From Antedon mediterranea (Eukaryota > Echinodermata > Crinoidea > Comatulida > Antedonidae), in contig NC_092672.1 in NCBI RefSeq assembly GCF_964355755.1, positions 29,260,501 through 29,324,500 of the forward strand: 64,000 nucleotides of DNA, written 5' to 3'. A program made the position numbers and the translations under genes. The notes below the pieces were generated by a model. It was not told the origin of the DNA. It did not search any database and saw only the letters and a list, made by a program, of their open reading frames with translations. This document shows positions 1 to 64,000 of the stretch, piece by piece. Numbering within the stretch: the first letter of the stretch is position 1; each line of letters starts with the position of its first letter.

Positions 1-279
1 ATAGACCCAAGACTGTCTATAAATAGCAACCAGATCTGTAATTAAGTAATTTTATAAATTTAAATTCCTATTTTGGACGATACATTAACCCTGATAAAAT
101 AACTATAGTAAGGATAGGCAAACTGCCTTAAAATGTGGCATATGTTTCGAGAAACTATTCTCATCATCAGAAGAACAGAAAACAACGCCTAGAGTACTTA
201 TATACCAATAGGACAGGTTGTATGTAAATAAGAGAGTAATTAGCATGATAAAACAACAAGGAACATAGGCAACAAACAA

Positions 280-423
280 TCATATGGCAAGCGTGACGCC
301 TAAGTTATAGATTTGTTTGTTCAAGAAAGGTTTACTCCACGTGATGTGGAGGGCTTCCTTGACCTTAAGTTTGAAAGCGGAATCTGCAGAATCCAGAACG
401 GTGAAGCAATCCGCATTAGCGAG
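280..423 (-). mobile_element. Penelope-like retroelement remnant (C-terminal end of the ORF)
   Basis: Read on the minus strand, an open frame of about 47 codons ends in TGA at 282-280. It contains the segment LKVKEALHITWSKPFLNKQ, close to the extreme C-terminus (end of the GIY-YIG-type endonuclease region) of Penelope-like elements, where a pattern like LK.KEAL.I.W.KP.LN.Q is typical. The catalytic GIY-YIG motif and the reverse transcriptase are not visible further out (430-1400), so this is a 5'-truncated, decayed copy. Downstream in the element's orientation (window bases 140-200) is a short stretch matching the usual 3' flank of such elements. It lies left of the first RhoGEF exon, so it is intronic if that gene extends leftward. 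Confidence 0.6.
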
Positions 424-482
424 GGCCTTACAACATTGCCCATGTTGTTGTGAATAGCCAAGATCTTCTGTTTGTTAGCTGC

Positions 483-1413
483 GCATCTTGGTAGAAACAT
501 GCCCTACAAAAATCCAAGAAAATTGTGGAATCGTATCAAACAGTTAGTAAAGCGTTGTTTTGAATTGAAGTCGTGAAGAATGAAGCGTACTCATTAAGAT
601 GATTTAGTGTCATGTTCAAACAGAATACATACTTTAGATGATTAAAGACAGTGCTAAATGTCATTTTTCACCCAGTTACGCGTCGGTCATGGAATGATTT
701 TCGCATCCAGAATGTGCGTATTTATGCTTCATTATTCCACTTCGAGGGTTTTTAATCACTGTTCCATAGGTGTTTAATGGCATGCCTATGACTATAACAT
801 GTTGCTAATCACATCTTTTTCTAAATTGTAAATTACTGACTTTACAGTGCCCTCGAGCATCATGGGCAATTGGATTTGTCACTGAAAGTCTTCCGAAATA
901 ACCTTTGACCTCATACAAGAAAATCTTATTTAACTTGTTTCTTTCAGTAAACAAAATTCTTTATTTCAACATTCAAGATATTGCACAGACAAAAAATGAA
1001 AATATGATGTGCCTATAGTATATGAACATGATGATGTCATATCACTACCATATTTGGGAATATCACATTTGTTTTGTCAAAATAGTTTGATAGTGTAGAA
1101 AGAGCTAAAAATCCATCATATAGTACTAGCAACCATACGAAAAATGCTTAAGTATTCCATGTTTGCCATGGATGTACAGTATAGTTATTTATATACTTAG
1201 GCTGCCGAGCGAGTAAGAGTTCCAATACAGGACGTGTTATTATATCTTGAAACAGCTACAATAGAGTAGATGGTTGTTTCCACAAGATTTTGTGTTTTGT
1301 CCAATAACATTATTCATTTTTATATAGTTTTTTGTTTTTTTTGCCAATTGCCGTTTTAATCAAAGTGAATCTTTTTTTTACGACGTGATACTTTTTTTTC
1401 TCACTTTTTTTAG
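483..1413. other. Non-coding stretch upstream of the first visible RhoGEF exon
   Basis: No convincing exon. It holds one truncated MITE family A copy (985-1106) and a pyrimidine-rich tract at about 1365-1413 that serves as the polypyrimidine tract of the exon starting at 1414. Since that exon enters in phase 2, the stretch is probably an intron of the same gene. Confidence 0.5.
985..1106. mobile_element. MITE family A, left-truncated copy
   Basis: GATGATGTCATATCACTACC, ATATTTGGGAATATCAC and the right end AGTTTGATAGTGTAGAAAGA then GCT. The left end is missing. Confidence 0.65.
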
Positions 1414-1550
1414 GGAAGCCATTCAACCGTTGTGTGAGACCCGTAAAATCAACACTAACAATATACAAGTGTTTCTGGAGTCTTCATCCTCACCTCTACC
1501 ATTGCAAATTCCCTGCTATCCTCTTGGAGGTCAAAAAATTTACATTCGCT
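1414..1550 (+). CDS. PLEKHG5: RhoGEF exon: RBD/ubiquitin-like segment
   Basis: Follows a long T-rich tract and AG; ends at GTAAGT. It contributes one base, 45 codons and one base. The peptide starts EAIQPLCETRKINTNN and continues with an acidic/Ser-rich loop and CYPLGGQKIYIR. The mix of a helix, a P-L-P-L loop and a G-G-x-K strand resembles the Raf-like Ras-binding or ubiquitin-like fold reported near the N-terminus of PLEKHG5. The assignment is by pattern only. The frame stays open past the donor for about 60 codons, but that part is intron and runs into a MITE family B copy. Confidence 0.7.
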
Positions 1551-4500
1551 GTAAGTTACTAAACAAAACAGCAAGACCAAAGATCACCGTATACGTTAGA
1601 TTAACTACGTCTGAACGTACCATTATGGACAGATCCAGGTGGGATCTAGGACGCACCATTTTTCTCCATTTGACTACCGTATCTAAAAATGTATTGTCCC
1701 CCAAAATCACGGAAAATAAAAATCTATAAAATCAGAATTTAATAGGCCATTTTGCAGTTTTATTCAAGTTATTCACTTCAATAGAAAAATAAATGCTTAA
1801 ATTATTTTTGTTGATTATGCCATTTTAATATTTCCCATAAAAAAATTGGCTGTCAGCCAATGATTTTTTGGTTGAATTTAGTTTATGTCTTTTTTTAAGT
1901 GAAAACAATAGTTTGAGGTTTTTTCTGCAGAAGTGATTAACATTATTTAAACTACAAAATAGCCTATTCAAAATCAGATTTATTAATCTTTAATTATTAT
2001 TCATTTTTTTCATTATTTTACTGAAGTTTACAAAACATTCGTATTATTAATAGAAAAAAAACTTGCATTCATAATTTTTCATGTCACAATAATAACAAAT
2101 GTTGCTTTTAAGAAATTACCGCAAATACATTTTTATGGACATAGAGATTTATAAAAATAAGAATTGTACATTGTAAAAACTGTACAATTTATATTTATGG
2201 TGTATTAAGTATCAATAATAAAACAGTAGTTAATATTTGAAAAATGTATATTTTTATACTTGTTCTCAGCTAAAAGGAAAGATTCCGCAATAGGTGACGG
2301 ACGACGAACAGTCGGGCCACGAGCTCTACGCACCATGAAGGCCTGGGATGATAAGGACGTAAGTACAACCATTACTTTTTCTTTTATTGTAAATATTTAA
2401 AATCAAGTTTAAATTGTTTTTTTTCACAGATTATTATTATATTTAACAACTTTTACTTGCATTTCAGAATTTTCAATTATTATCAGTTTTTACTCCATGC
2501 TATTATTGTATTTATTTTAATAATTATTATTATTATTTTCGACAGATATAAGTACTGTATATAGCTAGCAAAAATACAATATAAAGTTATTTGTAAAGTT
2601 TTATCACCACAAATAAAATAATTATTGCTTTATATCCCGTAATTTAAATAAGCAGTTAAAGATGTATTGTCCCCCTGAAAATATAATTCTTACAACATTT
2701 TTTGTTGAATATTCCATTTTAGTGTAACATAATAGTTATCCACTTCGAACAAAAATTGTATTTACCTGGAAAAATGTAATTTAAAGCAAAAAATGGTCAA
2801 ATTGGCTGCCTGCCAATGGATTTTTGGTTGAAATTAACCATTTATTTTGTTTTATAAGTGAAAACATGATTTGTTTTCATTTGTTTTTCTATGGAAGTGA
2901 TTAACTTTATTAAAACTACAAAATAACTTATTGAAAGTCTGATTTAATTAATCTTCATTTTTCATGTTTTTGGGGGACAATACATCTTTAAGCTTCAAAC
3001 TATGTGCTTTATTAATAATTCTAATAGTTAGGCTTACTATTTTTTAATCAAGTATTTCGCTATTTCCAAGTTTGATTTCGGTAGAATTACGTAAATATTG
3101 GTTTTTTTTTATTTGACTTATATTTAGAATTATGTACAGTAAAGTAAACAATAGTTAAATAATAATAAATGTAAGTAGCTGTTATATTGGCACAGTAAAA
3201 AATATAGTGTTTAGGTATGATATCAATACAAATAATTTATATTTAAGTTTTACTTTTACACATAAGGTTATTTATTATTTTTTATTATTATTTTTTACAA
3301 TTATATTACATTAAGTATTAAGACAAACAGTTAAAATTGATGAATTGTTGTTGTTGTTGTTGGCTAAATTTTTTTATAAAAATACAAATTAATACTAACA
3401 ACTCCACACCAAATCACACATTTCGGTATAACACTATTCAAAGCACCTCCAAAATGCAGAAGAATAATCCCAATATTGATTTATAGATATATTCAGTTTA
3501 TTTGATATCTAAGTTAATTTGTGAACATTTTGAAAATGAAGCATAAATGTACTAATTAGAATTAATATATTTTATTAGATTTTTAAATTTGTTCTAATAT
3601 ATTTTTTGGTTTTAAATTTGAGATTTGAGACACTGGCAAAAGCAATGTGAATGATTTCAAATAATGTACATTTTAAAATCAGTTTCATTTTGAATGAAAA
3701 ATAAACAACAAAACAATGGATGTTGAGAGATTCTACTACAGTACCAATAAAAGGATGTAAGAAAGTATCATAATAAAATCTTTTTATTAATTTCAAGAAT
3801 TGAAATGAATAATTATTATTATACTTTATACAGTCTTAAACAATATGAATATAATCTGCCATTTATTCTTTGCTTTATGTATTTTATTAGACAAACATAC
3901 ATTTTTATGTCAAACTTTAATTTCAAAATGTATTTGGAATCTTTTGAGGTAAACAAAACATCAGATTACATCTCCAATAACATTAAAAGAGAAATCCTAT
4001 TTGCACATAGACTCAAATCATTACAAAAATCTCATTTATTGTTATTTTTAGATCCTCTAACAAATTACATGTTCCCTGCAACAGATAAATTTTCTTGTGA
4101 TTAGATTTTAGCCCGCGGATGAAAAACATTTGTGTTGAATGACATCGACGGTTATCCGTGTCTGCCGCTATCATTCTTGTTGATTACTCGGTTGATAAAC
4201 ATAAAATGTCTGTTTACCTTAAAAAATGATTTGAAACAATATTAGTTTCAAAGCTGTGAGCAGTACAGGTTTAAATAAATAGTAAATTTAAATCATTTCC
4301 GATGGAGTATATGAAAAAATAAAACATTTTTTAAAGATATATTTTCACCCTGGAAAAATAATGTTTAAAACTTGTTTTACCACATAATTATTTAAATGAA
4401 TAAATAGTAAACCGGAGAATTATTTCTGAAAGACAAGGATTCTGCTTTTATGTAATGTTTTTGCACATTCTTATTTGTTATTGTGGTTTTTTTTAGGGTG

Positions 4501-7500
4501 GGAGAGGGGTTGGATAGCAAAAAGTGAGTTACTTTATTTATAAAAAAAAAACCAAATTACCTATTTGAAGTTTGAACTTTTTTGTTTCTGTTTTGATTGA
4601 AAATATATCATAAAACAAATTAGAGAAGTAAGTAAATATGTACTGTATGATGAGTGTGTCGTGTTTTATGCGAGGAATAGAATATATATTACTTAATTAC
4701 TTGACTGGTTACAAAACTTAATTTTTGTTTTGGCTACGGAAACACATCCTTATAGTTGTGGACATATCAACAAAGACGAATAATTCATACCATACACTTA
4801 ATACAATATACTACAAATGTCCTTAAGATATCAATTCCTATCTTTTGTGTTGTTCTACATTTTATCTTTTCTTCTATACTAATAATATTATTTGCTTTGT
4901 ATAAGTATGGTTAATTAATAAATAGAGCTTTTTTGTAGTAATTTTTTAATTTATGGAATAAGTTATTTAATATAATATTTAATATTAATTCAATGATTGC
5001 TATACTACTAATGATGATGATGTAATGATGCTACATGTTTTGAGCATTGCTGATTCAAATATCCAAAAGTTCATTAGGATAAGTCCTACCCTAAAATTTA
5101 TGGTACTTAGGGGTGGATCCAAGGAGTGGATCCAAGAGGTGGATCCAAGGGGTGGATCCAAGGGGTGGATCCAAGGAGTGGATCCAAGGGGTGGATCCAA
5201 GGGGTGTGCTAAGCTGCTCTTTGTTTGCTTTACAGTTTAAAAAATCCTGGATACTTCTCTGGTACTTGCCTATTATATATGTTCAATATTAATTATAGAT
5301 CCTATATCTAGCCAAAATTGTATTCCTAATATAGATGAAATCTATGTTTTTTTTTATAAATTCAAAATGTATATAATCAATAATAATATTTATTTGGTTG
5401 ATGGATAGGGTTTACAGTTAATAGGTTGATAGGTATTTGCGCCTACCTGACCTACGAAAAGTGTGTTAAATTATTATGCGCTTGCAGCGACATTGGGACG
5501 TGCTTCTTCACTAAATTCCTTGACATATTTTGGACGGATTCTAAGTCTAGACAATTACCAACTTTACGATATGCGTAGGTCCAAGGTCATTGCAAACCGA
5601 AGGCTCCCTATTAATAAATTAATAAACGTTTATTATTGAGGGGATGAAAACTCATTATATTTTAAGAAATTTTCTAAATTTATATATAAAAATTGATTTT
5701 TATTCCAGTTTATTAAAAACTTGAGGGTATTTTTGCATAGATTACCAATTTGTTGGTCACAAGGACAATTTCATTCTCATTTGCTATGTAAATTAAATCG
5801 TGGTTATCAAAAATTTGTCTTGAAGCAAAATGTCATTTTCATTATTATTTATAATTTATGATGCTGAATACCACTATCAGTAAATATGTATACATCATTG
5901 TAGCGTCATTAATGTTATATTAATAATGGTAATCTTGTTTATTAATGTAGATTGAAATTGATTGCCTAGCATAGGTAACCTTCCTTTCTTGTATTGTTTT
6001 GTATGCATATATGGCCATTTTTTAAATTTTACAATCTAAAATAAAGCAAATATTCCTAAAAAGATGTGTGGAAGACCACTCTGCCCCACCCCCTCCTCCC
6101 TCCTCCCTCCTCCCTCCCACCTAAAAAAATTGAAACTATTCAAAAGAATTGATTGTAATATCATTGTCATGTACAAAATATACAAAGTCAGTCATGTACT
6201 TTACGTCATGATAGCTTCTGCAACTGACACCAATTTCTGAATAGTGTATTATTTTAATCACAATATACACTGAAATTGTATCAATTGCTGTCTCTTATGA
6301 TTACTTTCTTAAAATAAAATTACCATAATGTTTGCACTATTTTGGTGGCATCTTTTGTAGACCATATGTATATATGTGTAACAATTATTTACCGAAGTCA
6401 TTATGAAAGTGTGTTATGTATATAGACATAATACAAAGTGACAGTTGTTACACTCAGTTATTGAGACATTGTGTTGAATGTTGCCTGAATCCACACAATC
6501 CAATGATTTATCTGGAATTGCAAAATTGTATAGTAGAACCACTATTCAGGGGACACAATCAGGATCCAAAAAATGTCCTCTGAATAGAGGTTGTAGTGTT
6601 AAAATATATATATTTACAGATACAGATTCATTTATCTCATCTCCTCATCATAGTGGTTGTGTTAATATATATATTTCCTCTCATCATCACAGAGTGTCCT
6701 TGTAATAGGAGTTGTAGTTTTTAAAGCATTCCCTCTTCACCACTGGTAGTCCCCGGAATAGGGGTATACAAAGAAGGGGTTCACTCCCAGATTTAGCATC
6801 CACAAAAATGTATCAACCCTGTAATAAGTCAGAGTTTTTCATCCTCTTACTTTAAAGTATATAATAGTTTTCATGATATGGGAGTTCTCATTGTTTTTCT
6901 GAGAAATGTTTTTAACTAAAATGAAAAGATGTACAGTAAATCATTGGCACCGGTAAAATTAAAATCAAATTTCTACTTCATTTGCCTTCTTGCATTTAAG
7001 GAATATGTCAGACTCTCAGTCTTTGATATCTGGGACCTTTTCTTCATTTTCCTAAAGATGGTTTTGAAATAAAATCATGTACAGAATTATTGTATTCCGT
7101 TTGCAGTCGTAGCATCCAAGAAATTCGTCAACCTCTCTGAGAAATTATTTGCATCCATCCTTTTTACTACAGGCTTCTTTGACAGTCAAATTAATGTACT
7201 ACATTAAACAATGTTATTATGAACATGTAGAACAACCTGCTATAATTGGCACTGAAATATATTAGATTCTTGTTCTACTGGGCTTTTCATATATAACTTG
7301 TAAAATATAGTAATCCAAAAAATTAATTGAATTTTCTCAAAAGATTGAAATATTTTACTTATGTGTTGTCATAATAACTAACAATAAATGTTAGATGATC
7401 TAACATTGTTATTTTTCTCATCATAAACACAAATGAATATTTTTTTTTAATGGCTTTCAATAGCAACCAGATACAAAAAAAAATATTTTTATTGATTTAA

Positions 7501-10500
7501 ATATGTTTGCCATATTGCTTTGAAAAAATGACTGTAATTAACAAAAGCTTTTTTTATAACAGCTATCCTATAATTCATATTTTGTGCAGAACTCCTATTA
7601 AAATTACACCTACCCAACAAAATGTCCCTGAATATAGTTTGGCCCTTGAATATAGGTTGGCCCTTGAATAGAGATTGGCCCTTAAATTGAGGTGTCCCAG
7701 AAATAACGAGTGTCCTGTACCACTGTTATTTTTACATGAGCAAGAAATAAAAACAAACAAACAAACCAAATGAGGTGTTCTACTGTGTCTGTAATATTTT
7801 TATTTATCTTGTAAATATGAAGATAAATAAATTAAAATGGCTTTGTATACTAATATCAAAGTAGTTGTGATGGTAAATAATACTATTTAGGCCTATAGTG
7901 AGGAATTGTTAAATAATGAAATTTATATAACATGAATATAAAATTTAAAATTTCCTTACAGTAATTGGCGGCAAGCATTTTCAGCTATTAATAAAGAATC
8001 CAATTTAAATTCTTTATTGACTGATTTATTTCAATTTGGCACCATGCCAAGTTATTAACAAATTTCCGACAAATCCTATAGGCCTAAACTCACTAATAAA
8101 GTATGCTGTAGCACTCATTACCAGGCATCACCACATTTTCTGAAAACATCAGATGTTGTGGTATGGTGATGCTATTAAAGATATTTTAATTGCATGATGG
8201 GACACCAAAAGAGACTATACAAAGAGATTTTGGGGTTTGAGTGTTCAAATCTTTGTTATTCTCTCAAGTGCCCTTTTCAAACTAAAGAGATGTTAAATAA
8301 TTAGCATAATTAGCCAAGCACTTCACGATGTTTTCCATTTTGTGGAAAAAAGGGACTAATGTAAACATTTTTGTACAGGCATGTGTACAATCAATTTAGT
8401 GTTGTGATAGGTCCTCAACAACAAACAGCAAACTTGATTTGTTTGCGCAGATGTGATGGAAATGAAAATCTATACAAACCTGACTTGTACACATGCATTG
8501 ATATGCAAAACATGATTTCAAAAAGAAATTCATTATACCCTGTTGCTTCATCAAAAGTCTCCGGACACTTCATGCAATTAAAATGTCCCTATTTATATTT
8601 ATAGAGTGCACTGTAACAAATATTGAATGTTTATGAGTGCAATGGTACAATTTCATGAAAGATGAAATTTTATTGTCATGTGAAAATAGAATTTCATCTT
8701 TTATGAAAAAGTCTCTGACACTTCATGCAATTAAAATGTCCTTATTTATAGAGTGCACTGTATACAAATAATGACTGTTTATGAGTGCAATGCTACAAAT
8801 AATTTCATGAATTTTTATGAAATTATTTATACCATCGCACTTGTATTTTAATCGTTCAATCAAATAATAATTATTATTTAGGTGTTATATAAAATGTACT
8901 AATATTTGTTGTATCTGTTATAATTTACTGTATATATACTTCTCTTCACTTCTTCTTCTATGTAGTCAGATTCCGAGTTCGGTCAAACATACAGAAAGGA
9001 TATCTTTGGTCATCTTGGTATCGCACCACATCCTGTAAGAGTTCTTTTTTGTCTTCTAAAATATCTTCATTCTAACACAATTTTTTTCAAGCCATTCCAT
9101 CAAGATTTCTCCAAAAATAAAAATGTGGTTAAACTTCAGGTACGAAAGTATATGCATACTCCAATAAATTAAAAAATACCATCGTGGATGTTTGTAAAGT
9201 TGAATAGAATTAATATTTTCATGAGGTGAAGGATTCACCCAGACAAATAAAGCAGTCAGGCTTTCAGTGAGTGAAAATATTATTCCCATTCAATGATTAT
9301 AAAATATACCTGTATATTATTTTACAAACTTATCTGTAAGTAAATTATTTTATTCAATTGATCCGGCATTTCACTTTTGAAACAATTGTTGTCGAATGCT
9401 CTCTAAAATTTGCCATGAGGTGAAGCAATTAAGCTGGGTTCCCACTTGGACGCTAAACTGGCGAAAATGTTCCCTGACCCAACACAACATTTGTGATTGG
9501 TCAACTAAGTGAGAACCAAGCTTTATAGACAGATAACATGACATTTCGGCTGTGCATTACTCACTAACCAATCACGTCGATTAAAGTATTTACAATTATC
9601 AAAATTTTGAAGAAAATAATGCATGGTACGAGATACTAAAAATCGACCAAACAAATGGCAACGATACAAAAAGTCATTTTATCAAATGTCATGGATACAA
9701 AAAATATTAGCCAATCAAATGGCAAGGATACAAAAAGTCAGCCAATAAAATGGCAAGGATACAAATAGTCAGTCAATCAAATGGCAAGGATATAAACAGT
9801 CAGCTAATCAAATGGCAAGAATACAAAAAGTCAGCCAATCAAATGGCAAGTAGACAAAAAGTTACAGCCAATCAAATGGCAAAGATGCAAAAATGCAGCT
9901 AATCAAATAGCAAAGATACCCACATATTTGGAGTTTACAGTACTTTCATACTTGAAGTTGAACAACCTTTTCTCACACTTTTTTGATTCTCTTGGGAATG
10001 ATTTGCAGTGATTTTTTAAACCTAAATGTTTTATGTGTGTTTGTACTGCCTGCATGTATGTTGTACTAAATGTGTGTGTGTGCATTGCTGTGTGTTTGAT
10101 TTTATGTTCTTTTAAATATTTTCATTTTATTTCAACTACACTTAATGAAAATTGGTCCATTCAGCCGAAGTGGTTATCATTAGAGACCCTCAGAACAATA
10201 CAATTTATACATTACATATATTTTGAAATTGAATAATATACAATAACAAATAAAATAAATTTAAATTAAATCAAACATGAATTATTTAAAAGAATTTCTT
10301 TTATTTTATATATTTTTCCATACACATTATATGTATGTATTGTTTATATTTGTCACAAATTCATCTTTTTGCATATTCAATTTTTTCATCTTCATAATAA
10401 TTTTTTTTTTTTTTTTTTTTGTTGATTTTAATTATAATTGATATATAAAAATATTTTGCATGTGGTATGTTTAGTTTTTACTACAGTATCAGAGAGTTGT

Positions 10501-13500
10501 ATGCAGTGGACATTTTGTTTGTTTTTTTTTTGCGTTTTGGTAACGATAATGATCATGAAAGATTTAAGATGTTTTATTGTGATACTGAAGTGAAGTTTCT
10601 TGTTTTGGTGATAGTTTTTGAAAATTATATTTTATTTTTTCAAGTAATTTAAGAATATTAATGTAACTTGTGTGTTGTTAGAGAAAAATGTGCTGTGGGT
10701 TTGATGTGGGGTAGTTCTTGTTGTGATTGTATGGTATTATCTCAAAATCTCCTCCTGAATAATTGTGCATTCCACCTCCCAATAATTATAGTGTATCCCA
10801 ATATCTCCTCCTGGATAATTGTGCATTCTACCTCCCAATAATTATAGTGTATCCCAATATCTCCTCCTGGATAATTGTGCATTCCACCTCCCAATAATTA
10901 TAGTGTATCCCAATATCTCCTCCTGGATAATTGTGCATTCCACCTCCCAATAATTATAGTGTATCCCAATATCTTCTCCCGGGTAATTGGTTTATTCCAG
11001 TATCTCCTCCCGGATAATTGCTGTACTGTATCCCTCCTCCTGGATAATCGGTATATCCCAGTACCTCCTCCAGATAATTGGTGTATCCCAGTACCTCCTC
11101 TAGATAATTGGTGTGTATCCCAGTACCTCCTCCAGATAATCGGTGTTTATCCCAGTACCTCCTCCAGATAATTGGTGTGTATCCCAGTACCTCCTCCAGA
11201 TAATCGGTGTATCCCAGTACCTCCTCCAGATAATTGGTGTATCCCAGTACCTCCTCCAGATAATTGGTGTATCCCAGTACCTCCTCCAGATAATTGGTGT
11301 GTATCCCAGTACCTCCTCTAGATAATCGGTGTATCCCAGTACCTCCTCCAGATAATTGGTGTATCCCAGTACCTCCTCCAGATAATTGGTGTATCCCAGT
11401 ACCTCCTCCAGATAATTGGTGTATCCCAGTACCTCCTCTAGATAATTGGTGTATCCCAGTACCTCCTCCAGATAATCGGTGTGTATCCCAGTACCTCCTC
11501 CAGATAATCGGTGTGTATCCCAGTACCTTCTCCAGATAATTGGTGTATCCCAGTACCTCCTCTAGATAATTGGTGTGTATCCCAGTACCTCCTCCAGATA
11601 ATCGGTGTATCCCAGTACCTCCTCCAGATAATTGGTGTATCCCAATATCTCCTCTTGGATAATCGGTGTGTATCCCAGTACCTCCTCCAGATAATTGTAG
11701 TGTCCCAAATCTTTATTCCATGTAATTTTAGTTTTTAATTGTCGCAGTATCTGTCAGGTAATTTTATCCCTACATCTCCTTCCGGGTTTTTCCTAATTAC
11801 TTTTCCATTATTTTTATTCTATTTATATTCCCTTTTTTCACCTACCTTTAAATCCACCTTGATTGTAAAATTTCTCCATTGTTGTAGTAATATTAAAAGT
11901 ACAGTACTGCCCTGCAGTTTTTATAAATATAAATTTTATTTTTTGAATTAAATTTTTTCCAACTTTTGGTTGGAATATTCCTTAGGATTTTAATTTGTCT
12001 TTAACAGTGTTTTTTTACTGTAATTATAATGTTTCTTCTCCATAATAAAGGAATTGATTTTATTGTTTTCCTCTCTTCTCTTCTTTCTAACTAGTCGCTT
12101 GACCATGGTCAAGAATATAAATTCAGAAAAGATATTTTTGGCCATCTCGGAATTACCCCACCAGCAGTAAGACTTTTCGCAATTTTTTTTTCTTAATCTT
12201 TTTTTTTTTCAACAATTAAATACTAATATTACAGTGAGAGGTTTTCTTTCAAATATATATATATATATATTATATATATATATGGATTCATCTTTTTAAA
12301 TTTGTTTAGGTTCTTAAATGGTCTCCAAGATTTCTATCATTTATTATAAAATATAAACCATTGCAAATGATAGTAACCCCAATTATTTTCGGCAAGTAGA
12401 ATGAAGTGAGGTGAATTTAAATTATTTTGATATAAAATTAAGAAAACAATAGTATATGTTTTCACAATACTTGTTTGGCTTCATTGCTGTCGAAAAATAA
12501 GTTGGGGCTATCATCATCATGCTGTTAGAAAGTTTATAATATAATAGAAAACGCGGAGCTCCCTTTAAACTATCTAGATCTATACTGTAGTTCTCATTGC
12601 AAATGCATGGAATATAACATGAAAATGAAATTCACCAATTGCCTGAATGAAATGAAATGAATATGAATAACAAAAATGTAATAGTAGTAGCAACAAATTA
12701 ATATTGATTATTGCATGCCATGTGATCCTCAATCATCCAATCAAATGACAAGAATTTTGTTATTATATTGGTATACCAATAAATTTAAAAATAATCTATA
12801 TCGACTGGAAAAAAAAAACTTCTGAAGAGTTCAGACCAGAGTGTTTTATCTCTGTAAAATTAAGTTAAAAGTTTCAAGTTCTCTGCTTACCTTTTTGTGT
12901 TGAGATTAAATACTTTTTAAATTTTTCTGTGGCCTAGATTTTTTTTTCAGCCAACTAGAGGCAGAGTTGCCTAATAGTATATTTCAAAATTTGCCTAATA
13001 GTATATTTCAAAATTAATACATGGCCTTTATTTCAGACATTGAACTGAAGCCATGTTTTTATACAATATTTTTATGGTCATGAGATGAGCATTAAAGAAA
13101 CATGCTACAAAAAAAGTTTTTGTTATTCTAAATTCAATACATCGTTTAGTCAATTTTTGTGGAAAATGAAAAGTCTAGAGATTGATATTTTCAGAAATTG
13201 TTCACAAATTTATTTTACTTATTTTAATGATTTTTGTATCTAATATAGTTTTTTATTAAGCATGGTAGAATTAAAAAATTAATATTTTTAGGTTATACAA
13301 ATTTAATTATGTAGATAAGTTAATTAAATACTTTATTAATAATAGAACATAATAATCTGATATCTTCTCACCAATTAGTAGTAATGTGACTCAAATTGCA
13401 TTCAATTAAGCCAATAGCTGAGTCACAAGTTTGTAGCACTCACTAGTAACATCATCGTTATTGAAACTGCATGTAATTGTTTTCTAATAACATAGAAATA

Positions 13501-16500
13501 TTAAACGCAATCTAACAAAAACACAGAATTAATACCACCATTTTTTATTAATAAAATTTATGAATTGAATAATTTAATTTATTTTTTTGTTTTGTGTTAT
13601 AAAATCAATATATTTAAGGATTATTTCAGTTTTTTGGGGGTTTTTATATTACATGGGATAGTTTGGGTAAATGTTAATTACATAAAGGTTTTTTATTATA
13701 ATAATAAATTTGATAGCTGGGTTTTCTTCTTGGTATAAATATATATTATATAATATATATTATTTGGAAGTATTACTATGATATTTAAATAGAACTTTGA
13801 GATCTTTAATATTATAACTTATTACAAATTTCATTTAAAATTAGTTTTTAAAAAATCAATATTCATGGTTTTAATAATTGGCTTTAAATGGGAATCTGCC
13901 TTAGTGATTATTTACTGTAGAAAAAAGTATTATTCTTGCCTAGATTATAGATGTGAAATCAATATAATATAGAACTATGTGCAGGCTCCTTCCCATTGTT
14001 TTTTTTCACAACATGTTGAGGCAAAACAAACAAAACAACATGAACAGCATATAATGAATGAACATAAATATTTTCTAAATGTCATAGATTACAGAGGGCG
14101 CTCAGACTTACTAAATGAGAACGCTTTTTTGCAAGCAGCTAGTTTGCTTAATGGTTAACGTTAATGAAAGCTGACACCCGGATTTTAAACTCATATGCCG
14201 TTTTTATTAGAGCTGAGTAGGTTGGCTATGTTGATAGTTATTTGGTAGATAAAGCTATCTTGCGATTCTTACATGAAAATAATTATGTTCATCCATTATT
14301 TATGATTTTTCCATAACATGTTGAGAAAAAAATAATGCGTGCAGACCACCTTCCTCTACTCCAAATCATCAATTAGTCTTGCTGTGCTGTGGAATATATA
14401 TTATATTTATGTTTTTCCTATAATGTTTATCTATACCGTCTTTTATATCATTTTCTTCATTTCTTTGGATTATGTCGATTTTTTTCATTTCAGATATCCT
14501 TTTTGATTCTTGTTCCTTATGAAAACAGACAAACTTTAAGAATTAACAATTTTGTGGACCTAAAAAAATTCTTTCCAAAATCTTTCAAATCAATATAGCA
14601 TTTTAGTTTAGTAAATACAATTGCACATTTGAAATTGATTGTTGTCCAATCCAAAATAAAAAGGCTGAAAAATATAAGCCACAGGACAACAATAGTACTT
14701 TGAAAATAATTAATATTATCAAATATCACAATATAAGTTTGGTATAAATATCAAGCAAAAATATATTGTCATCATTATTGAACCAACGATCTTTATTTTT
14801 TTCAAATTCTAGAAATTTTAAATTCAGATGAAATAAATACAAAAGGCAAGGACACAGGTTGCAATATTATAAAATTAGATTTTTAAATAAAATTGATTCC
14901 GAAAGATTCAGAAAAACCATTTATTTTCAAATTAAAGACATTAATAATACTGTAAATAAATATTAGAATTATGAATTATTTATTACCGTAATACGATAGG
15001 TGTGATGTAGTTTTGTATTTAATAATTTTTCTTCTGTTTTTATTTTTACTCAAGAAACCAAATAATTCAATTAATTTAAAAGATTGCATTGCAGAATACA
15101 AGTATGATCCATAAAACATGAACAATTACTATATAATAGGAAGTTTGTCTGTTTTCTTAGCATGTAGTACAATATCTGTCTTACATTTCAGCAACAATAT
15201 CATAGAAAAGACATCTTCACCCATCTTGGTATGTCGACAATTTCCATCGCTTCATTGCCAGTCCCAGAAAGCAACTCCCCCGCAGTTAGGAGAGTCTCTC
15301 TCCCTGTTCTGAACTTTTCCAGCAATTCGTCCCCTAAGGTTTGTACCGATAGCTCCTCAAACAATACGAAAAAACCAAAAAAAATCTAACAGCACCGGAT
15401 GTTCTCATGATAACATATCTTATCATTCGCAACTCGCCATATAGCACTTTAAATTTAAGAGATACTACGTAGCCGTGGGGAAAAATATCCTGGCTTCTTG
15501 TTGAAATGGCAGTGAGTTTTAGATCCTGGACAACGTACGGTAAATCTAGAACCATATATTAACTATATTTAAATTCTACTAAAGCTTGGTTCCCACTAGT
15601 ATGCATCATAAGGATATAAGATTAATACTGTACAAGTAATTTGACCAATCATGATGGGCGGTGACAGTGTTCAATTTTTCACTGCTCTTACGTCCCTGCG
15701 TTGTATTATTCTGAGAACCAAGCTTTATTTTTTTTAATAAAAGACAAAAAAATGCATTGAGAACAGGCTTTGAAAAGTTTCCCAATATTTTCTAAGTTGG
15801 AACATCTGACTAGATGAGCGAAGGACCAACAGAATTTAGGCCTAAAATAGACAAATTTTTATTCCATTGATGTCCAAATTTTCTTCATTGTGATTGGTCA
15901 GTATTTTTTATGTTAACAAAATTTTGTTAGATTTTATGTCCTAGGATTACACATACTCTATGCATCATGTAATACAACATCAAACTTTTCTTTAGAAATA
16001 ATTGTCACAGATCTAAAACTCAAGTCATTCTTCAGTTCCAACTAAATTTACGCTCTAAATATCTTCTGCAAAGTGCCCTCAATGCTTATACTTCCTACGG
16101 CTATGAATAGTTGCTTGGGATTGATTTTTCATATTAGTGCATCTGGTAGCTTAAAATCAATAATGAAATTTGACTTTTGCTATTATATCATCAAAAAGCA
16201 CATCTTGATATATTTATAAAATGTTGCTTTTTTTGTTAGTGTTGTCTGCTCTAAAGCATAATAAATAAAAAAATAATTTCACTTTTTACAGGCAAAATTG
16301 TGTTATTTTCAAAAACTTATATATGAATTAAAGACAATTTTTGCATGTGGTATGTTTAGTTACATACCTTGATCTTTCCAGGTACTTCAACTCTAGCCTA
16401 GAATATCCAGACTTTTGATGTCCAGTCTAAACATTATTGAAATATTTTAGACTTTAAAATCCAGACATAAAAACATGAAATACTGATTGCTGCTAATTAA

Positions 16501-19500
16501 ATTGAGATACAAAACATTGTCATGTTTTAATTTATTATGATGTTTTCATTACTGTTTTTGTACAAATTATGTTTTCTTTTGTTTTTCTATTCTTGATTTC
16601 ATTTTTCTTTAAATTCAAAGATTTGTTTTTTCCTGCACTTTCTCACAGCATGCGAACACTTTTTATTTTCCACTGCACAAAGTAGTCATATAGTTTAATA
16701 ATTTTGTATCATAGGCTGTTTTAGTTAATACTAAAGTATTGCGCTGGTTAAAATTTTATAAATGCCCAAATAGTTTTGAAATTATTTTATATTGGGGAAA
16801 ATGTATCTATGGCAAAGTTTGAGATTTAATATTTTGATAATGATATTTCTAAAATATTGTTTTTTTTTTAGAAATGTTGTTTATCCATGCATTTAAACTA
16901 CAGTTAATATTACATTCCATGTGAAAGTACCTTATTTGTTGGGTCTCTAAACCCATCATCCTTTTTACACAAATGTTACAATACCTGTTTTACCTCCTTG
17001 TATAAAATCTTGTTAACTAAAAAATGTTTATTTTGAAAAAAAAAAAAATTAATAAATTTTTTTAAAAAGTAGTGCGAACTTCTCAGTGTGAATTGCTCGG
17101 TATCCTACTGTGTAAATGGGTTTAATTAGCAGGTTTGTATTTTGGTGGACTAATATTTTAGAGCGATTCCTAATCAAACTAATGCACATATTTTCAATAA
17201 TTTTTTTCCATTTGGTAAAATTATAAACTAACTTCTAAATTTAAAAAAAAACAACTTTGCATGTGATTAGATTTTAGAAAACTTAATCGACTAATCTAAT
17301 ATGGGATAAACTTAATACAGAAGAAATAGTAAGTATGTAACATCGCGTAGATAATATATTCTTTGATTTTTAAAATGAATACATTTATTTAAATTGATTT
17401 AATGCTACTTGTATACATTTATTCTAATTTGCCAATAGCAAAGTAATGGAAAATGATTGTTAAAATGATTTAATTCATCTTTTGTAAAAAAATATTATGC
17501 TTAGAATTATATTACCAGAGATTGCATTTTTGTATTTTTATGCATTTTAATTGAAATTATGATATATTTTTTTTTGTAAAAATCTGCTAACAATATTCAT
17601 TCCTGTTGCATTGCTATGGCATAACTGACAACTGTTTTGATGATTTTTTAAAAAATAGTCCACTAACTCCCTATGTTGATAAGAATTATGAATTGAATTT
17701 TCAGGAAGTTAAGGATATTCGCCTTATAGAGCTGGAGGACAAGCTTCAGCTTTATATGGAAGAAGGTCTTCCAGAATTTCCGGCGTTGCTCTCATTCAAC
17801 CGGAAAAAAGAAGACATTTCAGGACTTTTAGAACTTGTAAGAAAATTGCAAAATTATCAATGTATTATTTTTTTACTCCTGATGAAAGCATTGATCGAAA
17901 CATCAATAAGCTCTTCAAAACTACGTACCAGAAAGTTTATTCTTCTCCGTAAAAAAAAACAAGATGAATAAAAAAACAATGAAAGCTGTTTAAAACTTCT
18001 TACGGTGTACCGCACTTTATATAAACAATAGACAGTGATTCCAATAGAACAGCAACAAGACCATTGTATCTGTTTAAAAGTATTTTAATATATAAAAATA
18101 TTTTTAATGCAAAATTTACAAACAAAAAGAACAAAAATTGACTTTTCGATACCGAAACGTTGTATTGAAAATATTTAGTAAACGTCTTAATTCATAATTT
18201 ATACAGAAATAATCTAAAATATGGACAACTAGGCGACCATGATGTGATGTCAACAGGACAGCGACTCTTAAAAATGTCTGGCACTATCTGTTTAATTTAG
18301 AATATAAAAATTATAACATAAACCTGATGAAGAACAATATAAATATATATAATATAAATATAATTTTTTTTTTACAATTCAAGTTGAAGGTGTCAATCTA
18401 GTTCTATCCATCTAGATAAAAAAAATTATATATATATCGCTATAGCAACAATAAAGTATAAAAATAAATTTGTATTCTCCAATGAGGGCATAAAAGGATT
18501 TGCGGCAATTGACAAATTATTTCAGATTACAGAATCTCATTTGAGATCAATGACACTTCTCGATTTGGCTCAACTGTGGCTATTCTAATTGACACGCATC
18601 ATTAACTTTTAGATGCATTACTTTAGCTCGTTGAGAAGAGCCTGACTGAGCGTGTCTACGTTTTATAGAGTAATTTGTTGATATTCTTTTGTTTATCTTA
18701 TCTGTAACTTTAAATAATATAAGTGTATCGCTTGTATGAATTAGCTAGCTAGTATTAAATTTAAACAACCTTTCAAGAAAAGTATGTGCTTATTCTTTCT
18801 GCGTTTTTTTTTTTGGCGGACATCTTTAAGATTCTCAATTTCAAAATTTCTAAATTTCAGGAGGAGAGTTGGAAAGAGATTTATAGTGGAGATCCAACAG
18901 CGTTAACCAAACAACAAAGAGACCAACAAGAAGCCATGTGGGAAATTATATTTACCGAAGCATCGTACCTTAAGAAATTGAACATTATTGTTGATGTAAG
19001 TGTTGTCTGTAACGTCCTTCATGAATTTCGTCTCACAATCATAGAAAAATATGAATATTCTGAACGATGCAGGTAGTGTGTGCATAAACGTGTCTAAAAC
19101 TTAAGGTTTCTAAAGCTCTGTGTACAAACTAGTTTATTTTTTAATTTTTTTTTTTTTTACCATATTTAATGAGGGTGATCCATCCAGCAATTGCTGATCA
19201 TTAGGGACCCTCAGAGGTTCACAACACAAACATTATACACAAGATGCTCTATATAAACAAAGTCTTATTACAAGTCTTTGGGAGTGGAGTTGTAATTTTG
19301 TCCTTAGAAAAAATCCTGACATGTGACGTGACTTGAACCCAGGACGCTTGGAGTGGTAGTCAAGCATCATATCCACCAAGCCACAACTCCACTCAAAGTT
19401 TGACAAAAAAGGTGTGATGTGCCCAAATATGGTAGTTATATATATCATCGTGTCCATATATGGGCACATCACATTGTTTTTTCACATAAAGTTTGATAGT

Positions 19501-22500
19501 GTAGAAACGAGCTTAAGGGACATGTATGTTTCACCTAGAACAATTATATTCATTAACCATATCTTAAATTTTAAATAACTGAAAATATGAAATTTAATTA
19601 AAACATAATTGTCTTTTTTTTTTAACTTTTAGCTTTTTTTATCAGTTCTTCTAAATGTACAACAGCATTTAATTTTGTGCGAGGTAAGTTCATCTTTTAA
19701 TTGGTTTTTTATTTCTTGTTATTTTATTATAAATGAACCATCATACAGTACACCCATAACTTTATTTTCACAATGGTTAGAGTATTTTGAGATTACAAAA
19801 CTCTCCTTTTTTCATTAAATTTTGTATTTAAATGCGTTAAATTTCTTTAACTTTGAGATTTCAATGTTGTTTTATTTTCTTAGATCGATTCAGAGAAGTT
19901 ATTCAGTAATATACGAGATATTCAGGATTTGCATATTAAATTTTACAAAGAGTGTCTGCATGATGTACTCCTAAATGCCAGAACAGCAAAAAGTCTTCTC
20001 TCCCCCGTTGACATTGCCAAAGCCTTTGAAACAGTAAGGATTGCATTCCAAATCTGACTTTCCTGTATCTTCCATATGAGAGATTAAATAGCACCCCTCT
20101 GTATTCTGTTAACATTAATTTTAAGTAGTGAGCTCTTTCCGAATTCAGTTTTTCCTGTTTTTTTTTTTTTTATATTATATTTCACTCAGTTTTTGAGTGC
20201 TTTCATTCCTCACTGCTATTACTGACATTTTTTCTGAAATAATAAATAATGTTTTCATTCTATTCATAGTTCCAGGAACGCTTTTACCCATATAATAAAT
20301 TTTGCAGAGAAGAAGAAAAATGTTTGCACTATCACAGGGAAAAACAAAAAGAGAATGATGCATTTAAACTGTTTGTAGACGTAAGTAATTCACATTGAAA
20401 TCAGCAGAAAAACAAATATTAAGAACAATTTGCAATAGACAAACGGGTCAGTAATAAACAAGAATATTTTTTTTAAAAAACGCTGCTCGCTTATTGTTAT
20501 TGCTGAGGTCAAGTCTGGGGGTCACTTCATCAAGCCTAGATACTTCAAGTATCCTATTACAAACAAAAACTTCAATGGACTGTGACAGTGAATTATAGTA
20601 ATATCATGGGACTCACAAATACCAGAAATGCTTTGGGATTTGTCATTAGACTCTTTTCCCAGCCGTTTTTTGGATTCGACAGGTGGTACCTATAAATTAT
20701 AGTCGAGTTTCCATTTTAACAAAAAATGTCAAAGTGTAGTACTATACTGCTGCTTGATTTCATCTAATGAATGAGTCATCTCGTGTGACGTAGCGGGCTA
20801 GAGCAGCAGCGTGAAAATATATAATCTATGTTATTCCTTTTGACCATTTACACAACGCGGAGTGGAGTTGTGGTTTCCACAGGATAGATACAGATTTTAT
20901 GTGGGGCAAGTGCACATTTTTCCGCTTAACGTTGCCGCTTGTCTGTGTAAATTGGCCTTACGGCAGTGCGTGTCCTTTTTAGGAATGTCCCTTGAATAGG
21001 TGTGGCTGTATTGTTTAAGCATTTATTGCACCTTGCTTATATCACAGGAAAGTTTCATATAAATTGGGATGTGCCCTGAATAAAGGGTTAGTCGTTGTGT
21101 TAAATTATACCGTTTATTTTCCTTCATTGGTTTCACAGAAAACTTTACCCTAAACACTGTAATAGAGTAGACAATATTCATATCTGCTTGTAGCCATTAG
21201 CAACTTGTTTTTGTTTTTTCACAGTGGTGTGAACAGCATACAAAAAGCGAGAGGCGGTCCTTGGCTGAGTTACTTGTATCACCTATGCAAAGGTTAACAA
21301 AGTATCCACTGTTGTTAGGTGCTGTCGGCAAGAAGGAAGAGGACCAAGATGTGCAGGATCTGGTGAAGCAAAGGGTAAAAATGATTTGATGATTAACAAG
21401 ATTTGATGATTTATAAAGATTTGAAGATTAGAAAAGATTTGATGATTAGAAATGATACTGATACTGTATGTGATACTTAATTGCCTTGGAAAATTTAGTT
21501 TAATAAATTTTCGTCATCTTCTCATAATACATATGATATTAAACAACATTTTATTCTCAAGGAGACAGAAGTAGGTTCGTTCATCCGATCTGTAAACCAT
21601 GAAGTCCGCAAGGATCACGAGTTAGAACGTCTTGAAGAAGTCGCCTCAAGAATCGAGTCATGCGATATCGTTGACTCATGCAATACTGATGAGTTGACTC
21701 AGGTAACATATGCAAATTAACAGGCATTAAACAAAATCTAAACCGCTTGGTAATATACTGAATATTATATGTCTACTAATTAATAACAATAAAGATGAGG
21801 AAACCTGTGAAAATGAGAAAAAGTAACCCCAATTGAGATTTGAATCCGGAACCTTTAATCCTTTAATCCTAACCATTAAACCACTGGGGCTTTCATGATA
21901 TTTTTCAAACTTGATTGGATAGCGACTCTTTAACACCCTTAGTATGGTACGGCAAAACAGCACTAGTAATTGGATTGGAATTAATCTCAGACCGAAGGAA
22001 CTTAATTTATCGCAGAAATGGATTTGAAGATGGTACTAAAAATGCATGCATCTGCACAAATTTGTAACAATTTTAACCAATAGGAAGTGTATTTGGGCAC
22101 TATTTGATTACTATGATTGGTCAGTTTAACAGAGCAATACACATGCATATGCTGTAGTACTAAATTGGGACATCTTGTAACAACAAAAAACGTGGCCTCT
22201 AGTCGGTGTGTTTTTCTCAACATTTCACAAGGGACCCATGTGAAATCTCTGGAGATTTTCCACACAATTGTTTTCACACTATGCAAGCTTGGTTACAATG
22301 TGTCAATTTTTTTTAGTTGATGTTTTCAATATGCCTAGTAGAAAACAGGCTTAATTAGGTAAATCACGGCTAGTTTACTTTTATATCACATAATAAATTG
22401 TGAATATATTTCATACATAGAGATCAGGCTAAAGTAAATATCATAATAGCATATTTCTTTATCTTATGTAGTTGTTGGCGCTGAAAGCCTTAAATCTGAA

Positions 22501-25344
22501 GTCAGCTATGCCAAATGCAATGCCAGACCAAGTAAGATGGTTGATTCTTGAGGGACCATTGAAGATAAAAGACCAGGAAAACAAAAAGGTATAAATAATA
22601 CATACAAGTTCTTGATTTCATGTACGTTGATAGTGTACGTTTAATAATGCAACATAGAGGTAGTTATGCCCAGTGGCGTAACGTCTATGAGCGCTCACTG
22701 GCTAATACGGGCCCCTAAGCAGTGCCTAGAAGGAAAAAAAAGGCATTAAAATACGTTGAAAAAGGCTAAAAACACCTGAGGCCTCCAGTGTTCCACTTAG
22801 GGTTCCTAAACCAAGGGCCTAAGGCCTCTGTGTTATGCCACTGGTAGTGCATGACTGGAATTTAAATGAAAACATTGTATTGATAGGTGGATGCCACAGG
22901 TTTACTTTTCACTGATATGCTACTTGTCACAAAGAAATCTCTGAAGAAAGGAACCAGTGTCAAAATGAAGGTCATTAAACAACCAATGAGAATCGATCGT
23001 TTGCAGACTATGATTCTGAAAGATGGAAGTAAGTATACAGAAACAGGATAAATTTGATTTCATCCTTCGCAGCACCACTGTACAATACAGAGTATCCTTA
23101 AGCTCTATCTACACTATCAAACATTATGTGACAAAAAATGTGATGTGCTCAAATAAGGACATGGTGATGTCATATCACTACTATATTTGGGCATATCACT
23201 ACCATATTTGGACATATTAAAAACAAGTCTGATAGTGTAGACAGAGCTTTACAATTGTAATTATATTGGTACTCTTTTATTTATTAATTCAATAAAAATC
23301 TAAGGTTGTTTTGACACCCATCCAGAGCAATTTCTTTTTCCACTGTTGTCTCCTGCATTTTTTCCTTCCATTGTTATGCAATCTGCAAAAAGTAAATTTA
23401 CTTATGTTTCTGTAAACAATGTACTTCAGGTGGTTTTGCGGTGGTGTATGAAGATGAGTATGGATGTGCAGTGTCAGCTTTTATTGTGCAATCAGGGATG
23501 GCAACGAAAAAATGGTTGGAAAGTATCAAGAACGCAAAGGTACTTTAAAAAATGTTTTTATATCATGCATATCATCAAGAGAAGGCCCAATAATTCAACC
23601 AAACCACAGTCTTAATTTAATGTTAGATAAGGTTTACAGTCCAACATGTACCCTGGAGGAAATTCCAGTTGAAAAAAACAGTTATAAAATTCCAGTTAAA
23701 ACCAGTTATAAAATTCCAGTTAAAACTAGTTAATTCAACTGGTAGAACTGGTTTCCAGTAAATAACTAGTTTTAACTGGTATTTAAAACATTTCCAGTAC
23801 GTTTCTGTCAACAAGTTACAGTTAAAACCAATTTATAACTAGAATTTCGGTTGATACTGTATGTACAGTTGTTAACTGGAAGTCAACTGGATTTTTATCC
23901 TGGTTAGTTCCTTAGGAAATAGGGGTAAAGTTGTGGATTTCTCAACATTTTGCTTATGATACTTACATTCTTCTAGAGTAATGCTAAGCATAAAGTAGAT
24001 ATGACACAGGTGTTTACTAAAAACATTTCAAAATTATTCAACTTCAGTTTACTACATTTGGTTTACTCGTTAACCTGTTTCGCAATTAATTCAAGATTTT
24101 TAAGAAACTTGAATAAAATACATTTGATCTACGTTGTAACAAATCAACTGTTATTGTAATAAAAATATGTAGTAACTGAAGTATAATAATTTTGACATTG
24201 AAAAAAAAACGAAAGAGAAAGCGATACAGTGTTATTGATCGAAATTTCTTTAGATATTTATGTATGTGAATTTGTCTCGCAAGAGTGAACAGAAGTTTAT
24301 AGCTCCAGGTTTTACAAAGTAATGTATTTCCTTTTTCTATAGCAAATGTATAAAGATGTATGTACCAAAGATGCTGACGAGATTTATGAATCGGTCACGA
24401 AAGTTCCAACCGTAATTCCAGACAGTTCAGATCCAAAGACGCCAGATCAGTTCCTGGAATCGGAACCACTTCCTACAGTCATTGTGACACCGAATATTGG
24501 TTTAGACGACAGTTCAAGCTTGGGACAATACAGTATTTCCTCCGAATCCAGTCCTTTACCTACGCACAGTGGGAATATTATGTTTCCATCATCGTACGAT
24601 GATGACGACTACTCCGATACTAGCGAACCAGAATCATTCATTCCTAATAGAACAGTCGTGCCACCTACATCGCTTCAAGCGAAAGCTGATTTCAAAACGT
24701 GTCGTAATAAGAGTGAAGGTGATCGAGAAACAGATGAAAAGCGCAACAAATTACTGCTCACTGCTTCGCTTGATTCAGCAAATGTACAAGGAGAAGGGAA
24801 TGATAACGCATTTGAAAATCCAATTTTACAACAAAGATGGGACGTTTTGGCTAAATCGAGAGGCGTGATATCGGAACCATCTGCATCCATAACATCAGTG
24901 ACAGAAGAGTCACCGAGCAGCTTTAACGAAGAAGATGAATTAATTAACGGGCAATTCAAAGCCGTGTACGTCCCTGGATCAGATAGCGACGAAAACGCTG
25001 ATTTAAGCGATGATGCTCCCGTTAAAAATCCATCTCCTCCCACTTCTCCGGTTAAAAACGGTCAAGTGTCCAACGGTAAAATCGAAGAACAAAAAGACGA
25101 AAAGAAAAACAGAGCTTCTATGACCCGATCTGATGCTGTGGAATATGATGTTTTTACAAGCTCGGAGAAAGTAAATGAGAAAGTTAATGAGAATAACTCA
25201 CCGCAGAAGACGGTTATTACATCCTCCCCGAAACCAGTTCATGATGCTAAAAAGAAGAAAGCGCGTAAACTAAGCAAGACCCTCAGCGGTAAAAGTAAAG
25301 TATTGTCAGTTTTTAGGACAAAGAACAAAGATGAATCTCCATAA
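1414..25344 (+). CDS. PLEKHG5: PLEKHG5-like Rho guanine-nucleotide exchange factor (DH-PH), 5'-incomplete
   Basis: Likely activates Rho-family GTPases by GDP/GTP exchange; vertebrate PLEKHG5 (Syx/Tech) acts on RhoA at cell junctions and in neurons. Exons: 1414-1550, 2270-2358, 8966-9034, 12095-12166, 15192-15338, 17705-17836, 18861-18995, 19633-19683, 19884-20033, 20270-20380, 21225-21374, 21562-21702, 22472-22588, 22887-23028, 23430-23539, 24343-25344. All have AG acceptors and GT donors and their phases join without a break, giving 917 residues to a TAA at 25342-25344. Order: RBD/ubiquitin-like segment, linker with three repeated exons, a short helical block, DH domain, PH domain, 333-residue tail. 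The DH core (TKQQRDQQEAMWEII, LFSNI, MQRLTKYPLLL) matches PLEKHG5 better than other DH families I recall. The first exon begins after two bases of a codon, so at least one coding exon lies left of the window. Human PLEKHG5 has roughly 1,060 residues. PLEKHG6-type relatives are the alternative. Confidence 0.88.
1551..2269 (+). other. RhoGEF intron with a MITE family B copy
   Basis: Starts GTAAGT and ends TTCTCAG. A family B inverted-repeat element occupies about 1685-1995. Its two arms can be read as reverse complements around a loop near 1800-1880. Nothing else recognisable. Confidence 0.6.
2270..2358 (+). CDS. PLEKHG5: RhoGEF linker exon
   Basis: Acceptor TTCTCAG, donor GTAAGT; two bases plus 29 codons, so it leaves phase 0. 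With the previous exon's last base it encodes a basic, low-complexity linker beginning SKRKDSAIGDGRRTV and ending KAWDDKD. It probably lies in disordered sequence between the RBD-like segment and the repeated exons. The basic patch could be a phosphorylation or membrane-binding region, but that is inference. Confidence 0.7.
2658..2992. mobile_element. MITE family B, full-length copy
   Basis: Bounded by AAAGATGTATTGTCCCCC at the left and its inverted form, GGGGGACAATACATCTTT, at the right. About 335 bp, no coding capacity. The same termini recur at 1685, 30588, 42244, 56025 and 62343, which marks it as a dispersed non-autonomous DNA element. Its internal order is inverted relative to the 62343 copy. 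Confidence 0.75.
5112..5205. repeat. 13-bp tandem repeat (unit GTGGATCCAAGGG)
   Basis: Seven near-identical 13-bp units with G/A variation at the last positions, in a RhoGEF intron. Because 13 is not a multiple of 3, all frames cycle through the unit and stay open on both strands, giving artificial Gly/Pro-rich open frames. Confidence 0.9.
6531..7785. mobile_element. hAT-like non-autonomous element or cluster (low confidence)
   Basis: The left end has TAGTAGAACCACTATTCAGG and the right end has GGTGTTCTACTGTG, so the two ends form a short inverted repeat. Between them are several copies of a TGTCC..GAATAGAGG motif (6570, 6685, 7620-7690). The same words recur at about 20980, 21065 and 36665-36760. 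No transposase. It could be one 1.25 kb element or several fragments of one family. Confidence 0.4.
8562..8800. repeat. Tandem duplication, two diverged copies of about 140 bp
   Basis: The block with CTTCATGCAATTAAAATGTC, GAGTGCACTGT and TGTTTATGAGTGCAATG occurs at about 8568 and again at about 8713. Copies of ATTTCAT..ATGAAAT form short inverted repeats between and after them. It ends about 165 bp before the first paralogous RhoGEF exon. Confidence 0.7.
8966..9034 (+). CDS. PLEKHG5: RhoGEF paralogous cassette exon 1 (R-K-D-I-F-G-H-L-G)
   Basis: Acceptor TCTATGTAG, donor GTAAGA; 23 codons, phase 0 at both ends. It encodes a short peptide whose core is YRKDIFGHLGIAP. The same core appears in the next two exons, so the three are products of exon duplication. 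Being a multiple of three with 0-0 phase, it can be skipped or included without shifting the frame. Function of the motif unknown; a docking or autoinhibitory linear motif is one guess. Confidence 0.75.
9430..9526. mobile_element. MITE family E, short copy
   Basis: Begins TTAAGCTGGGTTCCCACTTG and ends GTGAGAACCAAGCTTTA, an imperfect terminal inverted repeat, with GATTGGTCAA in the middle. Related copies are at 15580, 33684 and 39355. Confidence 0.6.
9645..9920. repeat. 31-bp minisatellite
   Basis: About nine imperfect units of a word built on CAATCAAATGGCAAGG followed by ATACAAAAAGTCAGC. Units drift from the centre to the ends. It lies in the intron between paralogous exons 1 and 2 of the RhoGEF. 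Confidence 0.85.
10745..11715. repeat. Minisatellite of about 1 kb with two-level structure
   Basis: The left part (10745-10975) is about four units of roughly 57 bp, each holding a CTCCTGGATAATTGTGCATT half and an AATAATTATAGTGTATCCCA half. The rest (10976-11715) is more than 20 units of 30-32 bp around CCAGATAATTGGTGTATCCC and AGTACCTCCT. The 30-bp unit keeps frames open, which produces false open frames of the type IPVPPPDNWC. It is intronic, between paralogous exons 1 and 2. Confidence 0.9.
12095..12166 (+). CDS. PLEKHG5: RhoGEF paralogous cassette exon 2 (R-K-D-I-F-G-H-L-G)
   Basis: Acceptor TCTAACTAG, donor GTAAGA; 24 codons, phase 0 at both ends. Core peptide KFRKDIFGHLGITPPA, preceded by a Ser/Asp start as in exon 1. 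Identity to exon 1 over RKDIFGHLGI is complete at protein level, while synonymous sites have diverged (for example GGTCATCTT versus GGCCATCTC). That pattern indicates an old duplication kept by selection. Confidence 0.75.
12366..12524. mobile_element. Small foldback element
   Basis: GATAGTAACCCCAATTATTT at the left and its approximate reverse complement, AATAAGTTGGGGCTATC, at the right, with complementary GTAGAATGAAG/CTTCATTGC inside. About 160 bp and potentially one long hairpin. I saw no second copy in the window. Confidence 0.5.
12525..15191 (+). other. RhoGEF intron, AT-rich, no coding exon seen
   Basis: Mostly simple AT-rich sequence with TA runs near 13740. One CTCF-like word (ACAGAGGGCGCTC) is at 14091-14103. 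It ends at the acceptor ACATTTCAG of the third paralogous exon. Confidence 0.5.
15192..15338 (+). CDS. PLEKHG5: RhoGEF paralogous cassette exon 3 (R-K-D-I-F-T-H-L-G)
   Basis: Acceptor TACATTTCAG, donor GTTTGT; 49 codons, phase 0 at both ends. It starts QQYHRKDIFTHLGMSTIS and continues with a Ser/Pro/Val-rich stretch ending SSNSSPK. The core has T where exons 1 and 2 have G. An internal GTATGT at 15229-15234, just after the motif, could act as an alternative donor, but using it would leave a different phase. The extra 3' part may have been recruited from intron. Confidence 0.7.
15339..17704 (+). other. RhoGEF intron with a MITE family E copy
   Basis: Family E occupies 15580-15727 (TAAAGCTTGGTTCCCACTAG to GAGAACCAAGCTTTA, with GACCAATCATG in the middle). 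The rest is AT-rich with no recognisable feature until the polypyrimidine tract before 17705. Confidence 0.55.
17705..17836 (+). CDS. PLEKHG5: RhoGEF exon: conserved helical block before the DH domain
   Basis: Acceptor AATTTTCAG, donor GTAAGA; 44 codons, phase 0-0. The peptide begins EVKDIRLIELEDKLQLYMEE and continues GLPEFPALLSFNRKKED. An amphipathic helix followed by G-x-P-x-x-P-x-L-L-x-F-x is typical of the segment just upstream of the DH domain in the PLEKHG5/PLEKHG6 group. Confidence 0.8.
18861..21702 (+). CDS. PLEKHG5: RhoGEF exons encoding the DH (RhoGEF) domain
   Basis: Six exons (18861-18995, 19633-19683, 19884-20033, 20270-20380, 21225-21374, 21562-21702), all phase 0-0. Conserved regions are visible. 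CR1 is QQEAMWEIIFTEASYLKKL. The middle carries LFSNIRDIQDLH. Near the C-terminus is LVSPMQRLTKYPLLL, the CR3 helix that contacts the GTPase switch regions. About 244 residues in total, the usual DH size plus a linker. All key hydrophobic and basic positions of the QRL.KYPLLL helix are intact, so exchange activity is expected. Confidence 0.9.
19112..19513. mobile_element. MITE family A copy split by a SINE insertion
   Basis: Left terminal sequence AAAGCTCTGTGTACAAACTA at 19112. The element resumes at about 19390 (AAGTTTGACAAAAAAGGTGT) and ends AGTTTGATAGTGTAGAAACG followed by AGCTTA. The interrupting block (19139-19396) is a minus-strand tRNA-derived SINE, so the SINE arrived later. Confidence 0.6.
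19139..19396 (-). mobile_element. tRNA-derived SINE
   Basis: Read on the minus strand: a tRNA-like head with TGGCTTGGTGG (A-box-like) and GGGTTCAAGTC (B-box-like), a short body, a tail ending in GGATGGATCACCCTCATTAA, and poly(A) (plus-strand poly(T) at about 19141-19158). The same tail word is seen at 43969 and, more diverged, near 10145. Confidence 0.65.
20820..20962. mobile_element. MITE family F, partial copy
   Basis: Right end CCGCTTGTCTGTGTAAATTG then GCCTTA; inside are GACCATTTACACAACGCGGA and AGGATAGATACAGA. It matches copies at 57597-57735 and 58527-58692. The left terminal repeat is degraded here. Confidence 0.55.
21765..21905 (-). mobile_element. tRNA-derived SINE fragment
   Basis: Minus strand: head CCCCAGTGGTTTAATGGTTA (A-box-like) and GGATTCAAATC (B-box-like) with the flanking GGGGTT complementing the CCCC start, like an acceptor stem. 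The tail runs into AT-rich sequence. It lies in the RhoGEF intron between the last DH exon and the first PH exon. Confidence 0.55.
22472..23539 (+). CDS. PLEKHG5: RhoGEF exons encoding the PH domain
   Basis: Exons 22472-22588, 22887-23028 and 23430-23539. The first covers strand 1 (WLILEGPLKIKDQENKK), the second strands 2-4 with LLFTDMLLVTKKSLKKG, and the third strands 5-7 and the C-terminal helix with the invariant Trp in ATKKWLESIKNAK. The exon 2/3 join completes a Ser codon (A + GT). About 120 residues, normal PH size. In DH-PH proteins this domain modulates exchange and membrane binding. A MITE family C copy sits in the intron between the first two PH exons. Confidence 0.88.
22671..22843. 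mobile_element. MITE family C (hAT-like termini)
   Basis: CAGTGGCGTAACG at the left, GTTATGCCACTG at the right, and an internal GAGGCCTCCAGTG region. Other copies at 39844-40058 and 40294-40481. No coding capacity. CAGNGGCGTA-type ends are common in hAT-like non-autonomous elements, but the class is inferred. Confidence 0.6.
23099..23250. mobile_element. MITE family A copy
   Basis: Starts TAAGCTCTATCTACACTATC and ends CTGATAGTGTAGACAGAGCT. The middle has two to three copies of the CATATTTGGGCATATCACTA word. In a RhoGEF intron. Confidence 0.7.
23650..23885. repeat. CCAGTT/AACTGG direct and inverted repeats
   Basis: Repeats of AAAATTCCAGTTAAAACCAG on the plus strand are followed by the inverted AACTAGTTTTAACTGG, so the block can fold on itself. 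Intronic, after the last PH exon. Confidence 0.7.
24343..25344 (+). CDS. PLEKHG5: RhoGEF last coding exon: long disordered C-terminal tail
   Basis: Acceptor TTTTCTATAG; joins in phase 0 and stops at TAA 25342-25344. 333 residues rich in Ser, Asp, Glu and Pro, with acidic runs (YDDDDYSDTSEPE, GSDSDENADLSDD) and a basic end (KKKKARKLSKTLSGKSK). Likely disordered and phosphorylated. The last residues are KDESP, which is not a classical PDZ-binding end. Codon use and GC are richer than in the surrounding intron, which supports coding. Confidence 0.88.
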   Translation, partial: QMYKDVCTKDADEIYESVTKVPTVIPDSSDPKTPDQFLESEPLPTVIVTPNIGLDDSSSLGQYSISSESSPLPTHSGNIMFPSSYDDDDYSDTSEPESFIPNRTVVPPTSLQAKADFKTCRNKSEGDRETDEKRNKLLLTASLDSANVQGEGNDNAFENPILQQRWDVLAKSRGVISEPSASITSVTEESPSSFNEEDELINGQFKAVYVPGSDSDENADLSDDAPVKNPSPPTSPVKNGQVSNGKIEEQKDEKKNRASMTRSDAVEYDVFTSSEKVNEKVNENNSPQKTVITSSPKPVHDAKKKKARKLSKTLSGKSKVLSVFRTKNKDESP

Positions 25345-25817
25345 AAGATGGGCAGTGACACCTAACCAGTATGTAAGTACAATAAATTATTTGCCTCCAA
25401 ATAAAGACAACTTTAAAAAGACAAGTTCATTGACCTTGTCTCTAAATATACAGTAATTTGAGGTCCCTGAGACTATATTTGTACCACTTGCTCTCAAGCC
25501 AGTATAATATATTACATATATTTTCATATTTTCTTTCTAATTCTATCTTTTCCAGGCTGCGACTTTGTTGTTAATGATACACCAGGATGAGCAAGTTGAA
25601 CTTAAAAAATCATCAGTTAGGTCAAAATTAGTAGGTTTTCTTCAACTGCAAAAGATTATCTTTGAACTAGAAACAATTTTTCAGGAAGTATGAAATACAC
25701 ATTGAACTATGGAAAATTTTCCATAAGTGATAACATAAAGATGTTATAATATCTTTATGGTGATAAGGACCAAGATTGTGTGTTAATTTTGTTCGGCTGT
25801 TCCTGAGAAAAACCTAT

Positions 25818-25956
25818 TAAGCTTGTCTACACTATCGAACTAGTTTGACAAAAAATGTGTGATGTACCAAAATGTGGTAGTGATATTCCCAATTATGGTA
25901 GTGATATGACATCATTTTTTTGGTCACATAAAGTTTGATAGTGAAGACAGAGCTTT
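25818..25956. mobile_element. MITE family A copy
   Basis: Starts TAAGCTTGTCTACACTATCG and ends AGTTTGATAGTGAAGACAGA then GCTTTA. The middle contains the GGTAGTGATATGACATCAT word shared by the family. Confidence 0.7.
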
Positions 25957-27284
25957 AGGGAGCTTTTTGATTTACAAAGAGTGACAACCAAACTATGTGC
26001 GCATGTGGAGATAATGGGATGTGTGTCCTTGCACCCCACATCGACACAGGTTTCATGGTTTCTACAGGTAGGTTCATATTTACTTAGAGTTAGTAATAAA
26101 TATGACTTAAAGCAAAATAGCTTACTCAAAGTTAGATGATTTTTATGATAAGCACATATTGATCAATCTCACCCTGGATGTGTATGATATATATGTTTAA
26201 AATGCCTTATGTTATCTCTTTTGTACTTTTCATATAATTATAGAATAGGCTACTACTTAGCCTTTATGCCTACTAAATGCATGTCAAAGGTCAATGGGAC
26301 TGGATCTCCATAGTTAGGAAATTAATGTGTCCATTAATGTTTTTATGGATATGAGGTTTAGCTGAGAGTTAATTTTCCTGCGTTTTATTTAGGAGGATGT
26401 GGCTCTTAAAAGTAGTACACAGGCTTTACAAAAAAAATATGTAGAGCAATTAGAAAAAAACAGATATATACTGTTTATATATTTTCAACTTCAAATCTCT
26501 TGGACATTAATATACACAAGTGTTTCACACATTATTAATTAAACAATTCTAATTGTTTACATACAGTGTGTACTTCTCATTTTTTATTTCATTATTCTAA
26601 TATTTTCATAATTCTCTTGTACATACACAAAATTTGTAAATTGTACAATATTCATTTTCTTATTGAAATATTATTACAACAAGAAAGACAAAATATACAT
26701 GGTCGATGAATTTTGATTATGTGCAATGAAAAATGCCGACCTCATAGTGTACAAACATCAATCAACAATTCCACAATGTGAAAATTCATTTTATAACTTA
26801 TAAAATACTAAACATATAGGTATATTTTAACTGAAATAAGGTTCAGTTTATATTCACAATTTGTATTTAAAAATTATCGTAGGGAACGTTATGTATAATT
26901 AGGTATATAAGAATGTTATATTTAGTATGGTTATTAACTTATGTTACATAGTTTCTACATTTTATTTATTAAATTTGTTTATAATCAACTCTGTATAAAA
27001 TAAGATAATTATTGTGTGTATACAAAAGTTTATAAGATCAAATTATTTGTACTTAAGTTAATTAATGTAAATCGTTAATATTAATTATAATAATAATAGC
27101 TACATGTATGTAATATGTAAGATATGTAAAAGACATATATTGTATATATGTCAGTATTCGATTTGTTAACTTAGTATAATAAATGTCAATCAAATGTAGA
27201 AAATGCAGTACATTTATTGTAGACCTATGCTTCTGTTTATAAGATTGTACAATAAATTAATATTGATTATTGATACATTGGTGA

Positions 27285-27620
27285 GTATTTATACACTGAT
27301 TAATATTGGTATATTTATTGATATTGATATATTGATTGATATTGGTATATTTATTGATATTGATATATTGATTGATATTGGTATATTGATTGGTATTGAT
27401 ATATTGATTGTTATTGATAATTTGTTGGAATTACTGTATTTATCGATATTGATATATTGATTGATATTGGTATATAGATTGGTATTGATATACATTGATC
27501 AATAATATATTGATTATTAGTGGCAGATATCAATATATTGATAATTGGTATTGATATATTGGTTATTATTTATTGATATCAATATATTGATTATTATTGA
27601 TTGATATCAATATATTGATT
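27285..27620. repeat. AT-rich tandem repeat (TTGATATTGATA type)
   Basis: Irregular repeats of TATTGATTGATATTGG and TATTTATTGATATTGA of about 12-28 bp. The two sizeable open frames over it are low-complexity Ile/Asp artefacts. Confidence 0.85.
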
Positions 27621-29424
27621 GTATTGGTGAAATTTTAGTTAAATAGAATAATAAATGATATATTCAATGAAATGCTGTTAATTTTCATATCAACCAATTG
27701 TAATCAATACAAATGAAAATGATGATTCATGTGTTTGTGTATATGCTTATAGACATAGTTATTACGACAGTGTCTAGATAGTCAACAGTGATGCAATAAC
27801 TGTTAATGTATGGTTAGGCTTCATCATAATAGAGATCTATCTGGTTTATAAACAATAGAGAAATACACAGATTAAGTAGGCCCTTTAGTGTATAAAACGT
27901 TTAATTGGAGGGACTGAATTCAACTATGAAGTCTAGGCCTAGATCCAATTTTGATTGATCGATTGTTTTTAATACCACTATTCATATTAATTCAGCATAT
28001 TTGCTGTGTTATAACATTTCGGTTATCATAATGACAATATAAAAATTGTAAATAATAATATGGTATACATAAATTTATACTTTAACGTGTACATGAAAAT
28101 TTACAGAAATTATTAATTTAATTACTTGTTTTGTATCTCAGCAATCACAAATGACAAAAATATATATACAATTGTTCCACATATGACATCTGCATTAATA
28201 ATCTGTAAATTACACAAAATGACTGGTTTGTACCATGTGAGTGTACCTAATTGGACTGTATTAATTATCAAAACTGTATTAAAATTTCCCCAGTATAATA
28301 TGCAAACTCAGTGATACGGCATCATATGTGAAACATGTATAACAAGGTATGTAGCATACAACCTAATGAACCGTTTAACCTACTGTAACAATGATGGACA
28401 TCACATGTGAAGCATATTGGATCTTGTATTTCGGAATTCGCCTATTCTGCAGAAATATTTCCATAATGTGGTAATACAGCACTAAGAACGATGTTTTGAA
28501 TTTTTGGTTTATTCTATTCTTTCTTAAAACCAATTTGTATTGTAGCTAAATATCCTTGTATTCAAGAATGTAGGTGGGTTAAACGGAGGTGGGAAGCTGG
28601 TAAAGTTGGAGTGGTGGTGAATTACATCCCCTTAACGTCCCTCCCTTCCCCCCCCCCCCCCCACTCTTCACTTGGCAACTTGAAACACTGTGGTACAGTC
28701 ATCATTTTTTTGTTAATTATTTTCTCTCCAATAATCCTATATCATGCAAGAAATTTACGTATTATCTTCTCAATATTTGTCATCCTCCTGCGAAATCTTA
28801 TATTATGGACAGATTTCACTAACCCCTCTCCATATTCTTGTTGTTTCCCATGCAATGCATTTCCAGTTTACTATTTCCCATTCGGTACCATTTTTTGTCA
28901 AAGTGAATAATTTTTAAAATTTTATCTTTAACTGTTGTTTGTTTTCTTATTTATATACAGAATGTTTGTACTTGTTTAGAATTATTATTAAAGTTACTAC
29001 AATAAATTTGTCATTTATATATACAGTTAAAATACTAGAGGGATATTCCATTGCTGATTCTCTTTTTTTATTTACTGTAGCTACTAAAATATTTCCTGTT
29101 TTGAAACGTGTTTTTTGTTCGTTGTGTTAAAATTAGTTTTTGTATTTTTAGTTTAAACAATGCTATTTTTTTAATTCAATTTAAATTCTTGAATTTCTAT
29201 TTTATAAGTAGCTTACTGTGTTGTTGAAATCGTGACAGAGTGTTATTAGAAGGAATATGAAGACAGTAATATATTTTGTAAAACACGTTTATACATTTTA
29301 CAACGAACTATCAACAGACCTTCAGATCATTGTATGTAAATAAATTTCGAAAACATTTGAAAAAATTATTATTTTCGTCTTCGTTGTTACATGCATTTCC
29401 ATACATCGCCGTCGCCATTTTTCA

Positions 29425-29675
29425 ATATAGGGACTTTACGAAACACGACGGTTACGGGAGGACGACGGATATCCTGTGTTTGCTAGACTGTAAAATCATA
29501 TACAGTCAACATAGACGACCGCAGTATATCTCTCCGATCCCTCCCCTATCGTTCTCAAAAAGTTAAGACGACGCTAAGCTCCGCCCACTTTGTTAAAGCT
29601 CATGCATAATTCATGAGCACCACCATCATATGGCTTCCCGTCCTGCGCTGTGTTTCGTTAAGTCCCTATTTTCGT
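29425..29675. mobile_element. Short TIR element
   Basis: TAGGGACTTTACGAAACAC at the left and GTGTTTCGTTAAGTCCCTA at the right form an almost perfect inverted repeat about 250 bp apart. The inside is GC-richer than the flanks (ACGACGG, CTCCGCCC). No open frame of note. Confidence 0.65.
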
Positions 29676-29991
29676 TTGCCGTCGTCGTCATCGTTGTTAC
29701 CACCGTTGTTACGTTGTTAGTAAAATACAATTATACATTTTTATAATATATTTTAATTTATGTTTATTGGTTTATCCAAACAGCAATAACAATATATATA
29801 TTTCTCATAAATGCCTACTCTGTAATCATTGCGTATATTTTCTTCTTTCCAAATGATTTTACAATATCAATATAGCTGGCCTTATAGACCTACTGTTATG
29901 AAGTTATGAAGCTATGCTATACCTGCAATGAGAATGAACCAAAATGATATAAATATATACAAGTCAACGCGTTGACCATATAATCGTCATT

Positions 29992-30150
29992 TTGACGCGC
30001 GCGTTCAAAGGTATCATCCTCATGTTGACGCGCGCGTTCAAAAGTATTATTCTAATTTTGACGCGCGCGTTCAAAAGTATCATCCTCATTCTGACGCGCG
30101 CATTCAAAAGTATCATTATTTGGACGCACGCTTTCAAAAGTAAATACCAT
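29992..30150. repeat. 33-bp CpG-rich minisatellite with ACGCGCGCGT core
   Basis: Units begin at 29992, 30025, 30058, 30091 and 30121, each with a self-complementary core (ACGCGCGCGT) followed by TCAAAAGTATCATCCTCAT. The two rightmost units have decayed cores (GCGCGCA, GCACGC). The unit length is a multiple of 3, so open frames on both strands are artefacts. Confidence 0.88.
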
Positions 30151-30387
30151 TTATTTTTATTTAAATGTTCAGTTATAAGCATTTTAACGCGCGGGTATAA
30201 ATGTACCATTAATATTAGTTGCATTTTTACGTACGTACGTAAGCAACCAATAACATTTTTAATTAATGTGGGTGCGCAAAAATCGTCATTGACAATACGA
30301 CATATCATTATCAGATAAATATTTCACTTGAATATAAATTAAAGCAATGTAAATACATTTTGTTAATATTATACATAATAAATTAGC

Positions 30388-30393
30388 TTTTAT
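30388..30393 (-). terminator. Polyadenylation signal of the minus-strand secreted-protein gene
   Basis: AATAAA on the minus strand, 35 bp beyond the stop codon of the gene ending at 30428. Confidence 0.5.
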
Positions 30394-30427
30394 TGAACAA
30401 TTATATTTATACAAAGAGACAAACTTT

Positions 30428-33400
30428 TCAGCTAGAAAAAGAGTAGCTTGGGTCTGTGTTGTCATCTGAAGCAGAGTAGAATTTTACTTTATAGCCAGGC
30501 AAGATGTACAGTGTGTCGTCTGGTAGACACTCACTGTCCCAAAGAACCTAGGAAAAGAAAAAATAAATTGATATTAGTTTTTCAAAGTTAAAGATATATT
30601 ATCCCTCAAAAACATGAAAAATGAAGATTAATAAAATCAAACTTTGAATAGGCCATGCTGTAGTTAATCACTTATGTAGAAAAAAAAACCCGAAAAAATA
30701 ATTGTTTTCAGTTATAAAATCACAAAACGATTAAATTCAACCAAAAACCCATTGACTTCCTGTCAATTTTATTTCTTTTTTTTGCTTTAAATTACAGTTT
30801 TTTCAGATAAATATAAATCCAATTTTTGGTCAAAGTGAATAACTATTATTTGGAATTAAAATGACATATTCAACAACAACAAAAATTAAAAACAGATATT
30901 TTTTTCAGAAGGGAAAATATATCTTTAAACATTATGATACATCGAACACAAGAAACAGCGATGGAAAAATCCATAGATACAAAATGGATTCGCGCGACAC
31001 CTAGTGGATGTAGGCCTATATGGAATGAACGATGTTGAATATTAAGAGCACAGGGGACGGGCACGCATGTGACCGTGAATAGAACAACGGGAAACATTAC
31101 ATTTCAATTTAATTCTATACAGAAATTGGTAACTTTCTAGGTGCGTGCGTGACTACTGTCATTTCTGACCTTCTTATCATCATTATATCGTCCTTCAAAA
31201 TGAATATTATGCTGTTGGTCCCATATGTCTAATTATGACAACGATTCATCTTTAAGTGCCAGTACAGCTTCAGAATAAGACTATTATATATTAATAATAA
31301 TTGTTATTGACGTATGAAATTGAATATAATTATTAGAACAATACCTAAAGGCTATTTCAAGGTACGTTCACACGACCGAACCAATTTATCAATTAAAATC
31401 TGAGGTTACCATTCAAACTCAAGTATTTTAATTGCTGATGACGTCAGCTATACTGGTACCTTCTTTTTGTTGTTAAACTGCTACTAATTTTACAGATCAT
31501 TCGATTATTTATAATTACTTCAGCGGTAATGAATAGATTGGCCATTACTTACTCGATTTTCAGTATCTATAATTTCTATGGTTATTGCGTCGTTGTGTGA
31601 CGTCAACGGTCCAAGTTGATCGATTTCTTGACAAGTTCCTGTTGCTTCTTTCAATGTTACTGGTACACGGTTTGTTGGTTCTTCAGATTGGAAATTGATG
31701 GCCAACCGACTTAGAAGACTCATTGTATTGAACATTGGTGGCACGGCGAAGCTGAACGTCCGTGATGTTGACGGCAGAGCAGTGATTACCGATATCGAAA
31801 CATCTGACTAAGTAACCAAACAAAAAAGTTTTCATATGTATGCGCATGCGTAGATACTTTTTATTTCTGGGCGTTCATTCATGGTGCGCATTTTGACACA
31901 GGTTTGATGGCGACGACCGACAACATATCGATTGACCCTTAGGTCGTCGGTCTTCGCAAATCGAAACCTCCCTAATTTATTTATTTATTTAAAAACATAT
32001 TTATACAGGATAAAAACATATCAGGTATAGATGTATCACATTTACATATGGTCCTGTTTATAGAAAATAAAAGGTTACAACATGCATATAGAATTCTTTA
32101 AAACTTGTAAAAATAGTAAAATAACAAATTAAGTAAAAAATATTGAAAATACCAAAAGAATAAAAAGAATTTGTAAAAGACAGACTGTGACTAAAACCGA
32201 GGCAAGAAAAAATAGTTTAATATATAATTATAATGAACGGTTTAAAGTTGTTTGATTATCCCAAAATAGAGATTTCGATAGGAACCTCTTTTTCAAATTC
32301 TTTAATGCTCAGGTACAGGCATGAATTTTAAATATAATTTCTGGTTTACTGTACATAAATCAAATATTTTTAATAGAAATCAAGACGAAAAAAACATGAA
32401 TTTCCCTTAAAATGGTCAAATACAAAATTTGCCAAAATCCTGCCATAAAAACCAGGAAGACTTTTTTTCAGTAGTTAGATAGTTTAACATAATGTAATAA
32501 CATGTCTGGTGACTCCCTAGAAGGTAAAAAAAGATGGTGGATATACGGTGGATAATTTTTGCTATAGCATAGAAATAAAAATCTGAAGTAGAATAAAAAT
32601 ACATGAAATGTAAAATACAAGTTATATTACCATACTTACCAAAGGTTTTGGGAAGGCGTGCATAGAAGGCAAGAGTGGTCCAGGAAGATCCGGGCTACTC
32701 AGCGGTGGTGATGACATTATATTTGGTGGCATCGGCATAATATTTGGTGGCATCTTCTTTAATTTATTTTTCTCTTCCAACATAGACGAAAGAAGTGAAA
32801 TGGATTTTAATGACGGTTTAATAATCTGGTTTGATCCTCCTTTAGTCTGATGTTGGGGTTCTAGTTCAGAGTTAGTCATAACTGGCCGTTGTTTGTTTGG
32901 TAGAATTTGTCTGTTCGTCGCTTTATGTGCCGCGAGTAGAACGTTCCGTAATACCGTACCATATTCGGACTGAATAAGAATGAAATTGTTATATGTTAAT
33001 AAATAAATATGTTTAAAAAAATGAATACGCTAAGAAATTAATACGCAAAGTGAATGTGTTAAGAACATTTAAAGAGATGTATATGTTAATATGAAATGAA
33101 TATATTTTTAGTAATAAAAGAAAAGGCAAATTTTAATTAAATTGTACAATTTCAAAATTGAGTAATAAAAATATTTAAATGATAAGTTGACGTCTTCGAG
33201 TTGGTAACCATATTTTTCGACTGTGTTGGTATAGGCCTACTTTCTTCTTATGTTTACATCCAGTGGTGAGGCTATTATTTTCAGAGGGTGGGTATCGCTT
33301 TCTCTATCCTTTACGCAACGCAAAAATAATATTAAAACCTGTGCATGAATACGGATTCACCATTACCAATTGTATTGCACTACAGAACAAAATCATTTTT

Positions 33401-33629
33401 TTGTAACTCTAGCACTCAATTTGTATATAAGCCTTACCTCAGTGTATGCTGTCTACTTTAAGTAGGCCCTATTCACACATACTCTTACCTCAGTGTATGA
33501 GGTCTACATTAGGTAGGCCCTATTCACACATACTCTTACCTCAGTGTATGTAGGTGCGCCATATATTGACAAGAACTTTCCAAAGAAACAGACAATCCCA
33601 ATGATAGTTGTTAAATATACTGAAGCCAT
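30428..33629 (-). CDS. Unrecognised probable secreted protein, 264 residues, four coding exons
   Basis: Exons on the minus strand: 33629-33540 (30 codons), 32969-32640 (110), 31807-31553 (85), 30547-30428 (39 plus stop). All introns are phase 0 with GTAAGA or GTAAGT donors and pyrimidine-AG acceptors. The start MASVYLTTIIGIVCFFGKFL looks like a signal peptide or anchor. Exon 2 is polar and Pro/Met-rich with a PPNIMPMPPNIMSSPP repeat. Exons 3 and 4 look like a beta-rich domain with one Cys each (GTCQEID and WDSECLPDD), which may pair, and end with DTLYILPGYKVKFYSA. I do not recognise the family. An AG precedes the ATG directly, and a donor at 34798-34793 suggests a noncoding first exon. The left flank of exon 2's donor abuts a MITE family D fragment. 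Confidence 0.7.
30588..30929. mobile_element. MITE family B copy
   Basis: Starts AAAGATATATTATCCCTC, ends GGGAAAATATATCTTT, and contains the family words AAAACATGAAAAATGAAG and TTGAATAGGCCAT. It lies in the last intron of the minus-strand secreted-protein gene. Confidence 0.75.
32301..32632. mobile_element. MITE family D, half copy next to a splice donor
   Basis: Matches the first half of the 44711-45329 element (GCTCAGGTACAGGCATG, then AAACATGAATTTCCCTTA, up to CAAGTTATATTACC). It stops about 8 bp from the exon 2 boundary (32640) of the secreted-protein gene. The second half of the element is absent here. Confidence 0.75.
33427..33552. repeat. Tandem triplication covering the exon 1 splice donor of the secreted-protein gene
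   Basis: The block CTTACCTCAGTGTATG with a TAGGCCCTATTCACACATAC spacer is present about three times at 51-52 bp spacing. On the minus strand each unit gives ACTGAG/GTAAG, an intact donor. The first in transcript order is the one joined in the gene model. Confidence 0.85.
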
Positions 33630-33683
33630 CTAAATAAAACAAAATGTATAACAGTGCATTGACAATTATGAAGGGTAATGTTT

Positions 33684-33905
33684 TAAAACTTGGTTCTCAC
33701 TAGGACGCAACGCACTGACGTAAATTCAACACAAGCGGATTGAACGATGACCAGCGGCGATAGTTCAGATAATCCATCGCTTTTCGTTGGTCAAATCACT
33801 TGCGTTTACGTCCTTGTGTTGCGTTTACGTCTTTGCGTTGCGTTTACGTCATTACGTTGCGTTTACGTTCTTGCGTTGCGTCCTAATGGGAACCAACTTG
33901 TTTTA
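33684..33905. mobile_element. MITE family E copy with internal tandem repeat
   Basis: Left end AAACTTGGTTCTCACTAGG and right end CCTAATGGGAACCAACTTG are inverted repeats. Inside, a GCGTTTACGTC word repeats four to five times and GTTGGTCAAATCAC is shared with the other copies. Confidence 0.65.
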
Positions 33906-34798
33906 AACCCCAAAGGTGTTAACTTTACATGGGTTCTACTAAAATACGTTTGTAAGACTTAGTAATTTAAGCCAACTTTTTATTACAGTACATGGACCAA
34001 AATTATGGAATAACTTAAATGAAATATAAAACAATGTGAAAATGTAAAAATTATTCAGACACCGAATTAAGTTTATTTTTCTGGAAAATTATAATTCATA
34101 AATGTATTAATATCTTGCCACATTACCTTTTTATATCAAATCTTATTTTGGTATTTGGTTTTTATGTTTTGTTGGTCTTTCTAAAACAGGCCTTTGGCCT
34201 CTAAGTTTGATCCAAATTAATGACATCTTTATTTGTTTATAATGTTTATTGTTGAAGTTTTCATTAATTGGATAAATGTGATATGATACTGATACTAAAA
34301 GATACGGTACGTTTAAAAGATCGATGAAGGCGATGACAATTACTAGGCTCTGATAGCAATGTACAATTTACACGAAGAGAGATTATAATATGCGATACAT
34401 TAAAAAAAATCCTCTGTATAATAAATAATTTTTGCCATTTGTAAGTAGGCCTAATATCGACAGACTGCGCTCACGTAGGGAGGGACAATATCTCAAATGT
34501 TGTGATTTCACTAACATAAAAATACATAGTCTAATTGTAACACAGGGAAAGTAACCAAATAATTTACGAAAAATCAGGCCCGTAAATTAAGCGAACGTAT
34601 TAAAATCTCTGTCCTGGAATAGTAATCGACTTAAATATTGTTAGAATAGAAGTACAGGTTACATTCATACAAACACTAGTGTGAAATCGCAGTCGTATAT
34701 TGAACAAAATCGATTGTATCTTGGTTGCTGGCAAAAAAATGAATAGAAATTGCTAAAAATTATTCGAAGAATTATTAAATAAAAGATAAACATCTTAC

Positions 34799-34930
34799 CT
34801 TCTTCAAAACGAAACCCAAATAGATTTTCAACAATTATATTTTTCTAACAGCAAATATTGTTTAACACGAGCACGGTAACTTTTAAGACAAGTGTAATAA
34901 CTAATCTACGAGCTGTTGTTCTTATAGTTT
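34799..34930 (-). other. Possible noncoding first exon of the secreted-protein gene
   Basis: On the minus strand GAAG/GTAAGATG forms a good donor at 34799/34798. The acceptor is the TTTAG immediately before the ATG at 33629. The upper limit is a guess; no clear promoter element was identified. Confidence 0.3.
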
Positions 34931-35189
34931 ACCGGTCGCCTTGGATCTAGCCAATTAGCAGTTTCGTCCGTAATTACGATGCATAACCTCAATTGCCATT
35001 ACATACACGTGGTTTATATTCACGTATTAGAGCAACGAAACATTTTGCAAATTAGTTCGGTCATGTAGTTTTGTATCAACAACAACTTGTCTTTGGAACA
35101 ATGAATAGCAAGGATAATAATATGACGTGTGTTTGATTGATTGATTGACATATATATTTATACTGGGTAACCTCTTCAGTCAAAGACTG

Positions 35190-35456
35190 ATCTCCAGAAG
35201 GGCCCAGTTGGTGATCAGTGGCTGTGATGTACTAATACACCAGGGTAACCCCCTACTCTTCTCGAAAGATGTACTAGGTTCTTTAAAGTGCACACGAGCT
35301 AGATGTGTACACTGGACCTACGGTTTATAGTCCTTATCCGAGAAGACTCGTTCTACCACCAGAACCATGGAGTGAGTGAGCCTCGAACCCCTGCCGATGT
35401 TATGGCTACGTAATATTACGGTTCCACTGTCTTAACCGCTCGGCCACTCATTCACG
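35190..35456 (-). mobile_element. tRNA-derived SINE
   Basis: Read on the minus strand it starts with TGGCCGAGCGGTTAAGACAG, a near-perfect RNA polymerase III A box (window 35446-35436 for the core), and has GGTTCGAGGC as B box (35390-35381). These are tRNA-Leu/Ser-like features. The body contains GTGTACACATCTAGCTCGTG and AGAAGAGTAGGGGG, resembling a core shared by many marine-invertebrate SINEs. A second diverged copy is at 59107-59340. Confidence 0.75.
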
Positions 35457-36602
35457 TCACACACGTACGCGCGCGTAATAAAAAATAAGATAGTTTATGC
35501 CTACCAAGCCTAAATTAAGAATTGTCTTCCGTGTGGACAAGCCGAAGTTGTACTAATCAAATGGATTTGTTCTAATCCAAGCTACTGTAATGTGGACAAG
35601 TGTTAAAAATTAAAATAAGACAGTGGGAAAACTTGCAATAAGATGCGTTGTGCATGGCGAGAACGAGGTTGAAGAATGTAGAATAAGCGTAAGTTGTGTA
35701 GGCCTAAATTTAGAAACGGAGGAATAATATATACAGAAGTTGTCGGGAATTTTTTAACTTTAGGTCCGATCGTCATGGTTTGGTATCGACAAATAGTAGG
35801 CCTACAAATGAGTAGCCTCGCATGACGCAAATGTTTCATATATACTGGAAACTATAAACTTTAAAATTGTAATAAACGATCCGGTCATCAGTATAGGTTC
35901 AGTAAAATATCATTTACGGACGATAAGAGTTCAATATTGCAATTAACGCCGTTACTACAATCAATTTAACAAAACAAAGATGAAATTAACGGATTGAGTG
36001 GGCGTATAGATATTAAAGCTAGTTGGGCCACGAATTATTAATTTGTATAGTATGATTCCGATGTTTTAATCCGTGGATGATACTGGTCGATAGAACGCGT
36101 GGTAGAAAACGAAGTCGGTAAATTTACGAAATGAACATTGATTGAATTTATATTGCTGTTGAAATTGCAATGGGATTCGCTAATGTTTTAATATAAGGTA
36201 GATTTAACAGTACCGCCTACCATAGACATAGATAGGCATAGACATAGATATACTTTATTATCACATAATAAATATAAAATGTGAGACTCAGCTCCCCGTT
36301 ACATTTGTAATAAAAACACCATATAAAAACATCAAAACAGAGAGAATAACACCAAAAGACAAAAAAGATAGAAAGATAAAAATAGCAAGTTCCTATATAA
36401 AAATATATTGTAAGTATTTTAATTGTATTGAGTAATAAATAAATCTACAATCCTATAAAATGCACTTATTCACGGGTATTGAGTAATAATTTAATATAAT
36501 TAAATTATTTATTTTAATTAATATTATACAATTACATTATAAAATTAGATATAAGTCAAATACATTGTAGGCCTATGTCACAGTTCATTAAAAGTAATTA
36601 CA

Positions 36603-36680
36603 GTAACTAGATGGCACGCTCGCTTCGCTCGCGTACCATCTAGGGGTGCTCACAGATGGTTCTCGAATACAGTAGAATCC
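36603..36680. repeat. Hairpin-bearing direct repeat, copy 1
   Basis: AGATGGCACGCTCGCTTCGC followed by TCGCGTACCATCTAGG can fold into a long imperfect hairpin. The next bases, CACAGATGGTTCTCGAATAC, recur in copy 2 at 37526-37606. Confidence 0.75.
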
Positions 36681-37525
36681 ACGGACGGGGACTTTTTTGG
36701 GACACTAAACAAAAACGGAAGTGTCCCCCTAATTGGGGTATTCAGAAATAGAGACAACAAAACCAATACTGGATTCCATAAAGGACAATTAATTTATGTG
36801 GATTAAAGAAATTAGGGAGAAATGGAAATGTATGTACGGGAATTGGGCGGCGGCACGTGGTGGTGGTGATGGAACCGCAGTAATAAAGTTGATTGTATTT
36901 ATATATTATAAGAACCAAACTAAATAAATAGACCTAGACATTCTGCGAAATGGAAATCGGAAATTCAAGCTCCTATTCAGTGAAAAATTAAACTGTAGTC
37001 TACCTAAATATTTAGGGCAAATCATCGGTTGTGGTGTTGAACTTCCTGTAAACATTTGTGTGAACCAAACTGGGTCGAATTTCTGTCATGAGTACTGATT
37101 TGTTGGCCTGTGATTTATGACGCCTAAGGGATCTATCTAAACTTATTTTTTAGAATAATGTACGTACCTGTCAGATACAATTGTCTTGTGTCGTATAATA
37201 AATAAGTACTGTAATAGTTACTGAAGTTACTATTACAATCTCGTCAATGAAAACACGAAAATGTATATGCACTTACTTATGAAAACGTATACAGTATTAT
37301 ACTCAGTTATTGAAACAGTAGGTTTAAAAAAGTTTCGTTTGTCTGTAAAATGATGTAATCAAGCTGTTTACATGAGTCTTAATTTATAAGCACATCAATA
37401 ATAAAATAGTTTATCTATCCTGTAATTGGCGAGATTATGGTCGCTGTTGAATGAAATAAAGCCAATCGGTATCATATTTGTACAGAAACGTTTTCGCGGC
37501 CGAAGGGTGTAACCTAAATTCGTTG

Positions 37526-37606
37526 TACTAGATGGCACACTCGCTTCGCTCGCGTACCATCTAGGTCGTGCCCACAGATGGTTCTCGAATACACAGTATT
37601 TTCCAG
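37526..37606. repeat. Hairpin-bearing direct repeat, copy 2
   Basis: Same order as copy 1 about 920 bp away: AGATGGCACACTCGCTTCGC, TCGCGTACCATCTAGG, then CCCACAGATGGTTCTCGAAT. Same orientation. Confidence 0.75.
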
Positions 37607-39354
37607 CGAGAAAAAAATGGAGATTTCAAATGTACGTACTGCAGGACTATAATACATTGTCGTTTACAGAAACGAATAAATATACACGATGATTTATGTA
37701 GTCAGCTAAAATTAGCACCCTGGGAATTACTTCCGAGAGAGAAACAATGAGTCAAATTTTTTTATTTGGACTCATTTAAACAAACCCAATTTGTGTTTTG
37801 TATGTAACATTAAGGGTTGAGGGATGGGGGAAGAAGATAGGTACAAAGAGGAAACATTTTAAAATATATTCTTATCCACTCAGTAACGAAATATTGTTTT
37901 TAATGTTTTATAGGCCTATAAATAATATACCACTAAATACAGTAAAACATTAACGATTTAATACTTTGTTAAAACTCTCACTGTCATAGTCGATTGAAAT
38001 AGTAAAGTACATGTAACAATACACCACTACGTACGTACGTTTATATATTTTTAAATTATTAATTAATACAAACGTTGAGAAGCAACTGTCAGTAATAACG
38101 TTTATTTAGTGTATATTATAATAGTTTATAATCTAACAGTAGGGCCTACCCACACTCACAGTAATAAAGTTTATTTGTATATTTGTTTATATTATATCTA
38201 ACAGTACCAACACTCACAGTAAGATATTTGCGATTCAAATTGCGATCAAAAGTGCATTGCAATACTATTTATGTTTATTCTCCAAGGGGGCCCATAAATC
38301 TAAATCTATACCTCTATGGTTAAACCAAATAATTTGGAATGTTCCATTCATCACAAATCAATACATGTGTAAAAACGTATATTACATGTATCAAAATAGC
38401 ATTTTTTTAAGAAAATCGGCCTGTCTTCAACATTATGATGCTGTACTCGAACTGTTCAACCGGTTTTCAGCTATTAAAAACAATTATCGTAGGAGGAGAT
38501 AGGAAAATGCGAAGTGTCCTCGTATTATTGTGTGCGGGTATTTTTCAAATTGACATCCATTAGACAGTGTATACCACGATCGGAAAACACTCCTATTTGG
38601 GGCAAATCGTTGAACCTAAATTCGTTCCAATCGTCAATAACTAATTATCGAACTCAATTTAATTAGTAGACAGGGTTACATCAGGTGGTTAAAATTAGTA
38701 CCGAAAGTACGAACCAACTTTATATACCATCGAGTAAACATTCTAGAAATAACGCACGATTTACCGATTTTTGCCCTTACGTAAATTTATATATAGATTA
38801 TCTTACAAATTGTTTGTTAAAGAGACGAATTGAGGAGGAAATAAAGGAGTTGTTAAACTTATTTGTTTTTGTCGAAGGATGAAGTAGTCCACCAGATCTG
38901 CACATAACAAACGAACTATGCAAGGGATGGGAAGAATCAGACATTATAACTTTGGCTTTAGCCAACATCAATTCGTTATTATAATTATCTTTTACTGACA
39001 ACTGGGGATAACAGTGTCCAACATGGCATACAAATAGTAGGCGATACAAGCATGAAAATAGTGATAACAACTTAACTAATATTTTCACTAACTTTAAGAA
39101 CTTTAAAAACAAATTTCGACAGTAATAAAGGTTCAATAGAGAATAAAACACATGCTATCTAAATCCTCAGATTTGGTACCCATACTTTTATCTGCTTTCC
39201 TTATAACTCGATAGAGTTTGTATTTCTGTTGATTATATCAGTTCATGAGATAAACACTTATCATTGATTATACATTAAGCTGTTATTAAATTGGATTAAT
39301 TAACTTTATTCTTGTTTTTGTTTTATTATGTTAATTGCCCTCGCATGTGTCTCA

Positions 39355-39453
39355 AAATACCTACTAAGACGCAACGCAATGACGTAGACGCAACGTAAAA
39401 AGTCGACCAATCACAAGCGATGGACTATTCGAACTGTGAGAACTAAGCTCTAG
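39355..39453. mobile_element. MITE family E, degraded copy
   Basis: TACTAAGACGCAACGCAATG at the left, GACCAATCACAAGCG in the middle and GTGAGAACTAAGCTCTA at the right. Confidence 0.5.
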
Positions 39454-39843
39454 AGGTGCAGTCGAATCGAATGCTTTAGCCCCTTAGTATGGGGATGGGG
39501 TTGCGGCGGCAGTAGGGAAGAAGGGTGGCAGCAAGAAGGGAAAAGCCCAACGACGGCTCAGCCTGGTCCGCTTCCTCAGATTACATATGCCTACATACTA
39601 AGTACTAATGCTGTACTGAAATTGTACAGCGCGCATGATTATAATATGTTCACACATCGTTTAGGTGTTGCCGCTTTTTACAATCTTGTGTCAACCATCA
39701 CTCTCCGTGATTGCGCCGGTGAGTTGCAGTAGAGAGCGACATTCGATGACAAATTTAATGTTTTGGTGTCGCGCGTCACATGCTTTACGTTTCAGTGCGG
39801 TGCATTGTAACCAATATTACATTTTAGAGCAGAGAGATGTAGT

Positions 39844-40058
39844 CAGTGGCGTAACGCAAAGGCCGGAAAGGAAAGCGTTGGACGGCCACTTGGGCTTAGA
39901 AAACCAAAGTGGCCCTCCAACGCTGGAGGCCTCGGGTGTTTTAGCCTTTTTCGACATATTTTAATGCCTGTTTTTTTCCTCGGGACACTGCTCAGGGCCC
40001 CCATAAGATCCGGGCCCCTGGGTTTAGCCAGTGGGCGCTCATAGCAGTTACGCCAATG
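39844..40058. mobile_element. MITE family C copy
   Basis: CAGTGGCGTAACGC at the left and GTTACGCCAATG at the right; inside are AAGTGGCCCTCCAACGCTGG and CCCCTGGGTTTAGCCAGTG. Confidence 0.7.
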
Positions 40059-40293
40059 GATGATGATCATTTAAGATTCAGTGCGACACAACTGCATTCC
40101 AAGACCTACGCAATACTAGTTTCGTTTCTTATTTATGAATAATTACGTGCCGCTTATGATGGGCATATTCACCGGATGACATTTATGCCATTTCAGTACT
40201 CTCGTAACTATTGATTTCAGCCAGATTTCTGACGTCATCTAGCGAAAAATAATATTACAAATAATGTTCATTATAGGCCTGTGCAATGCAACT

Positions 40294-40481
40294 CAGTGAG
40301 GTAAAGCAGAGGCATGAGACCACTGGTCGTGTAGAGACGCAAAGTGGCCCTCCAACGCTCGAGTTCTTGGGCGTTTTGAACCTTTTAAACTTATTTTAAT
40401 GCTTTATATTCCTCAGGGACCCCCATAAACCTCGGGGCCCCTGGGTTTAGCCAGTGAGCGCTCATAGTCGCTACGCCTCTG
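40294..40481. mobile_element. MITE family C copy
   Basis: Shares AAGTGGCCCTCCAACGCT, CTCAGGGACCCCCATAA and CCCCTGGGTTTAGCCAGTG with the 39844 copy, in the same orientation. The ends are CAGTGAGGTAAAGC and GCTACGCCTCTG. Confidence 0.65.
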
Positions 40482-41069
40482 CAACTATAAATCCATACAA
40501 ATATTCATGTTTTTTGGCATCGAAATATCAATTGCCGCAATGCCGACAAGACTTGACTTGCACAGATTGTCAATATATGCCGGTAATAGTCTGTTAATCG
40601 TTAACATAGAAACAATAATAATAGAGATAAACATGGTAATATCGACCAGTGAAAAGGATTTGAGACCTACATATTTCTCATTTGGCATCGAATTTTGCTG
40701 GCAATACCGACAAAATCCCGGATATTAACTTTTGTTTAATATTAAGCTATTTTGTCCTGGAAACCCCGTTAACTTGGCAACAACAATAAAAACATAACAG
40801 TGTCTTCGAGGCAGCAACAGCATACAACAAACGATAAACCCCTAGCCCAATATCCACGAGCATTCTACATTGAATTTTGTTTGTTCGTTATTTGTATTGT
40901 ACAATACAAAATACTTTTTGGGGAGAGGAGGCGCGTAGGGATATAAACATAATAAGTAAAGATGTTCACATCAATTTTAAAATAATTATGCTACGTGCCG
41001 AAAGTCGTATCTCATTAAGAAACTCCTTACTCATTTAACCCTACAATTCAGTCTTTAAGTATATTGAAA

Positions 41070-41501
41070 TACAATAATTGTCCTACAAAAACATGAAAAA
41101 TGAGGATTAATTAAATCAGACTTTGAATAGGTTATTTTGTAGTTTTAATAAAGAAAAAAAAAAAAAAACCCCAAACATGAATTTCCCTTAAAATGGTCAA
41201 ATACATATTACCTATAGTTAGTCATCTGATATCATTTTTTAACACACCGTTTATTTTTCATAGATTTTTAAAAATGCCTTTCTATTTATAACATTTGTGT
41301 ACAAAAGAATAGAGATTTTACTGTGTAATTTGAACTATCCTCCCCCCCCCCCCACACTGATAAGGAAGTGTTTATTTTCAACATGCTTGTGTAACACAAA
41401 TAAAAATCAAAAAATTATGAAACATAGGGGAAACTATAGATCGATAATTATTGGAATGTATGATCAATAGCCATTTTTTGCCCGTACCTGGCCTTTAAAC
41501 A
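41070..41501. mobile_element. Composite of MITE family B and family D fragments
   Basis: 41070-41152 is the left part of family B (AAAACATGAAAAATGAGG, CAGACTTTGAATAGG). After an A/C run, 41172-41501 is family D from AAACATGAATTTCCCTTAAA onward to its right end GCCCGTACCTGGCCTTTAA, lacking part of its middle. The junction falls where both families contain the word AAACATGAA. Confidence 0.65.
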
Positions 41502-42243
41502 AAATTAGAATAGAAACAGAAAGTTCGTCCTAACACAGCCTTTCCAAGAAGGCAGAACGGACAATGCCGTATAACTTCGAACATTTTAAAGGCAAACAGT
41601 ACCGGTAATGTATATTTCGATATCTGTTTATCTGCAAGGTTGGATGACCAGAAGTGTAGGCCTACCGATGGAGTAACATTATTAATTAGGACCAGATAAA
41701 GCAGAATCACATTCGGATTTCCGAGAAATATTAATCAACCATGCAATTAATTAGCAATTATAATTATCAAACTATTAGATACCAGCTGAGAAAACAAGAA
41801 CGGCTTTGTCATGAATATCGTATCACGACCTAGATACATTATGGTGGCCGTGTATCATCATAGTGCCTCGCCTCCAAAACCAAGGTCAAGGCTCAATCGT
41901 GGTACGGTTGGTCCAAGCAAAAGACGTTACATGTTCCTTCTCTCTTCCCCTCCCCGCCTCTCTCTCTCTCTCTCAGCTCTCTCTCCCCCTCTCTCTGTCT
42001 GTCTCCCTCCCCATACCATTAATACAATTGTCAAAACTGTTGCTGCTTAGGCAAATACGTATGTTTTCTAGAAAAACTTAAATCTTTTCTCACTGCTCAA
42101 ACAACTATTTATATTCACTCACCATTTAAAATCGAATTAATCTAGTTTAGATAACAAGAAAAAAGGCGAAAAAGTGTAGGCCTACTTTTTTAATTTTTTT
42201 TTATTGTTCATTATTACACTCTGACAAAAACACAGTCAAATAT

Positions 42244-42390
42244 TAAAGATATATATTGTCCCGCTGAAATAACTTGATGGTATTCCGAAATAAATCAAAA
42301 GATGAATGAAAATGAATTATTTCATTCTGTTTTTCTATGTAAAATTGGCCTATTCCAAATTTTATTATAAGGACAAATACATTTTTAATG
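42244..42390. mobile_element. MITE family B, shortened copy
   Basis: AAAGATATATATTGTCCCGC at the left; AAGGACAAATACATTTTTAA at the right; about 150 bp, so internally deleted. Confidence 0.55.
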
Positions 42391-44182
42391 AAGAAACGTA
42401 AACCGCTTCAATTGTATCTAGGAGGATTACCGTACTTACCTAAAATATTTAATTTAAGTATAAGGTATTTTTACATTACACTGGGGCATTTTTTCCAGTA
42501 AATAAAGCACAATTAGGCCTACAGTAAAATATATTTTTTTAAACCGCATCGTAAAAAAAAAACATAACAAAAAAACATAATTTACACAGTATCAAATTTA
42601 GATTTTATACAGAATTTGACTGAGTAATTGGTCTAGATAGAGACTCTTGGGTGTTGTGTGTGTGTAGTCTAGACAATTTTTTGTTCTCATACGCCTGCGC
42701 ATTCAGAACACTGTACGCTAGTTAAAAAAGAAATTAAAATAAGCTATAAACACGTTATAAACAATCATTAAATAATTAGAAATAACTTTAAAAGTAGGTC
42801 AATAAAATACAAAAAATATATACAATTTGTTTCTGATTGATCTAATAATCACAGTAAAAATACAAAATCAGCACACTACATATTATTTCTTTTTACGTAT
42901 AAATTAATATAAAAGACGGCCCAACATTTCAAAATGGATTTCCTACAAAATCCATTACTACCCCACGCAACGGATTAATATACACTTTAGAGGCTAATTT
43001 TTAGAAAATAAAACAATTTATGTTGATCAATCATCTCCGACTCATTAGTTTTTGTGCTTTATATTTAGAAAATATATAATTAATATAGTGCCGATTTTTT
43101 AAGTGTACACAAACTGATTATTGATGCTACAAATAAATTTATCAGACAATGACTTTATTCGTTCATTTTCATCACTTCTTACAGGATGATAGCTAAGCCC
43201 GCGGATGAATGGAGATTTAAGGTAGTGGTACGTTTGCCATGACATAGGCATACTTGTGTAAAGTCGATAGCGGATTGTGACGTTTCAGGCTATATAAGTA
43301 CCACCATGAGTATGTCTGTTTTATATACATGAAACCATCCTATTAATTAGATAGACCATGATTAGACACCTTCGGGACCAAACTCTCAATAATAATAGCC
43401 GCCGTAGCAATAGGCCTATTAGTATTTCACGGGAAAGTTTTCCTCCAAAGAATTGATTCTACTGGATGATCCAATGTTCAAACAATTTATACGAGATTAA
43501 AAGAAATTTTGGCTCTCGGTTTACTTTGCATAATATAAGCCGACCTCCCAACTAAACTTGGAAAAAAATTACATCGGGAGGAATTACAAAATCATGTCCA
43601 AACTATAGAGGGCGCTATAATATTTGAAAATATATTGAACTATAGAGGGCGCTATTAGAAACATTAAAGCAGAGCCATACGGTGCCAACACATTATTTCA
43701 CTTATTAAGCAATACTGACATTTATAATAAGAACATCTTGCAGACCAATATTTAGCATATTTTTCTCATCAAGATTAATAGAAATTAGATTATCGGGGTA
43801 TTTTTTTGTTTATCCAAAAACGGGAGGAATTGCATTTTATCGTGAGATGAGAGAGATAACTAAAATATCGGGAGACTTTCGCCATTGTCGGGAGAGTTTT
43901 GGGAGGTCTGTATGAGGTGTTCCACCATAGCATGGCGGTAGTGAAAGGTGCTGCTACACATGGCTGGATGGATCACCCTCGATAAATATTGTTGAAATAA
44001 ATATTTAAAAAAAAATCATATACTATGAAAAACTCCAGTTATGTGAGGGCATCTGTACATCAAGCAAAAATCACAATTAGGAAATCTGTACCGTTTACAT
44101 AGAAATTAATAATAATAATATCATTAATTTTCGCGACGGACAACGATCGCAAAAAAATTAAGGGCAATAATCACGAACGATG

Positions 44183-47100
44183 TTATGGTTGCTGATGAAA
44201 GGCGTTGTCCGTATTCGTATTCACAATACCAGTAGAGTCATCGTTTCGTGTACGCCGCTGGCAGCATTTCATAGTACAGCAGCCTCTTGTTAGTCGTCTG
44301 CAGGCTCTTTTACAACGGTGCCTGATTTTGTTGTTACAAAGACAGAACATTATACAATTGGCCGCTCCTTGGAAACTATTGCCTATTCCCTGTAATATAA
44401 GAAATTAAAATTGTAGAAAACATATATAATTTATATAGAAAATTGAGAGAATATCCAAAGATATTTGAAGTAAAGTTAAAATTCTGACAAAGAAATTGAT
44501 AGTCTTAACAGTGGATAGGCAATATCAGTTATTTGTATTTGTTTTGTTTTACTCCATATTCATTGGTGTGTTAAGCTTCGTCAAACTTTATTTGACAACA
44601 AACATGTGATGCGCCCGTCACGATGATGTCATAACTACTGTACAACAACATTAATGCAGCACACATCGCTCTTTTTTTGTCAAAATAGTGTGACAATGTA
44701 GATGAAGCTTTAAAGCTCAGGTACAGGCATGAATTTTAAATATAATATTTGGTTAATTGTACATAAATCAAATATTTGTAACAGAAATCGAGACGAAAAA
44801 ACATGAATTTCCCTTAATATGGTCAAATACAAAATTTGGCAAAATTCTTCCATAAAAAACAGAAAGACTTTTTTTTTTCTTTTTTTCAGTAGTTAGGTAG
44901 TTAACCTAATGTAATAACATGTCTGGTGATTCCCTAGACGGTGAACAAAGATGCTGGATATACAGTGGATAATTTTTGCTATAGCATGACAATAAAAAGC
45001 TGAAGTTGAATAAAAATATCAGAAATGTAGGCCTAATATTCAAGTTATATTACCTATATTTAGTCATCTGATAACATTTTTTACCACACCGTTTATTTTT
45101 CATAGCTTTTTAAAATGCCTCTCTATTTACAAAATTTGTGTACAAAAGAATAGAGATTTTACTGTGTAATTTGAACTATCCCCCCACTGATAAGAAAGTG
45201 CTTATTTTCAACAAGCTCGTGTAACACAAATAAAATCCCAAAAATTATGAAACATAGGGGAAACTATAGATCGATAATTATTGGAATGTATGATCAATAG
45301 AAATTTTTTGCCCGCACCTGCCCTTTAAGGAAACATTCTCCTTTTGAATATACAGTAATATGAAAGAAAATTCACTTCAGTCGAATGTTGTGAAATGAAA
45401 CATCTGTAAACTACAATCCATAGGTGTAATGAATGAGAGTTTGTGGGATACAGAAAAGGTGTTTAGTTGTATCAAATCAGGTCAAATAGCAAAAAAAATA
45501 TCTGTAAATGTATCCTTGTTATCGATTTTGTTTCCAAATGACAATTCAAGAAAGTTTACCTTTAAACAATCGTTTCCGGGTTATTTTATTTTATCCCCCA
45601 TTCCTGTCTCCTGACCTCCCTCCCTGACTCCTGACCCCTGACCCTACTTACATGTAACAGAATCAGAATCGGATTGGAAACAGCGTTACAATCATAAACC
45701 GTTAAAACGAATCGGACAGTACTCCAGATATGTAACACCAAAAACACTATTGGAATAAACGTCAGCTTGACATCAATCTTAAGAGTGACTGTCGTAACCA
45801 ATCCCTGGTTGGAAATCACCGTCACTTGGTTCTGGTCGGACACCTGGACGTTGTAAAAAAATGTTATATATTATCAACATTGTTGAAATTTGTATCAAAA
45901 TCGTCACAAGTGAGAGTTCGTAGATAATCCCGCGATTGTGAAATGCGTGACGTGTTTGGACAATTACTTGCGTTCGTTTTTACGTGGCGTTTTACGCGGT
46001 GTGCTAACTATAAGTGCCCAAAATTTGCACCATCACATTGGGCTATAGAAATTGTTTTGAATATAGTACCAAACAAATTGATCGAGGTTTCACAACAATA
46101 GGCGCTATATTTAAATCCAGGATCGATATTATATTATATTGATGACATCACAAACTAGAAAGCCACTCCGAGAGTGCATACCTCCGCCTACTGTAAAATT
46201 CTCCTACATAAGATATATATTTGTGTGTCTTAATGCTGTTTGTGATTTACGCTAATTTCACTACAAGCATGTGTATGCGAGTTTGGCGTAATGGTTATGT
46301 AACAAGCCTTTCAATTAACAATAGCTTCAGTTGACTAACAATAGAACAGCAACGCGAAAATCAAACGAGTGAATTTGAAAAGAAATAGGTTTTGTAAACT
46401 ACTCGCATCAAAAAACGTGCACATTAAATCAAATTATGTTTTAGAATTACAAATTACAAATTATAACTCTTGCCTCTTGTACAAAAATGAAGTTTTTTGG
46501 ACAAGTAGTTCTCGAGAAAATTCAATTTGAGTTTACTTGTTACTTTAAGACTGCTCGCCGGCTTTTGAAAAATTCTGTCCTATCTTTTCAACACTAGCAG
46601 GTCTGAAAAGTATACTAAAAAGTGGTCCAGAATTGGGACCGTGGTCCGAAATGGTCCCAAAATTTAATGGAATGGTCGTTGACCACATATCTATCTGTAC
46701 ATTCATTTTGGTAAAGACCTTGTAATTACTTTTTGAGTAATCCTGCTAATAAACAAACAAACAGACAAACTCCTTGGCGGAGGTAAAATATTATCAAAAT
46801 CTCGAGTTATCCGTATCTTCAGCATGAACTGATATGTCTCTGTAAGGTTTTGCAAATTATTTCGTTTAATAGCGATTTTAATATTTTTTAATGGAGATTC
46901 ATTTGAATAATAATACAATTAATATATTATGTATGTAATAATTATATAAATGTACTCACAAATCTTTTGAACTTTCTCTTGATTAAGATATAGAGAAGAG
47001 GTAGGATGAAATAAGAAGCAATTTCCCACATTTTACCAACCAACAGCATCCACATAATCCTGTGCTTCACATCCAAGTCAACCCAGCACCACCCTACAGA

Positions 47101-47589
47101 TGTATACGAATCATCGTACCCCAGAGCACCAAAAGATACTGCAACAATCACTGTTATAAGTGGAACACCCCAGCAGACAAAATGGAATAACCACACCAGC
47201 CTATTCATCACCACTTGACTGGACTGTGCCACTAACGCATAGAGGTACATCGCAATTGCAACAGTCCAGAAAAAAGAGCTTGTCTCAGAGAACGTTGTAA
47301 TGGCACTCTGTACAGTACATCCCATAGGATTGGAATGGAAATCTTCAATTATCCCGTAGGCATAACTAACCGATACAAAGAAGGTCGTAACTGATAAATA
47401 TACAAGAAGCTCACGTGTTTTTGTTCGGAGGTCGCGCCAAATAATAAAAGTTAAAATTATTAATATGGATCCAATTGCTGACAGAATACATGACGTCACA
47501 GTTAAACTTTCTATCCATACATCGATGTGTATTGCAGGTGATGATGATGGAACAGGATGTATCGGAAGCCAGGTTATATTTTCTGCCAT
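44183..47589 (-). CDS. GPR157: Orphan seven-transmembrane receptor GPR157, complete
   Basis: Minus-strand exons 47589-46960 (210 codons), 45843-45652 (64) and 44389-44183 (68 plus TAA). Junctions are phase 0: TTT/GTGAGT, CCAG/GTG, CAT/GTAAGT, TTACAG/GGA. The 342-residue product compares with about 335 in human. Exon 1 holds an N-glycosylation site (N4-I-T) and TM1-TM5 (about residues 28-51, 61-80, 97-120, 131-152, 177-202), including SSFFWTVAIAMYLYALV and the family signature SVGWCWVDL. Exon 2 gives TM6 (IWSTVRFVLTV). Exon 3 gives the TM7 end (GIGNSFQGAANCIMF) and a Cys/Arg-rich tail that could be palmitoylated. GPR157 is a cAMP-receptor/secretin-like GPCR, reported as Gq-coupled at the cilium of neural progenitors. 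Intron 1 contains a TIR element and intron 2 holds MITEs A and D. The short minus-strand frames now make a single intact receptor. Confidence 0.93.
44571..44711. mobile_element. MITE family A, divergent copy
   Basis: TTAAGCTTCGTCAAACTTTA at the left and ACAATGTAGATGAAGCTTTA at the right, with GATGATGTCATAAC inside. It directly abuts the family D element that follows. In GPR157 intron 2. Confidence 0.55.
44711..45329. mobile_element. MITE family D, full-length (about 620 bp)
   Basis: Left end TAAAGCTCAGGTACAGGCAT; right end TTTGCCCGCACCTGCCCTTTA, an imperfect inverted repeat. Fragments of the same sequence are at 32301-32632 (left half) and 41172-41501 (right half). No coding capacity. In GPR157 intron 2. 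Confidence 0.75.
46180..46790. mobile_element. TIR element in GPR157 intron 1
   Basis: ATACCTCCGCC at the left and GGCGGAGGTA at the right, preceded by AAACAAACAAACAGACAAAC. The interior includes GGTCCAGAATTGGGACCGTG with repeated GGTCC words. The AAACAGACAAACTCCTTGGC ending resembles a widespread invertebrate repeat. Confidence 0.55.
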
Positions 47590-50500
47590 GACTGAAGACT
47601 GATTTTAATTGATACAGGCCTAGCCTTCAGAACATCAAATAAACTTGTTTAAAGGCCTAAATACATCAATAATCTGCATCCAGCGCCAGTATCAATTATA
47701 ATGGTAACGATAGGTAGGTCATCCTTCAATTACCTCAAACTTAAAATGCAAGACCTGGCTTTTGCAAATAAAGAAAAAAAAACAATTTAAAACATGTGTT
47801 TAGGTCATGTCAGAGCTTAAAATAATGTTTATTAACTAACCAAGGCTAACTTGGCCAACTGTACTTTAACCTGTATACATATTATTTGTATAGTGTTATC
47901 AAGTAGAGGGTAAGATAATACGTACAACACAGGGTCGTCGTACCTTCAAAATAACACCCAACCAAATTCCATGTTAAATAACAATTAACAATATAAAATA
48001 TTTAGATTTGGTTCATATTTTTATAATCAAGGCAGATTATTCTCAGATGTTTTGATATTAATTTCCAGAGGCTCCTATAATTCACTGGACATTATAGTTT
48101 TCTTACATAAAGCAAAAGAAGATAGTGTAAACAATTTAGGCTGTCTTTGATAAAAATAATATTTTTTGAATTCAATCAAATCAAATGACGTAATGATAAA
48201 TAAGAACAATATCGTATTGTATTCGTCGTCGTCAATAACTTGCGCTTACAATCATATACGTCATCTGTGTTGGATCTTATTATATTTTCATCAAAGCATA
48301 AATATTTAGATCTAGGATGAACACTATGTTGATTTCTTTTGTTTTAGGTAGGGAAAAAAGCATAATTATTATTTACTTATCGTTGATCGTCGTTATATTT
48401 TCGGTCGTATCGATGCGGTTAAACGAAAATAAAATAAAAAAAAAGATGATATTAAAAGTGCTATAAAACTAAACTAGAAAGTAACAGTATTATGGACGGA
48501 AAAATCACCACAACAATTTCCAAGCGAAGCAACATAATACTGAATACTAATTACTAAAACAATTTTGCGTTTTTACGTCAGTTCGACACTGACTAAAAAC
48601 ACATATCATGTCGGTGCTAAATTGTATCGGACTGCACCGAAATCGAGAGTAAAAAGATTAGATACCTAACTAATAATTTAGAATAGAAGCTTACCTTTTA
48701 AATATAATAATATTATTTAACCATTGAGAGTAATGCGTTGTTCTATCTAACGCAAATTATTAATATTAAAACCTTTGTTTGATTTGTCAATATACATTCA
48801 AGCCTACCCTTAACTTTCTCAACTATAATTAAATATTCTACTGTTTTTGTTTACAAAGAGTGCGCCCTCAACAAAGTTGCAAAAACTAAGACAAGTTTAA
48901 TTTCTTGCTTCATATTTATTCAATTTAAATTACAAATGAACATATATTCTTAAAAAATAAATATACTAATCATACTATAGTTAATTTATTTAGAAATATT
49001 ATAATTTTTCTACAGAATAAATAGTTTATGTAATACCATTTAGATACAATTCAAATTTAAACATGGCCGATTAAAGAGAGAGCGGATCGCGGAGCGGGAT
49101 TTTTTTATAGACAACGTGAATTCAAATTGTTCGATAGATTAAAAACTGGTTTATGTGAGTTTGTATACCTACAAAATTATTTAATATATTGTATAGTAGT
49201 GATTCATTAATTATAAACAGATAGAGTTGTTAATAAAGCCCTCTAATTTGTTAGGCTAATAACAGTAAATAAATGTGCCAACCGACCGGGCCGGACTTCT
49301 CGGCGTGGCCACCTTGCCAATTGCATGTATCGCACACCGTGTAGCCTAGTCTAGGCCTAGTTGGTTTCGAAGAAATGATCATTGAGGGCTAGCCAGCCTA
49401 TGCATACAAACTTCCCCCAGATGAATTGCTAAATTGTAGTTTCTTGTTTTAATAGGGCCTAGGCCTATCATTTTCATTTACAAATCCAGATAACTAATAT
49501 TAATATTATAATATTAGTAATAATTAATAATAGGCCTAGCCTAGCAGAACAAACGGAAGTTGATGCATAGTTGGCTCTCCATATACATAGCGCCTTATAT
49601 GGGCATTCAAAACATTGCGGCCGAAACCGTTTGCGGCCGAACACGATGTACACCCTAGCAGTAGTAGTAGAAAGTAGTAGTAGGGCCAGGCCTAAATCAA
49701 TCATTCAATTCATTACAAAAATGGAATTTGTTTAAAATTGTTTAATCAATGTAATTCATTGATTGATGCCAACAAATATTTTTGTTTGCAGTAATAATAA
49801 TTGGAATGAAATATTTAGAGACTTCTTTAAATGCCTTCTACTAGGTTTAGGCCTAGGTAGGCTAGGCTAGTAGTAGTAGTACATAGTCATAGGCTAGCCT
49901 AGGCTAGGCCTAGTATTTTTCAACTTACTTACTACTTACACCACACATTACACATGGGTCATTCTTCAGTAAGTGTCTAAAATCGTGTCCCGATACTTTG
50001 GTGGGATAGAGACTGAAAATTCATCATTAAAAAATAAAAATTCTTGACTTATATCATAATCAACATTATTGTAAATATAATTAATTACATGAAACAAAGA
50101 TAATTACATTGATATTGTTAATTTTTATAAAAATGTTTCAGGCAACCCCCTAAAATCCTATGTCCCGATCGTACATCTTCCATTTTATGATCGCCGTATA
50201 TATTTGATAACAGGACTTTTGTTATCGAAAATATTGTAAAAAGTTAGTTAATCATGATTTCATGCGATTATATTCTTCGAAATACATCTCTACATACATT
50301 AAATCTCAAACTTTAAAGTTTTTGTTTGGAAAAAGCTTGTCCCGCAGTTTTGTGTCATTTCCGTCACATAATTTAAATGTACCGTCTACAGTTTAATGAA
50401 CGGCGGGGAAAAAATTGACTGTGCGTTGTAAACATACGAAGATATTGAAATAAAACTAGCCGCACATCATTTTCAATAAAAGAGGAAAAAAGCTAAAAAA

Positions 50501-51725
50501 AAACGAGGTTTTAGAAAAATTACAGTTGCGTACCTTTATTGAATGTCATATCCGAACGGTATGGCGACTCATTAAATACTTATAATTTCTGGTTTTTTTC
50601 AACTGGAAGTACAAGTTATTCACGGTATCTAGAAGTATGCAATCCGTCTCCGCTGTCAGACATGCCTACGATGTGATCCTAGGCTGTCCAATGCTAAATA
50701 CATCATCTCCGTCACGGTCAGCTCCGTCACATTTCCCAATGTTTCGTTGTGACGGAGATGACGGCCCGTGACGGATATGACTTTTTGTTATTGCCAGGGC
50801 CTTTTTTTGTTGTACATTTTGTTTTGTATATCTTTATTATGTTATTGCATTGTATATCTATGTGACTCTGGTCAATAAACATAATCAAATCATATCTTAA
50901 AGTCATCTCCGTCACATGATTTTTTAAGTTCGTCATATCCGTCACGGTTTCATCTCCGTCACATGGATATTTTATCCTTTTAAATCCTAAAATATTTAAT
51001 TAATGACCGCAATTATGTGGTATATTGAAATATAAACAATATTCTTCTACTATGTCAATGGATAGTAATATTAGTTCAACAGAATTTTGTAAAACATCAG
51101 TGACAGTCATACTATTTTCTGAAAATTATTATTTTTTGGAATAGTAAATGGTTTTGAACGTATAACATCATACTTATAAATGTTAAAACAATCATTTTTT
51201 GATTAATAGAGACAAAAATAATATATACTGTAGTATCAAAGAATTAATAATGGAAATAATTTTATAATTCCTAAACAGTTATTTTTTCTATCTTTGTATA
51301 TTCCATAAATGTGACGGAAATGACAGTAACATAGAACCATGTATTTATAAATACGAATAAAATACGAAATATATAATAAAGATTGCGCCAAACATACGCT
51401 TGCCAGGTAATACATGTTCATTTATCTGAATAAACTTTTAAAATTTAAAAAATGCAAATTTTAAAATTGATTTTTTATAAACCTGAAATTAGACACTTAC
51501 TGAAGAATGACCCTTATGTACTACTACTAGCCTAGACCTCCTAGCGCCTAGCTAGATACTACTACTCTAGGCCTATAGGTTTTATTTGTATTCCTTATTA
51601 ACAAACTACAGTAGCCCTAGTATTGGTAATATTTCTCTCATTTCCAGGGCCTAATAATAACACTATCTTTTTGGTTAAAATGCATTTATTATTTTAAAAT
51701 TGCTAGATTTCGGAAAAACACTATA
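47590..51725. other. Divergent intergenic region between GPR157 and ELYS
   Basis: Presumably holds both promoters. On the minus strand, a donor AAAAG/GTAAGC at about 48694 and an acceptor AAAATCAG just upstream of the GPR157 ATG suggest a spliced 5' UTR. A TTACGTCAG (CRE-like) word is at 48573. A GC-richer patch with CATGGCCGATT and GCGGATCGCGGAGCGGG is at 49061-49100. The 49340-49920 stretch and 51520-51600 are full of TAGGCCTAG and TAGTAGTAG words and flank the 1.56 kb TIR element. Confidence 0.45.
49956..51513. mobile_element. 1.56 kb non-autonomous TIR element upstream of ELYS
   Basis: GGGTCATTCTTCAGTAAGTG then TCTAA begins at 49956, and its exact reverse complement ends at about 51513: a 25-bp perfect terminal inverted repeat. 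I saw no transposase. The interior carries nine TCCGTCAC words in both orientations (50358 to 51310) and a LINE-type tail at about 50810-50890 (GTGACTCTGGTCAATAAACA), which looks like a secondary insertion. A target-site duplication is not obvious. Confidence 0.75.
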
Positions 51726-54700
51726 ATGAGGGCGCAGCAGCTTGCTGACCAAACCTCCACTTTGATTCCGTTCAACTCTGCTTCACTTCAGAGCTTACAA
51801 CGTCAGTTAGGGAAAGGCAGCGATGTAGGGTCATCCATTTATGGTGGAACCAGTGACAGTAAGTTTCTTTATATTCAATCAATTCATAATATTATCAAAA
51901 GATATAATGACTCTAAAACTAATCAGTCCATTTTTAAAACATTCGATTAGTTTTATGCCAAAACCAAGAAGTACTTTTGTACATTTTTGTTGTAACAATC
52001 CAATCAATTCATAATATTATCAACAGATATAATGACTCTAAAACTAATCAGACCATTTTTAAAACATCTGATTAGTTTTATGCCAAAACCAAAAAGTACT
52101 TTACATGTTTGCTGTTGTAATAAAACATTTAATTTGCATTTCACCTTATAATTTAAAACAATACAGTATATTTAAACAATTTAAATTTCAGATGGCAAGT
52201 GGAATTGGCTTGTACGTGGGCAAGTACTTGAGGTCATCGGAACATCATCGGGTCAACGCTTGGCCTCGTTTTGTTTTCAAAGTGAAAAGAGGTGCACAAT
52301 CACAAGCGTGAAGGAATACTGTATCCCAGGATCGTCTCGACTTCTTGTCGGGCTAGATGTGCAAAATGGTGGTATGCTGTGCCTTGTGGATGTCATAACC
52401 TCGCAGATTTTAACCCAAGTTTCATTTCCATATAAGGTAATATTCTCTATTCCTTCCTTAAGCCTTGGCTACACTATCAAACTTTATGTGACAAAAAACA
52501 TGTGATGTGCCCATATATAGACATGGCAAACTAGTTTGATAGTATAGACAGATCTTTAGATTTTGCAAAAACTTTTCATATAAAGAGCCAGATAATATTT
52601 GTTTAAACGATCTACGATAATAGATAAACATACATTTTCTTACATAACTAAAAAAAATTTGAAAAGTTTTCATTCTAAAACTACAGTATAGGATAACCAT
52701 TTATGCTGTAATTGTCTTTGATAAAATTTGCAGCAATGTTTATTTGTATTGTATTATCATATTTTTAATTGATCGTCGATCTGTATCATCCTGGTATAAA
52801 TGGTCCTTAACACTAATAATATTTGTTTAATCTTTATATACACTGTAGGTCACGGCAATAGAGCCTGTTACTTATGCTGGAGGGGTCAAAGCTCCGAATT
52901 TTGCCCTCAGCGACCACCTGCGTTGTTTCTTTGGTATCGTTGCTGTGGGAACAGAAGGTGGTCATATTTATCTGGTTGACATGCATCTTGATGTTGAATA
53001 TGACTCTCTAGCTGACTCAAAAAAGATTCTTGTGATAACACCAGCATCAGCAAAGACCCCTGAGTTGCGAAGAAAAGTGTTACGCACCGGAGATCATTTG
53101 TGCTTGGAGTTGGGAGGTATGTACTAATGTCATAATTATTCTACTGCAGTAACCTAATTTTTTACTGCAGTAACTGTATAGTTTGTGTCAATGTAGAAGT
53201 TCAGTCAAGTCATTGTAATGAACAGTATATATGATTACCCAAAAAAGGTTTGCTAAATAATTACATAATTGAGAAAAAAAATTCAAAATGTAATTAATTA
53301 CTGCAGTAGAAAAATGTTGACATGATTCCTTTATTTGTAACAACAAATGCACATTTCTTGGTATTTACAGTAATTTGCCATCAAATTATTATTGCTTTTA
53401 TAGAATATTTTTACTTCATGGTCTCGCTTTTTAATAGATACTTCAATCTTTATATTCCTTTTACTACTATAGCTGCTTAAAAAAATAATCTGAAGCTATT
53501 AATAAAATTAAATGATTGACTCTCTTTGGATAGGACTTATAGCTGTTGGGCCTGTGTATAATGCACATTTGAACGAATAAGAATTTTGTCTATTGAGGGT
53601 AAAAAGTAGGGAATCTTCTCCTAGGTAACTGGCGCTGCCTTGAGTGAGTAAAGGCTTAATCCAAATTTTCTCATTTTCTGACAACAGACAATAAATAATA
53701 ATACATTTACTTTATATTTTGTTTTATCAGGTGATCATCACAAAAACCGTGCTTTTAATTTTTCAAAACCAAGTGGAGAGATACTGAAGGCGTTCCAGGC
53801 CAGTGGTGTCTGTGTGTCCGCAATTACATATGTTCCTAAGTTAGGGTCATTATTTGTGGGCTTTGACTTTGGATGTTTTCAAATCTGGAGGCTGGCTGCA
53901 CCAATATTAGAGTAAGTTTATGGTGAGGGTTAAAGCCTTAGTGCAAAGATACTGAAGGGGTTCCAGGCCAGTGGTGTCTGTGTGTCCGCACTTACATATG
54001 TTGCAAAGCTAGGGTCTTTATTTCTAGGCTTTGTTTTCAAATCTGGAGGCTGGCTGCACCAATATTAGAGTAAGTACAGGGTTAGAACAGGTAATGGAAT
54101 TTTTCTAAAAAATGATGGAATTTGATTTTTTTGTCAATACAGTTGACGCTCTAGTACTTACAGTACATATCTATGACCAGACCTAAACTATTTTATCTAT
54201 CCACAGGTTTAGTAGTCCTTTAACGCAAGTAGTTTCACCTGTGACTCATTTTGCCTACCTGGAACCCGATGATGATCCTGAGAACTTCTCCTACATGATG
54301 GCAGCAAGGGGACCAATGCTCACTGACATCAGGTAACAACATTATTGACTTTCTAAAGCTCTGTCAACACTATCAAACTTCATGTGTACCCATATATGGA
54401 CATGATGATGTCATATCTCTACCATATTTGGGTATATCACTACTATATTTGAGCACATCACATTTTTGTTGCCAAACTAGTTTGATAGTGTAGACAGGGT
54501 TTAACAACAAGTGAGTGTGAATTACTCAAGTGTTTTAAAATAACTTGGTATTTGGTTAAGATCCTCCCACCATCCACTTGCAAGAAGTCAGAAAATACTA
54601 AATAAGATAGGTGTTGTTTTGTGTTATGTTTTCTATGTGTTTCATCGAAAAAGATACAGCCTGGAGTTTTCTCTAACTACCGAACTGAATTTAGTGTGAA

Positions 54701-57700
54701 CAGAGTTGTAAATAGATCATTTTTTTTCTGTTTAAAATAAATAGTATTTGATTTTTTTAAATTTCTTTTTTGCAGCCCGGACGTAGTAACAGACGTTCAT
54801 TTGTTCCAATTAGCTTATGAAAGAAAGCAATTTTATCCAGGACATGGTTATATGTACCACGTAAGTTGTTTTTATAATATCTTCAGTTGGTAGGTTTAGG
54901 CTGCTGAAGAACTTTAGGCCTTGGCTGGGTGGACGAACTTAAGCCTTGGCTGGGTGGACGAACTTAAGCCTTGGCTGGGTGGAAGAATTTAAGCCTTGGC
55001 TTGGTGGACGAATTTAAGCCTTGACTGGGTGGACGAATTTGTGTCTGGGGAGGAGAACGTTAGGCCTGACTGAATGGAAGAACTTTAGGCTTGTCTGGGT
55101 AAAAGAATTTTATTTTTGGCTGGGTGACAGTATTTTAGTCTGGGTGGTGAAAGAATTTTAGGCTGGGTGGAAGCACATTAAACCTAGTTGGGTGGAAGAA
55201 CTTTAGACTTGATAGCAGACCTTTAACCTAGAAAACTACATCCTCCTCTGCTGGCAGAATTAATTATTGATTTAATTGATTAAATCATAAAAAAAATTAC
55301 CTATATGGTATTTATTACATTTTCACAGGAATTTTTTAATTGTGAAGCAAGATTTGAATTTGCACTCACAGCCGACAACGCAAATCCGGACAGCGCAACG
55401 TCGATAGGTAGTAGAATGATTTCCTGCTTTACAATCCAGAAAAGGAAAACGAGAGGAGAAGATGCATACCATGATGAAGAGGAGGATGAGTCGGACCTAG
55501 GCCTATGTGTGTTCTGTTGGGAGGCAGCGTTGACTGTTGATGAAGGCACCTCGAACCCACTTTGCTTCCTGGCACTGTTTGACCTTAATCGTTGGTATCA
55601 TGCTCAGATGCCTGCTAATGTTCGGTATGTACATTTATTTTTCTCTTCCATATCAAGCAAAAAATAATCGTTTTTGTTTTTTAAATCAGAAAATACTTTT
55701 AAAAAACAGAATATATATTGATATAAGATTTGAGAACTTTAGTATGAGTTTTTAGTAGAAATTGATATGTTCTGTCTGAGGGCAAAGCTCACTCCCTTTT
55801 TTCGGCAAATATTAAAAATATTCAATTTAATGTTAAACATATTTAGTTTCTGGTTAATTACAGGTACATTCAACGTCCTGATGTTTGTCCGTATGTTGCA
55901 TTCTGTTCCTTGGAATCCGTAATGGAAGCTTCCTGTCCAGATGTCTTACTCGTAAGTATTGAAATTCATGTTTGGTGTTGATATGCTTCACAATGTTCAA
56001 TAGGAGTTATATTAACTTCACTTTTAAAGATGTATTGTTGCCCAAAAACATGAAAAATTAAGATTAATTTTTTTTTAAATACTTTGAATAGGTCAATTCA
56101 TAGTTTTAATAAAGTTAATCACTTCTGTGGAAAAAAAATGTGTTTGCTTCTAAAAAGACAAAATAAACCCATTGACTTTCAATCAATTTGACTATATTTT
56201 GCTTTAAATTAAAGTTTTTTTCGATAATTGTCAGAGTAAACAGCTATTATGTGACATTAAAGTAACATATTAAAAACAAAATAATTTTTTCAGGGTGACA
56301 ATACATTTTTAAGTACCTTTGACCTGGCCCTCAAAGTCTGGTTTGCCTTCATAATTGAAATATTCATTTCGTATAAAGAAAAAAATTGTGAGATCGTCAA
56401 ATGATTAAAAAATCTATCTCTAATTCTTTTCATCATCCCAGAATACATATGTAGACACATCTCTGATGTCACGGTTTGTGTCATCCCAAGCGCCCGCTCC
56501 AGAGCAGCACTTCTATCCATCATCATTAAGCTTTAGTGTCTGCTGCCTCATGGAGACAGGACTAGTGAAGACTAGCTTTAAAGGTCACCAACGACAGGTA
56601 AAAGTGCTGGGTCAAATTTACAATATGCAAAAAAAAAATTTAAGAAGCCAGAATCATATTTCTGTCCTATTTGACATCTTTTGTGTGAATGTGCAGTACA
56701 TTGAGAACTGTTGGTGCAGTACCTGTTGCTTCCTTGGACTCGAACCTAGCCATCAGTGCAAGCTCAGTGGTCTAGAGACATGAATTCCAGGCTAGTGATC
56801 TGGAGGTTGTTTTCGAGCACCAGTTGAAGATTACTTGCGCATTTGTTGGCAAGGTTCAGTACAATTAGCTCTGAGAATAGGGCAAAACAATTGAATTGTT
56901 TCAATTTTACCTCCTGGCTTCCCTCACCAGATTCATAAAGGGACATTTACCTTCACAGACTGGTCTTGTGTCGGCATTAAAAGTAGCACTATTTTGGCTC
57001 CTGGTACTAAATCAGGACCAAGGTTATTTTGGGATTGGTAGCTTAGCTTTTAAAATGGTGTCTCCCATGCTGCTGCACCAAACGATACTACTAATGTATT
57101 ATCACTGTATTTTTATGTTTAGGTATTACATGATATACTGAAGCAAGGACCAAGTTGTTTGAGGGCGCCACAAGCTCTGTACAATCACAGCGTTGCAGTG
57201 GGCCTCATCATTCCAAAACATGACCACCCAGTGGGCTCAGTACCTGTGGTAAGAATCAACCCTCATAGCCTTAGATATTTAATTTATTTTAAGAATATAA
57301 TAAATTTGAGTGTTTGCTCTTTTAAGGCCAATTTTCACAGAAAAGCGGTAATCGCAAAAATGTTACGTAGACAAAACAAATATATATATTAAGAAAAACA
57401 TACGTATACGTATAGGCCAAAATATTACAATTATTATTAATATTAAGAGGATAAAAATAAGAAATTAATGACAAAATGTAGAAAATGCTTTAGAGGTTCT
57501 GTAATTGTTTATAAAACATTGAATGAATAAAGGTGGTGGTTAACCACAAAAGATAAAAAAAAAATTAAAAATTTAAATGTTCCATCTGAGGGCAAAGATT
57601 TGTTCGAATTTATGTTATTTCTTATGACCATTTAGACAAAACACAGAGCGTATTGGTGATTGAGCAGAAACTAGCTCAGGATAGATACAGTTTCTACATG

Positions 57701-60700
57701 GGACAAGAATGCACTTTCCTGCGTGTAAATTGTAAAATAGGGAACAATTAATGGTACATTTACATTAACACAACTTGTGTGACCTGTTAATAGAGTTGTA
57801 TTGCAAAAGATAATAGATTGAGCTATGCCAGTCTATGTATTCATTCCCTCTTCTATTCAATATTACAGGCTGTTCAGCGTGAAGCCCTTCTAACAATGTG
57901 CTTAGAATACAACCTTGTAAGCTTTATTGTAACTTGTATATCAAGCTGGGCAACAGGGGGTAAGTACACAAAATAGAATAGCAATACTTGACTTAAAATT
58001 TACATATAATTATGTTTGATCAACTTAAGCTCTGTCTACAATATCAAACTAGTTTGACAAAAAAGTGTGATGTGCCGAAATATGGTAGTGATATGCTTAA
58101 ATATGGTAGTGATATGACATCATCATGTCCATATATGGGTAAATCACATTTTTTTGTCACATAAAGTTTGATAGTGTAGACAGAGTTTTATGAAAGAAGT
58201 CTCCTAACTAATAGGTATTTAATTAACCCTAATGTAATTTCGCGCCTGAGCAAATTTAACTCTAACAGTTCTTTTCAATTTATCATTCAGATTATGTTAC
58301 AGCACTTACTTTAAGAACAATATTAGACTGGGCCTGGCAGACAGTAGCCAGGATCAAAGAGACGATTGATGAAAAATGTAAGTTAAAAAGAAAGGGAACA
58401 TGCTGAAGTTTAAGGCATGTTTAAAAAGCTTGGAAAACAATTTGTTTTGGTTAGAGAAAGAAGAAGCTTATTCACAGTTCAAAATGAATTAGTGCGTTGA
58501 AAATGTCAGGCCAGGACACTGTTTGTTTAATAGTGTCCTGGCCAATTTACACAGACGAGCGGATTAAAATATAGAATTTATGTTATTTCTTATGACCATT
58601 TACACAAAACGCGCAGCGGACAGGCTGTTTCCGCTCAGGATAGACACAGATATCTGCATACCATTACCGCTCGTCTGTGCACATTGGCTTTTAAACATAC
58701 AACTCGCATAAAATTGAACTTTCCTATTACCAATGCACTTTTATTAATTTATATATTTTTGTATATACAACACTGTATTTTCATTGAAAAAAATAAACAG
58801 ATTTTGGATTTGGGATTTGTTATAGTAAACTGATTCTTTACTGAAGTTATGTTTTTTTCTACAGGTATGTTCCTCTATAATGGCTATGGTAATTATGTTG
58901 AGGATTTAGTGATAAGATTACTGGATAAATTAGCTGTGCAACTGAATCACATTATCACCATCTTCCAAGCACTGATTGAGCAGTCTGTACAAATTACAGA
59001 GCAGGGTAGGTCTATATATAATATCTATATATAATATTTTATGTTCTACATTGTTGTACAATGTAGTGCACTATTTATACTTCAATAATTGAATTGTTTA
59101 AATATAATTTTAAGGACCAGTACACTGGTAGCCCTCCGCTTTTCTTCAAGATGCACTGGTTTCTTTAAGTGCACACAAGCCAGATGTGTACACTGGACTT
59201 CCAGTTTTAAGTCCTTATCTGAGAAGACTTGTTCCACCACCAGAACTAATAGCTGAGGAGAGCATTGAACACGTGCCTATTGTATGGCTATGGATTGTGG
59301 CGCCCCTGTCTTTAGCGCTTGGCCACTCGACTCACACATTATTTATCATTGTATGTTTACTTAAAAAAATTTTAAATAGATAAATCCATTTCACGTTTTC
59401 AAAATACATTTGCTGGTAAGCATTATAAATAAATAATGTTGGAAATTTATATAGCGCCATATTCGCAACAATTTCACTCGTTGCGCTGTGGACTACTGTC
59501 CTCTCATGTCAGTACTGCCAGCTACGGCGCAAATTCTTCTGTCCACAACAGTGACTTTGTGATCTTAGTACAATTTGTGTTTACTAGCCCATGCATTTTT
59601 TTGGCCAAATCTTTAGGTCAGTGAGTCTATTTTTCACTTATTTCTAATTTTTCTCTAGCCTACTGAGTAGATTTTACTTAAGAGTTGAATGTTGGGCTAC
59701 CATTTTAAATTATATCAAATATTTAAACTGGAGTCTGAAATTGTCACTGGTCGATCTCCGTCAATAAGCTCTCCGTTATTTCTTATTTGTTCAATGCTAT
59801 ACAAACGTTTAATAACTTGTGACCAGATGTCCGTGCAGTTTATTCCGCTTACGGCTGTACCCTCCATGGACTTCTGCCGCAATGTTAATTGGTTCAGGCT
59901 AACGACGTCATTAAAAATATTACATGGTAGCGAATAAAAAGGATTATAGTCAAGTTTCAGTGTTTCCAACTTTTTCAAATATATAAAAGCATTGTCAGAT
60001 ATGTTCCATATATTATTTTCACTCAGATCAAGATGTTTCAGATTTCCAAGAGACTGTAACATAAACTCGTACGTAATACTGGATAGCATGTTATTACGAA
60101 GATCCAAAAATACCAACCGCGAATTATTTTGAAAAGTACCTCTTTCAATCGTGTGGATTTGGTTAGTACCTAACGTTAATCGAGTTAGTTTGGGCAAGTT
60201 GACACTTTCAGGCCTAATTACGGTAATTTCATTTGATATTACCCAAAGAATTTTTAAATTAGGCGTGAATGTGCGAAGATTCTCCGGGAATGTCGCTAGA
60301 TTGTTGTAACTCAGACTTAAAGTCTTCAGTGACGTTAAACCGCTGAAACAATCGGAACTAAGCGTTCTTAGTCCGTTGTGACGCAGCACCAACTTGGTAA
60401 GATTGCGTAATTGTCTGAACGGAGCGTCGGTTATTTCTTGAAGATTATTTCTTTTGATGTTAAGTTCAGTCAACAAACCATGATTTTCAAAATTTTTCCA
60501 ACTAATGTTTTCCAATTTGTTAATTCCTAAGTGAAGTATTCTAGTGTAACTTGAAACATTGGCCGGAAATTCTATCAATTGTCGGTCAGTGCAGTTGACC
60601 AGGCCTTTGTTTTCATCACAAGTGCATAGGTTTGGGCATGACCATGAAAGGACAGACAGCGTTGTGCCAAATAGAATTGATATTCCAAAAATATACTGGT

Positions 60701-63659
60701 ATTTTAAAAATCCAACTTTAATAGAAAAAGCTGCCATTTGTATTTATTCCATCCAAATCACAAATCTGTAAAAAAAAATGAATGGGGAAAAAATTAATTT
60801 TTAAATGATAAATAATTTTTATTTTAGATTATTGGAATTTTTTAAATAATCAATCTGTTAATTTTAAACATTTTTTTATTTTTTTTATTGTACTGTACAA
60901 TTGTTTTTTGAAGAGAAGAGATTTAAAATAAACCAAGATTTTAAACTGAAATATAAATAAGATATAAATGGCAAAGAAGGCATTAATGACCCTTTCTTTG
61001 GGGAACCTCTACTAAAGCTCTGTCTACACACACAAAAATGTGATATGCCCATATATGGACATAATGATGTCATATCACTACCATATTTGGGCATATCACT
61101 ACCATATTTGGGCATATCACACTTTTTTTGTCAAACTAGTTCGAATTTTTGAAGGTCCAGCAACATGGCTTTACACCTACAAAATCCTTAATCCTCTACC
61201 TTCAGATATTAGAAAAATGTGTACATATTGTGTTCCGCATTATGAAAATTAATACATCTATATGATCTGATTTGTTTGATTGAATAAATGTCCAAAGTAT
61301 TATTTGTATATAATATGAATAACAAAGATGGTTGCATTTTATGGTCGCAGAACGAAGAACACGAAATGCAAAGTTACTATGTTGCTGAACTTGATTTAAA
61401 AGAACGAGTTTACATGAAAATTAAGGCAAGCAAGCACATGAAACAAACACTGGATCCCAAATAGCACAATTATTAATGACGGATATCTGACCGCCGATGC
61501 GTATAAAAAACAGTAAATTATTTAAACAAAAAAATTACCGTAAAATTGAGTCAAATAATAATAAATTGAACAATAAAATACAGTGTATTTTATTTTAAGC
61601 TGTAACTGAGCATTAAATAAACATCCCTGTCAGAATCCTATCTTACTAGCCTATCCTATCATATGGTTCTTGCTCAAATGTTCAAATGTTGCTCGCTTTC
61701 AAACCGTAAAAATTATTTAATTTACGTTTTACACACTACTGTATACTGTATCAAACAGCATTACAACTAGCTTACAGTAGACTACATTGAATATTATTAA
61801 TTAATCAGTTCAACCTTGTCCTAAAATTAAACGAAAATTTCATTGACATATTTGTTTGTTCCATCCACGAATATATTTACACCTATATTACCGTATAATA
61901 GTCCGTAATGAACAGAAACGACTATATCGACTGCTTAGCATGATCCACTTTCAAAATTAAAATAATCTTTTTCGAAAAAAAGAATATGTAGAACAGGAAA
62001 CGTTAGTATTTCCACTCTATTGATCTGTTGCCATGGTTACTCATCAAACACTGGTTAATTGCTGTGCACTCTTTGATTAGTTAGATTAGCAACTGTTGTT
62101 ATTAACAGCCATGATGGAAATAATTCTTTATCGGTTTTGACCCATAAAATCATAAACTGTATACCTGTACATGTAATATAAGGTTGATAGTTGATAGTAA
62201 AAAGCTATTGTATGAATAAGCTGTTTTTTTATAGCTTTTATGTAAATTGTATGCTTCAGTAATATTATTAACATTGCATTTAAGTAGAATTTGTTATAAC
62301 AAAGAATTTCAAAGTTAAATGGGTGGTTATCCAGATTCGCATTTAAAGATGTATTGTCCCCCAAAAACATGAAAAATAAAGATTAATAAAATCAGATTTT
62401 GTATCTAGGCCATTTTGAAGTTTTAACAAAGTTATTCACCTTTGTGGAAATAAATAATGATTTCATAGTATTTTTTTGCTTTAAATTACATTATTTTTAG
62501 GAAAATAATTTTTTTCGATCCAGTTTTTGATCAGACTGAGTGAATATTACTATTATGTGATATTAATTGGCATATTGAACAAAAAAATGTAAAAAAAAAT
62601 TTAGGGGGAAAATATATCTTTTCTCATCGCAAAGGTCACATTAATTAACAAAAACAAAAAAATGTAAAAAAAAATGTTGGGGGGGAAAATATATCTTTTC
62701 TCATCGCAAATGTCACATTCATTATTTTTACATCTAAGGGCATTCTTACTGAAAAAAATGACAATGCTATAACTGGATCTCAATAAAGATACTAATATAA
62801 TAAGCAAAAAGCTAAATAAAAATTACTGCCAACACTAACACCATTCCTTCATCATTATTATATTATTAATTAAAAAGAACACTGTATATAAAACCTTATA
62901 AAAGGTGACCCATAAGCCAAATTGCATAAATAAATTCATTATTTTAACTGGTTTAACACTGGTAAACTTTTTTTAGTAGGAAAATAAAAATACATAAAAT
63001 AATTGTTTTTTTAACTTTATAGGTCAGGCAGATCTAGAAACCAAACTGAATGTTGTAATGCTTATATCCAATCATCTTCAAGCTGTCATTTGGTTTATTC
63101 GTGTTGGACTGCTACCAGAGTGCCCAGGTAAAACAATAGATAGATTCGGTGATGAATTGCTTGTCACATGGTCTACACTATCAAACTAATTTGACAAAAA
63201 ACAAGGCCATATACATGGCTGAATTCGCGTTCTCAAGTTAGTGTTTACCGACCGACATAGTGAGCTGTAGAATCGCGTTGCACGTGACTAAAAATGTGTG
63301 ATACCAAATGCTTTCTTTCATATATTAGAGAAATTTTTACTAAGTAATGTTCATAAAATGTTGAAAAACGTCTGATTTTCTAAAACAATCGAAAAATATT
63401 TAATATTTGTTAAAACAAAGTGTTTATTATACTCAATTCTGAGATTTAATTGCAAGCCAATTGTTTTGTCAGGAAGTGTTGTTAGGACGTTCTTTCCGTG
63501 GAGTTCAGTGCAACTATTGAATTTATGTACTTGAAATTTAACATGTTTTTTTTTTTAAGATGATGGGCAACCGGTAATTGAAGGTCAGTTTTCGTACCCA
63601 GCCAATCGACTTCGAGAAGCATTTGACCAACGAAGACAAGAACTTCAAGCAATGACAAG
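51726..63659 (+). CDS. AHCTF1: ELYS/AHCTF1 nucleoporin, N-terminal 15 exons (continues right)
   Basis: ELYS binds nucleosomes and recruits the Nup107-160 complex to begin pore assembly after mitosis. Exons: 51726-51858, 52192-52436, 52849-53116, 53731-53911, 54207-54332, 54776-54860, 55329-55624, 55864-55951, 56442-56597, 57123-57248, 57869-57959, 58291-58377, 58865-59005, 63023-63127, 63560-63659. Phases agree at every junction, giving 742 residues; the last exon ends inside a codon at GTAATT. The N-terminal part matches the ELYS seven-bladed beta-propeller (LLVGLDVQNGGMLCLVDV, HLCLELGG, LFDLNRWYHAQMPANVRY, SLESVMEASCPDVLL). From about residue 500 it becomes the alpha-helical domain (LDWAWQTV, LQAVIWFIRVGLLPEC). 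The ATG opens RAQQLADQTSTLIPFNS as in vertebrate ELYS starts. The disordered tail with the AT-hook lies beyond the window. Confidence 0.93.
51877..52112. repeat. Tandem duplication in ELYS intron 1
   Basis: Two copies of about 120 bp, each with CAATCAATTCATAATATTAT, GACTCTAAAACTAATCAG and TTTTATGCCAAAACCAA. The first copy starts 19 bp after the exon 1 donor. Confidence 0.8.
52459..52558. mobile_element. MITE family A, internally deleted copy
   Basis: TAAGCCTTGGCTACACTATC to AGTTTGATAGTATAGACAGA then TCTTTA, only 100 bp. In ELYS intron 2, starting 23 bp after the donor. Confidence 0.65.
53945..54075 (+). pseudogene. Decayed tandem copy of part of ELYS exon 4
   Basis: Repeats exon 4 from AGATACTGAAGG to CACCAATATTAGAGTAAG about 168 bp downstream of the original, including the donor site. 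The copy lacks 10 bases of the original (in the GGCTTTGACTTTGGATG region), which shifts the frame, and starts mid-exon without its acceptor. Therefore it is unlikely to be used as coding sequence. Confidence 0.85.
54354..54503. mobile_element. MITE family A copy
   Basis: TAAAGCTCTGTCAACACTAT to TTTGATAGTGTAGACAGGGT then TTA; interior CATGATGATGTCATATCTC and ATATTTGGGTATATCAC. In an ELYS intron. Confidence 0.75.
54895..55215. repeat. 25-bp minisatellite in ELYS intron
   Basis: Units of GAACTTAAGCC then TTGGCTGGGTGGAC; the first four are nearly identical and later ones are degenerate with insertions. Confidence 0.8.
56025..56312. mobile_element. MITE family B copy
   Basis: TAAAGATGTATTGTTGCCC to GGGTGACAATACATTTTTAA with the family interior. 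In the ELYS intron between exons 8 and 9. Confidence 0.75.
56735..56940 (+). mobile_element. tRNA-derived SINE fragment (plus strand)
   Basis: AGCTCAGTGGTCTAGAGACA (A-box-like) followed about 50 bp later by GAGGTTGTTTTCGAGCACC (B-box-like), then an unrelated body. In the ELYS intron between exons 9 and 10. The boundaries are approximate. Confidence 0.45.
57597..57735. mobile_element. MITE family F fragment
   Basis: TATGTTATTTCTTATGACCA, CTCAGGATAGATACAG and TGCGTGTAAATTG match the 58527 copy. A possible separated left end, AAGGCCAATTTTCACAG, is at 57326. Confidence 0.5.
58026..58190. mobile_element. MITE family A, well-preserved copy
   Basis: TAAGCTCTGTCTACAATATC to AGTTTGATAGTGTAGACAGA then GTTTTA. 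Two GGTAGTGATATG words, GACATCATCATGTCCATATA and ATCACATTTTTTTGTCACAT give the family order clearly. In an ELYS intron. Confidence 0.8.
58527..58692. mobile_element. MITE family F, full copy
   Basis: TGGCCAATTTACACAGACGA and GCGG at the left; CCGCTCGTCTGTGCACATTG then GC at the right; TACACAAAACGCGCAGCGGA inside. In an ELYS intron. Confidence 0.7.
59107..59340 (-). mobile_element. tRNA-derived SINE, diverged copy
   Basis: Matches the 35190-35456 element over GTGCACACAAGCCAGATGTG, TACACTGGACTTCCAG and GAGAAGACTTGTTCCACCAC. The head lies at the right (GGCCACTCGACTCAC). The promoter boxes are damaged. Confidence 0.65.
59715..60737 (-). CDS. Secreted leucine-rich-repeat protein, nested antisense in ELYS intron 13
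   Basis: Single open frame of 340 residues on the minus strand between ELYS exons 13 and 14. N-terminal hydrophobic segment (about residues 14-30, QYIFGISILFGTTLSVLSW) reads as a signal peptide. Then a Cys-rich LRRNT cap (SCPNLCTCDENKGLVNC) and nine typical 24-residue LRRs (LTKLVLRHNGL, LKHLDLSENNI, LETLKLDYNPF are examples). The end resembles a short LRRCT with two Cys (SLPCNIF and GINCTDIW). No transmembrane helix follows, so a secreted binding protein is likeliest; a truncated receptor is possible. An acceptor (TTTTTTTACAG) 29 bp before the ATG suggests a spliced 5' UTR on the minus strand. Orthology not assignable from motif alone. Confidence 0.85.
   Translation of the reverse strand: MAAFSIKVGFLKYQYIFGISILFGTTLSVLSWSCPNLCTCDENKGLVNCTDRQLIEFPANVSSYTRILHLGINKLENISWKNFENHGLLTELNIKRNNLQEITDAPFRQLRNLTKLVLRHNGLRTLSSDCFSGLTSLKTLSLSYNNLATFPENLRTFTPNLKILWVISNEITVIRPESVNLPKLTRLTLGTNQIHTIERGTFQNNSRLVFLDLRNNMLSSITYEFMLQSLGNLKHLDLSENNIWNISDNAFIYLKKLETLKLDYNPFYSLPCNIFNDVVSLNQLTLRQKSMEGTAVSGINCTDIWSQVIKRLYSIEQIRNNGELIDGDRPVTISDSSLNI
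61012..61145. mobile_element. MITE family A, right-truncated copy
   Basis: TAAAGCTCTGTCTACACACA at the left; CATAATGATGTCATATCAC and two CATATTTGGGCATATCAC words. It breaks off at TCAAACTAGTTCGAA without the right terminal repeat. In the ELYS intron, upstream of the LRR gene. Confidence 0.7.
62343..62720. mobile_element. MITE family B copy with duplicated right end
   Basis: Starts TTAAAGATGTATTGTCCCC. The right end GGGGGAAAATATATCTTTTC with the flank TCATCGCAAAGGTCACATT occurs at about 62604 and is repeated about 70 bp later at 62672. So the terminus plus its flank was duplicated after insertion. Confidence 0.75.
63168..63300. mobile_element. MITE family A left end joined to another repeat
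   Basis: GGTCTACACTATCAAACTAA then TTTGACAAAAAAC is the family A left end. It changes at about 63205 to a different repeat with GTTTACCGACCGACATAGTG and GAATCGCGTTGCACG. In the ELYS intron between exons 14 and 15. Confidence 0.5.
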
Positions 63660-63680
63660 GTAATTATCAGATGTTTGGTA

Positions 63681-63784
63681 ATGATGTTCCCAAATATGGT
63701 AGTGATATTACATCATCATGTCCATATATGGGCACATCACATTTGTTTGTCAAATAAAGTTTGATACTGCAGACAGAGCTTTAT
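63681..63784. mobile_element. MITE family A, left-truncated copy
   Basis: Starts inside the element (AAATATGGTAGTGATATTAC) and ends AAGTTTGATACTGCAGACAG then AGCTTTA, 22 bp after ELYS exon 15. Confidence 0.7.
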
Positions 63785-64000
63785 ATTTCCTACAAAATAA
63801 AGATTCAGTATTTTATATAATCAGGAACATTGTTTTCTTTGCGATAAGATGCGTGGCAAAACAATGCATCTCGTTAAAAAAATAGAGAAATAAATTATAT
63901 ATAATTAGTCATTTATTGAACATTCATTTCAATATACAGTACAAGATAAATAATACACAATAAACGTTATTGTCCCCTGAAAAAATATTTGTTTAAAATT

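Follow-up and report, generated by a model that had tools for sequence, protein, structure and literature searches.

The RhoA exchange factors PLEKHG5, Syx and Tech possess an RBD-like domain that binds Rnd3 (PMC2928299), and PLEKHG5 is described as both a RhoA activator and a motor-neuron-disease gene (PMC3282746). Tandemly duplicated exons are found in about 10% of animal genes, according to a 2002 survey cited in PMC9013439. The NCoR-family co-repressors contain short CoRNR motifs, including a late addition, and exons there became alternatively spliced (PMC4554918). Exon 11.5 of C. elegans daf-2 is a cassette exon whose inclusion is promoted by RBFOX via a downstream UGCAUG (PMC4876481).

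The window analysed here, a 64,000-nt stretch of the crinoid Antedon mediterranea genome, contains on its forward strand a PLEKHG5/Syx-like RhoGEF gene. Exon X1 (1414-1550, +) probably encodes the C-terminal part of an RBD-like domain; it aligns with an approximate human PLEKHG5 sequence and matches Pfam RBD (E 8.5e-4) over profile positions 24-67 of 69 with 19.6 bits, below the curated cut-off of 25.7, and the remainder of the domain would lie upstream, as would the N-terminal zinc finger of the PLEKHG5/Syx/Tech family. The frame carries on from X1 into exon X2 (2270-2358, +), a linker exon ending in phase 0. Exon X6 (17705-17836, +) encodes the block directly before the DH domain, and exons X7-X11 (18861-21374, +) encode most of the DH (RhoGEF) domain, for which the joined model matches Pfam RhoGEF at E 3.5e-33 and 115.7 bits (cut-off 27.6). 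The match to Pfam PH_16 reached 17.1 bits, below its cut-off of 22.8, and the model ends at X14, inside that domain. The joined model is 34% identical (283 bits) to the approximate human PLEKHG5 sequence, and the best solved structure was ARHGEF11 (68.6 bits), with no chain named PLEKHG5 among the 59 listed. An open frame at 24343-25341 ends in ...KDESP, which we take not to be a PDZ ligand, and may be spliced onward to a further exon. The Pfam matches and the alignment with approximate human PLEKHG5 support the placement, made in the first-pass annotation, of three related exons in the linker between the RBD-like and DH domains.

These exons are E1 (8966-9034, +; 69 nt, 23 amino acids; SDSEFGQTYRKDIFGHLGIAPHP), E2 (12095-12166, +; 72 nt, 24 amino acids; SLDHGQEYKFRKDIFGHLGITPPA) and E3 (15192-15338, +; 147 nt, 49 amino acids), the last consisting of a motif copy followed by a Ser/Pro-rich tail. 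Each contains one copy of a nine-residue core, located by degenerate-pattern matching and codon comparison: RKDIFGHLG in E1 (8993-9019, +) and E2 (12125-12151, +), and RKDIFTHLG in E3 (15204-15230, +). Rechecking of the sequence reproduced the coordinates, frames and splice sites reported earlier, with AG/GT borders, no internal stops and phase 0 at both ends of each exon as read from the window; the claimed R-K-D-I-F-(G/T)-H-L-G core is likewise common to all three, with eight of nine residues invariant. E1 and E2 differ in length by one residue, whereas E3 exceeds them by 25-26 residues and is more than a further copy. The exon starts are spaced 3129 nt (E1 to E2) and 3097 nt (E2 to E3) apart, which fits tandem units, and the intervening introns (3060 and 3025 nt) are GT-AG. 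That each exon is a multiple of three and phase 0 at both ends had been put forward in support of the three serving as cassette or mutually exclusive exons. This argument fails because nearly all exons of the hand-drawn gene model are frame-neutral: each of the 12 introns that follow X2 to X13 lies in phase 0, and every one of the 11 exons from E1 to X13, those of the DH domain included, has a length divisible by three. The splice sites of E1-E3 are not clearly weaker than those elsewhere in the model, their donors matching U1 at 5-6 of 9 positions versus 5-8 of 9 for the other 11 donors.

A codon-degenerate RKDIFxHLG pattern has three forward and no reverse matches in the 354,431,138 bases of the assembly, all three in E1-E3, and a reversed-pattern control found none in the same 354 Mb. 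The triplication is thus far beyond chance, and the exons are paralogous, as had been proposed. A profile built from the three copies recovered E1, E2 and E3 in the window at E 4.6e-13, 1.1e-11 and 1.8e-11, respectively, with no fourth exon copy there under E 0.25. The genome-wide search employed the exact codon pattern and the E1 peptide; the peptide recovered the first two exons and not the third, so a diverged copy may exist elsewhere in the genome. Among the Pfam and PDB matches listed, none covers E1-E3, and a literature search found no paper containing the motif letters or the provisional human letters RKNMSEFLG.

Purifying selection seems to act on the core, in keeping with the first-pass proposal. 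Third codon positions differ between the cores, as noted earlier, in seven of nine codons, and the E1/E2 comparison gave five synonymous and no nonsynonymous differences (Sd 5, Nd 0, pS 0.88). The probability of this pattern under neutrality, given the changes seen, is 4.1e-4 for nine codons that were picked for their conservation. Over 13 codons, E1 versus E2 gave P 2.3e-4 and E1 versus E3 gave P 0.099; conservation fades beyond the core. When the introns after E1, E2 and E3 were aligned with one another, none of the best 14 alignments listed exceeded the best reversed control (51.1 bits, from twice as many pairs), the highest being a 42.5-bit alignment that includes the 23-nt pair described below. 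The exons are therefore old. Homologous, adjacent and in one frame, as tandemly duplicated exons are, E1-E3 read as an old tandem triplication that has been retained by selection.

New in this analysis is a 23-nt element containing TGCATG (UGCAUG in RNA, the RBFOX site) that is common to the introns after E1 (copy A, 10454-10476, +) and E3 (copy B, 16339-16361, +). The two copies are an exact pair on the strand of the gene, no other match with up to two mismatches was found in the whole assembly, and the intron after E2 is without a copy. In 100 order-3 simulations, the longest shared complex string was 19 and a length of 23 was reached in none; the top value alone is usable, as the string search ended prematurely for some pairs of introns. 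After E2, a TGCATG at 13468-13473 (+), 1302 nt past the exon, bears by eye a weak likeness to the element, and two more lie at 12604 and 12712. TGCATG occurs nine times in 2359-17704 versus 4.0 expected and is the commonest there of 180 hexamers of the same composition, and within the three introns after E1-E3 eight sites are sense and one antisense (P 0.02). The introns after E1, E2 and E3 hold 3, 3 and 2 UGCAUG sites, respectively, the flanking-intron arrangement of RBFOX-regulated exons; the nearest lie 586, 438 and 1004 nt past the exons, which is far, typical RBFOX sites being nearer. Outside these introns the sense-strand bias is absent or reversed (sense:antisense 1:3 in the intron before E1, 3:4 in 17837-25341 and 4:8 in 25342-64000). 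The UGCAUG test was devised after the 23-nt element had been seen and is weak when taken alone. RBFOX-like RRM pieces are encoded in the genome at C1:19746732 (96% over 24 amino acids) and C1:19741837 (69% over 42 amino acids), as found with an approximate query, and no match to the Pfam Fox-1_C family was found in the genome. The 23-nt shared sequence looks like a splicing control site.

Other identities for the element were set aside. The two copies with their flanks fold differently by eye, which argues against a microRNA-type hairpin gene, and the finding of just two copies in the assembly, with up to two mismatches allowed, argues against a transposon piece. A role as selector in competing RNA pairing was rejected since 32 of 40 shuffled elements paired equally well or better within 2359-17704, in a scan whose steps were finer for the real element (20) than for the shuffled ones (25). 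As a separate observation on these introns, the intron before E1 and the intron after E2 share an alignment of 352 AT-rich columns (61%, 62.5 bits) that exceeds the 51.1-bit control.

The explanation we favor, in which our confidence is evenly balanced, is that a docking motif was duplicated and that the number of its copies is possibly set by RBFOX-type splicing. In this account, a RhoA exchange factor of the PLEKHG5 type would ancestrally have had one linker exon encoding a short motif for docking or autoregulation, which reads R-K-[DN]-[IM]-x-x-[HF]-L-G when the approximate human copy is counted in. Two tandem duplications of this exon, probably taking some intron along, would have followed, so long ago that the introns have lost their alignability, and all three copies would have stayed coding under purifying selection. 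The linker that separates the Rnd-binding RBD-like domain from the DH domain could thereby present one binding motif as often as three times, and the number of copies may tune the avidity with which it binds a partner or the DH-PH of the protein itself. Exon inclusion would most likely be regulated, at least in part by an RBFOX-type protein acting on the UGCAUG sites after E1, E2 and E3. A more ambitious version, in which PLEKHG5-type RhoGEFs carry an ancient and hitherto undescribed linker motif whose copy number is set here from 0 to 3 by RBFOX-dependent splicing via duplicated intronic elements, giving graded RhoA activation in neurons or muscle, we consider unlikely.

The most credible alternative, which we rate below an even chance but take seriously, is that all three exons are constitutive, forming a fixed triple motif in the linker, and that the 23-nt element has another role or is merely left over from the duplication events. 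The splice sites of E1-E3, ordinary and on par with those of other model exons, and the phase 0 of the surrounding introns speak for this alternative; the UGCAUG surplus and an intronic element without a match elsewhere speak against it, and an exact 23-nt relic is not expected to persist while its flanks are erased. Mutually exclusive splicing of E1, E2 and E3, or of E1 and E2 with E3 constitutive, is quite improbable, although it may overlap with RBFOX control, and the probabilities of the readings need not sum to one. Neighboring paralogous exons sharing a frame, with E1 and E2 one residue apart in length, would suit such a choice. PMC5740500 defines similar length for mutually exclusive exons as within 20 residues; E1 and E2 (23 and 24 residues) lie within this limit and E3 (49 residues), longer by 25-26, lies beyond it. 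Steric exclusion (introns under 50 nt) and U12-type exclusion are ruled out by introns of about 3 kb with GT-AG borders at all sites, double inclusion preserves the frame, and the 23-nt element has no unusual pairing partner within 2359-17704. None of these exclusion devices (steric, U2/U12 mismatch, frame break or 23-nt pairing) was found around E1-E3. That E1 and E2 arose from E3 and are now degenerating, seldom or never spliced, is very improbable. In its favor, BLAST aligns the approximate human PLEKHG5 sequence with E3; against it, the nine E1/E2 codons carry no amino-acid but five synonymous changes, and the four splice sites bordering these two exons are intact.

The first-pass annotation was aware of no such motif described in PLEKHG5, a statement that is possibly too strong. 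In an approximate version of the human linker, the best match to the motif is presumably RKNMSEFLG, which BLAST pairs with the E3 copy, and the motif may thus not be new to PLEKHG5. The match is a lead only: shuffling the approximate linker gave its score or better in 243 of 20,000 trials, and shuffling the whole approximate 693-residue human stretch did so in 812 of 5,000, so that over the whole stretch it is not significant. PLEKHG5 acts in autophagy, and an FxxL (LC3-interacting) reading of D-I-F-G-H-L was considered for this reason and set aside, the approximate human copy being without the F.

To our knowledge, the N-terminal half of PLEKHG5 has few mapped working parts besides the Rnd3-binding domain. 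Tandem exon duplication in itself is common; a nine-residue motif triplicated and shielded from change in one lineage points to a functional site in the linker. If these provisional letters hold, human RKNMSEFLG would be a precise mutation target in a well-studied vertebrate protein, and if splicing sets the copy number, the locus would offer a clear example from nature of splicing-controlled motif valency.

Compared with the described systems, the locus resembles daf-2 exon 11.5 in having UGCAUG in the downstream intron, but the sites here lie 0.4-1.9 kb past the exons and are candidates recognized from sequence alone. As in the NCoR family, a short motif is repeated, and motif gain with splicing would be a path to functional diversity; in contrast to this RhoGEF, NCoR is a nuclear co-repressor in which, according to PMC4554918, the full CoRNR set lay in one large exon that was later split, whereas the motif here was spread by copying one small exon. 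E1-E3 are adjacent, homologous, in the same frame and flanked by intact splice sites, like other tandemly duplicated exons, but unlike the usual examples they are small and encode mainly one short linker motif three times over, and E3 goes on into a long tail unrelated to the other two. The closest systems are probably PLEKHG5, Syx and Tech, with which the gene appears to share the order of a putative RBD-like exon, linker, DH domain and possible start of a PH domain, and the approximate human PLEKHG5 linker holds one similar motif. Core position 5 is F here and S in that approximate human copy, and the motif here stands in three tandem copies, one exon each.

E1 (8966-9034), E2 (12095-12166) and E3 (15192-15338), three paralogous exons, have the coordinates proposed in the first-pass annotation, with AG/GT borders, open frames and phase 0 ends. 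E1 encodes SDSEFGQTYRKDIFGHLGIAPHP, E2 encodes SLDHGQEYKFRKDIFGHLGITPPA, and E3 encodes 49 residues starting QQYHRKDIFTHLGMSTIS. A three-way alignment, which took the first 18 residues of E3, contained 10 invariant columns, eight of them within the nine-residue core RKDIF(G/T)HLG (codons 8993-9019, 12125-12151 and 15204-15230) and the other two being Q and Y. An all-codon pattern for RKDIFxHLG, searched against the whole assembly (354,431,138 bases in 18 contigs, some stretches being N), gave three forward and no reverse matches, every one in this gene, and a control pattern gave none; diverged copies elsewhere could escape, since a search with the E1 peptide recovered E1 and E2 and missed E3. 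A profile built from the copies found all three exons and no fourth match better than E 0.25 in the window. The motif letters were not found in the paper texts searched. The E3 tail also encodes RRVS (15288-15299), lacking from E1 and E2, which we take to resemble a protein kinase A site.

Codon changes within the nine-codon core were mostly synonymous: five synonymous and no nonsynonymous for E1/E2 (P 4.1e-4 in a neutral test conditioned on the observed changes), four and two for E1/E3 (P 0.020), and five and two for E2/E3 (P 0.0058). Over 13 codons the values were 2.3e-4, 0.099 and 0.023, respectively. These P values are generous because the core was chosen for its conservation, and stronger support comes from the genome-wide count of pattern matches. 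The copies have diverged widely at synonymous sites (pS 0.59-0.88, taking 9 or 13 codons), and among the best 14 alignments none linking the introns that follow E1, E2 and E3 exceeded the reversed control's best of 51.1 bits, the top one scoring 42.5 bits; the exon duplications therefore look old. Among the same 14, an AT-rich alignment of 62.5 bits, above the reversed control, joins the intron before E1 to that after E2 (352 columns at 61% identity, the two ~350-nt segments starting at 2856 and 13043) and is perhaps a dispersed repeat. Successive exons start 3129 and 3097 nt apart, in agreement with duplicated units of about 3.1 kb, which is only suggestive.

The surrounding gene was modeled as 14 manually joined exons, with splice sites and a provisional human PLEKHG5 sequence as guides. 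Its 547-residue product matches the Pfam RhoGEF domain (E 3.5e-33) and, below threshold, RBD (E 8.5e-4) and PH_16 (E 0.005), all in the expected order. Its top solved structures are ARHGEF11, 12 and 1, and BLAST against the provisional human sequence gave 283 bits (34% identity, 574 columns); other RhoGEF pieces are abundant in the genome (at least 46 matches). We take the gene as PLEKHG5-like from these similarities, with a PDZ-binding end and zinc finger not among its established features. The large C-terminal open frame (24343-25341) ends in KDESP, with no PDZ ligand of the Syx type, which was either lost or is carried by a further exon. Long minus-strand open frames at 46945-47604 and 59718-60743 resemble, by eye, part of a seven-helix receptor and a protein with leucine-rich repeats.

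Frame-neutrality of E1-E3 had been offered as an argument for cassette use, but a DH exon is equally frame-neutral, so frame is uninformative on this point. In the hand-drawn model, 12 of 12 introns after X2, E1-E3 and X6-X13 are phase 0, the exceptions in the model being the introns that follow X1 and X14.

The human PLEKHG5 linker may contain a counterpart, RKNMSEFLG, whose provisional letters were not found in the paper texts searched. Within the provisional human sequence it outscores every other core match, at 17.3 against 7.0 for the runner-up in the linker and 10.7 for the runner-up overall, and a gapped BLAST alignment sets it against the E3 copy. The score was attained by 243 of 20,000 shuffles of the linker and 812 of 5,000 of the whole 693 residues, so position bears much of the match's weight. 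If the provisional letters are right, the motif is ancestral and was triplicated in this lineage.

The unusual detail here is a duplicated intronic element without a match elsewhere in the assembly. Comparison of flanks found TTTTGCATGTGGTATGTTTAGTT exactly at 10454-10476 and 16339-16361 on the gene's strand, 1.4 kb past E1 and 1.0 kb past E3; the 42.5-bit alignment contains this pair, and the flanks of the two copies diverge abruptly. With at most one mismatch the assembly holds exactly these two matches, and with at most three it holds seven more, each with three (control, 27 and 26). In 100 order-3 simulations of the four introns the maximum was 19, and 23 was never attained. Other repeats in these introns include a 17-nt exact match (9510-9526 after E1, 15712-15728 after E3), accompanied by a nearby imperfect copy in inverted orientation at 15580-15597, which looks like a dispersed repeat, and minisatellite arrays between E1 and E2 (9632-9919 and 10738-11697; 31-nt, 56-nt and 30/62-nt periods).

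Within the 23-nt element lies TGCATG, the RBFOX site. Across 2359-17704, from X2 to X6, it occurs 9 times versus 4.0 expected (Poisson P 0.02) and ranks first among 180 hexamers of the same composition. The introns after E1, E2 and E3 carry eight sense and one antisense copies; this sense bias was not found in the intron before E1 (1:3), 17837-25341 (3:4) or 25342-64000 (4:8). This TGCATG test was devised with the element already in view. The genome carries coding sequence for an RBFOX-like RRM, on C1, and yielded no match to the Fox-1_C family.

A conserved motif between the RBD and DH domains could serve as a docking site for a partner or for the DH-PH unit, and its repetition would raise valency. 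Because of the intronic element, we infer that splicing may set motif copy number. Rnd3 restrains Syx via the RBD-like domain (PMC2928299), and an autoinhibitory N-terminus of C. elegans RHGF-2 is discussed without sequence support (PMC3282746). Tandem exon duplication is common (PMC9013439). A known precedent is NCoR, in which motif gain was followed by alternative splicing (PMC4554918).
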